NCBI GenBank assembly: GCA_020161655.1
Contig: JAIUPC010000009.1
Location: 186,001 to 250,000 of the forward strand
Direction of reading: 5' to 3'
Length of the DNA stretch: 64,000 bases
Source: Pseudomonadota bacterium
GTDB lineage: Bacteria > Pseudomonadota > Alphaproteobacteria > Rhodobacterales > Rhodobacteraceae
The notes beneath the pieces are model-generated. The model was not told the DNA's origin and made no database searches. It saw nothing but the letters and a program-made list of their open reading frames with translations. The position numbers were made by a program, and so were the translations under genes. Within the stretch, counting starts at the first letter, position 1. Every line of letters begins with the position of its first letter. Below, piece after piece: positions 1-64,000 of the stretch.

Positions 1-1
1 C

Positions 2-700
2 TTGTTCGATCTTACCACTTTCCCGATCATGCGGCGCTGGCCGCCGAAGGACCCTTCGGTGATTCAGCTCTACTCCCTGCCGACGCCGAACGGCGTGAAA
101 GTGTCCATAGCACTTGAGGAGCTGGGCCTGCCTTACGAGGTGCACCGCATCGACTTCGGCCAGAGCGACCAGCACACGGCAGAGTTCCTGTCGCTCAACC
201 CCAATGGCAAGATCCCGGCGATCATCGACCCCGACGGTCCGGGTGGCAAACCGCTGCCGCTTTTCGAAAGCGGCGCGATCCTGCTCTACCTCGCCGAGAA
301 GACCGGAAAGCTCATGCCCGCCGGCGCAGGGCGCTGGGAAGTGATCCAGTGGCTGATGTTCCAGATGGGCGGCATCGGGCCAATGTTCGGGCAGGTCGGC
401 TACTTCCATCACTTCGCCGGCAAGGAGATCGAAGACCCGCGGCCGCGCACCCGCTACTTCAACGAGGCGCGGCGCCTGCTGTCGGTGCTTGATCAGCGGA
501 TGGCAGGACGGGACTGGATCGCCGGCGACTATTCCATCGCCGATATCTCGATCTGCCCCTGGGTCCGCAACCTGCGCGACGGCTATCTCGCGGGCAAGGA
601 GACGGGCCTTGCCGAGATGCCGAACGTCCTCGCCTGGCTCGACCGCTTCCTCGCGCGTCCGGCTGTCGAACGCGGCCTGAAGATCCCGGCGCGGCCCTAG
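2..700 (+). CDS. Glutathione S-transferase family protein (YghU/YfcG-like)
   Basis: Soluble glutathione-dependent transferase or disulfide-bond reductase. The N-terminal thioredoxin-like domain (about residues 20-105) shows the family signature LYSLPTPNGVKVSIALEE, a cis-proline region NGKIPAI and the glutathione-binding FESGAIL segment. An all-helical C-terminal domain contains MFQMGGIGPMFGQ and the N-capping region YSIADISICPW. These are typical of the YghU/YfcG (Ure2-like) nu class, usually 215-290 aa. The first possible start is TTG at position 2, so the true start may lie upstream of the window and the gene may be 5'-truncated here. No operon partner is visible; 157 bp separate it from lolA. 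Confidence 0.85.
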   Translation: MFDLTTFPIMRRWPPKDPSVIQLYSLPTPNGVKVSIALEELGLPYEVHRIDFGQSDQHTAEFLSLNPNGKIPAIIDPDGPGGKPLPLFESGAILLYLAEKTGKLMPAGAGRWEVIQWLMFQMGGIGPMFGQVGYFHHFAGKEIEDPRPRTRYFNEARRLLSVLDQRMAGRDWIAGDYSIADISICPWVRNLRDGYLAGKETGLAEMPNVLAWLDRFLARPAVERGLKIPARP

Positions 701-857
701 GGTCGGGACTGGGGCAGGGTGCAGGTAACCGCCACGGTAACGGAGCGCACGCCCGACGCCTGTCGGGACGGAAAACCGACGCAAAAGTGACGGCGGCGGG
801 ACGCCGATCGGCGGGCCGGTTATGGCATAACGCCGGGGTCTGCCATAGATAGGGGAC

Positions 858-1457
858 ATGATGAAACGCATCCTCCTAGCCCCCGTCCTCCTCGCCCTGA
901 TGGTCGCCCCGGCCCTTGCGGAAAAGCTGCCGCTTTCGGCATTGTCGAGCTATATCAACGGTCTGGGCTCGGTCGAGGCGCCCTTCACCCAGGTCAACCC
1001 CGACGGCACGACCTCTGCCGGCAAGCTCTGGCTCAAGCGCCCGCACCGGATGCGCTTCGAATATGCGCCGCCCGACAAGACGCTGGTCCTCGCCGCCGCC
1101 GGAAGCGTGGCAATTTTCGATGGAAAATCAAATAGTTCGGCGGAACAGTACCCGATTTCCAAGACGCCGCTGAGCCTGATCCTGACGCCGAAGGTCGACC
1201 TCTCGCGCCAGAGGATGGTCGTCGACCATGGCGAGGCCGAGGGCATGACCTATGTTACCGCCCAGGACCCGAAGAACCCCGAATACGGCCAGATCACCCT
1301 CTTTTTCTCCAGCAATCCCATAGCCTTGCGGCAATGGATCGTGACCGACGGCACCGGCGCCCGGACCACGGTGAAGCTTGGGGCGCTGGAAACCGGCAAG
1401 ACCTATCCGATGAACTTCTTCTCCATCGAAGCGGCGCAGAGGAAGAACAACCGCTAA
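858..1457 (+). CDS. lolA: Outer membrane lipoprotein carrier protein LolA
   Basis: Periplasmic chaperone that takes outer-membrane lipoproteins from the LolCDE transporter to the outer membrane. The 199-aa length matches the family. Residues 1-21 form a signal peptide ending in PALA. The mature part has the LolA beta-sheet pattern, including SAGKLWLKRPHRMRFEY, PLSLIL and a C-terminal IDGT-type strand followed by FFSIEA. The ATG follows a weak AGATAGGGGAC ribosome site. It is convergent with the lytic transglycosylase, and the two stop codons overlap in the tetranucleotide CTAA at 1454-1457, which leaves no room for a terminator between them. Confidence 0.92.
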   Translation: MMKRILLAPVLLALMVAPALAEKLPLSALSSYINGLGSVEAPFTQVNPDGTTSAGKLWLKRPHRMRFEYAPPDKTLVLAAAGSVAIFDGKSNSSAEQYPISKTPLSLILTPKVDLSRQRMVVDHGEAEGMTYVTAQDPKNPEYGQITLFFSSNPIALRQWIVTDGTGARTTVKLGALETGKTYPMNFFSIEAAQRKNNR

Positions 1458-2032
1458 AGCTTGCCGCAGACCGCAAGCTGGCTCTGGTAAAGCTTCGCCC
1501 TCTGGCCAACCTCGGATGCGACCCTCAGAAGCCAGGCCTTTTCCAGGTGACTGCCGCGCTGATAGCCGGTCCGGCCCTCGTGGTACGCAAGATATTGATT
1601 TTCCGCGTCCCATTTGGAGATGCCGAGCTTCTTCTCGGTCTGGTCCATGTACCAGCCCATGAAATCCGCCGCGTCGTCCATCTGATTGCGTCGCGCGCCG
1701 CGCTTGCCGGTCGCGTCCTGGTAGTCGTCCCAGGTGCCGTCGAGCGCCTGCGAATAGCCGTAGGCAGAGCTTTGCCGGCCCATGGGGATGATTCCCAGCG
1801 CGAACCTGTGCGGGGTGCGCGCGTTGCCGATAAACTTGCTCTCCTGGTAGATCGTCGCCATCTGCACATGGAGCGGAACGCCCCAACGGCGTTCGGCGCG
1901 CACCATCGCATCATGATATTTCGGACGCTCATCGAGAATGTCGCATGCATTCTCCAGGTTGCGGGGCGCGGAGTAGTTGCCGCCACACGACACCAGGAGC
2001 AGCAGCACACCCAGCCGCAGAACCTTGCCCAT
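1454..2032 (-). CDS. Lipoprotein lytic transglycosylase (SLT domain)
   Basis: Predicted peptidoglycan-cleaving murein transglycosylase anchored as a lipoprotein. Starting at the internal ATG (2032) gives a short signal MGKVLRLGVLLLLVSCGG with a lipobox LVSC. That start is preceded by GAGAGG at 4-nt spacing, so it is preferred over an ATG at 2062 that adds ten residues. The catalytic Glu is the E of TIYQESKF, and AYGYSQALDGTWDDY is the GxSQ-like SLT motif. A second helical block, DAADFMGWYM to YLAYHEG, completes the lysozyme-like fold. At about 192 aa it is a compact single-domain SLT protein. The family is clear; the exact physiological role is not. Confidence 0.85.
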   Translation of the reverse strand: MGKVLRLGVLLLLVSCGGNYSAPRNLENACDILDERPKYHDAMVRAERRWGVPLHVQMATIYQESKFIGNARTPHRFALGIIPMGRQSSAYGYSQALDGTWDDYQDATGKRGARRNQMDDAADFMGWYMDQTEKKLGISKWDAENQYLAYHEGRTGYQRGSHLEKAWLLRVASEVGQRAKLYQSQLAVCGKL

Positions 2033-2278
2033 ACTGCCTCTCAGATATTGTTTTTTGGGCATTTTACCGGGTTTTGCCTGATGAGGAAATCACAAAGCTG
2101 TCGCAGCGTTGCCGGGAGGCCGCACAATCAATGCGGGAAGGCTCCGATGCCCGCCCGCTTCTGCAGAACAGGGCACTGTCGGGTGCAGCACCACAGACTG
2201 TTTCCAGCCCTTCCCGCTTCAAAGATGGACAGGATATGGCCTCAGGGTTTATTAATGAAAACAGGGACTAAGGCTCAG

Positions 2279-2605
2279 ATGCTGAAGACGCACGCAAAAT
2301 ATCATCTCGGCCAGGTGGTGCGGCACCGCAAGCACCCGTTCCGCGGTGTTGTCTTCGATGTCGATGCGATCTTCTCGAACACCGACGAATGGTATGCCGC
2401 GATCCCCGAGGATAGCAGGCCTTCCAAGGACCAGCCTTTCTATCATCTCCTCGCCGAGAATGAGGACAGTTACTACGTCGCCTATGTCTCGGAACAGAAC
2501 CTCGTCGCCGACCAGTCGGGGGAGCCGGTGGACCACCCCGATCTATGCGACCTCTTCGGCGATTTCGAGGATGGCCGCTATCCCTTGCATTTCCAGCTGA
2601 ACTGA
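2279..2605 (+). CDS. hspQ: Heat shock protein HspQ (hemimethylated-DNA-binding YccV family)
   Basis: Small protein of 108 aa matching the HspQ/YccV family, which in enterobacteria modulates Lon proteolysis and DnaA stability. Recognisable motifs are AKYHLGQVVRHRKHPFRGVVFDVD, PEDSRPSKDQPFYHLL and YVAYVSEQNL, close to the whole-family consensus. The ATG at 2279 is favoured because homologues begin with a few residues before AKYHLGQ, and TAAGG lies just upstream. An in-frame ATG at 2255 would add eight residues. The gene is convergent with the gamma-glutamyltransferase, only 4 bp apart. A heat-shock promoter could not be confirmed by eye. Confidence 0.9.
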   Translation: MLKTHAKYHLGQVVRHRKHPFRGVVFDVDAIFSNTDEWYAAIPEDSRPSKDQPFYHLLAENEDSYYVAYVSEQNLVADQSGEPVDHPDLCDLFGDFEDGRYPLHFQLN

Positions 2606-2609
2606 GCCG

Positions 2610-4190
2610 TCAGCAGCCAAGCGCACAGCCGTCCTTGCGCGGGTCCGACGCGCCGATCAGCACGCCCCTGTCATGGTCGATCAGGATCGCCTGCGCCCCG
2701 CCCAAGGGCGCCTCGGGCCGTGTCACGCGGTGGCCGAGCCGCGCCAGCGCTTCGGCCACGGCGGGCGAGTAGCCCCGCTCAAGCTGCAGGTCGCCGAGGG
2801 TGGCAAAGCTGCGCGGCGCGTCGATGGCGGCCTGGGGCGACATGCCGTAGGTCAGCATGTTGCTGATGAAGCGGGCGTGGCCGTTCGGCTGATAGCCGCC
2901 GCCCATGACGCCGAAAGGCATGATGACCCGGCTCTCGCGCGCCAGCATCCCCGGAATGATCGTGTGCATCGGCCGCTTGCCCGGCCCGGCTTCGTTGGGA
3001 TGGCCGGGTTCAAGGCTGAAACCCGCGCCCCGGTTCTGCATCAGGATCGCGTAACGGTCGGAGGCGAGGCCCACGCCGAAGCTCCAGTAGGTCGAATAGA
3101 TCAGCGAGACCGCCATCCGGTCGCGGTCGACCACCGTGATATAGACGGTGTCGCGGTGGATTGCTTCGCTTGCCGCCTTGGCCGAAGGCATCGCCGCCGC
3201 AGGGTCGATCAGCGCCGCCAGCCTCTCGGCGGTATCCTCGGACAGCATGTGGTCGAGGCGGGTCATGCTCGCCGGATCGGCGATGAAGCGGTCGCGGGCG
3301 TCATAGGCAAGTTTTGCCGCCTCAGCCTCGATATGCGTACGCTCCACGCCGAAGGGATCGAGCCGCGCCAGATCGAAGCGGGCAAGGATGTTCAGCATCA
3401 GAAGTGCCGTCGCACCCTGACCATTCGGGGCATGTTCAAGGATCTCGTGACCCATGAAGCGGGTTGAAATGGGCTTGCCGTAGTCAGAGCGCGCCCCGGC
3501 GAAATCCTCAAGCGTGTGGCAACCGCCGGCGGCGCGGAGGGTGGCGACCATATCCTCTGCCACCGGGCCTTCGTAGAAGCCGGCCCGGCCGTGGCGGGCG
3601 ATCAGGCGCAGCGCCTCAGCCTGGGCGGGGGAGCGGAAGAGATCGCCGACCTTCGGCGGCTTGCCGTCGAAGAGGTAGTGGGCGCGGCCAGCACCCTGGA
3701 GACGTCCGGCACCTTCCTCCCAGTCGAAGGCAACGCGCGCGGCGACCGGCACACCCTCCTCGGCATAGCGGATCGAAGGCGCGAGACAGGCTTCAAGGCC
3801 GATCCGCCCGTGATCCTCGGACAGCCGGCAGAGCGCGTCGATGGCGCCGGGGATCGTGACGGCCTCGATGCTTTCGGTGCCGATCCGGTCGATACCCTGC
3901 GCCCGCAGCGCCTCGGCTGAAATCCCGGCAGGGGCACGGCCGGAACCGTTGAGCGCGATCACCGCTTCGCTGCCCGCGGGCTTCAGAAGGACGAAGCAAT
4001 CGCCGCCGATGCCGCAGGACTGCGGTTCGGCGATGCCGAGAAGCACCGCCCCGGCAATCGCCGCATCAACGGCGTTGCCGCCGCGCTCCAGAATGTCGAT
4101 GCAGGTCTTGGCGGCAAGCGGATGCGAGGTTGCGGCCATGCCATTCGTGGCGATGACTTCGGACCGGCCGGGAAAATGGAAATCGCGCAT
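2610..4190 (-). CDS. Gamma-glutamyltransferase family protein
   Basis: N-terminal nucleophile hydrolase of the gamma-glutamyltransferase / cephalosporin acylase family (526 aa), made as a proenzyme that cleaves itself into two subunits. The predicted nucleophile is the Thr of HRDTVYITVVD near residue 350, which would be the first residue of the small subunit. ATSHPLAAKTCIDILERGGNAVDAA and GIGGDCFVLL are the large-subunit family signatures, and FGVMGGGYQPNGH is the glycine-rich segment near the active site. No signal peptide is visible, so the protein is likely cytoplasmic, unlike periplasmic E. coli Ggt. The substrate cannot be decided between glutathione-type gamma-glutamyl compounds and acylated amines. 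Confidence 0.88.
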   Translation of the reverse strand: MRDFHFPGRSEVIATNGMAATSHPLAAKTCIDILERGGNAVDAAIAGAVLLGIAEPQSCGIGGDCFVLLKPAGSEAVIALNGSGRAPAGISAEALRAQGIDRIGTESIEAVTIPGAIDALCRLSEDHGRIGLEACLAPSIRYAEEGVPVAARVAFDWEEGAGRLQGAGRAHYLFDGKPPKVGDLFRSPAQAEALRLIARHGRAGFYEGPVAEDMVATLRAAGGCHTLEDFAGARSDYGKPISTRFMGHEILEHAPNGQGATALLMLNILARFDLARLDPFGVERTHIEAEAAKLAYDARDRFIADPASMTRLDHMLSEDTAERLAALIDPAAAMPSAKAASEAIHRDTVYITVVDRDRMAVSLIYSTYWSFGVGLASDRYAILMQNRGAGFSLEPGHPNEAGPGKRPMHTIIPGMLARESRVIMPFGVMGGGYQPNGHARFISNMLTYGMSPQAAIDAPRSFATLGDLQLERGYSPAVAEALARLGHRVTRPEAPLGGAQAILIDHDRGVLIGASDPRKDGCALGC

Positions 4191-4234
4191 CTGTTCCTCC
4201 GTTCGACGAAGAGAGGCTAGGCAGATGTCGGGGG

Positions 4235-4291
4235 AAAGAAAAGTCCTCGGCGCCGCGCAATGGGTGGGGGCTGTTGAACGCGGCGCCGAGG
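4235..4291 (-). terminator. Rho-independent terminator of the enoyl-CoA hydratase gene
   Basis: A perfect 13-bp inverted repeat (4245-4257 with 4279-4291, arm CCTCGGCGCCGCG) is followed on the minus strand by the T-rich run ACTTTTCTTT. It lies about 110 bp past the stop of the hydratase gene. The loop is 21 nt, which is long for an intrinsic terminator. Confidence 0.55.
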
Positions 4292-4403
4292 GAAGCCTTT
4301 GCAGCTACAGGGCCGTTATTATCCTGCATTCGGGCCTAGATACGGAACGTTTGGGGCAACTTTGGGGCATTGTTTCTTTTTGGTTAACGCGGTTAAGGCG
4401 GCG

Positions 4404-5018
4404 TCAGCCTGGGATCAGCGCCTTGATCCGCCCGGCGTGACCTTCGGGCGCGGCCAGCGCATCGGCAGCAAGCGCCTCTGCCGCCGCCATGATGTCCGTC
4501 GGCGGCACCACCCGGTCCACGAGGCCCCAGCCGAGGGCCTCTTCCGCGCCGATCTTCTGACCGGCCATCAGGATCATCTTGGCGCGGGCAGGGCCGATCA
4601 GCGCCGAAAGCCGCACCGGATCTGAGGGCTGCGGCAGGAAGCCGAGCCGCATCACCGGGTAGAAGAAGCGCGCCTCCGGCACCGCGAGCCTGAGGTCACA
4701 GGCAAGCGCCATCCCGAAGGCGCCGCCTGCGAGCGCGCCATTGAGCGCGGCGACGGTCAGGCAGGGCAGGGCGGCGATGGCACCCGAAAGCTCCTCCCAC
4801 ACGGGGTCGGTGGCCAGACCGGCGCGCGCCTCGTCAAGATCGGCGCCGGCGGAAAAGACCTTGCCCGCGCCGGTAAGGACCAGCGCCCGGGCGGCGCCTG
4901 CGGCTTCCTGCGCCGCATCGCGCAGGTCCGAGAGCATGGCGCGGGTCAGCGAGTTCGCCTTGTCCGGCCGGTCGAGCGTGATCTTCCACACGCCATCATT
5001 CCGTGCGACGTTGATCAT
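4404..5018 (-). CDS. Enoyl-CoA hydratase/isomerase family protein
   Basis: Crotonase-fold enzyme of 204 aa, shorter than the usual 255-260 aa because the C-terminal helical part is reduced. The oxyanion-hole segments are visible as FSAGADLDEA and ALNGALAGGAFGMALACDLRLA. The catalytic Glu positions of true enoyl-CoA hydratases are not clearly present, so the reaction could be hydration, isomerisation or another crotonase reaction. The ATG at 5018 is chosen because GAGGGACC lies directly upstream and the protein starts in register with the family (MINV...ITLDRP). It stands alone on the minus strand, back to back with the DUF2125 gene. Confidence 0.82.
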   Translation of the reverse strand: MINVARNDGVWKITLDRPDKANSLTRAMLSDLRDAAQEAAGAARALVLTGAGKVFSAGADLDEARAGLATDPVWEELSGAIAALPCLTVAALNGALAGGAFGMALACDLRLAVPEARFFYPVMRLGFLPQPSDPVRLSALIGPARAKMILMAGQKIGAEEALGWGLVDRVVPPTDIMAAAEALAADALAAPEGHAGRIKALIPG

Positions 5019-5122
5019 GGTCCCTCGCCGATGTCCTGCCTTGTCTCTGAGGTCTAGCAGCATCGGCGCGGGAAGCACCAGCGGCCCGGCGCTGGCGGTG
5101 CGACAAGGATGAGGCGAACGCG

Positions 5123-6649
5123 ATGAAGTTACAGGCCCGGACCCTCGGCGCGGCGCTGCTGGCCCTTCTTCTTGGCGCGCCGTGCGCACGGGCCGATGTC
5201 ACGGCGGCGGACGTCTGGCAGGCGATAACGGGTTTCTACGCGGCACAGGGCCGGAGCCTGACTTCCGCAGACACGCGGCAGGAGGGCGACACGCTCGTCA
5301 TCACCGGCGCCCGCTTCGGTGCCCCGCGAGAGGTGGCGTTGCTTCGGCTCGAAGTACCGGAGCTTCGGCTGCGGGAACTAGGCGACGGGCGGGTGGAGCT
5401 GTCCGCCTCCGACCGGATCACCGCGACGGTGAAATCGCCGGTAGACGGCAGGTATGCCGCCGGCACGCAACTCGACGTCACCAAGACCGGGGGCAAGGCC
5501 TTCGTCTCCGGCACGGCCGGCGACATGAGCTTCGACTTCGACGCCCCGGAACTGACCGTGGCAACTGCGGCGACCCAGGTGGCGGGCCGGAGCCTGCCGG
5601 CGCGTGTCGTCTTGACCCTGACCGAAGGCAAGGGGAAGACCCGCATCACCGGAACCTCAACACTTACGGCAGATACCGAGGCTGCCTTCGCCGCACTGCG
5701 CTTCGACGTGACTGGCGCTGGCACTGGCACCGGCGCCGAGGATGCCGAAGCGCCGTTTCATGTCACAGGCACGCTGAACGGGGTGAAGCACATCCGCGGC
5801 CTCCTCCTCCCCGCCGGGACCAGCCCGGAAGACATGCCCGCCGCCCTCGCAGCCGGCTACAAGGAGGAAAGCCGGCTGCGCTTCGCCTCGGGGACTGTCA
5901 ACGCAGACATCAGGGGCGGGGCCGACACATCGAACTTCCAGGCGGGGCTTGCCGATGGCGAGGTGAGTGCGGTGCTCGGGCGCGACGGGGTGGTCCTTGC
6001 GCTCAGGACCGGCGCCTCGCATGCTGTTCTGCAGATGCCGGAACTGCCGGTCCCCGCCGAGGCCGGCTTTGCGGAAGCCCGTCTTGCCCTGTCGCTGCCG
6101 GTCGCGCCCGAGACGGAGGCGGAGCCCTTCGCAGCGCTCCTCAAGCTCGGCGATCTCACGTTGTCGGAAGGTGTCTGGGCCGTGTTCGACCCGACTGCAG
6201 ACCTGCCGCGCGATCCGATGACGGCGATTGTCGATGTCTCGGGCCGGATGCGCCTCTACGGCAGCCTGCTTGCGGAGGCGGATGAGGAGGGCGGCAAGCT
6301 GCCCGCCGAGGTCGAAGCCGTCAGCCTGAATGAGTTGAAACTGTCCGCACTTGGGGCGGTGGTGACCGGCAAGGGCGCGGCGACCATCGACGGCAGCAGC
6401 GGGCAACCTGTCCCCGTCGGCTCGGCGGATGTCGACATGAAGGGCCTCGGCGGCCTGATCGGCAAACTGGCCGACATGGGCCTTCTACCGCAGGAACAGG
6501 CGATGGGCCTCAGGATGAGCCTTGCGCTTTTCACCGTGCCGACGGGTGAGGACAGCGCCAAATCGCGGATCGAATCCGATGCCGAGGGCAATGTCCGCGT
6601 CAACGGGCAGGTGCTTTACAAGTTTCCCAAGGCCGGAAGTGACCCTTAG
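5123..6649 (+). CDS. DUF2125 domain protein, probable periplasmic
   Basis: Exported protein of 508 aa with an N-terminal signal (residues 1-24, ending CARA). A long beta-rich body follows, with repeated stretches such as GDMSFDFDAPEL, FDVTGAGTGTG and LRFASGTVNADIRGGADTS. The layout matches DUF2125 proteins of alphaproteobacteria, whose function is unknown. A C-terminal segment (GLGGLIGKLADMGLLPQEQ, then ESDAEGNVRVNGQVLYKFP) also fits. A second protein of similar build is at 44521-45978. Its neighbours do not suggest a role; an envelope lipid or protein transfer function would be speculation. It ends about 60 bp before pmbA. Confidence 0.75.
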   Translation: MKLQARTLGAALLALLLGAPCARADVTAADVWQAITGFYAAQGRSLTSADTRQEGDTLVITGARFGAPREVALLRLEVPELRLRELGDGRVELSASDRITATVKSPVDGRYAAGTQLDVTKTGGKAFVSGTAGDMSFDFDAPELTVATAATQVAGRSLPARVVLTLTEGKGKTRITGTSTLTADTEAAFAALRFDVTGAGTGTGAEDAEAPFHVTGTLNGVKHIRGLLLPAGTSPEDMPAALAAGYKEESRLRFASGTVNADIRGGADTSNFQAGLADGEVSAVLGRDGVVLALRTGASHAVLQMPELPVPAEAGFAEARLALSLPVAPETEAEPFAALLKLGDLTLSEGVWAVFDPTADLPRDPMTAIVDVSGRMRLYGSLLAEADEEGGKLPAEVEAVSLNELKLSALGAVVTGKGAATIDGSSGQPVPVGSADVDMKGLGGLIGKLADMGLLPQEQAMGLRMSLALFTVPTGEDSAKSRIESDAEGNVRVNGQVLYKFPKAGSDP

Positions 6650-6709
6650 GGCTTGAGCGCGGGCAGCAGGCGGACTACCTGTTGCCGGCACCCCAGAAGG
6701 GACCGATCC

Positions 6710-8059
6710 ATGACCGATGACCGCCTTCAGCCCCTGACCGAGGCGCTGCTTGAAACCGCCCGCAAGGCCGGGGCCGATGCCGCCGACGCGATTGCCATCT
6801 CGGGGACCGCGATCAGCGTCGATGTGCGCGGCGGCAAGCTTGAGCAGGCCGAGCGCTCAGAGGGGATCGAGATCGGCCTCCGCGTCCTGATCGGCAAGCG
6901 GCAGGCCTGTGTTTCGGCCTCCGACATCTCGGACCGGACCATTGCAGAGATGGCCGAGCGCGCCGTCGCCATGGCGCGCGAGGCGCCCGAGGACCCGACC
7001 ATCGGCCTCGCGGAGCAGGCAGAGCTTATCACCGGCTGGGACCCGGCGGCCTTCGACCTGCACGACCCCGCCCCGGAACCCGGCGCCGCAGCGCTTGAGG
7101 ATGACGCCCGCCGCGCGGAAGCGGCGGCCTTGGCGGTGAAGGGCGTGACCCAGTGCCAGGCCGCCTCGGCCAGCTATTCGCGGAAGATGGTCCACCTTGC
7201 CGCCTCGAACGGCTTTTCCGGTGGCTACCTGCGCAGTGCACGCTCCACCTCTGCCGTGGCCATCGCCGGCGAAGGCTTGGGGATGGAACGCGACTGGGCC
7301 GCCGAATCCCGCATTTATCAGGACGACCTGCCCGGTGCGGAAAGCATCGGCACGCTGGCCGGGCAGCGGGCGGTTGAACGCCTTGGCGCGCAAAAGCCCC
7401 GCACCGGCGCCTTCCCGGTACTTTTCGACGAACGGGTGTCCTCAAGCCTCATCGCGCATCTTCTTGGTGCGGTGAACGGTGCCGCCGTGGCGCGCGGATC
7501 ATCCTGGCTGATGGACCGCATGGGCGAGCAGGTTCTGCCCGCCGGCCTTTCCATCACCGAAGACCCGCACCGTATCCGTATCGCCGGCTCCCGTCCCTTC
7601 GACGCCGAGGGCCTGCCGACCGCGCGGCGCAACATCGTCGAGAACGGCATCCTGATGGGTTGGACGCTCGACCTTGGCACGGCGCGGAAGCTTGGGTTGA
7701 AATCGACCGCCTCCGCTTCGCGCGGGGTGACGGCGCCGCCGTCGCCCTCCAATTCGAACATCGCGCTGACCGAGGGCGTGCTGACCCGGAACGACCTCAT
7801 CGAACGGATGGGGACGGGGCTTCTTGTGACCTCGCTCATCGGCGCGTCGATCAATTCGACGACGGGGGACTATTCGCGCGGCGCCGGCGGCTTCTGGGTG
7901 GAGAACGGCCAGATCACCCATCCGGTCAACGAATGCACCATCGCCGGGAACCTCCGCGACATGCTGATGCGGATCACGCCGGCGAATGACGCGCGGCCCT
8001 ACCTCTCGCATGTGGTGCCCAGTCTTCTGGTGGAAGGTCTGACGCTTGCCGGCGCCTGA
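6710..8059 (+). CDS. pmbA: TldD/PmbA family metalloprotease subunit PmbA
   Basis: Partner subunit of the TldD/PmbA (TldD/TldE) heterodimeric protease that matures modified peptides and degrades the CcdA antitoxin in E. coli. The 449-aa protein has the N-terminal fold with VRGGKLEQAERSEGIEIGLRVL and the C-terminal region with SLIGASINSTTGDYSRGAGGFWVENG, the clearest family signature. The HExxxH motif is absent, as expected for the PmbA/TldE subunit; TldD is not in this window. The ATG at 6710 follows AGAAGGG, and upstream residues do not resemble the family. Its last 14 bp overlap the next gene, which implies co-translation. Confidence 0.92.
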   Translation: MTDDRLQPLTEALLETARKAGADAADAIAISGTAISVDVRGGKLEQAERSEGIEIGLRVLIGKRQACVSASDISDRTIAEMAERAVAMAREAPEDPTIGLAEQAELITGWDPAAFDLHDPAPEPGAAALEDDARRAEAAALAVKGVTQCQAASASYSRKMVHLAASNGFSGGYLRSARSTSAVAIAGEGLGMERDWAAESRIYQDDLPGAESIGTLAGQRAVERLGAQKPRTGAFPVLFDERVSSSLIAHLLGAVNGAAVARGSSWLMDRMGEQVLPAGLSITEDPHRIRIAGSRPFDAEGLPTARRNIVENGILMGWTLDLGTARKLGLKSTASASRGVTAPPSPSNSNIALTEGVLTRNDLIERMGTGLLVTSLIGASINSTTGDYSRGAGGFWVENGQITHPVNECTIAGNLRDMLMRITPANDARPYLSHVVPSLLVEGLTLAGA

Positions 8060-8858
8060 CCGCGACCTTCTGATCGGAGCGGCCGAAGAGGCCGGGCGCA
8101 TCGCCCGCCGCTTCTGGCGCAAGAAGCCCGAGACATGGGCAAAGCCCGGCGACGCCGGGCCGGTGACGGAAGCCGACCTTGCCATCGACGCGATGCTGAA
8201 GGCCGAACTTCGCGCCGCGCGGCCCGATTATGGCTGGCTCTCGGAGGAGACGCCCGACGACCCGGTGCGTCTGGCGCATGACCGCTGCTTCATCATCGAC
8301 CCGATCGACGGCACCCGCGCCTTCATCGAGGGCGACACCAGCTTTGCCCATGCCCTTGCGGTGGCCGAGCGCGGCCGGGTGATTGCCGGCGTCGTCTATC
8401 TGCCGGAAAAGGATGCGCTTTACGCCGCGACCCTGGATGGGCAGGCGACGTTGAACGGGCAGGTGATCCGCGCCACCAATCCCGGCCGGACGGAAGGCGC
8501 GACGGTCCTGACCTCAGCGGCCACCATGGCGCCGCAGAACTGGAAGGGCGCGGTGCCGCCGGTGCAGCGCGTCTTTCGCGCCTCTTTCGCCTGGCGCATG
8601 TGCCTTGTGGCCGAGGGGCGTTTCGACGCCGCGCTGACGCTCAGGCCAAGCTGGGAATGGGACATTGCGGCAGGCGATCTCATCGCGCGGCAGGCCGGGG
8701 CGACGGTCAGCGACCGGCCCGGCGCGGCCCTGGTCTTCAACCGTCCCGATCCGCGCGCAGATGGCGTCATCGCCGCCGGCCCGCGACTTTGGCGCGACCT
8801 CAGGTCGCAGCTTGCAGACGCCGACACCCCCCTTTCCGGTTCTGGAAAAAGCGTTTGA
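8046..8858 (+). CDS. Inositol monophosphatase family protein, probable 3'(2'),5'-bisphosphate nucleotidase (CysQ-like)
   Basis: Mg-dependent, Li-sensitive phosphatase family, 270 aa. The metal-binding signatures are GPVTEADLAID, the core DPIDGTRAFIEG and the C-terminal WEWDIAAGDLIARQAGA. SEETPDD supplies the first Glu of the metal site. Translation most likely starts at TTG 8046 inside the end of pmbA, because the family N-terminus (DRDLLIGAAEEAGRIA) begins there. In alphaproteobacteria this gene commonly precedes DUF4170, waaA and lpxK, as here. Hydrolysis of 3'-phosphoadenosine 5'-phosphate is the best guess; inositol phosphate is an alternative. Confidence 0.85.
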   Translation: MPAPDRDLLIGAAEEAGRIARRFWRKKPETWAKPGDAGPVTEADLAIDAMLKAELRAARPDYGWLSEETPDDPVRLAHDRCFIIDPIDGTRAFIEGDTSFAHALAVAERGRVIAGVVYLPEKDALYAATLDGQATLNGQVIRATNPGRTEGATVLTSAATMAPQNWKGAVPPVQRVFRASFAWRMCLVAEGRFDAALTLRPSWEWDIAAGDLIARQAGATVSDRPGAALVFNRPDPRADGVIAAGPRLWRDLRSQLADADTPLSGSGKSV

Positions 8859-8948
8859 TTTCCTTGTCTAACGCATGACCGGAACCTTGAGACACGGTGC
8901 GGCTTGGCTTAGGGTGACGCCCGCAACAGGCAAAGCCCGGAGAGACGA

Positions 8949-9176
8949 ATGACCCAGCGCCTGCATCTGGTCTATGGCGGCGAACTTGAGACGCCGAACA
9001 AGATGGGCTTCAAGGACCCGTCGAAAGTCCATGTCGTCGGCGTGTTCCCGAATTATGCCGCCGCCTACAATGCCTGGAAGGCCGAGGCCCAGCGTACCGT
9101 CGATGACGCCCATACCCGCTACTTCATCGCCGAGCTTCACCGCATCGAGGAAGAGGCCGGGGACCACTGTGCCTGA
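8949..9176 (+). CDS. DUF4170 domain protein
   Basis: Small cytoplasmic protein of 75 aa. The motif LVYGGELETPNKMGFKDPSK followed by VHVVGVFPNYAAAYNAWKAEAQRTVDDAH matches DUF4170, a family found mostly in alphaproteobacteria and of unknown function. The ATG is preceded by GGAGAGACGA. It ends 12 bp before the Kdo transferase gene, so it is probably part of the same operon. Its constant place next to waaA suggests a link to lipid A or LPS assembly, but this is inference from position only. Confidence 0.85.
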   Translation: MTQRLHLVYGGELETPNKMGFKDPSKVHVVGVFPNYAAAYNAWKAEAQRTVDDAHTRYFIAELHRIEEEAGDHCA

Positions 9177-9188
9177 CACGCCCCGGCG

Positions 9189-10427
9189 ATGAAGCGGTCG
9201 CTTTTCCTTGCGCTCTATCTCTTGACGGCAGGGCGCGGCGGTGGCGTCCCTGCCGCGCCGCGCCCGGACCGGCCATTGGGCCGGCTTCTCTGGCTTCACG
9301 CCGGCGGCGGGGCGACCCCGAAAAGCCTCGGCCAGCTTCTGACCCGGCTGGTCCGGGCGGAACCGGGCATATCGGTCGTGGTGACCGCGGATTGCGCCGA
9401 ACCGGTCGATCCGAAGACCTTTCCCGCCGCGACGATCTTCGAGCCGGTGCCAGAGGACAGCCGCGGTGACATCCGTAGCTTTCTCGGCCATTGGCAGCCC
9501 GACCTTTTCGTCCTCGCCGGGTCTTCCTTGCCGCCGGCGATGATCGTCGAGGTGGGCGAGCAGGGCATCCCGGCGCTTCTCGTCGATGTGCGCGTCCCCC
9601 GTCAGCGCGACCTATTCGGGTTCTTCCGGCGCGGCATGGCGGCAGCACTTCTGTCCCGGTTCCGGCGCATTCTGGCGCAGGACCCGGATTCCGCCCGCCG
9701 CCTGACCGCCATCGGTGGCCGCCATGTGACGGTCGAGGTCGCCGGACGGATCGAGGAAACCAGCGATCCGCCGAAATGCAGCGAGCCGGAGCGCTCCGCG
9801 CTTGCCGAGCTTCTCCATACCCGCCCGGTCTGGTTCGCCGTCGCCTGCCCGGAGGGGGAGGAGGATGCGGTTCTGACCGCCCATGCCCATGTCCTGAGGC
9901 TCGCACACCGGATGCTCCTGATCCTGTCGCCCGCCGACGGCGCCCGCACGGCGGCCTTGGCCGAACGCTGCGAGCGTGACGGATGGATCGTGGCGCAGCG
10001 GGCGCTGGAACAGGAACCCGAGCCGGACGTGCAACTTTTCCTGACCGAGGGCGAGGCGGAAATGGGTCTTTGGTACCGCCTCGCCCCCGTCACCTACATG
10101 GGCGGCACGCTCCTGCCCGGCGGATCCGGGCGCAATCCTTACGAGCCCGCCGCCCTGGGCTCTGCGATCCTGCGCGGCCCACATTTCGGCCCCTATCCCG
10201 AAGCCTATGCCCAGCTTGATGAGGCGAAAGCCACCCGGCCCGTCAAGGATGCGGGCGCCCTGGCCGAGGCTGTGGCCGACCTCATCGCCCCCGACAAGGC
10301 CGCACTTCTGGCCCACAACGCCTGGGCGGCATCCTCCGGCGGGGCGGAGGTGACCGAACGGGTGATGCAGATCATCCTCGACCTCATGCAGGGCGACCCC
10401 CTGCCGGCAGCGCTGGAGGCGTCATGA
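9189..10427 (+). CDS. waaA: 3-deoxy-D-manno-octulosonic acid (Kdo) transferase family protein
   Basis: GT30 glycosyltransferase that adds Kdo to lipid IVA at the inner membrane. The 412-aa protein has an N-terminal membrane-seeking stretch (residues 3-13), an N-terminal GT-B domain ([11 protein letters not shown] to [13 protein letters not shown]) and a C-terminal domain with the nucleotide-sugar motif region [34 protein letters not shown]. One feature is odd: canonical WaaA has a conserved SxGE motif after WxHA, and here the segment reads [12 protein letters not shown] with no Glu. It may therefore be a divergent or specialised member. It overlaps lpxK by 4 bp (ATGA). Confidence 0.85.
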
Positions 10428-11416
10428 GGCCGCCGCGCTTCTGGGACAATCTGCCCGACCGGCCCGGCCTCGCCGCTTCGCTGCTGGCGCCGCTTGGCCG
10501 CCTTTATGCCGGGGCGACGGCGCGGCGACTGGCCTCAGGCCAGCCGTTCCGGCCCGGCGTGCCGGTGATCTGCATCGGCAACCTCAATGCCGGCGGCACC
10601 GGCAAGACCCCGACCGTCATCGCCCTGGCACAGCGCCTCGCGGCGCGTGGGGTCGAGGCGCATGTGGTCAGCCGGGGGCATGGCGGGTCGCTTGAAGGCC
10701 CGGTCCGGGTCGATGAGCGGAAGCACAGCGCGGCGGAATGCGGCGATGAGCCGATGCTGCTGGCCGGCTTCACCCCGACCTGGATCGCCCGCGACCGGGC
10801 GGCGGGGGCACGGGCCGCTGTCGCCGCGGGGGCGCGGGTGATCCTGATGGATGACGGCTTCCAGAACCCCGCCCTTGCCAAGGACCTGTCGATCATCGTC
10901 GCCGATGCCGAACGCGGCTTCGGCAACGGGCTTTGCATCCCCGCCGGCCCTTTGCGCGAGCCGGTCGCGGCGGGCATGGCGCGGGCCGATTTCTGCCTGA
11001 CCATCGGTGATCCCGAGGCGCAGGAGCGTTTCACGAAGACATGGGGGGCTGGGGTGAGCGTCCCGCGCCTGACCGGCGCGCTCCGGCCCCTGCCGACCGG
11101 CATGGACTGGCAGGGCCTCAAGGTGCTGGCCTTCGCCGGGATCGGCCACCCGGACAAGTTCTTCCGGACCCTCCGCGACCTCGGCGCGGAGATCCTGCGC
11201 GCCGTGCCGCTTGACGACCACCAGCCACTGACACCGGGGCTTCTTCACCGGCTTGAGGCAGAGGCGCAGCTGCGCCGGGCGCAGCTTGTCACCACCGAAA
11301 AGGACGCGGTGCGCCTGCCCGAAGCGATGCGCCGCAATGTGCTGAGCGTTCCGGTCAGGCTTCAGCTTGACGACTGGGGGCTGCTGGACGAGCGGCTGGC
11401 GGCGCTGGGGTTCTAG
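10424..11416 (+). CDS. lpxK: Tetraacyldisaccharide 4'-kinase LpxK
   Basis: Inner-membrane-associated kinase that phosphorylates the 4' position of the lipid A disaccharide precursor, the sixth step of lipid A synthesis. The Walker A is [18 protein letters not shown] (near residue 50), followed by [36 protein letters not shown] contains the Asp-Asp-Gly-Phe-Gln signature, and [12 protein letters not shown] is the C-terminal signature. The 330-aa length is normal. It is translationally coupled to waaA by ATGA. Its TAG stop overlaps the TAG of the convergent CoA-transferase gene in the palindrome CTAG. Confidence 0.95.
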
Positions 11417-12552
11417 CCGCCACCAAGCCGCTTGCGAACCTCTGCGTCATGCTCACCCAGCGCCGGTGAAGGCTTCCCCGCTGCCAGTTCCGCATCCGAA
11501 AACGTCATCGGCGCCCTGACCCCCGGCACGCCGTCGCAGTCGATCTTCATGCCGCGCGCGATGATCTGCGGATCGGCGAAGACCTCGGCCATGTCGTTGA
11601 TCGGCCCGGCGGGCACGCCCTCAGCCTCGCAGGCGGCCAGAAGGTCGGCCTTCTGCCAGAGAAGGGTCTTTTCCGTCAGCGCCGCCGTGATCGCCGCCCG
11701 GTTGGCGATGCGGTCGGCGTTGGTCAGGTACTCCGGCGCCTCGGCCAGTGCCTCGACCCCCAGCACCTTGCAGAGCCGCCGGTACTGGCCGTCATTGCCG
11801 GTGGCGATGATGATCCAGCCATCGGCGCAGTCGAAGACCGAATAGGGCACGATGTTGGGATGGGCATTGCCCATGCGCTGCGGCGCCTTGCCCGAGGCAA
11901 GGTAGTTCATCGACTGGTTCGCCATGATCGCCGTCGCCACGTCGAAAAGCGCCATGTCGATATGCTGGCCCTTGCCCGTCGTGCCGCGCTGGATGAGCGC
12001 GGCAAGAATGGCCGTCGCCGCATAGACGCCGGTGAAGACGTCCGTGACGGCAACGCCCACCTTCTGCGGCTGGCTTGTCGGCTCGCCGGTGACGCTCATC
12101 AGCCCGGACATGCCCTGGATGATGTAGTCATAGCCAGCGCGGTGGGCGTAGGGCCCGTCCTGGCCGAATCCGGTGATCGAACAGTAGATGAGGCGCGGGT
12201 TCACCTTCGAAAGGCTCGCATAGTCGAGGCCGTATTTCGCCAGCCCGCCAAGCTTGAAGTTCTCGATCAGGATGTCGGCATCCTTCACAAGGTCGCGGAC
12301 AAAGGCCTGATCCTCAGCCTTGCGGAAATCGGCGATGACCGACTTCTTGCCCCGGTTCGTGGCGTGGAAATAGGCCGCCGAGCGGTCGCCCTCGCGTTCG
12401 ATGAAGGGCGGTCCCCAGCGTCGGGTGTCATCCCCCTCCGGCGCCTCGACCTTGATGACCTCGGCGCCGAGATCGGCAAGCGTCTGCCCGGCCCAGGGGC
12501 CGGCCAGAATCCGCGCCAGTTCGACGACCTTCACACCCGACAGAGGCTGCAT
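11413..12552 (-). CDS. CaiB/BaiF family (class III) CoA-transferase
   Basis: Class III acyl-CoA transferase of 379 aa that moves CoA between two carboxylic acids. The N-terminal signature [30 protein letters not shown] is plain. The catalytic Asp is expected in [17 protein letters not shown], where it forms a mixed aspartyl anhydride. The C-terminal part (GIAEP-like [22 protein letters not shown]) also fits the family. The substrate cannot be told from sequence. It is 3 bp downstream of the DsbA-like gene and co-directional with it, but a functional link is not obvious. Confidence 0.88.
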
Positions 12553-12555
12553 GGA

Positions 12556-13272
12556 TCAGCCTTCGAGCTTGGCTTCGAGAAGCTTGGAAAACTCCTCGTA
12601 GCTCATTGCACCCGACTGCTTTTCGCCGTTGATAAGGAAGGTGGGTGTGCTTTCGATCCCGTCCTTCTGCGCGTTGGTCTGGTAGGTCGCGACCATCGCG
12701 CCGGCGATGTTGTCGGTCGCCATGCAGGCATTGAGGTCGGCGGTGCAGGTCTCGAAATCCTTGATGGTGGCGTCCACCTTGGCCTGGTCGAGCCCGGCCT
12801 TGAGGCCGATCTTCTTGAGGTTCTCGATGATCACTGCATCCTCGCCCGAGGCGAGCCAGTCCTTCTGCGTGTCATAGAGGATGTCGGAAATGGCGAAGTA
12901 TTTCTCCGGCCCGCCCTGACGCGCGATCATCGCGGCCAGAAGGCCGTAGCGGTCGAAATAGACCTCGCGGTAGACGAAGCGGACCTTGCCGGTGTCGATA
13001 TAGTCGGCCTTCATCTTGTCGAAGACCGTGGCATGGAAGTTCGCGCAATGAGGGCAGGTGAAGGAGGCATATTCCACCACCGTCACCGGCGCATCCTGCT
13101 TCCCAAGCACCATGTCCGGCACCCGCGACGCCTCCGACGTGGCAGTGGCTTCCTGCGCCAGAGCGGGGGTTGCAAGCGCGGTGACGGGACCCGCCGTGCC
13201 GCGCGTCATCGCCCAGAACCCGCCAAGGATAGCCAAGGCCGCGGCCCCGGCGAGAAGAGAATTGCGTTTCAT
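12556..13272 (-). CDS. DsbA family thiol-disulfide oxidoreductase
   Basis: Exported thioredoxin-fold protein of 238 aa. Residues 1-40 are a signal or anchor sequence. The active site CPHC is in YASFTCPHCANFHATVFDKMKADY, followed by VRFVYREVYFDRYGL. A helical insertion and the cis-Pro segment STPTFLINGEKQSGAMSYEEF complete the DsbA fold. This architecture resembles the ScsC/BdbD-like thioredoxin_4 class, which forms or isomerises periplasmic disulfides. It sits 3 bp after the DUF721 gene and 3 bp before the CoA-transferase, forming a minus-strand operon read away from mutY. Confidence 0.9.
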   Translation of the reverse strand: MKRNSLLAGAAALAILGGFWAMTRGTAGPVTALATPALAQEATATSEASRVPDMVLGKQDAPVTVVEYASFTCPHCANFHATVFDKMKADYIDTGKVRFVYREVYFDRYGLLAAMIARQGGPEKYFAISDILYDTQKDWLASGEDAVIIENLKKIGLKAGLDQAKVDATIKDFETCTADLNACMATDNIAGAMVATYQTNAQKDGIESTPTFLINGEKQSGAMSYEEFSKLLEAKLEG

Positions 13273-13275
13273 GGA

Positions 13276-13803
13276 TCAGCCTTTCGTATTTCGGGGGCGA
13301 GACAACACTTTTTCGCCCAAAGCTTCAAGCGCGGCACGAAGGCCGGGATCGCGCACGCCTTCGGCGGTTGCGCTCGCTTTTTGGTGGACTGCGGGGGAAA
13401 CGGGCGCGGGCGCCGGTTTCGGGGCCGGGGAGAAAGCGACCTGGCCTTCGGCAAAGCCCGTGGGCGCGGTCTGCGTGACGATGACCTTGGAGATGGCGTT
13501 GTAGCCGTAGCAGGCATTCACCTTTTCGCGGATCTTCGGCAGTTGCATCTGAAGCAGCGGCGCCGAAGCGCCGGTGGTGAGCAGCGTCAGCGAGGCGCCG
13601 AAACCGTCGCGCCCGTAGCCGATCTTCACCGGCAGGGCCATCGCGGCGATATCGGTGCCGACGATCTCGGCCCAATGGGTAAGGAGCCGGGACACGGCGA
13701 AACCGCGAGCCTCGCCGGCCGTGCGGATACGGTCCTTCAAAAGCCCCGAAGCAGGCTCGAAGCCGCGGCTGTGCCGGCGGAACTTTTCGGCGCCCTCGCT
13801 CAT
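13276..13803 (-). CDS. DUF721 domain protein (DciA-like)
   Basis: Cytoplasmic protein of 175 aa with an N-terminal DUF721 domain: RGFAVSRLLTHWAEIVGTDIA followed by a strand-rich part containing ASLTLLTTGASAPLLQMQLPKIREKVNACYGYNAI. The DUF721 fold (KH-like) is shared with DciA, the ancestral helicase-loading protein of bacteria without DnaC. The alphaproteobacterial versions are also simply annotated DUF721. The proline-rich stretch near residue 130 is a linker to a short tail. It is divergent from mutY with 99 bp between, where promoters for both directions must lie. Confidence 0.78.
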   Translation of the reverse strand: MSEGAEKFRRHSRGFEPASGLLKDRIRTAGEARGFAVSRLLTHWAEIVGTDIAAMALPVKIGYGRDGFGASLTLLTTGASAPLLQMQLPKIREKVNACYGYNAISKVIVTQTAPTGFAEGQVAFSPAPKPAPAPVSPAVHQKASATAEGVRDPGLRAALEALGEKVLSRPRNTKG

Positions 13804-13902
13804 CCCCGCACTTTCCCGGCCTGTCCTTTCCCGTATCGGCGCTTATGTTACCGGCGGTGGCGGGGTTTGCCCACGGGGGATGCGTGGCTGGGGGAATAAA
13901 GA

Positions 13903-14964
13903 TTGCGTGACGCCGAAGTCAGCGAAAGGCTGCTCGACTGGTACGATGCCAATGCGCGCCTGATGCCTTGGCGTACCGGCCCGGCGGAGCGGCGCGCGGG
14001 CGTCCGGCCCGACCCCTACCGTGTCTGGCTTTCCGAGGTGATGTTGCAACAGACGACGGTGGCGGCAGTCCAGAACTACTTCCGCCGCTTCACCGCGCGC
14101 TGGCCGACGGTCGCCGATCTCGCCGCTGCCGAGGATGCCGAGGTGATGGCCGAATGGGCCGGGCTTGGCTATTACGCAAGGGCGCGGAACCTCCTGAAGT
14201 GCGCCCGCGCCGTGGTCCTTGCCCATAACGGGCGCTTCCCCGAAACCTCCGCCGCACTGCGCACCTTGCCCGGCATCGGCCCCTATACCGCCGCCGCCAT
14301 TGCCGCCATCGCCTTTTATGAACCGGCGACCGTGGTTGACGGCAATGTCGAAAGGGTGGTGGCCCGGCTTTTCGCAGTGGAGGAGCCATTGCCGGGCGTG
14401 AAGCCCCGTCTCACGGATCTTGCGGCGCGGCTGACTCCGCAACAGCGACCCGGCGACCATGCGCAGGCAATGATGGACCTTGGCGCGACGATCTGCACGC
14501 CAAGGTCGCCCGCCTGCGGCATCTGCCCCTTGTTCGACCCCTGCGCCGCCCGCGCCACTGGCATCGCTGAGGTGCTGCCGCGCAAGGCCCCCAAGGTGGC
14601 GCGACCTGAACGGCAGGGCATTGCCTATGTCACCTTCCGTGCCGATGGGGCGGTGCTCCTCGAACGGCGGCCCGACAATGGCCTTCTGGGCGGAATGCTC
14701 GGCTGGCCCGGCACCCATTGGGCGGAAGGCGAACCGGCCCCCGCGCCGCCCCTTGCCGCCGAGTGGCGCGAGGCGCCGGCGCCGGTGCGCCATACCTTCA
14801 CCCATTTCCATCTGACGCTTCGGGTGCTGACCGCGACCGTCCCCGACGTCACAGCACCAGACCGCGGCGTCTTTCTTCCGCGCGAAACCTTCCGCCCCGC
14901 CAGCCTGCCCACCGTCATGCGCAAGGCCTATGACGCGGCGATGCGCCCCCGCCGGGGCGGTTGA
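13903..14964 (+). CDS. mutY: A/G-specific adenine glycosylase MutY
   Basis: Base-excision repair glycosylase that removes adenine opposite 8-oxoguanine. The 353-aa protein shows VWLSEVMLQQTTVAAVQNYF (catalytic Glu region), the helix-hairpin-helix LPGIGPYTAAAIAAIAF and the catalytic Asp in VVDGNVERVVARLF. The iron-sulfur cluster loop is CTPRSPACGICPLFDPC (C-x6-C-x2-C-x5-C). A C-terminal NUDIX-like domain (ITYVTFRADGAVLLERRPDNG type, GGMLGWPGT) recognises 8-oxoG. The start is TTG at 13903, with GGGGGA eight bases upstream; the family N-terminus (LLDWYD...PWR) begins directly after it. Confidence 0.94.
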   Translation: MRDAEVSERLLDWYDANARLMPWRTGPAERRAGVRPDPYRVWLSEVMLQQTTVAAVQNYFRRFTARWPTVADLAAAEDAEVMAEWAGLGYYARARNLLKCARAVVLAHNGRFPETSAALRTLPGIGPYTAAAIAAIAFYEPATVVDGNVERVVARLFAVEEPLPGVKPRLTDLAARLTPQQRPGDHAQAMMDLGATICTPRSPACGICPLFDPCAARATGIAEVLPRKAPKVARPERQGIAYVTFRADGAVLLERRPDNGLLGGMLGWPGTHWAEGEPAPAPPLAAEWREAPAPVRHTFTHFHLTLRVLTATVPDVTAPDRGVFLPRETFRPASLPTVMRKAYDAAMRPRRGG

Positions 14965-15015
14965 GGGCAGCCGGTTCCGCCGCTAAGCTTCACGCAATCT
15001 GGCCAGGAGCTTCCG

Positions 15016-16155
15016 ATGTCTGCCCCTTCCTCCATCTCCCGGCTTTCCTCGGCCCTGCCGTTCTGGCTGTCGCTTGTCCTCATACCTCTTGCCGCCATCG
15101 GCGCGGTGGTGGGCGGCTGGACCGTCCTCCTCCTGCCGATCTACGGCTGGATCGGCGCAACGCTGCTTGATGCGGTCTTCGGCCAGAACCACGGCAACAA
15201 CGATCCTTCGACGCCCGAGGCCGATCTTTACTGGTACCGGCTCATCACCCTGATCTGGTTCCCGGTCCAGTTCATCGTCCTTTATGCGCTGATCTGGTAC
15301 GTCACCCGCGCCGATCACCTCGGGGCCGCCGAAAAGATCGGCCTCTTCATCGGTATGGGCGTGATCTCGGGCGCGGTCGGCATCAACTATTCGCATGAGC
15401 TGATGCACCAGAAGAACCGGGTCGAGCGCTGGCTCGGCGATCTTCTCTTGGCGACGGTGATCTACAGCCATTTCAGGACAGAACATCTTCTCGTCCATCA
15501 CCGCTATGTCGGCACCCCGCGCGACGCGGTGTCGGCGCGCTACAACGAAGGCTTCCACCGCGCGTTTGTCCGTGTCCTTCGCGACGGGCCCGGATCGGCC
15601 TGGCGGGCCGAGACACAGCTTCTGGCGCGGGCGGGGCGGAAGCCGTCGCACCCTTCGAACCCGTTCTGGCGCTATGCGGCCCTGCAAGCCGCTGCCCTTG
15701 GCCTTGCCGCCGCGCTGGGCGGCTGGCAGGGCGTGGGGCTGTTCCTGTTGCAGGCCTTCGTCGCCATCTGGCAGCTGGAGCTTGTGAATTACATCGAACA
15801 TTACGGCCTGACCCGCCGCCATCTTGGCGAGGGGCGCTACGAACATGTCCTGCCCCGCCATTCCTGGAATGCCGACCACAAGTTCTCGAACTGGGTGCTC
15901 ATCAACCTGCAGCGCCATTCCGACCATCACTGGAAGCCCGACCGCCGCTTCCCGCTTCTGCAGACCTATGCCGCCGGGGAGGCGCCGCAACTGCCCTTCG
16001 GCTATCCGGCAATGACCGCGCTCGCCATGATCCCGCCGCTCTGGCGGCGGCGGATGAACCCCCGCGTCCGCGACTGGCGGAAGCAATTCTACCCCGACAT
16101 CGAGGACTGGTCGGCCTATAACGCCGGCGCGAACCCGATGCCGCGCGGATCGTGA
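15016..16155 (+). CDS. alkB: Alkane 1-monooxygenase (AlkB-type integral membrane di-iron hydroxylase)
   Basis: Integral membrane non-haem di-iron hydroxylase that oxidises medium to long n-alkanes to 1-alkanols. The 379-aa protein has at least four hydrophobic segments (about 15-60, 75-100, 112-135, 215-250). The histidine boxes are HELMH, EHLLVHH and LQRHSDHH, plus the extra NYIEHYGL. PRHSWNADHKFSNW and APQLPFGYPAMTALAMIPPLWRRRMNPR match the AlkB C-terminus, which separates it from general fatty acid desaturases. No rubredoxin gene adjoins it, so electron donors must be encoded elsewhere. Stop and next start are only 4 bp apart, suggesting co-transcription with cardiolipin synthase. Confidence 0.92.
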   Translation: MSAPSSISRLSSALPFWLSLVLIPLAAIGAVVGGWTVLLLPIYGWIGATLLDAVFGQNHGNNDPSTPEADLYWYRLITLIWFPVQFIVLYALIWYVTRADHLGAAEKIGLFIGMGVISGAVGINYSHELMHQKNRVERWLGDLLLATVIYSHFRTEHLLVHHRYVGTPRDAVSARYNEGFHRAFVRVLRDGPGSAWRAETQLLARAGRKPSHPSNPFWRYAALQAAALGLAAALGGWQGVGLFLLQAFVAIWQLELVNYIEHYGLTRRHLGEGRYEHVLPRHSWNADHKFSNWVLINLQRHSDHHWKPDRRFPLLQTYAAGEAPQLPFGYPAMTALAMIPPLWRRRMNPRVRDWRKQFYPDIEDWSAYNAGANPMPRGS

Positions 16156-16159
16156 CGGC

Positions 16160-17587
16160 ATGACGTTCCAGAACGCCGTCATCGTCCTTGTCGTCCTCGC
16201 CTTTCAGGTGGTCGGCGTCATCTTTGCCTTCCGCGCCATGCGTCACGCCCGCACACCGCAAGGGGCCGTGGGCTGGGTCGTCTTCCTGCTGACGGCGCCC
16301 TTTGCGGCCGTGCCGGCCTTCCTTTTCCTCGGCCACAAGCGCTTCTCCGGCTACATCTCAATGCGGCGGGAACTGCGGCAGGCGATCACCCGCGTCACCA
16401 GCGAGATTTCCCGCAATGCGCCGGCCGAACTGGCGCGGCTAGGCGACCGCCGAAAGACCGTCACCGCGTTCGAGGCGCTGAGCGAACACAAGGTCCTTTG
16501 CGGCAACTCCGCCCGGCTTCTGATCGACGGCGAAGCGACCTTCACCGAGATCTTCGCCGCCATCGACCGGGCAGAGCACTACGTCCTCGTCCAGTTCTAC
16601 ACCATCCGCGACGACGAGATCGGTCGCGACCTTGCCCGCCACCTCGCGGAAAGGGCGCTGGCGGGGGTGACGGTCAAGGTGCTTTACGACGGGATCGGCA
16701 GCGTCAACCTGCCGTGGCTCTATATCGAGGATCTGCGCGCCGCCGGGGTGGAGATCCTGAACTTTCACGCCCAGACCGGCAGCCGCAACCGCTTCCAGGT
16801 CAACTTCCGCAATCACCGCAAGATCGTCGTGGTCGACGGCGTGACCGGCTTCATTGGCGGGTTGAATGTCGGCGACGAATACATGGGCCGGTCGCAAGGT
16901 TTCGGCCACTGGCGCGACACGCATCTGAGGCTCGACGGGCCGGCGGTGGCGCAGGTGCAACTCGCCTTCGCCGAGGACTGGTACTGGGCCACGCGGGACA
17001 CGCTCGACGTTGAATGGTGCCCGCCGCCCGATACTGGGGGGGTGGACGTGCTCGTCCTCTCCACAGGCCCTTCCGACCGCCACGAATCCGGCAGTCTCTA
17101 TTTCTGCAACGCGATCAACGCGGCGGCGGAGCGGCTCTGGATCGCCACGCCCTATTTCGTGCCGGACGTGGACATCCTGAACGCGCTGAAGCTCGCCGCG
17201 CTCCGCGGCGTCGACGTGCGCATCCTTGTCCCCGACCAGCGCGATCACTGGATCGTCTGGCTCGCCGCCTTTTCCTATTTCGACGAGGTGCGCCGCGCCG
17301 GGGTAAAGATCTTCCGCTATCAGGGCGGCTTCATGCATTCGAAGCTGCTGGTCGTCGACGACTGGATGGCCTCGGTCGGGACGCTGAACCTTGATAACCG
17401 CTCCTGCCGGCTGAATTTCGAACAGACAGCCATCATCTTCGACGATGCCTTCGCCGCCGAGGTGGCAGAGGTGCTGGAAGCGGACATGGCGCGGGCCAAG
17501 CAGTACAAGACCAATTTTCGCGACATACCGCACCCGTTCATCCGCTACGCCGCCCCGGTTGCACGGCTTTTCGCGCCGATCCTCTGA
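16160..17587 (+). CDS. cls: Cardiolipin synthase (two-PLD-domain type)
   Basis: Membrane enzyme that makes cardiolipin from two phosphatidylglycerols. Residues 1-60 carry two hydrophobic helices (VIVLVVLAFQVVGVIFAF and VGWVVFLLTAPFAAVPAFLFLG), followed by the PLDc N-terminal region. The two HKD motifs are NFRNHRKIVVVDGVTGFIGG and YQGGFMHSKLLVVDDWMASVG, each with the downstream Asp and Gly residues of the family. The 475-aa length is typical of ClsA-type proteins. It follows alkB by 4 bp; membrane lipid remodelling alongside alkane use is a possible reason but is inference. Confidence 0.92.
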   Translation: MTFQNAVIVLVVLAFQVVGVIFAFRAMRHARTPQGAVGWVVFLLTAPFAAVPAFLFLGHKRFSGYISMRRELRQAITRVTSEISRNAPAELARLGDRRKTVTAFEALSEHKVLCGNSARLLIDGEATFTEIFAAIDRAEHYVLVQFYTIRDDEIGRDLARHLAERALAGVTVKVLYDGIGSVNLPWLYIEDLRAAGVEILNFHAQTGSRNRFQVNFRNHRKIVVVDGVTGFIGGLNVGDEYMGRSQGFGHWRDTHLRLDGPAVAQVQLAFAEDWYWATRDTLDVEWCPPPDTGGVDVLVLSTGPSDRHESGSLYFCNAINAAAERLWIATPYFVPDVDILNALKLAALRGVDVRILVPDQRDHWIVWLAAFSYFDEVRRAGVKIFRYQGGFMHSKLLVVDDWMASVGTLNLDNRSCRLNFEQTAIIFDDAFAAEVAEVLEADMARAKQYKTNFRDIPHPFIRYAAPVARLFAPIL

Positions 17588-17591
17588 GGGC

Positions 17592-17630
17592 AAAAAAAGG
17601 CCCCGCCGGGGGTGCAATCCGGGCGGAGCC
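17592..17630 (-). terminator. Rho-independent terminator of ccrM
   Basis: Read on the minus strand, the 9-bp stem (17622-17630 pairing with 17599-17607, one G-T pair) closes a loop of about 14 nt and is followed by seven T residues (17598-17592). It lies 46 bp after the ccrM stop and 5 bp after the convergent cls stop. Confidence 0.8.
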
Positions 17631-17676
17631 AAGTTCGTGCCACGGGCAGATGCCCAGGCACCGGCGGTAACCCTTG

Positions 17677-18875
<1,199 letters not shown>

Positions 18876-18877
<2 letters not shown>

Positions 18878-19511
18878 AAGCACTTATAGAAATTGCTTGG
18901 CACAAGATGTTGTGGACCGGTTTGAACGAACGCCTATGGTGTGGGGTCACACCAAGATTACCCAGCGCTTTCAGATGGTCTTTCGTCGGGTAGCCGGCAT
19001 TGCGTTCCCAGCCGTAGCCGGGGTGCTGTTGCGCCAAATCCACCATGATCCGGTCGCGCGTCACCTTGGCCACGACCGAGGCGGCAGCGATGGAGAGTGA
19101 CCGCGCATCGCCCTTGACCACCGCCTCGGCGCTGATGGCGAGGTCGCGCGGAAGAAGATTGCCGTCGATGAGAAGGTGATCGGGCGTCCGGGCAAGTCCC
19201 GCCACGGCGCGGACCATGGCAAGGTGGCTGGCGCGGAGGATATTCAACGCGTCAATCTCTTCGACGCTCGCCATGCCGATGGCGACATCGGCCACCTCTT
19301 GCAGTGCGGCGAACAGGCTTTCCCGCCGCGCAGGCGTCAGCGCCTTCGAATCGTTCAGGCCGCCGAGGATGCGCGCGGGGTCAAGCCGCACCGCCGCCGC
19401 CACGACCGGACCGCACAATGGGCCGCGCCCGACCTCGTCGACACCGGCGACGAGGGCCAGCCCGCGCGCCATGGCGGCGGTCTCGAAGCTGAAATCGGGC
19501 GGGCTCTTCAT
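18876..19511 (-). CDS. rnhB: Ribonuclease HII
   Basis: Endonuclease that cuts RNA in RNA-DNA hybrids and removes single ribonucleotides from DNA. The active-site signature is [22 protein letters not shown] (first Asp-Glu, then GRG). The later acidic residues are in PDHLLIDGN and in [25 protein letters not shown]. The 211-aa length is normal. It is followed 86 bp later by ccrM on the same strand. The gene is isolated from upstream transcription by a strong terminator at 19548-19582. Confidence 0.95.
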
Positions 19512-19547
19512 GCCCGCCTCGTCGCGCGAATGCCCGTCCGGCGCAAG

Positions 19548-19582
19548 AAAAAAAGGGGCGGGTGGTTCGTGCCACCCGCCCC
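19548..19582 (-). terminator. Strong Rho-independent terminator
   Basis: A perfect 11-bp stem (19572-19582 with 19555-19565; arm GGGGCGGGTGG on the minus strand) with a 6-nt loop is followed by seven T residues on the minus strand (19554-19548). It ends the transcript of the hypothetical gene at 19640-20128 and sits upstream of rnhB. Confidence 0.88.
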
Positions 19583-19639
19583 GAGGGCGGTCACGGCGGA
19601 AACAAGAGGGACCCGCGACCGACTGCTCGACTCTACCGT

Positions 19640-20128
19640 TTAGCGGTACCTGCCGATCCGAAAGCCTTTCCGTTCAAGACAGTTTGCGCCGTAGACTGTC
19701 CGGCGGTCGCCACGGATGCGGGCGTCAAAAGCGCAATCCTGCGGCAGGCCGCGACCAAGGCCGAAATCGTTCAGGCAGCGCGGTGAAACGACATCGCGGC
19801 GGCGGTCGTCATGGCGGATCTGGAAAACGCACTCCGCCGGGATGACCCGCTGGTTCCGCTTCTTCATGCGGTCGCCCGGCCACCTGTGATCTTCGTAGTA
19901 ATAGTTGTCGTCGTACCCGTAAGGATCGGCGTTCTGCTGTTTGCGCCGCTTGTCGTCGTTCCTGTCGTTGATGACCTTGTCCACGACGACCCCGGCGGCC
20001 ACCGCGCCAAGGATCAGGGCGAGCGCGTTCTTCTCCTGCTGGGTCATGGCCGCGGCAGGCGCTACGGCGCCAAGCGCAACAGCGGCCGCCGTGACGATTG
20101 CGATGATGCTTGTTTTCAACTTGCTCAT
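19640..20128 (-). CDS. Hypothetical exported protein, cysteine-containing
   Basis: Not a recognised family. The ATG at 20128 is chosen because AAGGA lies eight bases upstream and a clean signal peptide follows (residues 1-27, [12 protein letters not shown] to APAAAM). A glycine/alanine helix ([19 protein letters not shown]) comes next and might be a membrane anchor or glycine-zipper-like stretch. A very charged, tyrosine-rich section ([19 protein letters not shown]) then leads to a C-terminal domain with four Cys (AECVFQ, SPRCLND, PQDCAF, ANCLER) that could form two disulfides in the periplasm. Length is 162 aa. It is monocistronic, with its own terminator at 19548-19582. Confidence 0.7.
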
Positions 20129-20312
20129 GGCGATGTTCCTTAGTTGGCCGGCCCGTTGAGTGAATGTTTGGGCAGCAAGGCCGGCTTCATGTCCTGAGGA
20201 ATGGCCCTGGCAGCGGCGACTAGCAATAACGGCGGGCAGATACGTGATAACGACCGATTGCCGTTGGAATGTTATTGAATAGCGATGCTGCTTCACGGAA
20301 TGTCGGCCCATC

Positions 20313-20552
20313 ATGACCCGCATCCTCGCCCTCATCCTCGCCCTTACCCTCATCGCCCTGCCGGCGGCGGCGGAATGCCGCGTCGACTACAAGGCCAAGC
20401 GCGACAACCCCCTGAAGCTCGACTTCGGCACCGCGACGCTCCCTGACAGCGCCTGCGGATCGAAAGGCGATGCCGCAGCGGCACTGGCGCCGATGCTTGC
20501 ACAGGAGGGCTGGACGCTTCTGGCCATTGTCTCCATTGTTCCCAAGGGCTGA
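20313..20552 (+). CDS. Small hypothetical secreted protein
   Basis: Protein of 79 aa with a signal peptide (MTRILALILALTLIALPAAAE, predicted cleavage after AAA) and a mature part of about 58 residues. The mature part contains two Cys (ECRVDY and DSACGSKGDAA) that could form one disulfide. The family is not recognised. It ends 12 bp before the winged-helix membrane protein gene, so the two are probably one operon. Its short length makes the call less certain, but the signal peptide, the codon use and the tight spacing support a real gene. Confidence 0.6.
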   Translation: MTRILALILALTLIALPAAAECRVDYKAKRDNPLKLDFGTATLPDSACGSKGDAAAALAPMLAQEGWTLLAIVSIVPKG

Positions 20553-20564
20553 GCCTCTCGGGGA

Positions 20565-21275
20565 ATGACCGTGGCCGAAACGACCAGCGTAGCAAACGAG
20601 GCGCTCCGCGCCGGCAACCGCGTCGTCCTCTGGGGCATTGCGGCCATCGTCGCCATCCTCGCGCTGGCGGCGGTGCTTCTGTTCCTGTCGCTGCCCGACG
20701 CCAATGCCTTCAACGCCCGGGTCGAGCGTATCTTCATCGAGAACGACGCGCTGACCACCGGCGACCAGATCAAGCTTCTGGAGATTCTCGCCCAGTCCGG
20801 CACCACCTTTTCCGAGGTGCTGACCGGCTACCGCACCGTGATCTTCGTGCTGCTGGTGTTTTCAACCGCGATGCTGATCGCGGCACTCGTCTTCCTCGTG
20901 ATGATCGTCGCGCTGAACCGGCGGATGAACGAGATCCGGCGGCAGGGCATCCAGGTGTCCTCGCTTCTCATCAGCCGGGCGGAGAATGCGGTCCTGCTAA
21001 ATGACATGGCCTTCACCCTGACTCCCGCCGCCATCGAGACGCTGTCGGTTCTGGCCGAGGCGCGGATGGATGACGACATCCTCTCGGGCGCCGAGATCGA
21101 AGGTGTCATCTCGGGCAAGAATGCAGCCGATTGCGACGAGGCGGCGGGCGCCATGCGGATCAAGCGGCTCCGCGATGCGCTTGGCAACCAAATGGTGGCG
21201 GAGCTTCTGGTCAAGAACATCGCCCGCCGGGGCTACATGCTGTCGGTCGACAAGGACGCGATCCGCATGATCTGA
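20565..21275 (+). CDS. Two-helix membrane protein with C-terminal winged-helix domain (putative membrane-bound regulator)
   Basis: Protein of 236 aa. Two hydrophobic helices are visible: residues 20-42 and 91-117, with a loop of about 48 residues between them. Arg residues just before helix 1 and after helix 2 (NRRMNEIRRQG) predict both ends in the cytoplasm and the loop in the periplasm. Residues 140-230 resemble an OmpR/PhoB-type winged helix: FTLTPAAIETLSVLAEA, then MRIKRLRDALGNQ and the wing NIARRGYMLSVD. The match is by pattern only. If correct, it is an inverted ToxR-like arrangement (membrane part first). No receiver domain or kinase is nearby. It probably shares an operon with the small secreted protein upstream. 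Confidence 0.65.
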   Translation: MTVAETTSVANEALRAGNRVVLWGIAAIVAILALAAVLLFLSLPDANAFNARVERIFIENDALTTGDQIKLLEILAQSGTTFSEVLTGYRTVIFVLLVFSTAMLIAALVFLVMIVALNRRMNEIRRQGIQVSSLLISRAENAVLLNDMAFTLTPAAIETLSVLAEARMDDDILSGAEIEGVISGKNAADCDEAAGAMRIKRLRDALGNQMVAELLVKNIARRGYMLSVDKDAIRMI

Positions 21276-21348
21276 CCCGGGCCTTGCGTGGCCGGGCAGG
21301 GGGTCCTATATCGGCGCTTCCCTTTTGGCCGGCTCCGGGGGGCGCCCG

Positions 21349-22443
21349 ATGATCCAGACACCTTTCTACCTGATCGACCAGGCGAAGCTGCTTCGCAACA
21401 TGGCAGTTATCGACCGCCTGCGCGAAGGCTCGGGCGCAAAGGCGCTTCTGGCGCTGAAGTGTTTCGCCACATGGTCGGCCTTCGACCTGATGCGCGATCA
21501 TATGGACGGCACGACCTCCTCCTCTCTTTATGAACTGCGCCTCGGGCGCGAGAAGTTCGGCAAGGAAACCCACGCCTATTCCGTCGCCTGGGCCGATCAT
21601 GAGATCGCCGAGGCGGTGTCCTATGCCGACAAGATCATCTTCAACTCCATCGGCCAGCTTGAACGGTTCGACAACCAGTCGGCCACGATCCAGCGCGGCC
21701 TCAGGCTCAACCCCCGCTTCTCGACCTCCGGTTTCGACCTCGCCGACCCGGCGCGACCCTTCTCGCGCCTTGGTGAATGGGATGCGGATAAGATCGGCGA
21801 GGTGATCGACCGCTTGTCCGGCTTCATGATCCATTACAATTGCGAGAACCGGGATTTCGATCTGTTCGACCGGCAACTGACCCGGATCGAGACGGAATTC
21901 GCGCGGCTTCTCGACAAGGTCAAATGGGTCAGCCTCGGTGGCGGCATCCACTTCACCGGCGAAGGTTATCCGGTCGATGACCTCGCTGCCCGCCTCAAGG
22001 CGTTCAGCGACAGGTTCGGCGCGCAGGTCTATCTCGAACCCGGCGAGGCGGCGATCACCAATTCGACCTCACTGGAGGTGACGGTGCTCGACATCCTCAA
22101 CAACGGCAAGAATCTCGCCCTGGTCGACAGTTCGATCGAGGCGCATATGCTCGACCTGCTGATCTACCGCGAAAAGGCCAAGCTGCCGCAGGCGGGCGAG
22201 TACGAATACCAAGTATGCGGCAAGTCCTGCCTCGCCGGGGACATCTTTGGCGATGCGCGGTTCGAACGGCCGCTGTCGGTCGGCGACCGCATCTCGGTCG
22301 CGGATGCCGCCGGTTACACCATGGTCAAGAAGAACTGGTTCAACGGCGTCAACATGCCGTCGATCGTCATGAAGGACCTCGACGGTTCGCTCCGTCTGGT
22401 CCGTGAGTTCGGCTATGAGGACTACGCCTCTAGCCTGTCGTGA
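21349..22443 (+). CDS. nspC: Carboxynorspermidine/carboxyspermidine decarboxylase
   Basis: Pyridoxal-phosphate enzyme of the alanine-racemase-fold decarboxylase family. It removes CO2 from carboxy(nor)spermidine in the alternative spermidine pathway. The PLP lysine is in KALLALKCFATWSAF (K of ALKCF). SLGGGIHFTGEGYPVDDL and YLEPGEAAI bind the PLP phosphate, and YQVCGKSCLAGDIFGD contains the conserved Cys and Asp used for substrate. Length 364 aa. The start ATG at 21349 gives the family N-terminus (IQTPFYLIDQAKLLRNM). It precedes the dehydrogenase gene by 52 bp in the same direction. Confidence 0.93.
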   Translation: MIQTPFYLIDQAKLLRNMAVIDRLREGSGAKALLALKCFATWSAFDLMRDHMDGTTSSSLYELRLGREKFGKETHAYSVAWADHEIAEAVSYADKIIFNSIGQLERFDNQSATIQRGLRLNPRFSTSGFDLADPARPFSRLGEWDADKIGEVIDRLSGFMIHYNCENRDFDLFDRQLTRIETEFARLLDKVKWVSLGGGIHFTGEGYPVDDLAARLKAFSDRFGAQVYLEPGEAAITNSTSLEVTVLDILNNGKNLALVDSSIEAHMLDLLIYREKAKLPQAGEYEYQVCGKSCLAGDIFGDARFERPLSVGDRISVADAAGYTMVKKNWFNGVNMPSIVMKDLDGSLRLVREFGYEDYASSLS

Positions 22444-22495
22444 GCCTCAAGACGCTCACCCCTTCAACTGTCCTGAAGACAAGGAGACAGCCGAA

Positions 22496-23734
22496 GTGAA
22501 ACGGAATTTGCTGATCATTGGCGCCGGCGGCGTCGCGCAGGTCGTGGCGCACAAATGCGCGCAACATAACGATGTGCTGGGCGACCTCCACATCGCGAGC
22601 CGCACCAAGGCGAAATGCGAGGCGATCATCGCCAGCGTGAAGGAAAAGCGCGCGATGAAGGGGCCGGGCCGGTTCGACGCCCATTCCGTCGACGCGATGG
22701 ACACGGATGCCGTAGCCGCCCTGATCCGTTCGACCGGGGCCGGGATCGTCATCAACGTCGGCTCCTCCTTCGTCAACATGACCGTGCTTCAGGCCTGCAT
22801 CGACACCGGTGCCGCCTATATGGACACCGCGATCCACGAAGACCCCGCGAAGATCTGCGAAGCGCCGCCGTGGTACGGCAACTACGAATGGCAGCGACGC
22901 GAGGCGGCGGAGAAGGCCGGCGTCACCGCCATCCTCGGCGTCGGCTTCGACCCCGGCGTGGTCAATGCCTATGCGCGTCTCGCCGAAGAGGAATACCTCG
23001 ACCGGATCGACAGCATCGACATCGTCGATATCAACGCGGGATCGCATGGCCGCTGGTTCGCCACCAATTTCGACCCGGAGATCAACTTCCGCGAATTCAC
23101 CGGCACGGTCTATTCGTGGCAGGGCGGGGCCTGGCAATCGAACGCGATGTTCGAGGTCGGCGAGGTGTGGGACCTGCCCGTCGTCGGCAAGCAGAAGGCC
23201 TACCTCACCGGCCATGATGAGGTACATTCGCTTTCTGCCCGCTACCCCAAGGCCGATGTGCGCTTCTGGATGGGTTTTGGCGATCATTACATCAACGTCT
23301 TCACCGTGCTGAAGAACCTTGGCCTTCTTTCCGAAAAGCCGATCAGGACCGCCGAGGGGCAGGAGGTGATCCCGCTCAAGGTGGTGAAGGCCGTCCTGCC
23401 CGACCCGGCGAGCCTTGCGCCGGATTACTTGGGCAAGACCTGCATCGGTGACGTGGTGAAGGGCATGAAGGACGGCAAGCCTGCCGAGGTCTTCATCTAC
23501 AACGTCGCCGACCACAGGGAAGCCTACGATGAGGTCGGCGCGCAGGGCATTTCCTACACCGCCGGAGTGCCCCCCGTCGTCGCCGCGATCCTGATCGCGA
23601 AGGGCACATGGGACGTGGGGCGGATGGTCAATGTCGAGGAGCTCGACCCCCGGCCCTTCATCGCGCTTCTGACCCGCATGGGCCTTCCCACGCGGGTCAG
23701 GGATGCGAAGGGCGACCGGCCAGTGGAGTTCTGA
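22496..23734 (+). CDS. Carboxynorspermidine/carboxyspermidine dehydrogenase (saccharopine dehydrogenase family)
   Basis: NADPH-dependent enzyme that condenses a diamine (putrescine or diaminopropane) with aspartate semialdehyde to carboxy(nor)spermidine. The GTG start at 22496 follows AAGGAG nine bases upstream and gives the Rossmann start RNLLIIGAGGVAQVVAHKCAQ. Family landmarks are GVTAILGVGFDPGVVNAYAR, SHGRWFATNFDPEINFREFTG and the C-terminal GISYTAGVPPVVAAILIA. Length 412 aa. With nspC next to it, this forms the two-gene pathway for spermidine synthesis that replaces the S-adenosylmethionine decarboxylase route. Confidence 0.92.
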   Translation: MKRNLLIIGAGGVAQVVAHKCAQHNDVLGDLHIASRTKAKCEAIIASVKEKRAMKGPGRFDAHSVDAMDTDAVAALIRSTGAGIVINVGSSFVNMTVLQACIDTGAAYMDTAIHEDPAKICEAPPWYGNYEWQRREAAEKAGVTAILGVGFDPGVVNAYARLAEEEYLDRIDSIDIVDINAGSHGRWFATNFDPEINFREFTGTVYSWQGGAWQSNAMFEVGEVWDLPVVGKQKAYLTGHDEVHSLSARYPKADVRFWMGFGDHYINVFTVLKNLGLLSEKPIRTAEGQEVIPLKVVKAVLPDPASLAPDYLGKTCIGDVVKGMKDGKPAEVFIYNVADHREAYDEVGAQGISYTAGVPPVVAAILIAKGTWDVGRMVNVEELDPRPFIALLTRMGLPTRVRDAKGDRPVEF

Positions 23735-23809
23735 CGGAACCGGAACGCCCCGGTCCGCATTGACACCCCATGCGCGGATCGGCGCGGCCCATGGCCGTGC
23801 GAGGGGTGG

Positions 23810-24994
23810 GTGTCGAAAATGGTCCAGATGTTTCCTTCGCGGAAGGACACCGGCAAGACGCGCGCGGTGCATTCCTGGGCGGTGATCGGCATTTTCATCA
23901 TCCTGCTTGGCGCCGCCGTCGCCTATGCGCGCGAATTCCTTATGCCGGTCACGCTGGCGGTGCTCTTGTTCTTCGTCTTCGTGCCGATCCGCCGCTGGCT
24001 CTGGCGCAAGGGCATATCGCCGGCCATCACCGCAACCGGGATCACCGCGCTTCTGATCGTGTTCTTGATCGTGATGGGGACGATGCTCGTTACGCCGGCG
24101 CGCCAGCTCATGAACGACATCCCCGAGATCAGCCAGCAACTTGAGGAAAAGTTCCAGGCGCTGAAGGCGTCGTTCAAGTCCCTGCAACAGGCAGCAGAAA
24201 AGATCGACGAGATCGCGGGGGCAGAGCCCGAAGCGCCGGCGACACCAACCGTTGTCGCGCAAAGCGATGGAGGATCGGTCAGCATCGGCGTCGTGACCGC
24301 CGCCACCTCCTACGTGCCGGCCTTCTTCTCGCAGCTTCTGCTCACGCTTCTCCTGCTGTACTTCATGCTCGCCTCAGGCGACCTTCTTTACCTGAAGATC
24401 GTCCAGAGCTTCGATACCATGCGCGACAAGCGCCGTGCCTATCTGGCGCTGCGGGAGATCGAGGACAGCATCGGCAACTACCTCGGCGCTATCACCATCA
24501 TCAACCTCTGCCTCGGCGTTGCCATCGGCACCGTGCTTTACGCCCTTGGCATGCCCTCTGCCTCGATGTTCGGGGCGATGGCGTTCCTCCTGAACTTCAT
24601 CCCCTATATCGGCATGCTGATCGGCACCGCCGTCATCGGTGTCGTCGGGCTTGTCAGCTTCGACGGCTATTTCGTGCCGCTGATGGCCGCGCTGAGCTAC
24701 ATCGTCGTCAACTCCATCGAGGGCCAGATCATCACGCCCTATTTCATCTCGCGCAGGCTCAGGATGAACACGGTGGTGGTGTTCCTGTCGGTGGCGCTTT
24801 GGGCCTGGTTCTGGTCGGTCATCGGCATGATCGTCGCCGTGCCGCTTCTGGTGGTGATCCGCGTCCTCAGCGAACACATCCCGGCGCTTGAGAAGTTCGG
24901 CAATTTCCTTGGCGACGACCGGCCGCCGGCCATCGACCCGAATGCCGAGGATGATGATGCCGCAGAGGCAGAAGAGCAGGAACAACCCGCCTGA
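23810..24994 (+). CDS. AI-2E family transporter (PerM-type permease)
   Basis: Inner-membrane protein of 394 aa with about eight hydrophobic helices. The first pair covers VIGIFIILLGAAVAYA and LAVLLFFVFVPIRRWLW. A large cytoplasmic or periplasmic helical insert (LMNDIPEISQQLEEKFQALKAS) follows, then the family core with GAMAFLLNFIPYIGMLIGT and NSIEGQIITPYFISRRLRMN. The transported compound is unknown for most members, and the AI-2 exporter label comes from one E. coli relative. Two starts are possible: GTG 23810 after GAGGGG, or ATG 23819. The acidic C-terminus is unusual. 75 bp separate it from the dehydrogenase gene. Confidence 0.88.
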   Translation: MSKMVQMFPSRKDTGKTRAVHSWAVIGIFIILLGAAVAYAREFLMPVTLAVLLFFVFVPIRRWLWRKGISPAITATGITALLIVFLIVMGTMLVTPARQLMNDIPEISQQLEEKFQALKASFKSLQQAAEKIDEIAGAEPEAPATPTVVAQSDGGSVSIGVVTAATSYVPAFFSQLLLTLLLLYFMLASGDLLYLKIVQSFDTMRDKRRAYLALREIEDSIGNYLGAITIINLCLGVAIGTVLYALGMPSASMFGAMAFLLNFIPYIGMLIGTAVIGVVGLVSFDGYFVPLMAALSYIVVNSIEGQIITPYFISRRLRMNTVVVFLSVALWAWFWSVIGMIVAVPLLVVIRVLSEHIPALEKFGNFLGDDRPPAIDPNAEDDDAAEAEEQEQPA

Positions 24995-25016
24995 GCCGCG
25001 ACGGCGCGGCGGAAAC

Positions 25017-25092
25017 TGGCGACCCCGGCAGGATTCGAACCTGCGACCTGCCGCTTAGGAGGCGGCCGCTCTATCCCCTGAGCTACGGGGCC
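25017..25092 (-). tRNA. tRNA-Arg (anticodon CCT)
   Basis: A 76-nt cloverleaf on the minus strand. The acceptor stem GGCCCCG pairs with CGGGGTC (one G-T pair), and the D-arm TAGCTCAG is present. The anticodon stem GCCGC/GCGGC holds the loop CTCCTAA (anticodon CCT, decoding AGG). The T-arm GGTTCGAATCC is intact and the 3' CCA is encoded. It sits 22 bp after the PerM-type gene. Confidence 0.95.
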
Positions 25093-25374
25093 TTGCCGAC
25101 GTGGCGGCTCTCGGTCACTTCTGTCCGAGCCGGTTTGCCCGCTGGGCCTGCACGTGGATAGGCTGCGCGGGACGTGAATGCAAGCGAGCGTGGCAGGGCT
25201 TTGGCTATCCTCGCGCGCCTTTGGCGGCCGAGAAGGCGGAGCGCGTCGGCGGGCGACCTGCGGAACTGCGACGGGATGTGTGTCACGCCTTCGCGCCGAT
25301 TTCAATCCCGGCGACCCTCTGTCAGTATTCCCCCGTCGGCCAACGTCCCTCGCACCGGACAACTTCATGACCGT

Positions 25375-27705
25375 TCAAGGCGGGGCCTCCGTCGCGAAGC
25401 GCAGAAGGCTGGCGAGCGCGTCGCGGGCCTGTTCTGTCTCGGCAACAAGACTGCGACCGGATTCGAGCTCGCCCACCTCTCCTTGATTGGCAACGGCCGG
25501 GGAAGACGCGGGGGCGAGCGCCTTCAGTGCCTCTGCCACACCATCCGGCGCCGCTGCCGCGCTGCTCTGCCAGTCCCCGGCAAGCCGGTCCGCGCGCGCG
25601 GCACCTGCGGTGTCGCCCGCCCCGGAGAGTTCGGCTTCCGCCTTCTGCGGCTGGTTCTGCCTGAGGTATGCCTCGGCCCTGAGCGCCGCGGCCTCGGCGC
25701 CTTCCGCCCCTGCAAGCGTGTCGAGCGCCGCTGCGGCGTCGCCTTCATGAAGCGCACTCCGGGCGAGGATCAGCCTGCCGCGCCCGGTTGCGGCCGCCTC
25801 GCCTTTCAAGAGCGCCCTCGTTTCCGCGCCAAAGCCCGCGCCCGCCAGCCGGTCCGCCAGATCGAGCCGGAGGAGGACGTCGGGATCGAGGCGGAGGATA
25901 CGGTCGCGTTCGCGGTAGTAGTGGTTGAGGAGGGTCCAGTCGTCACCCTTTCGGACCAGCATGGCGAAAAGGCTTAGAAGCACCTCCTGCGCCACAAGCT
26001 CAGGGAAGGCCTCCCGCCACCGCGCTTCCTCGTTGAAGGCGGAGGCGAAGTCGCCGGTCGAGGCCAGTGACAGTATCTGCAAGCCGGCAAGCTCAGGCCC
26101 TTTCCTTTCGCGGCGGAATTCATAGGCAAGCGCCGCCGCGCTTTCGGCGAGAGCAGGCGGCACCGCATCGCCGCGATCAAGACGCAGGCGGATGGCGCGG
26201 GCGAGCGCTTCGGACGCTGCCGGACTGCCCCCCGTGGCGATGGCATCAAGGCTCTGCTCGGCCAAGGCGGCATCGCCGCCCGCCTGCGCAAGGTCGGCAC
26301 TCGCAATCTCCAGTTCCGGTTCAGCGGCCAGACCGGCGCGCAGGATGGCCGCGCGCACGGCATGGGCGGCATCGGCGTCGCCAGCCGCGATCAGCCGTTC
26401 CATCAGCGCGGGTCCCAGCAGACGGCGCAGATGCAGCGGAAGTGCGGAGAAAGCGCCGAGGATCGCAGCGCTGTTGATATCGCTTTGGGCGCGCGGTTTG
26501 CGGGTTTCGAGAAGCGCCCAGAGCGCGACCGCGCCATCGCAGGTCGTGAAACCTTTGAGCGCTGCGGGTGCCCTCTCCTCCCCGTCGACGATGGCCGCGA
26601 AGGTGCGGAGCCAGGGCGCGTCCGCCTCGCTGATACCGAACGCGTCAAGCGTCGCGCGCGCCTCTGCGCCGAAGCCCAGATGGATGTAGAGCCGGGCCAG
26701 CGCCAGGACCCTGTCATGATCCGGCTTGTCGAACTCTCCCACAAGGCCTTGGCGAAGCTTCGCAATCTGATAAGCCGCCGGCGTTCCGTCGCCCCAGTCT
26801 GCGGGGGTGAAATCGGTGTCCTCTGGGCATGACCGACCTTCGGCGGAGAGCGCGACCTCGACTTCCGCGAAGCCCGAGTCGCGGTCGATGCTGGTTTCGA
26901 ACTGCACGGGAAGGCCGGACGTGTCCTGCGGCGCGGGAACGGCATGGGCGTGGTTCTCCGGCCCCGATGCTGCGACGGGCTCCGGCGCCGGATCGGGGGC
27001 TGGCTGGGCGTCGAAGGTGATGAGCCCCTGCGCCGCCGCGCGACCGAGTTGCTCCGCCAACGCCTTGCGGATATCATCTGCACGGGGATCGGCAGGCGCG
27101 AATTCCGCCGCTGCTGGCCGAGGCGGGTTCTCCAGGCGCTGGTCGCCGGAACCGGGAGGAGATGCCGCGTCCTTCTGCCAGTAGACCGGCAGGTGGGGGT
27201 CCGTCGCAGGCGGCGTGATCGACGCGGGCTGCCAGCGCGGCAAGACCGGGCCGGTGGTTTGCGTGCCGGCCGCCGCGGTCCGCTCTGCCGCCCCCGTGTC
27301 GCCGCCGTCCGGGGTCTCGAACGGGCTGCTGGCGGGCGGGGCGCCCTCCTTGACGTCGATCACCACCGCGCCGCCCGGTGTTTCGAATGCCGCCACGTGG
27401 CAGTCGCAGCGAACTGTAAGATCAAGGATGCCGCCGTCGCGCGCGTCGAGACCCTCTAGCCTCTTGCGCGGAATCAGGTCGAAGGCGCCGGTTAGGTCAA
27501 ATCGTGTCGCCGGGCCGGCGGCCCGGAACACATAGCCGTCGCGCCCGCGCGTCACACTCCACCCCGCTTGCGCCGATCCCTCCAGGACAATGCGGGTGAA
27601 GCCCGGGTGTTCGCCGGACCTGACGCGCACCACCTCGGCGCGGAGCGGCACCGCAGAGAGAAGAAGGAGGGCAATCGCCGCCGGGATCGGGAAGGGCAAT
27701 CTCAT
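25375..27705 (-). CDS. Large exported helical-repeat (TPR-like) protein of the flagellar cluster
   Basis: Protein of 776 aa with a signal peptide (residues 1-23, ending PLRAE). It has an AMIN-like beta domain (residues 25-120: VVRVRSGEHPGFTRIVLEG to GGAVVIDVKEG), then a Pro-rich linker (about 120-260). A long alpha-helical part (about 290-776) follows, with degenerate helix pairs such as RVLALARLYIHLGFGAEARATLDAFG and ALRAEAYLRQNQPQKAEAELS, which resemble TPR units. No enzymatic motif is visible. It overlaps motA by 4 bp and is co-directional, so it is part of the flagellar operon. A role at the motor or in motility is inferred from position only. Confidence 0.75.
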   Translation of the reverse strand: MRLPFPIPAAIALLLLSAVPLRAEVVRVRSGEHPGFTRIVLEGSAQAGWSVTRGRDGYVFRAAGPATRFDLTGAFDLIPRKRLEGLDARDGGILDLTVRCDCHVAAFETPGGAVVIDVKEGAPPASSPFETPDGGDTGAAERTAAAGTQTTGPVLPRWQPASITPPATDPHLPVYWQKDAASPPGSGDQRLENPPRPAAAEFAPADPRADDIRKALAEQLGRAAAQGLITFDAQPAPDPAPEPVAASGPENHAHAVPAPQDTSGLPVQFETSIDRDSGFAEVEVALSAEGRSCPEDTDFTPADWGDGTPAAYQIAKLRQGLVGEFDKPDHDRVLALARLYIHLGFGAEARATLDAFGISEADAPWLRTFAAIVDGEERAPAALKGFTTCDGAVALWALLETRKPRAQSDINSAAILGAFSALPLHLRRLLGPALMERLIAAGDADAAHAVRAAILRAGLAAEPELEIASADLAQAGGDAALAEQSLDAIATGGSPAASEALARAIRLRLDRGDAVPPALAESAAALAYEFRRERKGPELAGLQILSLASTGDFASAFNEEARWREAFPELVAQEVLLSLFAMLVRKGDDWTLLNHYYRERDRILRLDPDVLLRLDLADRLAGAGFGAETRALLKGEAAATGRGRLILARSALHEGDAAAALDTLAGAEGAEAAALRAEAYLRQNQPQKAEAELSGAGDTAGAARADRLAGDWQSSAAAAPDGVAEALKALAPASSPAVANQGEVGELESGRSLVAETEQARDALASLLRFATEAPP

Positions 27706-28571
27706 GCCGCGTCCGATTTCACCGATTTCAGCGCTTCCTCAAGGGCGGAAAAGCTTGGCCGCATGTGGTGCGGGGTGTTCTGCCGGCCAACCTCGATGCA
27801 GAGATTTGCCTGGTGGTTGTGCAGGTTCGCCACCAGAACCTCGCGGATGAGGGCATAGAAATGGCCGTCTTCCTCGACCACGGTCTTCAGCTTGGCCGCG
27901 AAGGGGCCGACGATCCCGTAAGCGAGGAAAACCCCAAGGAAGGTGCCGACCAGCGCCCCGCCGATCATCTTGCCAAGGATCTCCGGCGGCTGGTCGATGG
28001 AGCCCATGGTCTTGATGACGCCAAGGACCGCCGCGACGATGCCAAGCGCCGGCAAACCGTCCGCGACCGACTGGAGCGCATGCATGGAATGCAGCGAGTG
28101 ATGCAGGCTCGCCTCGAGCTGCTTGTCGAGCACCTCTTCGACCTGGTGTGGATCATCATAGTTCATCGACGCCGAGCGCAGGGTATCGCAGATCAGATCG
28201 ACCGCCGCATGATCCGCGACGATCTTGGGGTACTTCCCGAAGATCGACGAGGTTTCCGGCGCCTCGACATGCTGTTCGATCGCGACCGGATTGCTTCGGG
28301 CGAGGCGGATCAGCTCGAAGAGAAGGCAGAGGAGATCGCGGTAGTCGTCCGGTTTCCACTTCGGCCCCTTGAAGACCTTGCCGACGTCCTTCAGCGTCTT
28401 CTTGATGGTGGCGCCGTCATTGGAGACGACGAAGGCGCCGACGGCCGCGCCGCCGATCATGATCATCTCGAACGGCAGCGACTTCATGATGATGCCAAGC
28501 TTTCCGCCGGCGGCGACATAGCCGCCGAAGACCATCACGAAGATGATGACGATTCCGATGATGCCGACCAT
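27702..28571 (-). CDS. motA: Flagellar motor stator protein MotA
   Basis: Inner-membrane proton-channel subunit of the flagellar stator, 289 aa with four membrane helices. The first is GIIGIVIIFVMVFGGYVAAGG, the second MIMIGGAAVGAFVVSN, and the last pair surrounds LPALGIVAAVLGVIKTMGSIDQPPEILGKMIGGALVGTFLGVFLAYGIVGPFA. The latter holds the conserved Pro and Thr/Ala residues of the MotA/ExbB core. The cytoplasmic loop with charged residues for FliG contact lies between helices 2 and 3 (ELIRLARSNPVAIEQHVEAPE). Its partner motB is separate, at 38553-39434. It overlaps the large downstream gene by 4 bp. Confidence 0.95.
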   Translation of the reverse strand: MVGIIGIVIIFVMVFGGYVAAGGKLGIIMKSLPFEMIMIGGAAVGAFVVSNDGATIKKTLKDVGKVFKGPKWKPDDYRDLLCLLFELIRLARSNPVAIEQHVEAPETSSIFGKYPKIVADHAAVDLICDTLRSASMNYDDPHQVEEVLDKQLEASLHHSLHSMHALQSVADGLPALGIVAAVLGVIKTMGSIDQPPEILGKMIGGALVGTFLGVFLAYGIVGPFAAKLKTVVEEDGHFYALIREVLVANLHNHQANLCIEVGRQNTPHHMRPSFSALEEALKSVKSDAA

Positions 28572-28618
28572 GACTGCCTCGGTTTATGCGTGACCCGATC
28601 AGCTATCCGCTGCCCGGG

Positions 28619-28633
28619 TTAAGATTCGCTTCG
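28619..28633 (-). promoter_or_regulatory. CtrA-like half site upstream of motA
   Basis: The + strand reads TTAAGATTCGCTTCG 48 bp upstream of the motA start. The first TTAA and spacer GATTCGC nearly repeat those before flgE and motB, but the second half is TTCG instead of CTAA. Only a half site is claimed. Confidence 0.35.
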
Positions 28634-28637
28634 CGCT

Positions 28638-29213
28638 TCAGGACTTCGGTGCCGCGGCGTTGCGTCCGGCGAACTGCACGCTGATCGCGTAGGCCACCTT
28701 GGGGTCGAGCCCGGCCATGACCGCGGCGGCGGCTTCCGGCCGCATCCGTGACAGGAACCCGGCGGCGAAATCCGGCGCCATTTCGGCGAAAAGTGATGCG
28801 GCATCCTTCGGTTTCATCCGCTCATAGACGGCGACGAGCCGAGCTACGTCCTTTTCGGCGGCCTGGTCGGCCTGCTCGATGGTGGCGGCGAGCTTCCGTT
28901 CGGCGGCCTCAAGGGTGGCAATGCGCTTTTCCGCCTCGCTTCCGGCCAGGGCGACGGCTTTCTCACGTGCTGCAATCCCGTTTTCGCGCGCCGTGAGACT
29001 GCTTTCGCGCTCCTTCAGATCATCGAACAATGCCCTCGTGGCCGCATCTCCGCCGGCGCAGGCCGTGGTTTCGGGAGGGACTGCTTCCGCATTCGCCGCA
29101 TCAAGGGCATGTCCCGCCGTCAGGCCGATGCGCAGAAGGCCCGAGGTCGCCAGAAGCAGGAAGAGGACGGACAAGGCCCGCCGCCGCAGGCGAGGAGAGG
29201 GGGACGGGCTCAT
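28638..29213 (-). CDS. MotE-like flagellar protein (MgtE intracellular N-domain family)
   Basis: Protein of 191 aa with an N-terminal hydrophobic segment (LSVLFLLLATSGLLRIGLTAG) after an Arg-rich start, so it is anchored or exported. A coiled-coil stretch follows (about 65-130: LFDDLKERESSLTARENGIAAREKAVAL to RKLAATIEQADQAAEKD). The C-terminal helical domain, VAVYERMKPKDAASLFAEMAPDFAAGFLSRMRPEAAAAVMAGLDP, resembles the MgtE N-domain. This is the build of MotE, a periplasmic chaperone of the stator-associated protein MotC in Sinorhizobium. No motC is visible. It lies between fliL and motA in a tightly packed operon with a 4-bp overlap upstream. Confidence 0.75.
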   Translation of the reverse strand: MSPSPSPRLRRRALSVLFLLLATSGLLRIGLTAGHALDAANAEAVPPETTACAGGDAATRALFDDLKERESSLTARENGIAAREKAVALAGSEAEKRIATLEAAERKLAATIEQADQAAEKDVARLVAVYERMKPKDAASLFAEMAPDFAAGFLSRMRPEAAAAVMAGLDPKVAYAISVQFAGRNAAAPKS

Positions 29214-29575
29214 GCCGCTTCCTCGCCCGCCAACGAGCCGTCCGGGCGTCGGCGCAGCACCCGGCGCCGCACAGGCGTGGGGTCAGCCGGCTCCGGCAGG
29301 TCGTGCATCGTGGCCAGCAGAAGCTCAAGCCTCGCGGCAGCGGCTTCGGCGCGTTCGGTCATTCCGGCCAGCGACTGCTGCGATTCCTGTGCCGCGGCGC
29401 GGGCGTGGGCCAGCGCGCGGGTCATGTCGTCCACCTGCACCGACAGTACCGCCACAGCCCCGCCGATACCGTTTTCAAGCTGGCTGAAGACGCTGAGCCG
29501 CCGCGAGAGGACGTGACAATAGACGGCCACGCCCAGCGCGCCTGCCCCCAGAAGAATATCGGCAATGAGTTCCAT
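29210..29575 (-). CDS. Small membrane-anchored hypothetical protein of the flagellar cluster
   Basis: Protein of 121 aa with an N-terminal membrane helix (residues 4-22, IADILLGAGALGVAVYCHVL). A coiled-coil-prone region (about 45-95: VDDMTRALAHARAAAQESQQS and TERAEAAAARLELLLA) follows, and then an Arg-rich tail (VRRRVLRRRPDGS). No catalytic motif is visible and the family is not recognised. It is 12 bp after fliL and overlaps the MotE-like gene by 4 bp, so it belongs to the motility operon. The topology suggests a cytoplasmic coiled coil tethered to the inner membrane. Confidence 0.65.
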   Translation of the reverse strand: MELIADILLGAGALGVAVYCHVLSRRLSVFSQLENGIGGAVAVLSVQVDDMTRALAHARAAAQESQQSLAGMTERAEAAAARLELLLATMHDLPEPADPTPVRRRVLRRRPDGSLAGEEAA

Positions 29576-29587
29576 TCCGGCCCCGGC

Positions 29588-30073
29588 TCAGTTGATGACG
29601 AATTCAGTGACAAGGAGGTCCCGCACGCGCCCCTCGCCCGAGACCATCTGGACGCGCCTCAGCATCTGCGCCCTGAGGCGCGATAGCGCCGTCGGGTCTT
29701 CAAGATCGCGGACCTCGACCGCGCGCAGGTAGCCGTTCAGAACATCCGTCACGCGCGGCATGATGAGCTTCATGTCGGCCTCATGCGCCTTCTCGACCTC
29801 GATCTGGCCGGTGAAATGCAGGTACCTGCCGCCGGGTTCGGTGCCGAGGGAGACCACCATCGGTTCGATCGGCACGAAGGCAATCTCGGGCAGCGCGTCA
29901 GGCCCTTTGCCGACCTCGCCCTCCGCGGGACCGGCATGGCCGAGAATCAGCCCGCTATAGACCGCGTAGAACCCGCCGCCGCCCAGCCCGATCATCATCA
30001 GTAACCCCAGAATCAGCGGCAATTTCGACCGTTTGGGCGGTGCGGCCTGAGCCTCGGGATGAGCGTCTGACAT
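29588..30073 (-). CDS. fliL: Flagellar basal body-associated protein FliL
   Basis: Single-pass inner-membrane protein of 161 aa that surrounds and stabilises the stator ring. A short cytoplasmic N-terminus with basic residues (PPKRSKLPLILGLLMMIG) leads into a transmembrane helix at about residues 18-40. The periplasmic domain has YLHFTGQIEVEKAHEADMKLIMPRVTDVLNGYLR and the C-terminal GRVRDLLVTEFVIN, both typical of FliL. It is divergent from fliF with 114 bp between them, which hold a CtrA-like site, and it heads the leftward operon to the MotE-like gene. Confidence 0.92.
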   Translation of the reverse strand: MSDAHPEAQAAPPKRSKLPLILGLLMMIGLGGGGFYAVYSGLILGHAGPAEGEVGKGPDALPEIAFVPIEPMVVSLGTEPGGRYLHFTGQIEVEKAHEADMKLIMPRVTDVLNGYLRAVEVRDLEDPTALSRLRAQMLRRVQMVSGEGRVRDLLVTEFVIN

Positions 30074-30118
30074 GGGTTTCTACCGTCTGGTTTCATTCCG
30101 GTCATACGCCGGCCAGAG

Positions 30119-30133
30119 CTAACCGATTGTTAA
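30119..30133. promoter_or_regulatory. CtrA-like site between fliL and fliF
   Basis: CTAA-N7-TTAA (CTAACCGATTGTTAA on the + strand, TTAA-N7-TTAG on the minus strand), one base from the CtrA consensus TTAA-N7-TTAA. It lies 46 bp upstream of fliL and 55 bp upstream of fliF and could serve both directions. Confidence 0.55.
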
Positions 30134-30187
30134 GCGCGATAACCGAAGCATCGGGGGAAGGCAGAAGCCGCTAGGGGAGTCGCAGCC

Positions 30188-31765
30188 GTGGAGCAGTTCA
30201 TTTCGGTCTGGAGATCCCTTGGCCTCAGGCGCCAGGTGATCGTGTCGGTGGCGACGCTCATGATGTTCGCCGCCGTCATCGCGCTCGGCAAATTCGCCAC
30301 GCGACCGTCGATGGCGCTTCTCTATTCGGGGCTCGACGCCAAGCAGTCGGGTGAGGTTCTGGCGGCGCTGGAACAGAACAGCGCGGCCTACGATGTCCGT
30401 GGCGCCGCGATCTATGTGGATGCGGCGCGGCGGGACGAATTGCGCATGTCCCTCGCGGCGGGCGGTTTGCCGTCGAACAGCGGCTCCGGCTACGAGATTC
30501 TCGATACGCTGTCGGGCTTCGGCACCACCTCGCAGATGTTCGATGCGGCCTATCTTCGCGCACGGGAGGGGGAGCTGGCCCGCACCATCATGGCGCTGCC
30601 GGTGGTGCGCAAGGCCCGCGTCCATATTGCCGACACCGCCGCGCGCGGGCTCAGGGCGATGTCGCGGGCCTCTGCCTCGGTCGTGGTCACGACGTCGGCG
30701 CCGCTTTCGGCAAGCCAGGCGCGGGCGCTCCGTTACCTCGTGGCTTCTGCCGTACCGGGGATGGCGCCGCAGGAAGTTTCGGTCATCGACAGCGAAACCG
30801 GCCTCATCGAGGATGCGTCCGCGACCGCCGCAGCCAGCGAGGATCAACGCGGCGAGGCGCTTCGGCGCAATGTCGCGCGGTTGATCGAGGCGCGGGTCGG
30901 CCTCGGTAACGCGGTGGTCGAGGTCGCCGTGGAAACCGTCACCGAGCGCGAGGCGATCACCGAGCGGAAGCTCGACCCCGAGGGGCGCGTGGCGATCTCG
31001 ACCGATACCCAGGAAAGCGCGAACACCTCCTCCGACAGCGCAGGCGGCGCTGTCACCGTGGCCTCGAACTTGCCGACCGGCGACGGGAGCGGCAGCGACA
31101 GCAACGCCCAAAGCAGCAACAGCGAATCGCGCGAGCGCACCAATTTCGAGGTCTCCGAAACCACGCGCGAACTGGTCCGCGCACCCGGCGCGATCCGCCG
31201 CCTGACGGTCGCGGTCCTTGTCGACGGTGTCGCCGACCCGGCGAAACCAGAGGTGAAGGCGCCGCGCGGCGACGAGGAACTGGCGGCGCTCCGCGAGCTT
31301 GTGGCCGCCGCGGTGGGGTTCGACGAAAAGCGGGGCGATGTCATCACCGTGAAGTCGATGGATTTCGACCCGGCCCTGCCCGGCGACGTGGCGGCGGGCG
31401 GCTTTGCGCTGGCCGACCTTTCGATCGACATCATGACGGTGATCCAGATCGCCGTCCTGGCGATCGTGTCGCTGATCCTCGGCCTTTTCGTGCTGCGCCC
31501 GATCCTTCTGTCACGACCGCAATCAAGACCGCTTCTCGCCGCCCCTGCGCCGGGTGCCGCCCTGACCGGCACCATCGAGGATGACGGGCCTACGGCGACG
31601 CCGCCGGCCCTCGCCGCCGCGCGGAACGCAGGCCCCGGTCCGGCGGCAACAGAGACGCCCGCCGATCCGGTGGCGCGGCTGCGGCAGCTGATTTCGGAGC
31701 GGCAGGACGAGACGGTAGAGATCCTGCGCGGCTGGATCGAGGAACCGGGGGAGAAAACGGCATGA
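30188..31765 (+). CDS. fliF: Flagellar MS-ring protein FliF
   Basis: Inner-membrane ring protein on which the flagellar basal body is built, 525 aa. The first membrane helix is in VIVSVATLMMFAAVIALGKFA. The ring-building motifs follow (LLYSGLDAKQSGEVLAALEQNSAAYDV, then SGFGTTSQMFDAAYLRAREGELARTIMALPVVRKARVHIA). The second helix is IMTVIQIAVLAIVSLILGLFVLRP, and the C-terminal FliG-binding tail ends with RLRQLISERQDETVEILRGWIEEP. GTG at 30188 is preferred, with AGGGGAG nine bases upstream. It overlaps the FliH-like gene by 4 bp, opening the rightward operon. Confidence 0.95.
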   Translation: MEQFISVWRSLGLRRQVIVSVATLMMFAAVIALGKFATRPSMALLYSGLDAKQSGEVLAALEQNSAAYDVRGAAIYVDAARRDELRMSLAAGGLPSNSGSGYEILDTLSGFGTTSQMFDAAYLRAREGELARTIMALPVVRKARVHIADTAARGLRAMSRASASVVVTTSAPLSASQARALRYLVASAVPGMAPQEVSVIDSETGLIEDASATAAASEDQRGEALRRNVARLIEARVGLGNAVVEVAVETVTEREAITERKLDPEGRVAISTDTQESANTSSDSAGGAVTVASNLPTGDGSGSDSNAQSSNSESRERTNFEVSETTRELVRAPGAIRRLTVAVLVDGVADPAKPEVKAPRGDEELAALRELVAAAVGFDEKRGDVITVKSMDFDPALPGDVAAGGFALADLSIDIMTVIQIAVLAIVSLILGLFVLRPILLSRPQSRPLLAAPAPGAALTGTIEDDGPTATPPALAAARNAGPGPAATETPADPVARLRQLISERQDETVEILRGWIEEPGEKTA

Positions 31766-32364
31766 GCCTGCGCGCGCTCCGACTGGAGACATTTACTCCG
31801 GAGGCCCGCGGCCTGATGCGCGACGATCACTCTGAGGCCGAGGCCGAAGAGGCGCGGCTCGTCGCCTACGAGCAGGGCCATCGCGCCGGCTGGGATGACG
31901 CCATCGCGGCGCAGAGTGGCGACTTGACGCGTCTCCGCACCGATCTCGGCCAGAACCTGCAGGATTTGAGCTTCACCTATCATGAGGCGCATAGCCACGT
32001 CCTGCGTAGCCTCGAGCCCCTCTTGCGCGACATGGTCTCCGTCGTGCTCCCGGTCGTCGCGCGGGAAACGCTGGCGCCGATCCTTCTTGGCGAGCTGAAG
32101 CCCCTCGCCGCCGAACTGGCCGGCGCACCGGTCGAGATCGTGACCCATCCCGACAACCTCGCCCTCGTCGAAGACCTCGTGGTGGCGCGGGCGGGGTTTC
32201 CGGCGACCTTGCGCGGCGAGCCGACGTTAGGCCGCGGGCAGGTGCATTTCCGCACCGGTGCCTCGGAGCGTGTCGTCGATCTCGATGGCGCGCTGGCCGC
32301 CATGACCGAGGCCGTATCGGCCTTCTTCCACATCGCGAAAGAGGAGAGCCGGGCGCATGGATGA
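31762..32364 (+). CDS. fliH: FliH-like flagellar export regulator
   Basis: Cytoplasmic protein of 200 aa resembling FliH/YscL, which holds the export ATPase FliI. An N-terminal acidic helical part contains the characteristic AYEQGHRAGWDDA and is followed by a coiled region. The C-terminal V-ATPase E-subunit-like part has VVLPVVARETLAPILLGELKPL and PVEIVTHPDNLALVEDL, then GRGQVHFRTGASERVVDLDGAL, which matches the FliH C-terminus. Sequence conservation in this family is weak, so the name depends partly on position between fliF and fliN. No fliI gene is present in the window. Confidence 0.72.
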   Translation: MSLRALRLETFTPEARGLMRDDHSEAEAEEARLVAYEQGHRAGWDDAIAAQSGDLTRLRTDLGQNLQDLSFTYHEAHSHVLRSLEPLLRDMVSVVLPVVARETLAPILLGELKPLAAELAGAPVEIVTHPDNLALVEDLVVARAGFPATLRGEPTLGRGQVHFRTGASERVVDLDGALAAMTEAVSAFFHIAKEESRAHG

Positions 32365-32641
32365 CCCGCTGGCCGCCGCCCTCGGCGAGGGCAATCCCTT
32401 CACCCAGGTGCCGATCGAGATCAGGGTTTCGGTGGGCCGCGCCCGGCCATTGCTCCGGGACCTCCTCATGCTCAAGCGTGACGCGGTCCTGTCGCTCGAC
32501 CGCAAGATCGACGACCCGGTGGAGCTTTACGTCGGCGAAAGGCTGATCGCGCGGGGCGAGCTGACCGAACTTGATCCGGCGGAAGGCGGCGGGCTTGCGG
32601 TGCGCCTCACCGAAATTGCGCGGATCAACGATGCGCTCTGA
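32357..32641 (+). CDS. fliN: Flagellar motor switch protein FliN
   Basis: C-ring protein of 94 aa in the FliM/FliN surface-presentation (SpoA) family; it helps set rotation direction and aids export. The SpoA signature is VPIEIRVSVGRARPLLRDLLMLKRDAVLSLDRKIDDPVELYVGERLIARGEL. The protein is short (enterobacterial FliN is 137 aa), lacking the N-terminal linker, as is common in alphaproteobacteria. Its start overlaps the end of the FliH-like gene by 8 bp and its stop overlaps the start of fliP by 11 bp, so the three are tightly co-translated. Confidence 0.92.
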   Translation: MDDPLAAALGEGNPFTQVPIEIRVSVGRARPLLRDLLMLKRDAVLSLDRKIDDPVELYVGERLIARGELTELDPAEGGGLAVRLTEIARINDAL

Positions 32642-33368
32642 CCGGCACTGGTTCGCTGGCGCCACCGGCGTCGCAGCACTTCTCCTCTCTGCCGCATCGC
32701 CCGCCGCGGCGCAGGAGATCGCGCTCGGCTCCGACACATTGACCGCCCAGTCGCTGTTCATCATTTCGGCGGTGACTCTCCTCAGCCTCGCGCCGGGGCT
32801 GGCAGTGATGGTGACCTGCTTTCCCTTCATCGTCACAGTGCTGTCGATCCTGCGCCAGGGCATCGGACTGCAGCAGTCGCCGCCGAACATGCTGATCGTC
32901 TCGCTGGCGCTCTTTCTCACCTGGTTCATCATGGAGCCGGTCATGACGGAGGCCTGGCGCGTTGGTATCTCGCCCCTCATCGATGGCACGATCGACATGT
33001 CGACCGCGTTCGACCGCGGCATCGCCCCGTTCCGGGGGTTCATGGCGGCGCGCCTTGATCCCGACACGCTTCAGGAACTCGCCGCCCTGCGCCCCGGCGC
33101 CGCCGCGGTCACGGATCCGACACAGGCGCCCCTGTCGCTTCTCGTTCCCTCCTTCATGCTGTCGGAAATGTCGCGGGCTTTCGAGATCGGCTTCCTCCTT
33201 TATCTGCCTTTCCTCGTCATTGACCTCGTCGTCGCGGCGGTGCTGATGTCGATGGGCATGATGATGGTTCCCCCCGCCGTGGTGTCGCTTCCCTTCAAGC
33301 TCGCCTTCTTCGTCATTGCGGATGGCTGGTCGCTCGTCTCAGGCGCGCTGATTCGAAGCTACATGTGA
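32631..33368 (+). CDS. fliP: Flagellar export apparatus protein FliP
   Basis: Membrane protein that with FliQ and FliR forms the export gate of the flagellar type III system, 245 aa. A cleaved-type N-terminus (residues 1-27, ending PAAAQ) precedes the family core. Core motifs are LLSLAPGLAVMVTCFPFIVTVLSILRQGIGLQQSPPNMLIVSLALFLTWFIMEPV and LLVPSFMLSEMSRAFEIGFLLYLPFLVIDLVVAAVLMSMGMMMVPPAVVSLPFKLAFF. Four membrane helices are evident. The ATG at 32631 overlaps the end of fliN. After its stop, 226 bp to the convergent flgI show no recognisable gene. Confidence 0.95.
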   Translation: MRSDRHWFAGATGVAALLLSAASPAAAQEIALGSDTLTAQSLFIISAVTLLSLAPGLAVMVTCFPFIVTVLSILRQGIGLQQSPPNMLIVSLALFLTWFIMEPVMTEAWRVGISPLIDGTIDMSTAFDRGIAPFRGFMAARLDPDTLQELAALRPGAAAVTDPTQAPLSLLVPSFMLSEMSRAFEIGFLLYLPFLVIDLVVAAVLMSMGMMMVPPAVVSLPFKLAFFVIADGWSLVSGALIRSYM

Positions 33369-33594
33369 GGCTCCTTTGCCGGGGCGCCGGCTTCGCCGCA
33401 CGGCGCCATCGGGAAAGCCGGCCCATGATCCGGTCCAGCCGGAGCGCCTCCTCAATGCGCAAACCGCCAGCCTGCGCGCCGAGGGAGAGGCGCAGGCAAA
33501 CCCGCGATTGAATGCATCAGGCGGGCGGCTTGGGCTACCGCTTGCCGAGTGTCAGGACGCAGCGATCTTGTGGCGCTGCGCTACGGTCGGCGGG

Positions 33595-34692
33595 CTACTG
33601 CACCAGGAAGTCTGCATGCAGCGCCCCGGCGGCGTGGATGCTTTTCAGGATGTCGATCATGTCGCGCGGGGCCACGCCAAGGGCGTTCAACCCGGACACA
33701 ACGTCGGAGAGCGAAGATGTATCGGCCAGTTCCGCCATGCCGATCCCGGGCTCTTCCTGCAAGGTTGCGGAACTGCGCGGAACCACCACCGTCTCACCCT
33801 CGGCGAAGGGGTTCGGCTGCACCACGACGGGAGCTTCCTCAACCCGCAGGGTCAGATTGCCCTGGCTCACGGCGACCCGACTGATGCGGACGTCCTCCCC
33901 GACGACGATCGTGCCGGATCGCTGGTCGACGACGACGCGGGCGCGGATCTCCGGTTCGATCGCCAGGTTCTCGATCCGGCCGAGGACATGCGCGGGCGAC
34001 CCCATCCTTGTGGCGCGGATGTCGAGGCTGACAGTGCCGGCATCAAGCATCACGGCAACGCCGCGGCCAAATTCGGTGTTGATGGCCCCCTCGATCCGGC
34101 CGGCGGTCGTGAAGTCGGGGGTGCGCAGAGCCAGCCGGACGGTCTCTAGCGCTGCAAAGTCGAAGGGTATCTCGCGTTCCACGCGCGCGCCCGCCGGAAT
34201 CGCACCGGAGGTCGGGACGCCCTGGACGACGGAAGCCGACTGCCCTTCGGCCGATACGCCACCGGCGATGATCGTGCCCTGCGCCACCGCATAGATTTCG
34301 CCGTCGGCGGCGTTGAGCGGCGTCATGATCAGCGTTCCGCCAAGAAGGCTTTTGGCGTCGCCTATGGCCGAGACGTTCACGTCGATCTGCCCGCCGGCGC
34401 GCGCGAAGGGCGGCAGACTTGCCGTAACCAGCACCGCGGCGACGTTCTTCGGCCGCAGGTTCTCTCCGGTGACGTTGACCCCCAGACGCTCGAGGATGTT
34501 CGACATGATCTCTTCGGTGAAGGGCGCGTTGCGTAGCCCGTCGCCGGTGCCGTTCAGCCCCACGACAAGGCCGTAGCCGACGAGGTCGTTGCCACGCACA
34601 CCATCGAATTCGACCATGTCCTTGATCCGGACCGGCGTGGCGGCCGCCGCGCCGGCGAGGAGCAGGAACGCAGCGAGGGGAAGGTATCTCAT
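33595..34692 (-). CDS. flgI: Flagellar P-ring protein FlgI
   Basis: Periplasmic P-ring subunit of the flagellar basal body, 365 aa, with a signal peptide (residues 1-18, ending GAAAA). The family start PVRIKDMVEFDGVRGNDLVGYGLVVGLNGTGD is clear. Further motifs are NVAAVLVTASLPPFARAGGQIDVNVSAIGDAKSLLGGTLI and the C-terminal LNALGVAPRDMIDILKSIHAAGALHADF. It is the last gene of the motB-flgE-flgK-flgL-flgI group and overlaps flgL by 4 bp. No flgA or rod-chaperone gene follows it in this window. Confidence 0.95.
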   Translation of the reverse strand: MRYLPLAAFLLLAGAAAATPVRIKDMVEFDGVRGNDLVGYGLVVGLNGTGDGLRNAPFTEEIMSNILERLGVNVTGENLRPKNVAAVLVTASLPPFARAGGQIDVNVSAIGDAKSLLGGTLIMTPLNAADGEIYAVAQGTIIAGGVSAEGQSASVVQGVPTSGAIPAGARVEREIPFDFAALETVRLALRTPDFTTAGRIEGAINTEFGRGVAVMLDAGTVSLDIRATRMGSPAHVLGRIENLAIEPEIRARVVVDQRSGTIVVGEDVRISRVAVSQGNLTLRVEEAPVVVQPNPFAEGETVVVPRSSATLQEEPGIGMAELADTSSLSDVVSGLNALGVAPRDMIDILKSIHAAGALHADFLVQ

Positions 34693-35708
34693 CTCAGGAA
34701 GTCCGCCAGCGACAGGCGCGACAGGCGCGCGGTGATGGAATAGAGCGTCTCGAGCTGGGTTTGTGCCGACTGGAGAGCGGTTGCGGTCGCGTAGGGATCG
34801 GCTGCCACGAGCGCCGACCGGGCGATGGCGAGCGACCCGGCCTCTGCGGCCGTCCGGCTGGCGCTTTCCGCGATATGTGCTTCGGCTGATCCGACGCGAG
34901 CGCCGAGGGTTGTGAGGCTTGAACCCGCGCCGATGATCGTCTCCCCAGCGGTTCGGGTCATCAGAGCGCGCCCGGCGGCATCCCCGGCGAGCGCGCCATC
35001 GGCCACGAGGGCGGCAAGGGCGAGACCCTTCAGCGTATCGCGGATCGCGGGGTCAAGCGCTGTGACATCAAGCGCGACACTGTCGTTCGCGCCGATAGCC
35101 ACGGCGGACTGCGGCGCCGCGCCGCGATAGACCGTGTCGGCAAAGCCGCCGGTGCCGGGCGGGGCGTCGAACCACGACCGAACGGCGGTGATGACGTCAC
35201 TTGCAGTCGTCAGACCGGCGGTGGTCGTGGCAAGCGCGTCAAGAATGTCTTGCGCGCCGCTGATCGGTGCGCGGTCGGTGGCCGTGCCCGACAAGAGGAA
35301 GCGGTCGGCGATCTGGGTGTTCAAGGCAGCGACGGCGGATTGGAATTTCTGCCTTGCATCGACGGTCGTCGTCTCCACCATCTGCGCGGTGCCGACCGTT
35401 CCGGCATTGAGAAGCGACGGCGCAATGTCTTGGGAGAGAGACTGGACGGTGCCGAGGGCGCGCTGCTGCCCTTCGGCGAAAAGTGCGGCCTCGCTCGCGG
35501 CTGTGCGGTAGCCGTCGAGGAGGCGCAGGCTATGGTCGAGGCCGGCCAGCGCCTTGAAGTCGCCCGAGACGGCGGCGCCGATGTCGGCGCGCTGGCCGGT
35601 CGTCATTTCCTGCGTCAGCGTCGAGAGCCGGGTCTGGAGCTCCGCATTGTGGCGTCGCAGCTGAAAGTTTCGCGCGAGGTCGCCGATCGAAACTGTTGTC
35701 ATCGTCAC
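34689..35708 (-). CDS. flgL: Flagellar hook-associated protein FlgL
   Basis: Hook-filament junction protein of the flagellin superfamily, 339 aa. The N-terminal D0/D1-like region (NFQLRRHNAELQTRLSTLTQEMTTGQRADIG) and the C-terminal helix (LQSAQTQLETLYSITARLSRLSLADFLR) pair in a coiled coil, as in flagellins. The middle carries low-complexity Ala/Thr segments. It is co-directional with flgK and flgI, overlapping both by 4 bp. The first Met (MTMTTVS) or the third residue could be the start. FlgK directly upstream supports FlgL rather than flagellin. Confidence 0.88.
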   Translation of the reverse strand: MTMTTVSIGDLARNFQLRRHNAELQTRLSTLTQEMTTGQRADIGAAVSGDFKALAGLDHSLRLLDGYRTAASEAALFAEGQQRALGTVQSLSQDIAPSLLNAGTVGTAQMVETTTVDARQKFQSAVAALNTQIADRFLLSGTATDRAPISGAQDILDALATTTAGLTTASDVITAVRSWFDAPPGTGGFADTVYRGAAPQSAVAIGANDSVALDVTALDPAIRDTLKGLALAALVADGALAGDAAGRALMTRTAGETIIGAGSSLTTLGARVGSAEAHIAESASRTAAEAGSLAIARSALVAADPYATATALQSAQTQLETLYSITARLSRLSLADFLR

Positions 35709-37159
35709 AATCCGATCAGGGTCTGAATGAGGTCGTCTATGGTCTGGATGACGCGCGCATTTGCCGAATAGGCCTGCTCAACCAGAAGCAGGGCCTGCAT
35801 CTCTGCATCCGTGTCGACGCCGTCCGCCAGTTGCAGTTCCGTCATCGCCGCCTGCCGGGAGGTGGCATAGGTCTGGCGGAAGTCGGCTTGCTGGCGGGAG
35901 CCGGAGACCTGGGAAAGCACGTCTGCGGCCAGTCCTGCGGCGGAGCGCGCGGCGCCGCTGAAGGCGCCGGAGGCCGGTATGCGCGCAGCCTGCAGCGCGT
36001 TCCCGAGCGCCGAGAGCAACGCGCCATCCCCGACATTGCCCGGCGCCGCAGTGCCGAGGCCGTCGCGGAGCCGCCAAAGCTGCCCGCCCTGCGCGGGGTC
36101 GGCGGCGGCATTCAGCGTCAGCCTCCCGGCAAGACCCGCCTCGGTCATGGGATCGAAGGGGCCGCCCCGGTCGGTCAGGAGGCCGGGCTGGCCGGGGGCC
36201 CGCGTTCCGTCGACGGCGGGATCGGCGAAACGGCTGATGAGATCGCGCGCCATGGCATCGAAAGCGCTTTGCGCCCCCGGCGCAAGGTCGTCGCGGATGG
36301 CGAACATCGCGCCGAGGCTGCCGCCGCCAAGAACGCCGTCCTTGCCGGGGGCCACGGTGACGCCGTTGACGGTGAGGCCCGAGAGCGCGCCTGATCCGAT
36401 CGTCATGTCCGCAGTGATGACGCCCACCGGCGTGAAGCCGATCGTGGCGGGCGACCCTTCCAGAAGAACAGCGCCGCCGGTCGTGAAAAGCGCGATCTGG
36501 CCGTGTTCGCGTGTGACCTCGCGCACCGGGACAATCCCGGCGATCCTGTCCACCAGGGCCTGGCGCTGATCCATGAGCGCACTCGCGTCGCGGCCCGCCG
36601 CGCGCTGGGCGACGATCCCGGTGTTGAGCTTGTCGATCAGGACAAGCGTGTCGTTGATCTTCCCGACCTCGGCCGCGATGGACGCATCGGCATTCATGCG
36701 CGCGCCCTGCACTTCGTCCGTCAACGTGGCGAGGCTCGAAGCGAGAGAGCCCGCCGCGTCCAGCACCGCCTGCAGGCGGGTCGGACTGTCAGGGCGGCTG
36801 GCAGCGGTGACAAGGCTCGTTTCGAGCGTGGCGACCCGCCCGGTGAGCGAACCGGCATCGCCAGGGGTACCGATCAGGGTTTCGATCTTCGCGAGGAACG
36901 CCGATTGCGCGCCCGCATCACCCGCTGCGGCATCGGCGAGGCGGCGGTCGGAGAGAAGGGCGGCGTCGACGTGACGGGTCACGCCAATCACCGCGACACC
37001 CGCGCCGGTGCCGCCAATCGACCGGGCCGCCACCTCAAGTTCGCGCCTGCCGTAGCCTTCGGTCGTCGCATTGGCGACATTCGACGACACGACCTCCGCC
37101 CGCCGCGAGCTGGCGGTAAGGCCGGAGAGTGCGTTGGCCAGCGAGGCCGAGAGGCTCAT
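35705..37159 (-). CDS. flgK: Flagellar hook-associated protein FlgK
   Basis: First hook-filament junction protein, 484 aa. The N-terminus SASLANALSGLTASSRRAEVVSSNVANATTEGYGRRELEV is the rod/hook family N-terminal domain. The C-terminus VELTELQLADGVDTDAEMQALLLVEQAYSANARVIQTIDDLIQTLIGL (read in segments) is the shared FlgE/FlgK C-terminal helix. The central domain with QRALVDRIAGIVPVREV fits FlgK. It is preceded by flgE with 15 bp between and overlaps flgL by 4 bp, so one transcript is likely. Confidence 0.93.
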   Translation of the reverse strand: MSLSASLANALSGLTASSRRAEVVSSNVANATTEGYGRRELEVAARSIGGTGAGVAVIGVTRHVDAALLSDRRLADAAAGDAGAQSAFLAKIETLIGTPGDAGSLTGRVATLETSLVTAASRPDSPTRLQAVLDAAGSLASSLATLTDEVQGARMNADASIAAEVGKINDTLVLIDKLNTGIVAQRAAGRDASALMDQRQALVDRIAGIVPVREVTREHGQIALFTTGGAVLLEGSPATIGFTPVGVITADMTIGSGALSGLTVNGVTVAPGKDGVLGGGSLGAMFAIRDDLAPGAQSAFDAMARDLISRFADPAVDGTRAPGQPGLLTDRGGPFDPMTEAGLAGRLTLNAAADPAQGGQLWRLRDGLGTAAPGNVGDGALLSALGNALQAARIPASGAFSGAARSAAGLAADVLSQVSGSRQQADFRQTYATSRQAAMTELQLADGVDTDAEMQALLLVEQAYSANARVIQTIDDLIQTLIGL

Positions 37160-37174
37160 GGTTCAGTACCCCCC

Positions 37175-38485
37175 TCAGCGCTTGATATTGGTGGTTTCCT
37201 GCAGCATTTCATCCACCGTCTGGATCACCTTGGCATTCGACGAATAGGCGCGCTGGGTCTGGATGAGTGCCGTCAACTCGGCGGCGACGTCGGTCGCAGA
37301 GCCCTCGCGCGCATAACCGGCGATCGCGCCCGCCGGACCGTCGCCCGCATCCCAGAGGAAGAACGACCCCGAATCCGGCGAGATCTGGAAGGTCTGGTTG
37401 TTGAGCGTGATGAGACCGTTGGGATTGGGCACGTCAACGACCGGAATCTGGTAGATGCGGCGGGTGAAACCGGTGTCGTAGGTGGCGACGACATAGCCGT
37501 TCTCATCAACCTCGACGGTTGTCAGGTTCCCGACGGGCGAGCCGTCCTTGGTGATCGAAGTTGGCGCGAAACTGTCGGAAAGCTGCGTCAGGCCGCTGGA
37601 ATCGCCGGGCCTGCCGACCGTCATGCTGATCGGCCCTCCGGCAACGGTAAGGGCGAGCGTACCGCTGACGGGGTCATAGGCCCCCCCCGACAGGGTCGTG
37701 ACCGAAGCCAGCGTGCCACCGTTGCCGCGGGTGTCGTCGAACGCCAGCGTGTACTGGCCGATCAGGGCGCCGTTCTGGGCGGAATCGCGGATCTCCATGG
37801 TCCAGCTGTTCGAGGCGCCGGTGGCGGGCACGACTGGCGAGAAGGTGATATCGAGCGTGTCGGAGGTGCCGAGATTGCCGAAATACTCCACCGAGAGCGG
37901 CAGAGTGCTGCCCGCAGCGCCAGCCTCGGTTGCTGTCGCCGGAAGGTTGACGCCGAGATGCATCTGCGTCGTCGGATCGCCCACCGTCTGGTTGGCGTTG
38001 ATGACGACCGGCTGAAGCCCGGCAACCGTGTCGCGCGGCAGGACCGGGATCGACCCGTCCGCGTTCGCCGGCCAGCCGAGCAGGACAAGGCCCGAGCCGG
38101 TCCTGAGGATGCCGTCGGCATCGGGGCGGAATGCGCCGGTCGTGGTCATCATCAGCGGCTGCGATCCGCCCGACAGGCCATTGAGCGACACCGCGGTCGT
38201 GACCGGCAGCATGCCCCGCCCGGAGACCGCGAGGTCAAGCGCGTTGGCCGTGGCGACGAGCGCGCCCTGTTCGTCGATCAGGCGAGAGGTCGAGGCGCGG
38301 ACGCCGCCGGCGGAGTAGGTTCCGGCGCCGCGGGCGTGGTTGATGACGAAGTTCTCGAAATCGGCCGAGGCGCGCTTGTAGCCGTAGGTTCCCGAGTTGG
38401 CGATGTTGTCCGAGATCGTGGCGAGCCGGGTCGCATTGGCGCTGAGCCCGGCGACGCCAGCATTGAGCGAGGACGAGATGGACAT
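37175..38485 (-). CDS. flgE: Flagellar hook protein FlgE
   Basis: Structural subunit of the flagellar hook, 436 aa. The N-terminus SISSSLNAGVAGLSANATRLATISDNIANSGTYGYKR and the C-terminus SATDVAAELTALIQTQRAYSSNAKVIQTVDEMLQETTNIKR (read in parts) are the conserved hook ends. The beta-rich middle contains GTLALTVAGGPISM and PVGNLTTVEVDENGYVVATYDTG. The ATG at 38485 is chosen because homologues begin at MSISSSLNAG; upstream in-frame residues do not match. A CtrA-like site lies 57-72 bp upstream, partly over the end of motB. Confidence 0.94.
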   Translation of the reverse strand: MSISSSLNAGVAGLSANATRLATISDNIANSGTYGYKRASADFENFVINHARGAGTYSAGGVRASTSRLIDEQGALVATANALDLAVSGRGMLPVTTAVSLNGLSGGSQPLMMTTTGAFRPDADGILRTGSGLVLLGWPANADGSIPVLPRDTVAGLQPVVINANQTVGDPTTQMHLGVNLPATATEAGAAGSTLPLSVEYFGNLGTSDTLDITFSPVVPATGASNSWTMEIRDSAQNGALIGQYTLAFDDTRGNGGTLASVTTLSGGAYDPVSGTLALTVAGGPISMTVGRPGDSSGLTQLSDSFAPTSITKDGSPVGNLTTVEVDENGYVVATYDTGFTRRIYQIPVVDVPNPNGLITLNNQTFQISPDSGSFFLWDAGDGPAGAIAGYAREGSATDVAAELTALIQTQRAYSSNAKVIQTVDEMLQETTNIKR

Positions 38486-38541
38486 GGGTTTGGCCTTTCT
38501 GCTTCTGCGTCCGTAACGGCGGCACCTTGGCGCACGGCGGC

Positions 38542-38557
38542 TTAAGATTGCCCTAAC
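38542..38557 (-). promoter_or_regulatory. CtrA-like site upstream of flgE
   Basis: The + strand reads TTAAGATTGCCCTAAC, that is TTAA-N7-CTAAC, one mismatch from the CtrA consensus TTAA-N7-TTAAC. It is 57 bp upstream of the flgE start and overlaps the motB stop. Confidence 0.55.
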
Positions 38558-39434
38558 GCGCGCCGCCCGACTTGCCGGAGCGAAGAAGCACGATCTCCAG
38601 CCGGTTGTTGCGCACCGCCATCGGGTTCTGTACCGCAGGCTCGCGGTCGGCATGGCCGGTGACGCGCTGGATGCGTTCGGGCGCGAGGCCCGCCGTCTCC
38701 AGCACCTCGCGCATCCGCATGGCGCGCGCGGTGGAAAGCTCCCAAGCCGGGTTCTTGCGCAGCACTTCCGGCAGCGCGCGGATGTAGCCGTCGACCGCGA
38801 CCCCGTTCTTCACCAGACCGAACACCTCGCTGAGCACGCCGGCGATTTCGACGAGCACCGGCGAAGGCTCCTCATCCCCGGGCGTGAACAGGGGTTCTCC
38901 CTCCAGATCGAATACTTCGACGATGATGCCCTCATCAGTGACGCGGGTCACGATATGGCGCTGGGCCTCGACGCTCACCATGCTTTCGCCGCCAAGACCC
39001 ATCAGCCTTTCCTCGACCTTCGCCATGGCTTCGGCCTCAAGCTTCGCCGCGGCTTCGTCCTTCGGATCGGCGCCGGTCTGGCCGACGGCCTGACGCTCCT
39101 TCGTTGGCCTGACGCTTGACGCGCCGGTGCCGTTCTGGGCGATCTGCTCTTCGGAAAAGACGCTGTCGCCGCCGAAATTGCCGTCACCACCGCCCGAGAT
39201 GCGGCTGAGCGGGATCGTCGGGCTGAAATAGTCCGCGATGCCTTTCCGCTGCTTTTCCGTCGTCGCGTTCAAGAGCCACATCAGCATGAAGAAGGCCATC
39301 ATCGCGGTCACGAAATCGGCATAGGCGACCTTCCAGGCCCCGCCATGATGACCGCCGCCAGCGACGACTTTCTTGCGCTTGATGATGACTGGCGCGGCAT
39401 TCGTCTGCCTGGCCATCCCACCAACCTTTTCCAT
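38553..39434 (-). CDS. motB: Flagellar motor stator protein MotB
   Basis: Stator subunit that anchors the proton channel to peptidoglycan, 293 aa. The single membrane helix with the proton-carrying Asp is GAWKVAYADFVTAMMAFFMLMWLL (Asp of YADF, about residue 40). The plug region follows, and the C-terminal OmpA-like domain contains PLFTPGDEEPSP, LSTARAMRMREVLETAGLAPERIQRVTGHADREP and the RNNRLEIVLL segment. A start at MARQTN (39416) is possible instead of 39434. It is not next to motA, which is 10 kb away in another operon; split motA/motB loci are common in alphaproteobacteria. Confidence 0.94.
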   Translation of the reverse strand: MEKVGGMARQTNAAPVIIKRKKVVAGGGHHGGAWKVAYADFVTAMMAFFMLMWLLNATTEKQRKGIADYFSPTIPLSRISGGGDGNFGGDSVFSEEQIAQNGTGASSVRPTKERQAVGQTGADPKDEAAAKLEAEAMAKVEERLMGLGGESMVSVEAQRHIVTRVTDEGIIVEVFDLEGEPLFTPGDEEPSPVLVEIAGVLSEVFGLVKNGVAVDGYIRALPEVLRKNPAWELSTARAMRMREVLETAGLAPERIQRVTGHADREPAVQNPMAVRNNRLEIVLLRSGKSGGAR

Positions 39435-39465
39435 TCACCCGGGGGGAAGCGTTACGCCCGCCGGC

Positions 39466-39481
39466 TTAAGGTTCGCCTAAC
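39466..39481 (-). promoter_or_regulatory. CtrA-like site upstream of motB
   Basis: The + strand reads TTAAGGTTCGCCTAAC (TTAA-N7-CTAAC), almost the same 16-mer as the site before flgE, with spacer GGTTCGC against GATTGCC. It is 32 bp upstream of the motB start. The intergenic run 39435-39651 up to the zinc-ribbon gene holds no gene. Confidence 0.55.
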
Positions 39482-39651
39482 GGGCGGGAAAATCTGCCCG
39501 GAGCGGGGCGTATGGCATCCGTAGGGCAAGGCGTCGGGCATCCGTCCCGACAGGCGTATGGCAAGGTTCCGCCGTTTTTGCCCGGCAGGAGGTGGACGCC
39601 GGGGCAGTGCGTTCCCATATCGGACCGGAACGACTGACAGGAGAACCGACG

Positions 39652-39975
39652 ATGCAATGCCCGGTGGACAACACCCAGCTTCAGATGATGGACCGGCAGG
39701 GGGTCGAGATCGACTACTGCCCGAAATGCCGGGGCGTCTGGCTTGACCGGGGCGAGCTCGACAAGCTCATCGAACGCGCGGCACCGCCGGTGGCGTTGTC
39801 CGAACCGGCGCGGGCCGAGGCGCCGCGGGAGTACCGGGGCGAGACGCCGCGCGAATACCGCGAAGAGCCGCGCCACCGCGATGACCGCGACTATCGCGAC
39901 GATGACCGCTATGGCCACGGCAAGCCCTACCGGAAGCGCAAGGGCTTCCTGAGCGAGATCTTCGACTTCGACTGA
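39652..39975 (+). CDS. zf-TFIIB domain protein
   Basis: Small zinc-ribbon protein of 107 aa. MQCPVDNTQLQ and YCPKCRGVWLDRGELDKLIERA give a C-x2-D..C-x2-C pattern typical of zf-TFIIB-domain proteins, with the GVWLDRGEL signature. The C-terminal half is a highly charged, Arg/Asp/Glu-rich tail (EAPREYRGETPREYREEPRHRDDRDYRDDDRYGHG, read in parts). It may be disordered and could bind nucleic acid. AGGAG lies eight bases before the ATG. It is convergent with the SPW-repeat gene. No function is established for this class. Confidence 0.85.
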   Translation: MQCPVDNTQLQMMDRQGVEIDYCPKCRGVWLDRGELDKLIERAAPPVALSEPARAEAPREYRGETPREYREEPRHRDDRDYRDDDRYGHGKPYRKRKGFLSEIFDFD

Positions 39976-40022
39976 CGCCTGTTGCCTTCGGGCCGGCGTG
40001 GACCGGCCCGACGTGCCGGCGC

Positions 40023-40394
40023 TCAGGCGTGGGCATCCCCGTGGTGGCCGATCAGCGACCAGGCCGCCAGGGCGAGAACCACGAGCCCGACGATCAGGAA
40101 GTTCCCGGCGGCGAGGCTTGAGCCGCCGGCTTCGCCCGTGAAGCCGAGCACCCAGGGCGAAATGGCGAGCCAGCCGCCGATGACCATATCGGTCCATTCT
40201 TCCCAGTCGTGGAATTCCACGAGTTCCATCAGCGTCATCACGACGATGACGATCCCGAGGATAACCGCGTTCCACATGGCAGATTCAATGCCGGTGAAGC
40301 CGAGCGCCCAGGGCGAGACGATAAGCCAGAGCCCGAGGATCAGGCAGACCACATCCTGCCAGTTGCCCACGAGTTTCTTTCCGAAGTTTGACAT
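40023..40394 (-). CDS. SPW-repeat membrane protein
   Basis: Membrane protein of 123 aa with two copies of the SPW motif, LWLIVSPWALGFTG and GWLAISPWVLGFTG, each at the end of a hydrophobic helix. Two more hydrophobic helices (MWNAVILGIVIVVMTLMELVEF and NFLIVGLVVLALAAWSLIGH) make a four-helix protein with internal duplication. The start at 40394 (MSNFGKK) is preferred because AAGGGGAAAG lies just upstream. SPW-repeat proteins are widespread and of unknown function. It is convergent with the zinc-ribbon gene, 47 bp apart. Confidence 0.85.
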   Translation of the reverse strand: MSNFGKKLVGNWQDVVCLILGLWLIVSPWALGFTGIESAMWNAVILGIVIVVMTLMELVEFHDWEEWTDMVIGGWLAISPWVLGFTGEAGGSSLAAGNFLIVGLVVLALAAWSLIGHHGDAHA

Positions 40395-40567
40395 GACTTT
40401 CCCCTTCTGAGTCACGGCTGGTCTGCCGAAGCGTGGGGGCGGGCGTCACGAAGGCCCCGTCCGAACGGATCGCATGCGACCGTGCCGAACGGTTCCAATA
40501 TGGGCTTTGGGGCAAGAAAAATCAAGGGGTTGGCGGGGTGTGGTGTTGCGGCGGCCCCCCCACCCCA

Positions 40568-40901
40568 TCCCTCCCCCACGTTGGGGGGAGGGAGGCGCCT
40601 TGGCGGGCGAGGTCCGGGGTAGGGTGCGCATTCATTGCGCACCATTCTCCCGAGGTTGCCGAAGCCCGAGGCCATCGCCTCGGGCGCCCGTGAGCGGGTG
40701 CATCCCGTCGCGGCCGTGCGCCTGACGCACGGTCGGCGCCCGCCCTCCGGGCGGCGGGCGCATTCGCACCCGCCAGGGCAGGCGCCGCCCGTGCCCCAAT
40801 CGTCCGGCGCGAGTGGAACCCCCCTTGGCGCTTCCTTGCGTCAGCGCCAATCGGCCCGGCCAACGCGCCACCGGCGCGTCGGCTTGTCGGGCCAAGGGGG
40901 G
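40568..40901. repeat. Cluster of six palindromes in a non-coding GC-rich stretch
   Basis: Between the SPW gene and the AT-rich gene (40395-40949, 555 bp without a convincing gene) lie six inverted repeats. They are at 40568-40577/40584-40593 (TCCCTCCCCC), 40623-40630/40636-40643 (GGTGCGCA), 40664-40672/40677-40685 (GCCCGAGGC), 40714-40720/40726-40732 (CCGTGCG), 40736-40744/40753-40761 (GCGCCCGCC) and 40819-40829/40891-40901 (CCCCCCTTGGC, with smaller hairpins inside). None is followed by a T-run, so these are not ordinary terminators. They resemble REP-like or MITE-like intergenic repeats. Confidence 0.6.
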
Positions 40902-40949
40902 AGTTTGGTAGGGCGGGGTTTACCTCGCGCAAATGCTTGCTCGAAAGGA

Positions 40950-41690
40950 TCAGATTACGGGGCGAGCGGTTAGACTGGCCTCGTCAAAGTCAAACACTTT
41001 TTCGACTTCCGATCTCAGACCAAGAGACTGAGACTCAAACTCAATCCAGGATTCCGCAAAGGGTTCAACAAAATCTGCAAGGTATTCCTTGCCTTCGGCA
41101 AATGCTGGAGCGATGTAGTGCTGCGGAGTTCCACCTCCAGCAGAATACGTTACGCCTGGTGTAATAAGAAGTATAGCATCAATAGCCGGCGATGAGCGTT
41201 TCAGAGCATGTCCAGAGAGGTTTCTCAACAGTTCTATTGGGCCGAAAAGAAACTCGTTCAGGTTCGCCACTATGAGTATTGCATCGTGTCGCGCCCCTAT
41301 CAAAGATCGTGTCGAAACAATTTGCTCATTTGCCTTGCGCACCAAGTTCTTTAGAGAGTTCTGAATTCTATCATTTACCTTTCGCGCCACACACTTTGGC
41401 AGTTTTGCGCGCCCATTTAGCCACTCGTCGCGCAGTTGTGGGCGGTACTTCTTTCGGGCCAATTCATCATCAACTAGCTTTAAAATTCGCTCTTTGGAGT
41501 TGTGATTTTCATTTAACGTTTTAAGCTCCACTATTATACTTTCATTCGGGAAAAAGTAGTCGGCAGACTTCTTACTCGCGATAGAAACATCTCTGAAAAT
41601 GTCATCCACGCGCCGCCCCTCATTATAGCCTGCGACAAAGCGGTCAAACAAATTCTCGAAGCTAGATGCTTTAAATGCTGATTCGGTCAA
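40950..41690 (-). CDS. AT-rich hypothetical protein with PD-(D/E)XK-like motif
   Basis: Protein of 246 aa, not assigned to a named family. Its base composition is clearly more AT-rich than all neighbours, and its codon use (many AAA, ATT, TTT, AAT) is unlike the rest of the window, which points to recent transfer. The region DYFFPNESIIVELKTL has Asp at 44 and Glu-x-Lys at 55-57, the spacing and hydrophobicity of the PD-(D/E)XK nuclease core (Asp, then E-x-K on a beta strand). It starts at TTG 41690, five bases past the uvrB stop; GAGGAG abuts the TTG with no spacer, so the true start is uncertain. Function unknown; a nuclease or defence role is inference. Confidence 0.6.
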   Translation of the reverse strand: MTESAFKASSFENLFDRFVAGYNEGRRVDDIFRDVSIASKKSADYFFPNESIIVELKTLNENHNSKERILKLVDDELARKKYRPQLRDEWLNGRAKLPKCVARKVNDRIQNSLKNLVRKANEQIVSTRSLIGARHDAILIVANLNEFLFGPIELLRNLSGHALKRSSPAIDAILLITPGVTYSAGGGTPQHYIAPAFAEGKEYLADFVEPFAESWIEFESQSLGLRSEVEKVFDFDEASLTARPVI

Positions 41691-41694
41691 CTCC

Positions 41695-43872
41695 TCACCC
41701 CCTCCGCCTCTTTCCGCCCCGCTGCCCCGGCCTCCCCGCCGTACTCCGCCCCCTTGCCTTCACCGCTTCGCCGACCGCTTCCTCCACCGCCGATTGCCGC
41801 GCCAGGGGATCGTCGGACAGCACCAGGTCGACCGCTTCCAGCCGCTTGACCTCGTCCCTGATCCGGGCGGCTTCCTCGAATTCCAGGTTCTCCGCCGCCT
41901 TCCGCATCTGGGTGCGCAAGCCGTCGAGATGCGCCTCCAGGTTGGCGCCGTGCATCGGGCGGTCGACCTTGGCGGTGACGCGGTTCATGTCGACGTCGCC
42001 CTTGTAGAGGCCGGCGAGGATGTCCTCGACGTTCTTCTTCACCGTCTCGGGCGTGATGCCGTGTTCGATATTGTAGGCCACCTGTTTTTCGCGCCGCCGG
42101 TTGGTCTCGGCCAGCGCGCGTTCCATCGAGCCGGTGACATGGTCGGCATACATGATGACGCGGCCCTCGGCGTTGCGGGCGGCGCGGCCGATGGTCTGGA
42201 TCAGCGAGGTTTCGGACCTGAGGAAGCCCTCCTTGTCGGCATCGAGGATCGCCACCAGCCCGCATTCGGGGATGTCGAGGCCCTCGCGCAGCAGGTTGAT
42301 GCCGATGAGGACGTCGAAGGCGCCGAGGCGGAGGTCGCGCAGGATCTCGATCCGTTCGATGGTGTCGATGTCGGAATGCATGTAGCGCACGCGGATGCCC
42401 TGTTCGTGCATGTATTCGGTGAGGTCTTCGGCCATGCGCTTGGTGAGGGTCGTGACCAGCGTGCGGAAGCCGCGGGCGGCCACTTCCCGCACCTCGTCGA
42501 GAAGATCGTCGACCTGCATCGAGACCGGCCTGATCTCGATCTCGGGGTCGATGAGGCCGGTGGGGCGGATCACCTGTTCGGTGAAGACGCCGCCCGCCTG
42601 TTCCAGCTCCCACGACGCGGGGGTGGCCGAGACGAAGACCGATTGCGGGCGCATCGCGTCCCATTCCTCGAACTTCAAAGGCCGGTTGTCCATGCAGGAG
42701 GGCAGCCGGAAGCCGTGTTCGGCGAGAGTGAACTTGCGCCGGTAGTCGCCCTTGTACATGCCGCCGATCTGGGGGACCGAGACGTGGCTTTCGTCGGCGA
42801 AGACGATGGCGTTGTCGGGGATGAATTCGAAAAGCGTCGGCGGCGGCTCACCCGGCGCGCGGCCGGTGAGGTAGCGCGAATAGTTCTCGATCCCGGCGCA
42901 GGAGCCGGTCGCCTCAAGCATCTCAAGATCAAAGTTGCAGCGCTGCTCAAGCCGCTGGGCTTCGAGGAGCTTGCCCTCTTCCTGCAACTGCTTCAGGCGG
43001 CCCGCCAGTTCCTTGCGGATGCCGACGATGGCCTGTTGCAGCGTCGGGCGAGGGGTGACGTAATGGGAATTTGCGTAAATTCTGATTTTTTCGAAACTGT
43101 CGGTTTTATGGCCGGTTAGCGGGTCGAACTCGGTGATGGTTTCCAGTTCCTCGCCGAAGAAGGAGAATTTCCAGGCCCGGTCCTCAAGGTGGGCGGGCCA
43201 GACATCGACGGTATCGCCCTTCACGCGGAAGGCGCCGCGGGCGAAGGCGGCGTCGGCGCGGCGGTATTGCTGCGCCACGAGGTCGGAGAGGAACTTGCGC
43301 TGGTCGTAGAGCCCGCCCACCGCCATGTCCTGGGTCATCGCCGAATAGGTCTCGACCGAGCCGATGCCGTAGATGCAGGAGACGGAGGCGACGATGATCA
43401 CGTCGTCGCGTTCCAGCAGCGACCGGGTGGCGGAGTGGCGCATCCGGTCGATCTGTTCGTTGATCTGGCTTTCCTTCTCGATATAGGTGTCGGTCCGCGC
43501 CACATAGGCTTCGGGCTGATAGTAGTCGTAGTAGCTGACGAAATACTCGACCGAATTCTCCGGGAAGAAGCCCTTGAACTCACCGTAAAGCTGGGCGGCG
43601 AGGGTCTTGTTCGGCGCAAGGATGATCGCCGGGCGCTGGGTTTCCTCGATGATCTTGGCCATGGTGAAGGTCTTGCCGGTGCCGGTTGCGCCCAGAAGCA
43701 CCTGATCGCGTTCGCCCGCGCGCACACCTTCGCTGAGTTCCGCGATGGCCGTCGGCTGGTCGCCCGCCGGGGCAAAGTCGGTCTTCATCACGAAACGCCG
43801 CCCGCCTTCGAGCTTTGGCCGGGTCAGGACCTCGGGGCGCGGGGCGGGGGCGTTGGTGTTGTTATGGGGCAT
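41695..43872 (-). CDS. uvrB: Excinuclease ABC subunit UvrB
   Basis: Helicase-like damage-verification subunit of nucleotide excision repair, 725 aa. The Walker [20 protein letters not shown] is at residues 58-76. The beta-hairpin region with [22 protein letters not shown] contacts the DNA lesion. Helicase motifs [17 protein letters not shown] and the C-terminal [35 protein letters not shown] are intact, and the UvrC-binding domain ([28 protein letters not shown]) is near the end. An N-terminal extension of about 45 residues is present relative to the minimal protein. A foreign gene follows directly after the stop. Confidence 0.96.
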
Positions 43873-43899
43873 GGCGATTCCTCTGCTTGCAGCAGATTT

Positions 43900-43914
43900 G
43901 ATCTGTTTTTGTTC
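43900..43914 (-). promoter_or_regulatory. Possible LexA box upstream of uvrB
   Basis: GATC-N7-GTTC (43900-43914) lies 28 bp upstream of the uvrB start. It is one base from the alphaproteobacterial LexA consensus GTTC-N7-GTTC and has the T-rich spacer common in such boxes. A single mismatch in a short motif is weak evidence. Confidence 0.3.
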
Positions 43915-44031
43915 CGGTTCAAGGCCGGGCGCGGCGATGGGTCACGGGTGGGCGCGACAAATCTTCACATCCGATCAACTTATGGTTGTGTTGCGCAGGA
44001 ATCACTCCTACAAAGAAGGGGCGTAAAGCAC

Positions 44032-44096
44032 CTGACTGCCGGCCAGAAGGCACCCACCCCACCACCCACCCACGCTCCCGATCGGCCGGCAGTCAG
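44032..44096. repeat. 13-bp inverted repeat between uvrB and the complex I subunit gene
   Basis: CTGACTGCCGGCC (44032-44044) is repeated exactly in inverse at 44084-44096. The 39-bp spacer contains a run of CACCC units. No T-run follows on either strand. The surrounding gap of 305 bp (43873-44177) otherwise holds only the possible LexA box and promoters. Confidence 0.6.
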
Positions 44097-44177
44097 ACCC
44101 CGCCCCCAAGAGCAAGCCCCTTGCGGAAAAGGCGAAATTTCCCGATAACGTTGCGCGACACTGCCCGGAGAAAACCC

Positions 44178-44489
44178 ATGCGCGCGCGCATCTATCAGCC
44201 TGCCAAGACCGCCATGCAGTCAGGGACTGCCAAGACCCACATCTGGCTTCTGGATTTCGGCCAGGCCTCGGCGCGCGACATCGACCCCCTGATGGGCTGG
44301 ACCAGTTCGGACGATACCCAGAGCCAGGTCCGTCTCAGGTTCGAAAGCCGGGAAGCGGCGGAAGAATACGCCCGCGAGAACGGCATCGACTATACCGTGT
44401 CCGAACCGCACAAGCGCAAGGCCAACATCCGGACGCGCGGCTATGGCGAGAACTTCGCCACCGACCGTCGCGCGCCCTGGACCCATTGA
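44178..44489 (+). CDS. NADH-quinone oxidoreductase accessory subunit (NDUFS4/ETC complex I 18-kDa family)
   Basis: Accessory subunit of respiratory complex I, 103 aa, homologous to mitochondrial NDUFS4 and found mainly in alphaproteobacteria. The sequence starts with [20 protein letters not shown], followed by [25 protein letters not shown] and [22 protein letters not shown]. The [17 protein letters not shown] end is the family C-terminus. ATG at 44178 has GGAG ten bases upstream. The gene lies far from the main nuo operon and is followed 31 bp later by the DUF2125 gene. Confidence 0.9.
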
Positions 44490-44520
44490 TTTCCCAAACC
44501 AGCCTCTCAGGATATTTCCC

Positions 44521-45978
44521 ATGATCCGCAGTTTCCCGCTTGCCTTCGCCGCGGCTCTGTCCGCCGCCGTTCCCGCCCTGGCCCAGACCGCAACGCCGGA
44601 AGGGGCGGTGCGCCTGACCGAGGTGTTCCAGACCTATCTCGGCAAGACCGAGGGTGTCGTCACCGTCACGCCTTCGGGCGAGGGCTATGTCGTGGCGATC
44701 GACCCGTCGAAGCTGCTTGCCTCGGCGGGCGATGCCGCTGCGGGCGCCACGGTGTCCGCCGTCGACTTCGAGGTCGCCGAACTTGGCGGCGGCAAGTGGA
44801 AGGTCACCCAAGCCGGGCCGGCTTCGTTCAGCGTGAACATTCCCGGCGCGCTCATGCTGGATGTGAAGGCGGAAAGCTATGACTGGAGCGGCGTCTACGA
44901 CGAAGCGCTGAAGGCCTTCGAGTCGAGCGAAGGCGTCATTGCCGGTCTGACGGTGACCGAGTCGATCACCCAACCGGGCCAGCCGGCGATGAACGTGTCC
45001 TACGCCATCGACAAGCTGGACATCGCGAGCGCCGCCGCCGCCGCCACGGGTGGCGTCGACACCACGGCGAACTATACGGTGACCGGCCTGACCGAGACCT
45101 TCACCGTGCCGCCGTCGGACGGGATGCCGATGCCGATGGACGTGACCATCACCGCCGACAGCTATGTTGCGGATACCAAGATCGCGGCCATGCGCACCGG
45201 CGAACTCCTCGACGTCTGGGCCTGGTTCGTGGCGCATCCGGGCGAGGAAGCTGTCAAGTCCGACTTCGACGCGATGAAGGGGGCGCTCCGCACGGCGCTG
45301 CCGTTCTTCAACAGCGTCTCCGGCTCCGGCACCGTCACCAACCTTGTGGGCGTCACGCCGATGGGCGGCTTTTCCGCCGAGAAAGCCGACATCGTCTTCG
45401 ACATGAGCGGCGCGACTGCGGACGGCAAGCTCCATGAGAAGATCGCGCTTTCCGGCCTGAAGCTGCCAGAAGAGATGATGCCGGCCTGGGTGCCGCCGCT
45501 TCTGCCGAAGGATGTCACGCTCGATTTTGCCTTCGACAGCTTTGACCTTGCAGCCCCGGCGCAGATCCTCCTCGACGAGATGAAGCCCGAGGGCGAGCTT
45601 TCGGACGAGGTGAATGCGCGGCTTCTGCAGGCGCTCTTGCCGGACGGGACCTTCAACACGACCGTGGCGCCGTCGAACGTGACCGGGAACATCTATTCCC
45701 TGTCGCTTGAAGGCGCGATGACGGCGGGGCCGGCGGCGCCGATCCCCGTGGGTTCGGCGCTTCTGAAGGCGACCGGGCTTGATGCGGTGATGAAGGCGCT
45801 TGAAGCGGCGCCGCCCGAGGTCAGCCAGCAGGCGATCCCCGGCATCATGATGGCGCGCGGCCTCGCCAAGCCCGAGGGTACCGACAGCTACAGCTGGGAC
45901 ATCCAGATGGGCGCGGATGGCAAGATCACCGTCAATGGCATCGACATGAGCGCCATGACCGGCATGGGCGCGCAGTGA
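44521..45978 (+). CDS. DUF2125-like exported protein (second copy)
   Basis: Protein of 485 aa with a signal peptide (residues 1-22, MIRSFPLAFAAALSAAVPALAQ). A beta-rich body follows with segments such as VVAIDPSKLLASAGDAAAGATVSAVDFEV, DVTITADSYVADTKIAAMRTGELLDVW, ADIVFDMSGATADGKLHEK and ALSGLKLPEEMMPAWVPPLLPKDVTLDFAFDSFDL. The general build and the ending with KITVNGIDMS resemble the protein at 5123-6649, though direct identity appears modest. The function is unknown. It overlaps the GNAT gene by 4 bp (GTGA), so the two are co-translated. Confidence 0.7.
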   Translation: MIRSFPLAFAAALSAAVPALAQTATPEGAVRLTEVFQTYLGKTEGVVTVTPSGEGYVVAIDPSKLLASAGDAAAGATVSAVDFEVAELGGGKWKVTQAGPASFSVNIPGALMLDVKAESYDWSGVYDEALKAFESSEGVIAGLTVTESITQPGQPAMNVSYAIDKLDIASAAAAATGGVDTTANYTVTGLTETFTVPPSDGMPMPMDVTITADSYVADTKIAAMRTGELLDVWAWFVAHPGEEAVKSDFDAMKGALRTALPFFNSVSGSGTVTNLVGVTPMGGFSAEKADIVFDMSGATADGKLHEKIALSGLKLPEEMMPAWVPPLLPKDVTLDFAFDSFDLAAPAQILLDEMKPEGELSDEVNARLLQALLPDGTFNTTVAPSNVTGNIYSLSLEGAMTAGPAAPIPVGSALLKATGLDAVMKALEAAPPEVSQQAIPGIMMARGLAKPEGTDSYSWDIQMGADGKITVNGIDMSAMTGMGAQ

Positions 45979-46436
45979 TCCGGATCGGACCGGAAAGCCC
46001 GCTCGGCCCCGATCTTGCCGACCTGATGGCGCGCCATACGCAGGCGATGCATGCCGACACGCCGCCCGAAAGCATCCACATGATGGATGCGTCGGAGCTT
46101 GCGGCACCCGGCATCGCTTTCCACGTGATGCGCGAGGACGGGCGGCCCATCGGCATGGGCGCGGTCAAGCGGATCGGCGCCGCCGAAGGCGAGATCAAGT
46201 CGATGCATGTGCTGGCGGAACTGCGCGGGCGCGGCCTTGCGCGGCAGATGCTCGACCACCTCGTCGCCGATGCCCAAGGGGCCGGGATCACCCGGCTCAG
46301 CCTAGAGACCGGCTCGCAGGAAAGCTTCCTCGCGGCGCGGCGGCTTTACGAGACGGCGGGCTTTGAGCCTTGCGCGCCTTTCGGGGATTACCGCGAGGAC
46401 CCGATGAGCGTCTATCTGACACTGAGCCTTGCCTGA
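45975..46436 (+). CDS. GNAT family N-acetyltransferase
   Basis: Acetyl-CoA-dependent N-acetyltransferase of 153 aa. The acetyl-CoA binding motif A is EIKSMHVLAELRGRGLARQMLDHLVADAQ (R-G-x-G-x-A core), followed by ITRLSLETGSQESFLAARRLYETAGFEP, the second GNAT signature. The closest type is the PanM/YjaB-like small-molecule acetylases (family described as putative acetyltransferase YafP-like); the substrate is unknown. GTG at 45975 is the start and overlaps the previous stop (GTGA). It ends 32 bp before tRNA-Arg(TCT). Confidence 0.88.
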   Translation: MIRIGPESPLGPDLADLMARHTQAMHADTPPESIHMMDASELAAPGIAFHVMREDGRPIGMGAVKRIGAAEGEIKSMHVLAELRGRGLARQMLDHLVADAQGAGITRLSLETGSQESFLAARRLYETAGFEPCAPFGDYREDPMSVYLTLSLA

Positions 46437-46468
46437 CACCCCGCCCGCCCGCTAAAGCGTGGGGCAGC

Positions 46469-46545
46469 GGTCCCGTAGCTCAGTTGGATAGAGCAGCTGC
46501 CTTCTAAGCAGCGGGTCGGGGGTTCGAATCCTCCCGGGATCGCCA
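46469..46545 (+). tRNA. tRNA-Arg (anticodon TCT)
   Basis: A 77-nt cloverleaf. The acceptor stem GGTCCCG pairs with CGGGATC (one G-T pair) and the D-arm TAGCTCAGTTGG is present. The anticodon stem CTGCC.. holds the loop CTTCTAA (anticodon TCT, decoding AGA). The T-arm GGGGGTTCGAATCCTCC is intact and the 3' CCA is encoded. A broken aquaporin gene follows it. Confidence 0.95.
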
Positions 46546-46589
46546 GTTTCCAACACAGTCGCTGTGCTGACGCTGGCGCCCGATCCATC

Positions 46590-46985
46590 CTGGGGCCGCT
46601 CTCTGGCGAGCATTTCAACCCCGCCGTCGGTCTGATCTTCGCGCTGCGGGGGGAGATAGGGCCCGGCTTGGCACTGGGATATGCAGCGGCGCAGGTCATC
46701 GGCGGCATCGCCGGTGTTTGCTGGCGCATCTGATGTTCGATCTGCCGGTCTGGCAGGTGTCCTCCACCGTCAGGACCGGCTCCGGCCAATGGCTGGCCGA
46801 GGCGGTCGCGACCTTCGGCCTTGTCGTCACGATCATCGACGAGCTTCGCCAATCCGGCAGCGGCTGTCGCCCGCGCCTTCAGCGATACCTTCGCCGGCAT
46901 CCGTCCGGCGGACGTGCCAGCCTTCGTCGTGGCGGAGCTTGCCGGTGCAATCATAGCGCTCTGCGTGAAGCGCTGGCTTTTGAGG
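46590..46985 (+). pseudogene. Degraded aquaporin/aquaglyceroporin (MIP family) gene
   Basis: Three fragments of one MIP-family protein appear in different frames. Frame 1 (about 46590-46716) has SILGPLSGEHFNPAVGLIF with the first NPA box. Frame 2 (46718-46840) has LAHLMFDLPVWQVSSTVRT then TGSGQWLAEAVATFGLVVTII. Frame 3 (about 46845-46985) has SFANPAAAVARAFSDTFAG with the second NPA box, then IRPADVPAFVVAELAGAIIA. The start is missing, and about 25 residues between TII and SFANPA appear deleted. It therefore carries at least two frameshifts and an internal deletion. It resembles the ars-cluster type of aquaporin. It ends at the left attachment repeat. Confidence 0.8.
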
Positions 46986-47015
46986 GAAGTGGTGGCGAGG
47001 GAGGGACTCGAACCC
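46986..47015. repeat. Left attachment site (attL), duplicate of the tRNA-Met 3' end
   Basis: Thirty bases, running from GAAGTGGTGGCG to CTCGAACCC, identical to 58358-58387. They cover the tRNA-Met acceptor 3' strand, the T-arm and part of its loop, with no cloverleaf remaining on this side. The flanks differ in both directions. Confidence 0.88.
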
Positions 47016-47070
47016 AATTCGTATTAACCCAATGAAATGACTTGTTTTCAATGAAGTATATGCCTACTGG

Positions 47071-47093
47071 CTGGTCAGAATGGCTGGTCAGAA
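47071..47093. repeat. Left copy of a 23-bp internal repeat (possible arm-type site)
   Basis: CTGGTCAGAATGGCTGGTCA plus GAA, identical to 58266-58288 in the same orientation. It contains the unit GGCTGGTCAGAA twice in tandem. It lies 55 bp inside attL and 10 bp before the integrase start, so it could bind integrase or repress it. Confidence 0.6.
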
Positions 47094-47102
47094 AGGCGCA
47101 GA

Positions 47103-48521
47103 ATGGCAGGCAAAAGCAAGAAAGCAGGGCAGCGGCTTCTGGTCCTAAAGTATAGCCGCTGGTGGTTCCGCAGGGAAATCCCGGCAGCCTGTCGGAAGGC
47201 GATGGGACGTGGGCGGTACTTCATGGAGAACCTCGAAACCTCCGACCTGAAAGTCGCGCAGGGTCTCCGGGACGAATTGGAACGCTTCACCTCGGAGACC
47301 TTCGCGGCGATTCGGTCGGGCAAAACCATGGCGGCGGCAGCGTTGACCGCCAGAGAACAGGGCATCCTTGCCCGCGAAGCTATCATTGTCGCAGCAGACC
47401 ACGATACGGGCGAACCAGAGGGCAACCCCTTCGATGCTGCCTTGTGGGCCGCAGACGCCGCCGCAGAGGGCTTCCGCAGCGAGGCTGACAGGGACGCATA
47501 CCTTGACGCTCTGCATGGCCGGGACGCCGTGGAGGCGCACCTTGACGCGCACCTTGCGACTCTCAGGAGGAACAAGATCGTTGAGAAGTCGGTCAAGGAA
47601 CGCGAGGGGCTGATCCTGGCCTTTGCCACATGGGCGGCGGCGCAGAAGCCAGCCCTGACCCTTGATCGGATCGACCGCAAGCAAGCCGGGAAGTACGTAG
47701 CCGAGAAGCTGGACGAGCTGCATCCGAAAACTCAGTCCAAGCACCTGATGGCGCTGCGTGGATACTGGGTCCAGCTTGCCGCTCGGGGTTTGGTCGAGCT
47801 TCCCCAGCAGGAGCCTCGGGGGTCAGGCTGGCCGTGGAACGCGCAGCAGATCAGGAACAAGCCGACAAGGGCCGAGAGGGAAAGCCGGAGTGACAAAGAA
47901 CGGACCTTCACTGAGGCCGAGGTCAAGGCCCTGCTTTATGCGCCCTATCCCGAGGGGATGACCGCAGAGCATGAGGCCCAGATTAGGGACGCAATCCGCA
48001 TGTCCCTTCTGTCGGGGATGCGCATGGCCGAAGTTCTGAAACTGTGGGTCGATGATGTGAAGGAAGCCGAGGATGGCGCTGAGCTGATCTTCGACATTCA
48101 GGAAGGCAAAACGGACGCAGCCGCCCGGCCTGTCCCCGTGCATCCCGATCTAGTCGATGTCGTTCAGCGCCGTTTGAAGGACAAGGACGGCAACGACAAA
48201 CCGGGCGGCGCATGGCTGTTCCATGAGCTTGCCGACGAACGCGATCCTGGAGATACCTTTGGCAAGAGGTTTGCACGGTTCCGCAAGAACCTCGGCGTTG
48301 CCGACAAGCGCGAAGGCAAGCGCCGTAGCCTCGTCAACTTCCATTCGGCACGTAGATGGTTCGCCACGACAGCGGCGAGGGCTGGGCAGCACGACGCGGT
48401 GATCCAGGATGTGATCGGCCATGAGCCCGACGAGAAGAACGTGACGAGGCGTTACATTGCAATGTCGTCTAGGGCGCAAATGCGGGCCTGTGTCGAGGCC
48501 GTGAAGTTGCCGTCGCCATAG
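47103..48521 (+). CDS. int: Tyrosine site-specific recombinase (island integrase)
   Basis: Phage-type integrase of 472 aa. The N-terminal part (residues 1-90) has basic arm-binding character (LVLKYSRWWFRREIPAACR), followed by a helical core-binding domain. The catalytic domain has the first Arg in LLSGMRMAEVLKLW and the box HSARRWFATTAARAG (His, Arg), then IGHEPDEKNVTRRYIAMS with the nucleophile Tyr. It should catalyse integration at, and excision from, the tRNA-Met 3' end. The ATG follows the 23-bp repeat by 10 bp. Its position next to attL, reading inward, is typical. No excisionase gene was recognised. Confidence 0.93.
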   Translation: MAGKSKKAGQRLLVLKYSRWWFRREIPAACRKAMGRGRYFMENLETSDLKVAQGLRDELERFTSETFAAIRSGKTMAAAALTAREQGILAREAIIVAADHDTGEPEGNPFDAALWAADAAAEGFRSEADRDAYLDALHGRDAVEAHLDAHLATLRRNKIVEKSVKEREGLILAFATWAAAQKPALTLDRIDRKQAGKYVAEKLDELHPKTQSKHLMALRGYWVQLAARGLVELPQQEPRGSGWPWNAQQIRNKPTRAERESRSDKERTFTEAEVKALLYAPYPEGMTAEHEAQIRDAIRMSLLSGMRMAEVLKLWVDDVKEAEDGAELIFDIQEGKTDAAARPVPVHPDLVDVVQRRLKDKDGNDKPGGAWLFHELADERDPGDTFGKRFARFRKNLGVADKREGKRRSLVNFHSARRWFATTAARAGQHDAVIQDVIGHEPDEKNVTRRYIAMSSRAQMRACVEAVKLPSP

Positions 48522-48634
48522 GCGCGGGGTTTACCGGGGGAGCGACAGAAGCCGCTCCGCCCCCCTGCTCGTGGCTCGGGTGCCTTCGCCAAAAGGTGCA
48601 TCTGCACCCTTCTACTACATGCACCCTCTGACTG

Positions 48635-49492
48635 TCAGAACTGCGGTTCCGGCTCTTTGCTGTCGTCGACCTCGTCGTCATCGACAGAGTTGCCATCTCG
48701 AACATGGTCCAGCCACTCGTTGGCCTCGTCCGGGTCGCCAAAGTAGTACCCGAACATGCGCTTGATCCGCTTGTCGCCCAGCGCCTCAAAGATCGCTTCC
48801 TCAACCGCATCGCCGTCCATCAGGATCAACCGCTCAGGGTGCTTCCGGCGGTCGAACAGTTCCCGAATGTCCGCCGCTAGCTTCTCGACCTCGGCTTTGC
48901 GCAGAGCCTCGGTCATCGTCCCGGCAGGATCGTCGGTCCATTCTGCGCTCGTCCGGTCCCGTGACCACTGACCCGTGATCTCGATTCCTTCCTCGTGCAT
49001 GACCCGGAAGCGGTCCCGCATATACTTGACCGTTCGCATCGAAACGTCCGCAGCAGCGACGATCTCACGGACCTTGAACCGGGGCACGACAAGTTCCCGA
49101 ACAAGCCGCCACGCGGCGTCCATCCGTTCGGCCTGTGACAGCCCCAGCGCGCGCTTGGAGTTCGCCTTCAGCGCCGCCCCAAGTGCCGTCCGCCGATCCG
49201 CGCCGACGAGGACCATGGTCGGGATTTCTCCCAACCACTTCACCGCGCGGTAGGCCGCGAGCCGGTGCGCACCGTCCAGTAGGATCAGCCTCCCACCGGC
49301 CTCGGGCTGCCACAACAGCACCGGGTCGAGCGCCTTCCCGGTGTTCCTGATGGTGCTCGCGAGGTCCGCTTTATGGGCCGCGTCAATGCCGCCCCAGCGG
49401 AACCAGAAGTCATCGTCCTGCGTGATCCCGTCGAGGGCGACCGAAGCCGCCCTCCTGATCGTTGCCGGGGCGATCTTGGTCATCACTGTCAT
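48635..49492 (-). CDS. ParB-like nuclease-domain DNA-binding protein
   Basis: Protein of 285 aa. The N-terminal ParB/Srx-type domain is visible in WQPEAGGRLILLDGAHRLAAYRAVKWLGEIPTMVLVGADR. It is followed by a helix-turn-helix region (LSQAERMDAAWRLV and FKVREIVAAADVSMRTVKYMRDRFRV). The C-terminus is acidic (DDDEVDDSKEPEPQF). This layout is that of island-borne ParB-like regulators or partition proteins. The start (ATG 49492) overlaps the stop of rnhA by 4 bp, so the two genes are co-translated. No parA is present, so chromosome partitioning is unlikely; a regulatory or stability role for the element is inferred. Confidence 0.8.
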   Translation of the reverse strand: MTVMTKIAPATIRRAASVALDGITQDDDFWFRWGGIDAAHKADLASTIRNTGKALDPVLLWQPEAGGRLILLDGAHRLAAYRAVKWLGEIPTMVLVGADRRTALGAALKANSKRALGLSQAERMDAAWRLVRELVVPRFKVREIVAAADVSMRTVKYMRDRFRVMHEEGIEITGQWSRDRTSAEWTDDPAGTMTEALRKAEVEKLAADIRELFDRRKHPERLILMDGDAVEEAIFEALGDKRIKRMFGYYFGDPDEANEWLDHVRDGNSVDDDEVDDSKEPEPQF

Positions 49493-50016
49493 GCTGCGCT
49501 CCCGAACAGTTCCTGGGCGTGCTTGCGAACCCACTTGTCGCGCTCCTCGGATGCAAGTCGGTCGGCCTCCTCGTTCATCGGGTCGCCCGCATGGCCTCGC
49601 ACCCACTCAAAGGTGACGTTCAGGCCGTCGCAGAGGCGGATGATCTCCCGCCAAAGGCCAGGGTTTTCAACCGGCTTGCCGTCCCCCTTGCGCCACCCCT
49701 TGGCGATCCAACGGGGCAGCCATTGGTTCCACCCGTCGACCAAGTATTTGCTGTCACTACGCACGAAGATCGGCAGCGGTTCGTCGCGCTTGATCTGCTT
49801 GAGTGCCGCGATTGCCGCGCCCAGTTCCATCTGGTTGTTGGTCGTCGCGACCGCCCCGCCCGTTTGCTCCATCGGTACAACTACTTCGCCGTTGATGAGG
49901 CGATACAGGATTGCGGCGAAGCCTCCCGGCCCCGGGTTCGGCTGGCAGGAGCCGTCGGTGTAGATCACGATGCAGTTGGGATAGGGCAGCGCGGCCTCGG
50001 TATTTGCGTTTGTCAA
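49489..50016 (-). CDS. rnhA: Ribonuclease HI (island copy)
   Basis: RNA-DNA hybrid endonuclease of 175 aa. The DEDD residues are visible in VIYTDGSCQPNPGPGGFAA (Asp), TNNQMELGAAIAAL (Glu), VRSDSKYLVDGWNQWLPRW (Asp) and EWVRGHAGDPMNEEADRLA (Asp plus the His of the handle loop). Length is close to other type HI enzymes, with a short Ala-rich C-terminal tail. It is carried by the mobile island, overlaps the ParB-like gene by 4 bp, and follows the zinc-ribbon gene by 11 bp. The host also has rnhB at 18876-19511. Confidence 0.9.
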   Translation of the reverse strand: MTNANTEAALPYPNCIVIYTDGSCQPNPGPGGFAAILYRLINGEVVVPMEQTGGAVATTNNQMELGAAIAALKQIKRDEPLPIFVRSDSKYLVDGWNQWLPRWIAKGWRKGDGKPVENPGLWREIIRLCDGLNVTFEWVRGHAGDPMNEEADRLASEERDKWVRKHAQELFGSAA

Positions 50017-50027
50017 AGGGTCATCCT

Positions 50028-50687
50028 TTAGCTGAGTTGGGAGATTGCGGTGGCGAGCCGCTGTTTCGCCTCTTGCGCGGCCTTGCGGTCGCGGTCGTCC
50101 AGTGCCGCGAGGTGCAGTCCGATGGCCCCAAAGGCGATCATCAGCTTGCGCCCGAGAATGCCCGCCGCCTTGGGCGTCATCTCGCGGTAGACCCGGACTT
50201 GCTGGCCCGTCCGGTGGTCGTAGCGCAGTCCGACATGGCGCTGCGATAGTGCCCGCACCCGTCGCGCGATCTGGACCCGAAGGGCCTCGTCGGACGCAAA
50301 GCGGCGCGGTTGGTCGTGCCAGAAAAGGACCATAGCGAGCACGGTCCTGATCACCTCACCGGGAGTGCAGTCCAAGGCGATTGCCGCGATTTCGTTCGCG
50401 GCGCTGCGCTCGTATCTGTTCCCGACGCGGCGGTTGGCGGTGGCATTGGCCTCTGCGATGATGGTGGTCCATGTTCCCTCCATCAGTGACCACGCCTCGC
50501 TGTCAGGGTTCTTGGCGATGCGGGCCTCTACGCGGGCCAAGTAGGGGGCAAGTTCGGCTTTGGCGATGCCGCGCTGGCCAGTTGCACCATGCCGCCTGAG
50601 AGTGCTTTTGTGGCGGCGGCAATAGGGGGAGTAGTCGGAGGCGGCGGGACTGCCGCAGTGGAAGACGGCGCAGAGACGGGCCGTCAT
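50028..50687 (-). CDS. Hypothetical protein with N-terminal zinc-ribbon-like motif
   Basis: Protein of 219 aa with an N-terminal Cys/His cluster, LCAVFHCGSPAASDYSPYCRRHK (C6, H10, C11, C22, H25), that may bind zinc. Helices rich in Ala and Arg follow (KAELAPYLARVEARIAKN, ALRVQIARRVRALSQRHVGLRYD). The C-terminus is AAQEAKQRLATAISQL. No conserved catalytic motif is seen and the family is not recognised. It is the first gene of the rightmost minus-strand trio with rnhA and the ParB-like gene (11-bp and 4-bp junctions). A nucleic-acid-binding role is suggested only by the Cys/His cluster and the context. Confidence 0.6.
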   Translation of the reverse strand: MTARLCAVFHCGSPAASDYSPYCRRHKSTLRRHGATGQRGIAKAELAPYLARVEARIAKNPDSEAWSLMEGTWTTIIAEANATANRRVGNRYERSAANEIAAIALDCTPGEVIRTVLAMVLFWHDQPRRFASDEALRVQIARRVRALSQRHVGLRYDHRTGQQVRVYREMTPKAAGILGRKLMIAFGAIGLHLAALDDRDRKAAQEAKQRLATAISQLS

Positions 50688-51388
50688 AGTTTGGCCTCGC
50701 CTGTGGGGGCTTGGCCGGTCGTATCGTGGCTCAGGGAGTTCTCCTTGGATTTGTACCCGTCCCCAGACACACAGGCACAGCCTTGATGCGGAGCCGGGAT
50801 CGGCGAGGAAGGTTTCGCCCCTGCCGGGGCATCGTCAGCGGGGCAGCATCAGCCCCGGACCTTCGCTGAAACCGCTCTCGCGGCTTTGCCCTTCACGCAT
50901 TGGATTGCGACCATCGGGCCAGAGGCATCCACCTCCGTCTATCGTGCGTGGCCCCGTGTCGTGGGTCAGACGTACCAGCATTCTGGGCTGGCACCGGCCA
51001 CCTTGCGGCGGAAAGAGCATTGCCTGAACGGGAATCCCGCTGGGGCTGACTGATCGTCAGGAGGGTTTTGCAATGAGCCGCACACTTCGCACTGTTGGCC
51101 TGTGCTCTGTCGCGGGAAGCGCGCCTACATTCCGTAGGGCGGATTGCGGTTCTGTCTGGCGGGCGGCCCGTCCCTGAGGGGAGGAGCCAATCAGGTTGGC
51201 GGGCAACTGCCCGATGCAGAGAAGTATGCCCTGCCCATCGCCGCACTTCAAGATCTTTTTTGTAATAAAAACAACACGTTAGCGCATCAGATTGTTATTT
51301 TGTGCGTCTGCTGAATTGAGCAGAAGTTTCAAAGCCTTGGCCAATTCTTGTGCCCAAATGCTTGAACCGTCAGGAAAAACGGCGGAAT
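50688..51388. other. 701-bp stretch of the island without a convincing gene
   Basis: Open frames here lack family resemblance and codon bias. The segment 51250-51345 is markedly AT-rich, containing TTTTTT-GTAAT-AAAAA and TTGTTATTTTG. It lies at the 3' side of hsdR and upstream of the zinc-ribbon gene. It may hold the promoter for the leftward trio or a terminator for the hsd genes, but neither could be defined. Confidence 0.4.
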
Positions 51389-53707
51389 TTACTGCCGATA
51401 CAGGTCTCGCTGCACATCGCGGAAGGCTTGCCGGATCGTCGGCACGTTGCCCAGTGCCGCCCTCGCATCCGCCAGCGAACCATAGCGCGCCGTGAGGAGG
51501 TCGCCGAGCTTGCCCGTCGCCAACTCCGTCTCGCCTACCGCTTCGTAGGCTTGCAGGACGCCCAGCAGGAACGCCCGCATCTTTGTGTCCGCTGATGCGA
51601 GGCCATTGGTCCTGACCGCTTCGGCGCGATCTGTGCGAGTCTTGGGCGGGGTGTTGAAGCGGATGTAGACCAGCACGTCGAACAGATCGCTGTCCGGGGC
51701 GTCGATCAGGCGGCGCATGTCGGCCAGCTTGTCGGCGTCGTAGCCGCGCTGTTCAAGAACGGCCATGAAGTGCTCGCGGCTGTCCGGGTCGCTCCATAGG
51801 CGGCGCAGTTCGTCCTCGTCAGGGATCATGTCGGTCAGGTCGCCGAACAGGCGCTCTAAGAACTGCTGCGCCGTCATGGGCTTTCCGTCGGGCCCCCAGT
51901 AAGTTGTCGCGGCGATGTACTGGATAGAGCGTTCCTTGCCGTCCGCCAGCCGGATGATCAGCTTGGCTTTCGGTTCCTCACCCTCCCCTTCCCCGCCACC
52001 TTCGGGCGGCTCAGGGGGCAGAGGGGGTTCCGGCTTGGGGCCGGGCGGGGGCGGTGGATCGCCTTCGGGCGGCATCGGTTCGCCGTCCCATTCGGGATCG
52101 TTGAAGTTCTCATGCGCCTTCACGAAGTCATAGATCGTGAAATGATCCTTGCCGTCGTAGACCCGCGTTCCGCGCCCGATGATCTGCTTGAACTCGATCA
52201 TCGACCGGATCGGCCGCATCAGCACGATGTTGCGGACGTTGCGCGCATCGACCCCGGTGGAGAGCTTCTGCGAGGTCGTCAGGATCGTCGGGATGGTCTT
52301 GTCGTTGTCCTGAAACGCTCGCAAGTGCTGTTCGCCGAGCTTGCCGTCATCCGCCGTGACGCGGTGGCAGTAGTTCGGGCTCGTGCTCGTCTTGATCTGG
52401 TTGATGTAGTCGCGCACCCGCAGCGCATGGTCCTGCGTGGCGCAGAACACCAATGTTTTCTGCCGCTGGTCGATCTGGCCCATGAACTCGGCCACCCGGC
52501 TACGCTCGCGTTCCTCGATGATGATGCGCGTGTTGAAGTCGGCCTCGGTGTAGGTGTCCTTGTCCACCTCGCCCGCAACGATCTCATCTGTCCCGTCCCA
52601 GACGTATTCGTCAATCGTGCTGGCCATCTGGCGCACCTTGAACGGCGTGAGGAAGCCATCCTCGATCCCCTCGCGCAAGCTGTAGACATAGACCGGATCG
52701 CCGAAATAGGCGTAGGTGTCGGCGTTATGCTTGCGGCGGGGCGTGGCGGTCAGGCCCAACTGCACGGCGGGAGCGAAATGGTCCATGATCCCGCGCCAGT
52801 TGCTTTCGTCCTGCGCGCCGCCCCGGTGGCATTCGTCGATGATGATGAAGTCGAAGAAGTCGGGCGGATAGCCTTCGTAGCTGGGCTTGCCGTCGCCCGT
52901 CATGAAGGTCTGGAAGATCGTGAAGAAGATGCTGGCGTTCTTCGGGACGCCGCCCTTCTTGCGGATCGTGTCGGGGTCAATCCGGGTGATCGCATCCGGG
53001 GGGAAGGCAGAGAAGGCGTTGTAGGCCTGATCCGCCAGAATGTTGCGATCCGCCAGAAACAGGATGCGCGGGCGGCGCCTCGGTTCACCCGAGAGGTTCC
53101 AGCGGGCGTGGAACAGCTTCCAGGCGATCTGGAAGGCGATGGAGGTCTTGCCCGTGCCGGTGGCCAACGTCAGCAGGAGGCGCTTGTCGCCCTTCGCCAC
53201 GGCCTCCAGCACGGCATTGATGGCGTTGTGCTGGTAGTAGCGCAGTTCCCACTTGCCGCCCGCCACCTCGAACGGCACCGCGCCAAAGCGTTCGCGCCAC
53301 TGGTTCGCATCGCCGAAGCAACGGTCCCAAAGCTGATCGGGCGTGGGGAAGGGCTGCACGTCGCCTTCCGTCCCGCTGCCCATGTCGGCCTCGTACCAGC
53401 CCAGCCCGTTGGTGGCGTATGCAAGGCGGGCTTTGAGGCGGGTGGCATAGTCCTTGGCTTGCGCCACGCCGGTGGTATGGGCCAGACCCGCCCGCTTGGC
53501 CTCGATCACGGCAAGTTTCTGGTCGCGGTAGATCAGGACGTAATCGGCGCTGAGGCGATCCCCGCGCTTGCCCCCCGGCATGATGCGACCGGGGCAGATC
53601 ACCTCGCGCCGCACCCTGGCCCCCGGAACCGTTGTCCACCCCGACGCGGCAAGGACCGGATCAATCCGGTTGGCGCGGGTATCGGATTCGGTTTCGGTGT
53701 CGAACAT
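51389..53707 (-). CDS. hsdR: Type I restriction endonuclease subunit R (HsdR, EcoEI/KpnA-like)
   Basis: Motor and nuclease subunit of a type I restriction system, 772 aa. The nuclease PD-(D/E)XK motif is at residues 55-71 (LSADYVLIYRDQKLAVIEAKR: Asp 55, Glu 69, Lys 71). The helicase Walker A LATGTGKTSIAFQ is near residue 185, the DEAD box is DECHRGGAQDESNW, and motif VI is QIIGRGTRVYDGKDHF. A proline/glycine-rich linker (about 555-590) precedes the C-terminal domain that docks to the methylase. Length is shorter than EcoKI HsdR and fits the EcoEI class. It starts 14 bp after hsdS on the same strand. Confidence 0.92.
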   Translation of the reverse strand: MFDTETESDTRANRIDPVLAASGWTTVPGARVRREVICPGRIMPGGKRGDRLSADYVLIYRDQKLAVIEAKRAGLAHTTGVAQAKDYATRLKARLAYATNGLGWYEADMGSGTEGDVQPFPTPDQLWDRCFGDANQWRERFGAVPFEVAGGKWELRYYQHNAINAVLEAVAKGDKRLLLTLATGTGKTSIAFQIAWKLFHARWNLSGEPRRRPRILFLADRNILADQAYNAFSAFPPDAITRIDPDTIRKKGGVPKNASIFFTIFQTFMTGDGKPSYEGYPPDFFDFIIIDECHRGGAQDESNWRGIMDHFAPAVQLGLTATPRRKHNADTYAYFGDPVYVYSLREGIEDGFLTPFKVRQMASTIDEYVWDGTDEIVAGEVDKDTYTEADFNTRIIIEERERSRVAEFMGQIDQRQKTLVFCATQDHALRVRDYINQIKTSTSPNYCHRVTADDGKLGEQHLRAFQDNDKTIPTILTTSQKLSTGVDARNVRNIVLMRPIRSMIEFKQIIGRGTRVYDGKDHFTIYDFVKAHENFNDPEWDGEPMPPEGDPPPPPGPKPEPPLPPEPPEGGGEGEGEEPKAKLIIRLADGKERSIQYIAATTYWGPDGKPMTAQQFLERLFGDLTDMIPDEDELRRLWSDPDSREHFMAVLEQRGYDADKLADMRRLIDAPDSDLFDVLVYIRFNTPPKTRTDRAEAVRTNGLASADTKMRAFLLGVLQAYEAVGETELATGKLGDLLTARYGSLADARAALGNVPTIRQAFRDVQRDLYRQ

Positions 53708-53721
53708 CGGGCGAGGTTAGG

Positions 53722-54924
53722 TCACGTCAGTTCGCCTGAGAAGGCTTTTTGCAGAAGGGCTTGGCGGAGCGCATCAAGTTGCGAGATCGTCGCTTGATAG
53801 TGGCGTTCAAGTGCGGAAGTTGTGGCGTTCACTTCCTCGATCTGGCTCACGGTTTTTCCAACTGCCCCAAGATCGGGAAAGGGCATTTGGAACTGCGCCA
53901 AAGCCTGACCAGTGAAATGTTGAATGCCAGACCCAGTGAAGTGCTCCTTTAGCTGTTCCGTGGCGTCCTTCATGAAAAGAAAGTACATCAAGAACGTTGC
54001 ATATGCCGGGTTTGAGAAACGAACGCGATGCAGTGCCTTCTGGAAGAAAACCGGCTCATCCTTGTCCCAAACCGCCGCACGACCGGGATAGCCGCCTTCG
54101 CAAATCAGCAAATCGCCTTTCTTCGCAGAGTAACGATCCACCTCCCGATCCTCGATCCGCATTTCCAGCATGTCGGACGTGTCGACCTCAAACCAACGGA
54201 CGTTGATGTTTCTGAGGTAGGGGCGCAAGGCGCCTTGGTTCTTGTTCTTGTCGAGCATTTTGCCCAAGCAATGTTCGGCAATATCACCAATTCGACGAAG
54301 GGAGTGGAGCCGCTCGCATTCAGCAAACAAGTTACGAAGATGGTTCAGGGCAAGAACTTGCGCATCCGCAAGGTTGGCTTTGGCGTTGGCACGGGCGCGG
54401 GAGAGGCCCTCGAAAGCTTCATCCAGTACCGCAACGATCCGCTTCTGTTCGTTCAGCGTCGGGAGAGGGATGGTGACATTGCCCAGATTTGCTCGGCTAA
54501 TTCTAAGGCGCGTCGTGCCAGTGCTGCGCGCGGCAATCTCTGACAGGTAGTCGCGTGACTGAGCGAAGTACACGAAGAACTCTGGATCCATCGCTGAGCG
54601 ATCAAACCGAAGTATGGTGCAGTCAACCGCCGTAATCATCCGCTCCCCGGTTTCGGGAATGATACATGCGCGCCCCACGGGGTCAGGCAGTCGCGAAATC
54701 AAGCAATCCCCCGGACGGATTTCAGTGCACCGAATGCGCTTGAAGGTTTCTTCACTGATGAAGCGTGCTTTTTCAGCGCGATCCTTGAACACGCCGTCAC
54801 CAACATTGCCAGTCTGGATCAATCGTATGCCGGAGTCCGATTGGTCCTTCGTTTCTATCCAATCTCCATCCGCAAAAGTCGTCGTGACGGTCTGCAACTC
54901 AGCCTTACGCCACCCAACCGTCAC
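53722..54924 (-). CDS. hsdS: Type I restriction-modification specificity subunit S (HsdS)
   Basis: DNA-recognition subunit of 400 aa with two target recognition domains. The first covers about residues 1-160 (GIRLIQTGNVGDGVF, PGDCLISRLPDPVGR). The second covers about 215-380 (IGDIAEHCLGKMLDKNKNQG, KGDLLICEGGYPGRAAVWDK). They are separated by the conserved helical repeats NEQKRIVAVLDEAFEGLSRARANAKANL and EEVNATTSALERHYQATISQLDALRQALLQKAFSGEL. GTG at 54924 overlaps the hsdM stop by 4 bp. The recognition sequence cannot be deduced. Confidence 0.9.
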   Translation of the reverse strand: MTVGWRKAELQTVTTTFADGDWIETKDQSDSGIRLIQTGNVGDGVFKDRAEKARFISEETFKRIRCTEIRPGDCLISRLPDPVGRACIIPETGERMITAVDCTILRFDRSAMDPEFFVYFAQSRDYLSEIAARSTGTTRLRISRANLGNVTIPLPTLNEQKRIVAVLDEAFEGLSRARANAKANLADAQVLALNHLRNLFAECERLHSLRRIGDIAEHCLGKMLDKNKNQGALRPYLRNINVRWFEVDTSDMLEMRIEDREVDRYSAKKGDLLICEGGYPGRAAVWDKDEPVFFQKALHRVRFSNPAYATFLMYFLFMKDATEQLKEHFTGSGIQHFTGQALAQFQMPFPDLGAVGKTVSQIEEVNATTSALERHYQATISQLDALRQALLQKAFSGELT

Positions 54925-56369
54925 AGCAGCCCCCTGATCCGCTCAAGGATTTCCGCCGTCTCGGCATCGCGGGCAAGGATCGCGTCGATGATCGCTTCCG
55001 GGCTGCGCAGCGCCTCGGCCTCTGGCGCGTTGGGGTTCTTCGCCGACAGATCGAAGGTCGCCGCGTCCACATCGGCCACGTCCACAACCCAAGACTTCGG
55101 TCCCGTCACAAACCCACGCTGCAAGGCCACGAACTCGGCCATGTCGTCATCGTTCAGCGGGTTCGTCTTGCCCATGCTGCGGCCCGGATCAAGCTGGTAG
55201 TACCAGATGCGCCGGGTGGGCTCCCCCTTCTGGAAGAACAGCACCACCGTCTTGACCCCGGCCCCCTGAAAGGTGCCCTGCGGGCAGTCCAGGATGGTGT
55301 GAAGGTTGCACGCCTCCAGCAGTTCCCGCCGCAGGGCCACGCTGGCATTGTCGGTGTTGCTGAGGAAGGTGTTCTTGATGACCACCGCCGCGCGCCCCCC
55401 GGCCCGCAGCTTGCGGATGAAGTGTTGCAGAAACAGGTATGCCGTCTCGCCCGACTTGATGGGAAAGTTTTGCTGCACCTCGCGCCGTTCGCCGCCGCCG
55501 AAGGGCGGGTTGGCAAGGATGATGTCGTGGCGGTCCCTCTCCTGATAATCCAGCACGTTCTCGTTGAGCGAATTGGTATGGACGATGTTCGGGGCCTCGA
55601 TCCCGTGAAGGACCATGTTCATGATGCCGATGACATAGGCGAGCGACTTCTTCTCCTGCCCGTAGAAGGTGCGGCGTTGCAGGGTCTCATAATCGCTGGC
55701 GCTGATGTCGGGGCGGCGCAGATAGTCATAGGCTTCGCAGAGGAAACCCGCCGACCCCACCGCGCCGTCATAGATCGTCTCGCCGATCTGCGGATCGGTG
55801 ACGCGGATCATGGCGCGGATCAGCGGGCGGGGCGTATAGTATTCGCCGCCGTTGCGCCCGGCGTTGCCCATGCGGCGAATGCGGGTTTCGTAGAGCGTGG
55901 ACAGTTCGTGCTTGTCGGCCTGGGTCTTGAAGGCGAGCCCGTCCACGATCTCCAGCACGTCGCGCAGGATGTAGCCGGAGCGAAACTTGGACCGCAGTTC
56001 GGTGAAGACCTCAGCGATCTTGTACTCGATGGTGTCGGGGCCGGTGGCGCGGTCATGGAAGCGGGCCAGATAGGGAAACAGGCGGCGGTCCACGAACTCC
56101 ACCAGATCGTCGCCCGTCAGCGCGGCGTTGTGATCGAACTCGCCATTCACCTTGGGCGCGGCCCATTCGTCCCAGCGAAACTCGCCGTCGATGATCGGGC
56201 TGTAGCCCTTGCCTTCCAGTTCGGCCCGGTCCTGCCGCTCGCCTTCCAGATCGTGCAGGTATTTCAGGAACATGACCCAAGAGGTTTGTTCGACGTAATC
56301 CAGTTCGTTGCTGATGCCTTCCTCGGCCCGCAGGGCTTTCTCGATGGCATTGAAGGCGTTTTCGTACAT
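54921..56369 (-). CDS. hsdM: Type I restriction-modification DNA methyltransferase subunit M (HsdM)
   Basis: N6-adenine methyltransferase subunit of 482 aa. The N-terminal helical domain (FNAIEKALRAEEGISNELDYVEQTSWVMFLKYLHDLE) is typical. The S-adenosylmethionine motif I is DGAVGSAGFLCEAYDYL, a variant of the usual DPxxGxGGFL. The catalytic motif IV is ILANPPFGGGERREVQ. GRNGGEYYTPRPLIRAMI is the standard preceding motif. ATG at 56369 follows AGGGGA nine bases upstream; a longer frame continues but lacks similarity. It is the first gene of the hsdM-hsdS-hsdR operon. Confidence 0.93.
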   Translation of the reverse strand: MYENAFNAIEKALRAEEGISNELDYVEQTSWVMFLKYLHDLEGERQDRAELEGKGYSPIIDGEFRWDEWAAPKVNGEFDHNAALTGDDLVEFVDRRLFPYLARFHDRATGPDTIEYKIAEVFTELRSKFRSGYILRDVLEIVDGLAFKTQADKHELSTLYETRIRRMGNAGRNGGEYYTPRPLIRAMIRVTDPQIGETIYDGAVGSAGFLCEAYDYLRRPDISASDYETLQRRTFYGQEKKSLAYVIGIMNMVLHGIEAPNIVHTNSLNENVLDYQERDRHDIILANPPFGGGERREVQQNFPIKSGETAYLFLQHFIRKLRAGGRAAVVIKNTFLSNTDNASVALRRELLEACNLHTILDCPQGTFQGAGVKTVVLFFQKGEPTRRIWYYQLDPGRSMGKTNPLNDDDMAEFVALQRGFVTGPKSWVVDVADVDAATFDLSAKNPNAPEAEALRSPEAIIDAILARDAETAEILERIRGLL

Positions 56370-56439
56370 GCAGCCTGTCCCCTGCGCTTTTCCCCTTCCT
56401 TTCAGAATGAACGCCGAGGGGCAAGGCAGGATGGCCCGA

Positions 56440-57012
56440 TCAGGCGGCGGCCACTTCCTTGGCTTCGTCAAGTATCCTGTAGACGCTCGCCCTGCCGATC
56501 CCGAGGCGCTTGGCGATCTCCGTGCCCCCGACCCCTTCCCGGTGCAGCCGGAGAACATCGTCAGCCTTCGCCCGTGCAGTCGGTGCCCTGCCCTTGTACT
56601 TGCCTTCGGCCTTCGCCTTGGCGATCCCCTCGCGCTGGCGTTCCAGCATGATCTCCCGTTCAAACTCCGCAACGCCCCCGAGGATGGTCAGCATCAGCTT
56701 GCCAGTGGGTGTCGAAGTATCAATGCCCATGCCGAGGATACGGAGCGCCACGCCCTTGGCCTCAAGCTGCCCGAGGATTTCCACCAGATGGGCCACGGAG
56801 CGCGCCAGACGGTCGAGCTTGGTGACAACAAGGGCGTCCCCCTGCCGGGCGAAGGCAAGCGCCTCTGCCAGCGCCTCGCGCTTCACCACGTCCACGGAGG
56901 AAACCTGTTCCTCAAAGACGCGCTCGCAGCCCGAAGCGGTCAGGTCGCGCTTCTGCGCTTCAAGCCCGGCCTTCTGGTCGAGGGTGGAGGTTCTGGCGTA
57001 GCCGATCAGCAT
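56440..57012 (-). CDS. Serine site-specific recombinase (resolvase/invertase family)
   Basis: Small serine recombinase of 190 aa. The catalytic Ser is in MLIGYARTSTLDQKAGLEAQ (Y-x-R-x-S). The conserved DxL-R stretch is KLDRLARSVAHLVEILGQL, and GGVAEFEREIMLERQREGIAKAKAEGKYKGR is the E-helix region. The C-terminal helix-turn-helix LRLHREGVGGTEIAKRLGIGRASVYRILDEA binds DNA. ATG at 57012 has AAGGA nine bases upstream. It is 70 bp upstream of hsdM on the same strand. Whether it resolves the element or inverts DNA cannot be told; no inverted-repeat pair was found near hsdS. Confidence 0.92.
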   Translation of the reverse strand: MLIGYARTSTLDQKAGLEAQKRDLTASGCERVFEEQVSSVDVVKREALAEALAFARQGDALVVTKLDRLARSVAHLVEILGQLEAKGVALRILGMGIDTSTPTGKLMLTILGGVAEFEREIMLERQREGIAKAKAEGKYKGRAPTARAKADDVLRLHREGVGGTEIAKRLGIGRASVYRILDEAKEVAAA

Positions 57013-57051
57013 GGGGGTAATCCTTCTGCGGTGTCTCACTGGGTCTTAGAT

Positions 57052-57081
57052 GTGATACGCCGCTCTGCCTCAATATGTCAA
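57052..57081 (-). promoter_or_regulatory. Sigma-70-type promoter of the serine recombinase gene
   Basis: Read on the minus strand: TTGACA (57081-57076), an 18-bp spacer, then TATCAC (57057-57052), 40 bp before the ATG at 57012. The -35 is perfect and the -10 is fair. Between it and the Abi gene (57082-57388) lie no genes. Confidence 0.6.
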
Positions 57082-57388
57082 CACCATTCTTATGGGACAC
57101 CTTCCGGTAAGCCCTGAGACGACTCGCTAGACCGAGCCCTGTGAGACAGCGAGAGGTCGCACCGCATCGCACAGAGGATCCGCCGGGGCCGATCAGGGGC
57201 AGCGGAGCGAGAAGTCGGAAGGGGCTAGTGGAGGCGCACCGCATGGGCAGCCGAGGGGGCACCGGGGGGTATCGCGCGGCGCTGGCGGTTGAGTCTAGGG
57301 CCTCAGATTTTTCTGCCAAATTTCCGTTGGCTTTACCCAGTTCGGCGGGCGATCATCGCACGGGCTTGTCAAGCGCGGAGAGCAAGAA

Positions 57389-58228
57389 TTGTCCGAACAT
57401 ATCCCATCGCCGCTGATTGGCGTCATAGGTGAGATTTTCAGCGATCATTACACCCACTCTGATATTGACCGGCTCTTTGCCTACGCGGATGCGCCGGGTG
57501 ATCCCCCGGAAGGAAACAAGGTCAAGAAAACCGTCGAATGGCTGCGGCGGACAAACAAATTAGCGCCTGATCCCATCACTATTTTGGGGGCGCTGCTAGA
57601 GGACCTGATGGACAAGGACCCAGATGACGGCACCGCAGCCGCAACATGGCTGTTAGGGGCCGGTTCTGATTCAAATCCACTGCGTCAAAGGCAAGAACGA
57701 ATGCGCGCGGCGCTGGGCAAGGCAGGGCTGGGGTATTCGATTGGTGGTCACATTGGGCCATCCTTGGCAAGCCCGACGCTGACGCTTCGTGAGATGATCG
57801 AGGGCGGTGGCCTGTCCGCAGTCTCAGTCGAAATGGACAGAGCGTTGAAACAGGTCGAGACCGACCCAAATGCAGCGGCCCATTACGCGGCGAACATTCT
57901 TGAAGCAGCCTTCAAGGCGTATCTTGGGAAGAAGGGTGTCCCCTTCGATGACCAAAGGGACACCCTAAGTCGCTTGTGGGAACTGGTCCGGGATTCCCTT
58001 GGCATCAACGCACAAGACCTTGCGTCTAACGATCTGCGAAAAATTGCATCTGGTCTAAATAGCGTCGTGGACGGAACGATGTTCCTTCGTAACAAGAAAA
58101 GCGGCGCGCACGGGCGTACTGAGGCCCAAATCAAAGAGAACGTGCTGCGGCCCCGGCACGCCCGTTTGGTGATCCATTCGGCCCACACGCTGGCGGCCTA
58201 TGTGATCGAATGTTTGGCAGGGAAGTGA
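57389..58228 (+). CDS. Abortive infection family protein (Abi_C-like C-terminus)
   Basis: Protein of 279 aa. The N-terminal half is helical without known motifs. The C-terminal half matches the Abi_C pattern: AHYAANILEAAFKAYLGKKGVPFDDQRDTLSRLWELVRDSLGI, then NDLRKIASGLNSVVDGTMFLRNKKSGAHGRTEAQ and PRHARLVIHSAHTLAAYVIE. The LRNK-SGAHG block is the most conserved part. It is thought to act in phage-induced cell death or growth arrest. The start is TTG 57389 with GGAG eight bases upstream. It is the only rightward gene at this end and lies 130 bp before the right attachment site. Base composition is more AT-rich than the chromosome. Confidence 0.75.
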   Translation: MSEHIPSPLIGVIGEIFSDHYTHSDIDRLFAYADAPGDPPEGNKVKKTVEWLRRTNKLAPDPITILGALLEDLMDKDPDDGTAAATWLLGAGSDSNPLRQRQERMRAALGKAGLGYSIGGHIGPSLASPTLTLREMIEGGGLSAVSVEMDRALKQVETDPNAAAHYAANILEAAFKAYLGKKGVPFDDQRDTLSRLWELVRDSLGINAQDLASNDLRKIASGLNSVVDGTMFLRNKKSGAHGRTEAQIKENVLRPRHARLVIHSAHTLAAYVIECLAGK

Positions 58229-58265
58229 CGAACTAGGTGGAGCGATTCCGGGCTCCTAAAATAAA

Positions 58266-58288
58266 CTGGTCAGAATGGCTGGTCAGAA
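58266..58288. repeat. Right copy of the 23-bp internal repeat
   Basis: Identical to 47071-47093 and in the same orientation, 70 bp inside attR. Together the two copies frame the island just within its attachment sites. Confidence 0.6.
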
Positions 58289-58357
58289 TGGGCCGCATCG
58301 GTAGTCCGATCTGGCGCCTAACCATTTGATTTTAATCGAATTTATGCGCAATCAGGA

Positions 58358-58387
58358 GAAGTGGTGGCGAGGGAGGGACTCGAACCC
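58358..58387. repeat. Right attachment site (attR) within tRNA-Met
   Basis: Thirty bases identical to 46986-47015. Here they form part of the intact tRNA-Met gene (T-arm, acceptor 3' strand, CCA), so the element regenerates the tRNA on integration. Confidence 0.88.
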
Positions 58388-58438
58388 TCGACCTCGCGAT
58401 TATGAGTCGCGCGCTCTAACCAGCTGAGCTACCTAGCC
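58362..58438 (-). tRNA. tRNA-Met (anticodon CAT), island integration target
   Basis: A 77-nt cloverleaf on the minus strand. The D-arm is TAGCTCAGCTGG, the anticodon stem CGCGA/TCGCG holds the loop CTCATAA (anticodon CAT), the T-arm is GAGGGTTCGAGTCCCTC, and CCA is encoded. The acceptor stem GGCTAGG with CCTCGCC has one mismatch, T4 against C69. The pattern fits elongator tRNA-Met; the initiator type is unlikely because positions 1-72 pair. Confidence 0.93.
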
Positions 58439-58493
58439 ACTGGGGGCGCTAGGTAAGTCAGGCCCCCAAGGACGTCAAGCCCGGAAGTACCTC

Positions 58494-59504
58494 TTACACG
58501 CGATAGTATTCGCGGTACCAGTCGACGGTCGCGGCCATGCCCTTGGTGATGCCGGTTTCTGGCCTGTAGCCGGTCAGGCGGCGGAGCAGCGCATTATCGG
58601 CCCAGGTCGCGGGGACGTCGCCCTTCTGCATCTCCATGTAGTGCTTCTTCGCCTTCTTGCCGGTTGCCGCCTCGATGGCGGCGATGAAATCCTCAAGCGC
58701 CACCTTTTCGCCATTGCCGATGTTGACCACGCGCCATGCCGCGACGGGCGACAGGCTGTCGCCCTCGGCGATGTCTTCCGGGCGGGCGGGGCGCATAGGG
58801 GGCGTGTCGATCAAAAGGCGGATCGCGCGGACAAGATCGGTGACATAGGTGAAGTCGCGGAACATCTTGCCATGGCCGTAGACGTCGATGGTGTCGCCGG
58901 CGAGGATCGCCTTGGTGAACTTGAACGGCGCCATGTCGGGCCGGCCCCATGGCCCGTAGACGGTGAAGAACCGGAAGCAGGTGGTGGGCAAGTTCCAGAG
59001 ATGCGCCCAGGAATGGCTGAGGCTCTCAGTCGCCTTCTTGGTCGCGGCATAGAGCGAGACCTGGGTGTCGCACTTGTCGGTCTCGCGGTAGGGCATCTCG
59101 GTATTCGCGCCGAAGACCGAGGAGGTCGAGGCGAGGAGGAGATGGCCGACATTGGCATCCCGCGCCGCCTCCATGATGTTGAAGGTGCCTTCGATATTCG
59201 AAGACAGGTAGCTCCGCGGTGCTTCGAGGCTGTAGCGCACCCCGGCCTGGGCGGCGAGGTGGATCACGGCATCGGGGCGGAAGTCGGCGATGTCCCTGGC
59301 GAGGCGGGTGGCGTCTTCCAGCATGAACTCGGCGAAGCTGAAATTCGGATGATGCATCAGCCCGGCGAGGCGGTCGCGCTTCAGGCTGACGTCATAGTAA
59401 TCCGTCATCCCGTCCATGCCGCGTACGGTCATGCCTTCGTCGAGAAGAAGCCGGGCGAGGTGATAGCCGATGAACCCCGCCGCGCCGCTGATATAGACCC
59501 GCAT
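58494..59504 (-). CDS. NAD-dependent epimerase, probable UDP-glucuronate 4-epimerase
   Basis: Extended short-chain dehydrogenase of 336 aa. The NAD-binding GxxGxxG is in YISGAAGFIGYHLARLLLDEG. The active site has LLLASTSSVFGANTEMPYRE and SLYAATKKATESLSHSW (Tyr-x3-Lys). The FRFFTVYGPWGRPDMAPFKFTKAIL stretch is characteristic of UDP-glucuronate 4-epimerases (GalE/Cap1J/LpsL type). It would supply UDP-galacturonate for surface polysaccharide. The ATG at 59504 gives the family start. It stands alone between tRNA-Met and the selD-type gene, divergent from the latter. Confidence 0.88.
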   Translation of the reverse strand: MRVYISGAAGFIGYHLARLLLDEGMTVRGMDGMTDYYDVSLKRDRLAGLMHHPNFSFAEFMLEDATRLARDIADFRPDAVIHLAAQAGVRYSLEAPRSYLSSNIEGTFNIMEAARDANVGHLLLASTSSVFGANTEMPYRETDKCDTQVSLYAATKKATESLSHSWAHLWNLPTTCFRFFTVYGPWGRPDMAPFKFTKAILAGDTIDVYGHGKMFRDFTYVTDLVRAIRLLIDTPPMRPARPEDIAEGDSLSPVAAWRVVNIGNGEKVALEDFIAAIEAATGKKAKKHYMEMQKGDVPATWADNALLRRLTGYRPETGITKGMAATVDWYREYYRV

Positions 59505-59621
59505 GCCGTGCCTTCCTTTACCGCGAGGCCGATCCTTAGCGCGATCGGGTGCTGCGGCCAAGGCCGGGCATCGCCAAAGCCGAAGCGAGCCGCTACGAAG
59601 AGGGCGGGGAGGAATGGGCGG

Positions 59622-61799
59622 ATGCAGGCAGCGATCCCACTGACGCGCGATCTGGTCCTGATCGGGGGCGGGCATACCCATGCGCTCGTGCTGCGCATGT
59701 GGGGCATGGCGCCCCTGCCGGGGGCACGGCTGACGCTCATCAGCCCGGCGCCGACGGCGGCCTATTCGGGGATGCTGCCGGGCCATGTCGCCGGGCATTA
59801 CCCGCGCGAGGCGCTGGAGATCGACCTTGTGAAGCTTGCCCGTTTTGCCGGGGCGCGGCTGATCCTTGGCCATGCCGAGGGGATCGACCGGCAGGCGCAA
59901 AGGGTGATCGTGCCGGGGCGGGCGGATGTGGCCTATGACGTGGCCTCCATCGACATCGGCATATCCTCAGGGATGCCGGACCTGCCGGGTTTTGCCGACC
60001 ATGCGGTGCCGGCGAAACCGCTCGACGTCTTTGCCGCGCATTGGGCGCGGTTCCTGCGCGAGGTGAGGGCAGGCAGACGGGCGCCCACCGTCGCGGTGAT
60101 CGGCGGTGGCGTGGCCGGGGTGGAACTGGCGCTCGCCGCCAAGTACCGGCTGGGCGAGGGAGCGAAGGTTGCGGTGATCGAGGCGGCGGCGCCCTTGGCG
60201 CTTCTCGGCAAGGGCGCGCAACGGGCGCTTTTCGCGCATCTCGATCAGGCGGGCGTCTTGCTTCTGGCGGGGTTGCCGGCGGTCGGGGTCGATGCGGTCG
60301 GGGTGACGCTCGCCGATGGCCGGCAGGTCGCGGCGGATTTCGTCATCGGCGCGGCGGGGACGCGGCCAGCGCCATGGCTGGCGGAGACGGGGCTGGAGCT
60401 TGCAGAGGGCTTCGTCGCCATCGGCGAGACGCTGCAATCGGTGACCGATCCGGCAATCTTTGCCTCCGGCGATGTCGCGGCCATGGTCCATGCGTCGCGC
60501 CCAAAGGCCGGGGTCTTTGCCGTGCGGCAGGCGCCGGTCCTGCATGAGAACCTGAAGGTGGCGCTGACCGGGCAGGGCCGGATGCGGCCCTACCATCCGC
60601 AGCGCGATTACCTGAAGCTCATCTCCACCGGCCACAGGGCCGCCGTCGCCGACAAATGGGGCCTCAGGCTCGACGGAGCGGCGCTCTGGCGCTGGAAGGA
60701 CCGGATCGACCGCGCCTTCATGGCGAAGTTCAGCGACCTGCCGGAGATGGAGAAGCCGAAGCTGCCGGAGGTGATGGCGGCGGGTGTGCGCGAGACGCTG
60801 GGCGAAAAGCCGCTTTGTGCGGGCTGCGGCGCCAAGGTCGGATTCGGCGATCTCGCCTCGGTCCTGGCCGATCTGCCACGCGTCGGGCGGCCGGATGTGC
60901 TTCTCGGGGCCGGTGACGATGCGGCGGTGCTGGCGGCGGGAAAGGGCTATCAGGTGCTGACCACCGATCACCTTCGCGCCTTTACCGAGGACCCCTGGCT
61001 CTTGTCGCGCATCACCGCGATCCATGCCTTGGGCGATGTCTGGTCGATGGGTGCCAGACCGCAGGCGGCGCTGTCGCAGGTGATCCTGCCGCGCATGGCG
61101 CCGAAGCTGCAGCGCGAGACCCTGCGCGAGATCATGGCGGCGGCGGCCGAGGTCTTTGCCGCCGAGGGGGCGGAGATCGTCGGTGGCCACACGACGATGG
61201 GGGCGGAGATGACGGTGGGCTTCACCGTGACCGGCCTTGCCGCCAATGCGCCGATCACGCTTTCTGGCGCCAAGCCCGGCGACTGGCTGATCCTGACGAA
61301 GCCCATCGGCACCGGCGTGATCCTTGCGGCGGAAATGCTGCGCGCCGCGCCGGGTGATGTCGTGGCCGCCTGCCTTCGGTCGATGGCGCGGCCGCAGGGG
61401 GCGGCGGCGCGCATCCTTGCGCCCCACGCCCATGCGATGACCGACGTGACCGGCTTCGGCCTTGCCGGGCATCTTCTGGAAATGATGACAGCCTCGCGCG
61501 CCGCTGCGCATATCGACCTGACCTTCGTGCCGCTTCTGTCGGGGGCCGAGGCGCTGTCGGCCTCCGGCCACGGATCGACGATCCTGCCCGCGAACCGGGC
61601 GGCGGCGGCGCGGATGTTCTGGACCGAAAGCCCGAGGGCGGAGCTCCTCTTCGATCCGCAGACCTCGGGCGGGCTGCTGGCGGCGGTTCCGGCTTCTCAC
61701 GCCCGCGATATCGTCGCCCGGCTCAGGGACGCGGGCGAGGCAGCGGCGATCATCGGCGCGGTGGAAGAGGGCGAGGCCTTCCTGACGGTGGAGAATTGA
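59622..61799 (+). CDS. selD: FAD-dependent oxidoreductase / selenide, water dikinase (SelD) fusion
   Basis: Fused protein of 725 aa. Residues 1-370 are an NDH-2-like pyridine nucleotide-disulfide oxidoreductase: LVLIGGGHTHALVL (first FAD motif) and VAVIGGGVAGVELALAAKY (second nucleotide motif). Residues about 395-725 are selenophosphate synthetase: CAGCGAKVGFGDL holds the catalytic Cys and Lys, and VLLGAGDDAAVL, TTDHLRAFTEDPWL, IVGGHTTMGAEMTVGFTVTGLA and the C-terminal ADPQTSGGLLAAV-type motif (here LLFDPQTSGGLLAAV) complete it. It makes selenophosphate from selenide and ATP; the oxidoreductase part may supply reduced selenium. It is convergent with mnmH, 33 bp apart. Confidence 0.92.
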   Translation: MQAAIPLTRDLVLIGGGHTHALVLRMWGMAPLPGARLTLISPAPTAAYSGMLPGHVAGHYPREALEIDLVKLARFAGARLILGHAEGIDRQAQRVIVPGRADVAYDVASIDIGISSGMPDLPGFADHAVPAKPLDVFAAHWARFLREVRAGRRAPTVAVIGGGVAGVELALAAKYRLGEGAKVAVIEAAAPLALLGKGAQRALFAHLDQAGVLLLAGLPAVGVDAVGVTLADGRQVAADFVIGAAGTRPAPWLAETGLELAEGFVAIGETLQSVTDPAIFASGDVAAMVHASRPKAGVFAVRQAPVLHENLKVALTGQGRMRPYHPQRDYLKLISTGHRAAVADKWGLRLDGAALWRWKDRIDRAFMAKFSDLPEMEKPKLPEVMAAGVRETLGEKPLCAGCGAKVGFGDLASVLADLPRVGRPDVLLGAGDDAAVLAAGKGYQVLTTDHLRAFTEDPWLLSRITAIHALGDVWSMGARPQAALSQVILPRMAPKLQRETLREIMAAAAEVFAAEGAEIVGGHTTMGAEMTVGFTVTGLAANAPITLSGAKPGDWLILTKPIGTGVILAAEMLRAAPGDVVAACLRSMARPQGAAARILAPHAHAMTDVTGFGLAGHLLEMMTASRAAAHIDLTFVPLLSGAEALSASGHGSTILPANRAAAARMFWTESPRAELLFDPQTSGGLLAAVPASHARDIVARLRDAGEAAAIIGAVEEGEAFLTVEN

Positions 61800-61832
61800 G
61801 GGGGACCGGGGAATGCCGGGCTGAAGCCCGGC

Positions 61833-62888
61833 CTACGGCGTGAGCGCAGGCAGGGCGGCGGCGATCCGGTCGGCGAGGGCGGGGAGAGCCTCGGGTGAAA
61901 GGTCGTCCGCCGTGACCTCGGCATCGCCGGGGCGGGTGAAGCGGGCGCGGTGCTTTTCGTAGCGCGGATCGTAATGGCGCTGCATCAGCCCTGCGGCGAG
62001 CGCTGCGGTCTGGCCGCTGGCCGCAAGCGCCAGCCAATCGTCGATCACCTCGGCGGCATGAAGGGGCCTCAGCTTCTCGATCACCTCGGCAAGCCGGAGG
62101 GGATCGCCGCCCAGATCGGCATAGGCGCGGGCTAGGTAGGCGGCGCGGGCGCCAAGGCCGGCGCGGATATGGACGCGGGGTGCCGCACTCATCGCCGCCC
62201 AGAGGCCCTTCGGCACCGCAAGCCTGCCGATGCGGGAACTTTCCGCCTCCACCACCAGGGGCCGCGCGGGATCAAGTGCCGCAAGCGCCGTGGCGATCCA
62301 GCCCTCGAAGGCCTTCTGGCCGGGCTGCCCGCCCGGCATGTGACCGAAAAGCGATCCGCGATGATTGGCGAGACCTTCAAGGTCAAGAACCTGCACCCCG
62401 CGCTGGCCGAGAAGGCCGAGAAGCTCGGTCTTCGCCGTGCCGGTATTGCCGTCAAGGACAATGACCGGAGCGGCGGGCGGTTTCTCAAGCGCGGCGATGA
62501 CGAGGCTGCGCCAGGCCTTGTAGCCGCCGGCGACCAGTTCCACCCGCCAGCCGACCTGCGACAGGATCGTCGCGAAGGAGCCTGAACGCTGTCCGCCGCG
62601 CCAGCAATAGACCAGGGCGCGCCAGCCGCCCGGCATCTCGGCCAGCGGTCCTTCGAGGTGGCGTGCGGCATTCCGCGCGACAAGGGCGGCACCGACCTTG
62701 CGGGCAAGGAAGGGCGACTGCTGCTTGTAGATCGTGCCGACGCGGGCGCGTTCCTCGTCATCCAGGACCGGCAGGTTGATGGCGCCGGGCAGGTGATCCT
62801 CGGCGAATTCAGCCGGAGAACGCACGTCGATGATCGCGTCGAAGCCAAGTTCGGCGTGTTCGGTGGGTGAGGACAGGGTCAGCGCCAT
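61833..62888 (-). CDS. mnmH: tRNA 2-selenouridine synthase MnmH (SelU)
   Basis: Enzyme that converts 2-thiouridine to 2-selenouridine at the wobble position of tRNAs for Lys, Glu and Gln, using selenophosphate. The N-terminal rhodanese domain has DAIIDVRSPAEFAEDHLPGAINLPVL and the active Cys in LVYCWRGGQRSGSFATIL (about residue 94). The C-terminal P-loop domain has VIVLDGNTGTAKTELLGLLGQRG. Length 351 aa is normal. It lies convergent with the selD fusion, which supplies its substrate, so this locus is a two-gene selenouridine module. Confidence 0.93.
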   Translation of the reverse strand: MALTLSSPTEHAELGFDAIIDVRSPAEFAEDHLPGAINLPVLDDEERARVGTIYKQQSPFLARKVGAALVARNAARHLEGPLAEMPGGWRALVYCWRGGQRSGSFATILSQVGWRVELVAGGYKAWRSLVIAALEKPPAAPVIVLDGNTGTAKTELLGLLGQRGVQVLDLEGLANHRGSLFGHMPGGQPGQKAFEGWIATALAALDPARPLVVEAESSRIGRLAVPKGLWAAMSAAPRVHIRAGLGARAAYLARAYADLGGDPLRLAEVIEKLRPLHAAEVIDDWLALAASGQTAALAAGLMQRHYDPRYEKHRARFTRPGDAEVTADDLSPEALPALADRIAAALPALTP

Positions 62889-62929
62889 GTGCCGTCTTTA
62901 GCCTTAGACGGCGCGGGCCGGAAGGGCGG

Positions 62930-63526
62930 TCAGTAGACCATCACCTCGGCGCCCAGTTCGACCCGGTTGTAAAGGTCGATGACATGCTCGTTGATCATGC
63001 GCAAGCAGCCGTTCGACACGGACTTGCCGATCGAGTTCGGCTCGATCGTACCGTGGATGCGGATCGCCGTGTCGCGCCCGTTCTGGTGCAGGTAGATGGC
63101 GCGCGCGCCAAGCGGGTTCTTCGGACCGCCCGGCATCCCGTCCTCGTATTTCTTGTAGGCGGCGGGGTTGCGCTCGATCATCTCGGGCGTCGGCGTCCAG
63201 CTTGGCCATTCTGCTTTCTTGCCGACGACGCAGGCGCCGCGGAACACCAGTTCCGCCTTGCCGACTGCGACGCCGTAGCGGATCGCAATGCCCTTGCGGG
63301 CGATGAAATAGAGAAAGTACTGAGATGAAATCACGTGAATCGAACCGGGCACGAGGTCGCGGCGGACCTGAACGATGGTCGGATAGAGTTCCGGCGCGAT
63401 GTTGACGCCGGTAATGGGTGCGGCGGGCAGCGTGATGTCCGGTGCCCAGACCGCGAGCGCGGGTGTTGCCGTCGCGGCGAGGCCGGCGGATGCAAGGCCG
63501 TAGGCGAACTGGCGGCGGGTCAGCAT
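62930..63526 (-). CDS. L,D-transpeptidase (YkuD domain) with Tat-type signal
   Basis: Peptidoglycan cross-linking or protein-anchoring enzyme of 198 aa. The N-terminus MLTRRQFAYGLASAGLAATATPALA is a twin-arginine (RRQFAYG) export signal. The catalytic motif is HGTIEPNSIGKSVSNGCLRMI with the active-site Cys and the upstream His. ISSQYFLYFIARKGIAIRYGVAVGKAE and GPKNPLGARAIYL are the YkuD strands. The ATG at 63526 follows GAGGAG eight bases upstream, so the longer reading upstream is rejected. It could make 3-3 cross-links or attach lipoproteins; which is not known. Confidence 0.9.
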   Translation of the reverse strand: MLTRRQFAYGLASAGLAATATPALAVWAPDITLPAAPITGVNIAPELYPTIVQVRRDLVPGSIHVISSQYFLYFIARKGIAIRYGVAVGKAELVFRGACVVGKKAEWPSWTPTPEMIERNPAAYKKYEDGMPGGPKNPLGARAIYLHQNGRDTAIRIHGTIEPNSIGKSVSNGCLRMINEHVIDLYNRVELGAEVMVY

Positions 63527-63676
63527 GGTCACGACTCCTCTGATCGGCTTTCGACCCCAACGCACGGGGGCCGGACTGGTGCCAATAAGTTCTACTTTCT
63601 CAACAATTCTGGCAGGCAAACGACAGAAACGTGCAGAATCGGGGACAATACCGGCCCATAGACGCATGATGTGCCG

Positions 63677-64000
63677 CTAGTCGCGGGCGCGCAACACCTG
63701 TGCCGGGCGCGCGGACAAAGGTCGCAGCGCGAAGGCCAGCCCGGCGAGGAGCGAGACCCCGCCCCCCCCCGCGACGATGAGGATGGCGGAGACGGGTTCG
63801 AAGCGGAACGCGGCCTCCATCACGAAATACATCACCGCCCAGCCGGCGAGGCCGCCGAAGGCAACGGCGACGATCCCCGCCGCGGCCCCCATCAACGCCG
63901 AACGCAGGGCGAAGCTTATCAGCATGGTGGCGCGGGTGGCCCCCAGCGTCTTCATCACCGCCGCCTCATAGACCCGCGCGCGTTCGCCCGAGGCAGCGGC
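63677..64000 (-). CDS. ABC transporter permease, FtsX-type C-terminal part (runs off the window)
   Basis: The reading frame is open to the right edge, so only the C-terminal part (about 107 residues) is present. SGERARVYEAAVMKTLGATRATML at the window edge is the standard start of the FtsX-domain cytoplasmic segment. It is followed by three membrane helices (SALMGAAAGIVAVAFGGLAGWAVMYFV, AILIVAGGGGVSLLAGLAFAL) and the family ending ARPAQVLRAR. This matches the YbbP-type permease of lysophospholipase/lipoprotein ABC systems. Its direction is leftward, toward the L,D-transpeptidase gene, with 150 bp between. Confidence 0.8.
   Translation of the reverse strand, partial: AAASGERARVYEAAVMKTLGATRATMLISFALRSALMGAAAGIVAVAFGGLAGWAVMYFVMEAAFRFEPVSAILIVAGGGGVSLLAGLAFALRPLSARPAQVLRARD

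Follow-up and report, generated by a model that had tools for sequence, protein, structure and literature searches.

Within the 64-kb window (the whole stretch of DNA that was analysed), a perfect 30-bp direct repeat at 46986-47015 and 58358-58387 bounds a unit of 11,372 bp (11.4 kb). The two copies match at every base, and the match cannot be lengthened by a single base in either direction; they are the sole pair of exact 30-bp direct repeats in the window. Apart from them, the window has one exact direct repeat of at least 22 bp, the arm repeat of the island itself. The right copy lies within a complete tRNA gene, the integration target tRNA-Met(CAT) (58362..58438, minus strand; ARAGORN), and comprises the last 26 nt of its 3' end with 4 nt of flank; the left copy is the displaced 3' end of this tRNA. 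Just inside the left copy, after a gap of 87 bp, lies a tyrosine integrase gene on the plus strand, followed by genes for a ParB/KorB-like protein, RNase HI, a 219-aa protein, HsdR, HsdS, HsdM and a resolvase on the minus strand, and by an Abi_C gene on the plus strand. The repeat, its position at the tRNA end and the adjoining integrase had all been named in the initial annotation and are confirmed here. The GC content is 56-65% in the eleven 1-kb bins from 47001 to 58000; among the window's remaining 53 bins, 36 reach 65% or more and the lowest stands at 53.5%.

The integrase (47103..48521, +, 472 aa; Pfam Phage_integrase, 2.9e-14) carries R307, K336, H414, R417, H440 and Y451, which we take to be its catalytic residues and which are invariant across five aligned members of its family; judged by its sequence, it is intact. 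The ParB/KorB-like protein (48635..49492, -, 285 aa) is discussed below. It is followed by RNase HI (49489..50016, -, 175 aa; Pfam RNase_H, 4.4e-36) and by the 219-aa protein (50028..50687, -), to which profile searches assigned no known family. The type I restriction-modification system is present with all three subunits at full length: an HsdR of the EcoAI/FtnUII family (51389..53707, -, 772 aa; NF046051, 800 bits against a cut-off of 550), a specificity subunit HsdS with two Methylase_S stretches (53722..54924, -, 400 aa) and the methyltransferase HsdM (54921..56369, -, 482 aa; N6_Mtase, 6.4e-57; PADLOC MTase_I, 8.9e-152). In all three it resembles the known systems of that family, with nothing unusual, and we regard it as cargo. 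The serine recombinase/resolvase (56440..57012, -, 190 aa; Pfam Resolvase, 8.5e-43) precedes an abortive-infection family protein with an AbiJ-like C-terminus (Abi_C; 57389..58228, +, 279 aa; PF14355, 9.2e-15), which the PADLOC AbiJ model matches at 3.9e-13 and 47.7 bits over residues 169-274 of 279 only. It contains an R-x6-H string, presumably a motif like that of HEPN nucleases. Relatives of this protein occur in 138 of 72,556 plasmid records, which points to an ordinary cargo gene; the best 20 of the 138 matches are annotated 'abortive infection family protein'. The restriction system, the Abi-like protein and the serine recombinase had been listed as contents of the island, and profiles bear out all three; that the recombinase is a recurring core member rather than cargo goes beyond the earlier claim, as do the arm-type repeats and the genes for the ParB-like protein and RNase HI.

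None of the nine annotated island proteins matched a relaxase, transfer, type IV secretion or capsid family, or a head, tail, terminase, primase or packaging family, in Pfam and PHROGs. Likewise, no ParA was recognised among these nine proteins.

The initial annotation had expected that a relative lacking the island would read straight from one repeat copy to the other. This is what we found in G008, a same-genus genome of a sister species whose right flank is 93% identical: it reads straight across, with one repeat copy and continuous flanks. The joined flanks of the island align to G008 in a single HSP of 1093 bp at 91.5% identity that spans the junction, and in a 20-kb stretch of this genome the 30-mer occurs once in exact form, at the overlap of both flanking alignments. 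As controls, we used 15 same-genus stretches of 2.7-20 kb from 13 genomes, located at tRNA-Met or at a nearby tRNA-Arg. The longest repeats at the ends of 17 tRNAs in these stretches measure 9-13 nt, and none of the nine island proteins is encoded there at E 1e-4. A chance repeat is ruled out by these control lengths and by the 30-mer being the sole exact repeated one in the window. A fixed trait of the genus is ruled out as well, since a same-genus search with the integrase at E 1e-30 found it in one of 22 genomes, the window's own. The segment is an integrative element that occupies the 3' end of tRNA-Met, and the sister species lacks it at that site.

Near each end, the island carries a tandem pair of a 13-bp repeat, CTGGTCAGAATGG, in the same orientation, one of the copies having a single change. 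The left arm-type pair, CTGGTCAGAATGG CTGGTCAGAAAGG (47071..47096, +), ends 6 bp before the ATG of the integrase, and the right pair consists of two copies of CTGGTCAGAATGG (58266..58291, +). Allowing up to one mismatch, the 13-mer has five matches in the window, four of them at the ends of the element, and five matches were reached in none of 100 shuffles.

At E 1e-40 or better, with at most four candidates scored per genome, the integrase was found in four of 394 genomes of the family, including the window's own; a fifth copy lies in L062, a contig of a metagenome-assembled genome carrying the label Verrucomicrobiaceae. A profile search of 385 genomes of the class at 1e-60 recovered the window's own copy alone. 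All five elements lie between tRNA-end repeats, with the integrase distal to the tRNA in each. The target is tRNA-Met in the window and L062, and tRNA-Ala in G353, G400 and G413. The exact repeats measure 30 nt in the window, 27 in L062, 14 in G353, 19 in G400 and 27 in G413, and the respective sizes are 11.4, 8.6, 7.3, 6.5 and 12.5 kb. The 14-nt repeat of G353 barely exceeds the control maximum of 13. These four related islands with a like end layout, together with the empty site and the single occurrence among 22 same-genus genomes, uphold the earlier view of the segment as a distinct element at tRNA-Met. A search of 50,697 phage records gave no match for the integrase, two pattern-seeded IMG/VR scans gave no relatives, and the plasmid matches were two, at 29-33% identity across 56-68% of the query. 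These searches lend no support to a derivation of the integrase from a phage or plasmid.

All five elements of this integrase family have two arm-type copies near each end, in a single orientation, at a distance of 80-98 bp on the left and 71-121 bp on the right; at the right end of G413 the copies stand 23 bp apart. These copies have at most two changes from the 13-mer, apart from the left pair of G400, which exceeds this limit and was found by pattern search. In G400, both left copies and the right-end copies carry TGGTCAGCAT in place of TGGTCAGAAT, as would be expected if integrase and sites change together. A search for the arm-pair pattern that was independent of the integrase hit four of 394 family genomes, three of them at these elements, and missed G353, whose copies depart from the pattern. 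The fourth hit, G337, was rejected: similar repeats follow one another locally there, and the surrounding 20 kb contain neither a tRNA nor a match to integrase, resolvase or ParB-like protein. Eight IMG/VR stretches also have the arm pattern, and no island protein was found in any of them.

No Pfam family matched the window's own copy of the 285-aa protein, and Pfam ParB_N matched one of 11 aligned members only; PHROG 1033, a ParB-like family, was matched by all 11. An earlier structural model built from three sequences was poor (pLDDT 62), and remodelling from 11 sequences gave a mean pLDDT of 80. The best Foldseek match of this model is an RK2 KorB-type complex (2.6e-6, TM 0.37/0.48), and KorB, ParB and Noc make up its top matches, all at modest TM-scores. 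PHROG 1033 and these matches agree on a predicted ParB N-terminal fold with DNA-binding helices, and we assign the gene at 48635-49492 as ParB/KorB-like on the profile matches and the structure model. The protein is like RK2 KorB, ParB and Noc in its predicted fold, and unlike them in its identity of 16%, its TM-scores and its position on a small integrated island. Sequence searches against solved structures gave no useful lead for this protein or for the Abi protein.

The ParB-like gene was found at E 1e-15 or better in 13 of 394 family genomes, and we analysed all 11 loci besides the window and G400. Nine of them (L099-L107) also hold a resolvase and an integrase, the integrases being related to those of other elements; in the 15 control stretches there is one resolvase and no integrase or ParB-like gene. 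The two remaining loci, G164 (near a contig end) and G024, have the ParB-like gene without surrounding island genes. L099-L107 adjoin tRNA-Leu, Arg, Leu, Cys, Asn, Cys, Ser, Ser and Thr, respectively, with seven anticodons, and in all nine the integrase is on the tRNA side. The ends could be mapped in six of the nine, where exact tRNA-end repeats of 17-19 nt span 4.3-7.5 kb. L102 has only a 14-nt candidate repeat, 17.7 kb away; L099 starts at a contig end and its far end is unmapped; for L107, no far-end repeat was found. Searched against 270 genomes of the class, the ParB profile gave two matches, the window's own and G580, from another family, in which the ParB-like gene, an integrase, a weak resolvase match (E 7e-7) and tRNA-Phe occur together. 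In IMG/VR, ParB-like matches were found in three stretches. Resolvase and integrase accompany the match in L119 alone, where a related set comprises resolvase, ParB-like gene, integrase and, between resolvase and ParB-like gene, a homologue (41%) of the 219-aa protein; L120 and L121, without resolvase and integrase, were set aside. Searching the loci of the other elements for the 219-aa protein gave no match.

Our census thus comprises 14 elements, five found by the integrase and nine by the ParB-like gene. The integrase is present in all 14 (by construction in five), as is the resolvase, whose copy in L107 is apparently frameshifted. The ParB-like gene is present in 12 (by construction in nine), with none detectable in G353 and G413, and RNase HI in six, the L062 copy by tblastn only. 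The target tRNAs represent ten anticodons and eight amino acids, and exact tRNA-end repeats bound 11 of the 14.

Recognised defence cargo is carried by seven of the 14 elements, one of them with a weak match. Besides the type I system and Abi_C of the window, we found another type I system in G413 (HsdR 26% and HsdM 29% identical to those of the window), type IIG systems in L099 and L101, PD-Lambda-5 A in L107 and the weak match, to PDC-S05, in L103. L100 carries an AriA-like ATPase adjoining a DUF4435 protein, a domain that we take to be linked to AriB, and this pair is PARIS-like. No defence family was detected among those proteins of L062, G353, G400, L104 and L105 that were scanned. In L102, a 904-aa protein has matches to PADLOC models, chiefly at a LuxR-type DNA-binding end. 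In the 4.3-kb L106, the selected ORFs are integrase, resolvase, ParB-like gene and one further ORF of 86 aa, and this element seems to be without cargo.

These sequence comparisons establish site-specific insertion, restoration of the tRNA, an intact integrase, conserved end repeats and a recurring combination of core genes. We favour, with a probability of about 0.8, the reading that the island is an element that integrates and excises, has plasmid-like upkeep genes, depends on helpers to move and persists because of the defence genes it carries; its excision, its transfer and the activity of these defences are predictions. The integrase would bind the paired 13-bp arm sites that flank the 30-bp core on both sides and recombine the 30-bp copy of the circle with the tRNA end. 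As the left arm pair ends so close to the start codon, bound integrase probably represses its own gene. The resolvase and the ParB/KorB-like protein may maintain the excised circle or tandem copies, through dimer resolution, silencing or partition, assisted in some members by RNase HI. Neither a circular form nor an excision factor or transfer was observed. No replication initiator was recognised, and a replicating circle is hence a guess. The restriction system and the Abi protein would be the cargo, and protection of the host would keep the island in place. Given that its nine annotated proteins include no recognised relaxase, transfer or capsid family, the island would most likely move with helper plasmids or phages.

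The core genes of these elements do not vary together. When sequence identities are compared by rank, the correlation is -0.003 between integrase and ParB-like protein, -0.18 between ParB-like protein and resolvase, and 0.05 between integrase and resolvase, over 55 pairs from the 11 elements with all three proteins (L107, with a short ParB ORF, was excluded); these values are a description and not a test, as pairs are non-independent and distant identities saturate. For example, L099 and L100 share 67% identity in the ParB-like protein and 23% in the integrase, and L062 shares 67% with the window in the integrase and 31% in the resolvase. These unlinked similarities suggest that the combination is kept while its parts are exchanged. 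They also suit the view that this is an ordinary tRNA island, with the integrase as its only functional core and with genes for restriction, Abi, resolvase and ParB-like protein that accumulated independently, and islands at tRNA ends with restriction systems are indeed common. We consider this quite unlikely: the recurrence of resolvase and ParB-like gene across the census, set against the near-empty controls, speaks for a linked core, and so does L106, which contains little beyond the three core genes.

That no relaxase family was found in the nine scanned proteins counts against an integrative mobilizable element whose relaxase escaped recognition or that has only an origin of transfer. Size and cargo would fit such an element, and the 219-aa protein and several small ORFs have no assigned family, but no match to the 219-aa protein was found in the loci of the other elements; we judge this possibility unlikely. 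A prophage remnant or phage satellite that lost its packaging genes is the least probable alternative. It would account for a tyrosine integrase at a tRNA, for PHROG matches of the integrase, RNase H, invertase and ParB, and for the related gene set in L119. In Paracoccus, according to the available part of PMC6536676, prophages use tRNA-Met(CAT) more than any other tRNA, and ParB-like proteins of phages lie in methyltransferase/terminase loci. However, no head, tail, terminase or primase family occurs among the nine proteins, the integrase went unmatched in the phage records and in both pattern-seeded IMG/VR scans, and a compact architecture that recurs is unlike decay.

Beyond the reading of this island as an integrating and excising element with upkeep genes and defence cargo, we tentatively propose, at somewhat less than even odds, that alphaproteobacterial micro-islands which keep the trio of integrase, serine resolvase and ParB/KorB-like protein and swap its parts form a distinct class, with mapped members of about 4-13 kb. 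Such islands might pass through a plasmid-like phase after excision and carry one defence system at a time, and the cargo of L062, G353, G400, L104 and L105 might then include candidate new defence systems. Small mobile islands that lack transfer genes carry a share of bacterial immunity, and their persistence and mobility are of interest. The three-gene core offers a handle that finds defence islands by sequence, helps to mark their ends and points to candidate cargo. It also raises the question of why a ParB-like protein and a resolvase, genes usually associated with plasmid maintenance, are retained in an integrated island.

Tycheposons, Gamma-Mobile-Trio islands and PICMI satellites are compact integrase-bearing islands like the present ones, with different core genes; the GmtY model of the Gamma-Mobile-Trio reached 25.2 bits here against a cut-off of 340, which is no match. 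A tRNA island with restriction genes is ordinary. The wider set of small islands with common partner genes and exchanged defence cargo is apparently undescribed: within the available text of the open-licence literature, we found no description of an integrase-resolvase-ParB trio with swapped defence cargo, and the available part of PMC11476347 contains neither 'ParB' nor 'resolvase'. ParB-like proteins occur in archaeal conjugative elements, as stated in the available part of PMC6563490. Compared with the Islander-type tRNA/tmRNA islands, as far as they are described in the available part of PMC4383910, the present elements are alike in their displaced and regenerated tRNA ends, the integrase inside and the empty site; they differ in the integrase being distal to the tRNA in all five elements of its family (in the other nine it lies beside the tRNA) and in the recurrence of resolvase and ParB-like partners.

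Compared with G008, a sister species of the same genus in which the island site is empty, the 21.5-kb segment at 25017-46545 of the window appears from its sequence to lie in reversed orientation, the G008 side of this comparison consisting of two separate contigs. Both breakpoints of the apparent inversion fall at tRNA-Arg genes, tRNA-Arg (cct) at 25017-25092 and tRNA-Arg (tct) at 46469-46545, which are oppositely oriented and about 86% alike. Between the latter and the island lies a gene fragment (46585-46985) that we read by eye as aquaporin-like; it also adjoins the empty site in G008, but there it neighbours the other tRNA-Arg. At 40644-41694, GC falls to 53.5% and the alignment with G008 is interrupted; this stretch is perhaps a small replaced segment. 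The only match of its ORF at 40950-41690 in a PHROG search was phrog_20483, a phage family of unknown function.

In L107, a related tRNA-seated element found by its ParB-like gene, the resolvase appears frameshifted, as the match (8986-9532) falls in two different frames. L062, another such element, found by its integrase, carries cargo at 7350-10704 encoding proteins of 626, 196, and 264 aa, the rest of the element being standard. No family was found for these three proteins in Pfam or PADLOC, and they are a candidate unknown defence system.

The island's 219-aa protein has a 38% homolog on a Microvirga ossetica plasmid (L123, 4772-9615). Some 3.6 kb separate this homolog from a resolvase, and the 18.6-kb stretch contains neither a ParB-like gene nor an integrase match. 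In the IMG/VR contig L119 (596-4322), a resolvase, a homolog of the 219-aa protein, a ParB-like gene, and a distant integrase stand in one row, and this contig may represent a relative catalogued as viral.
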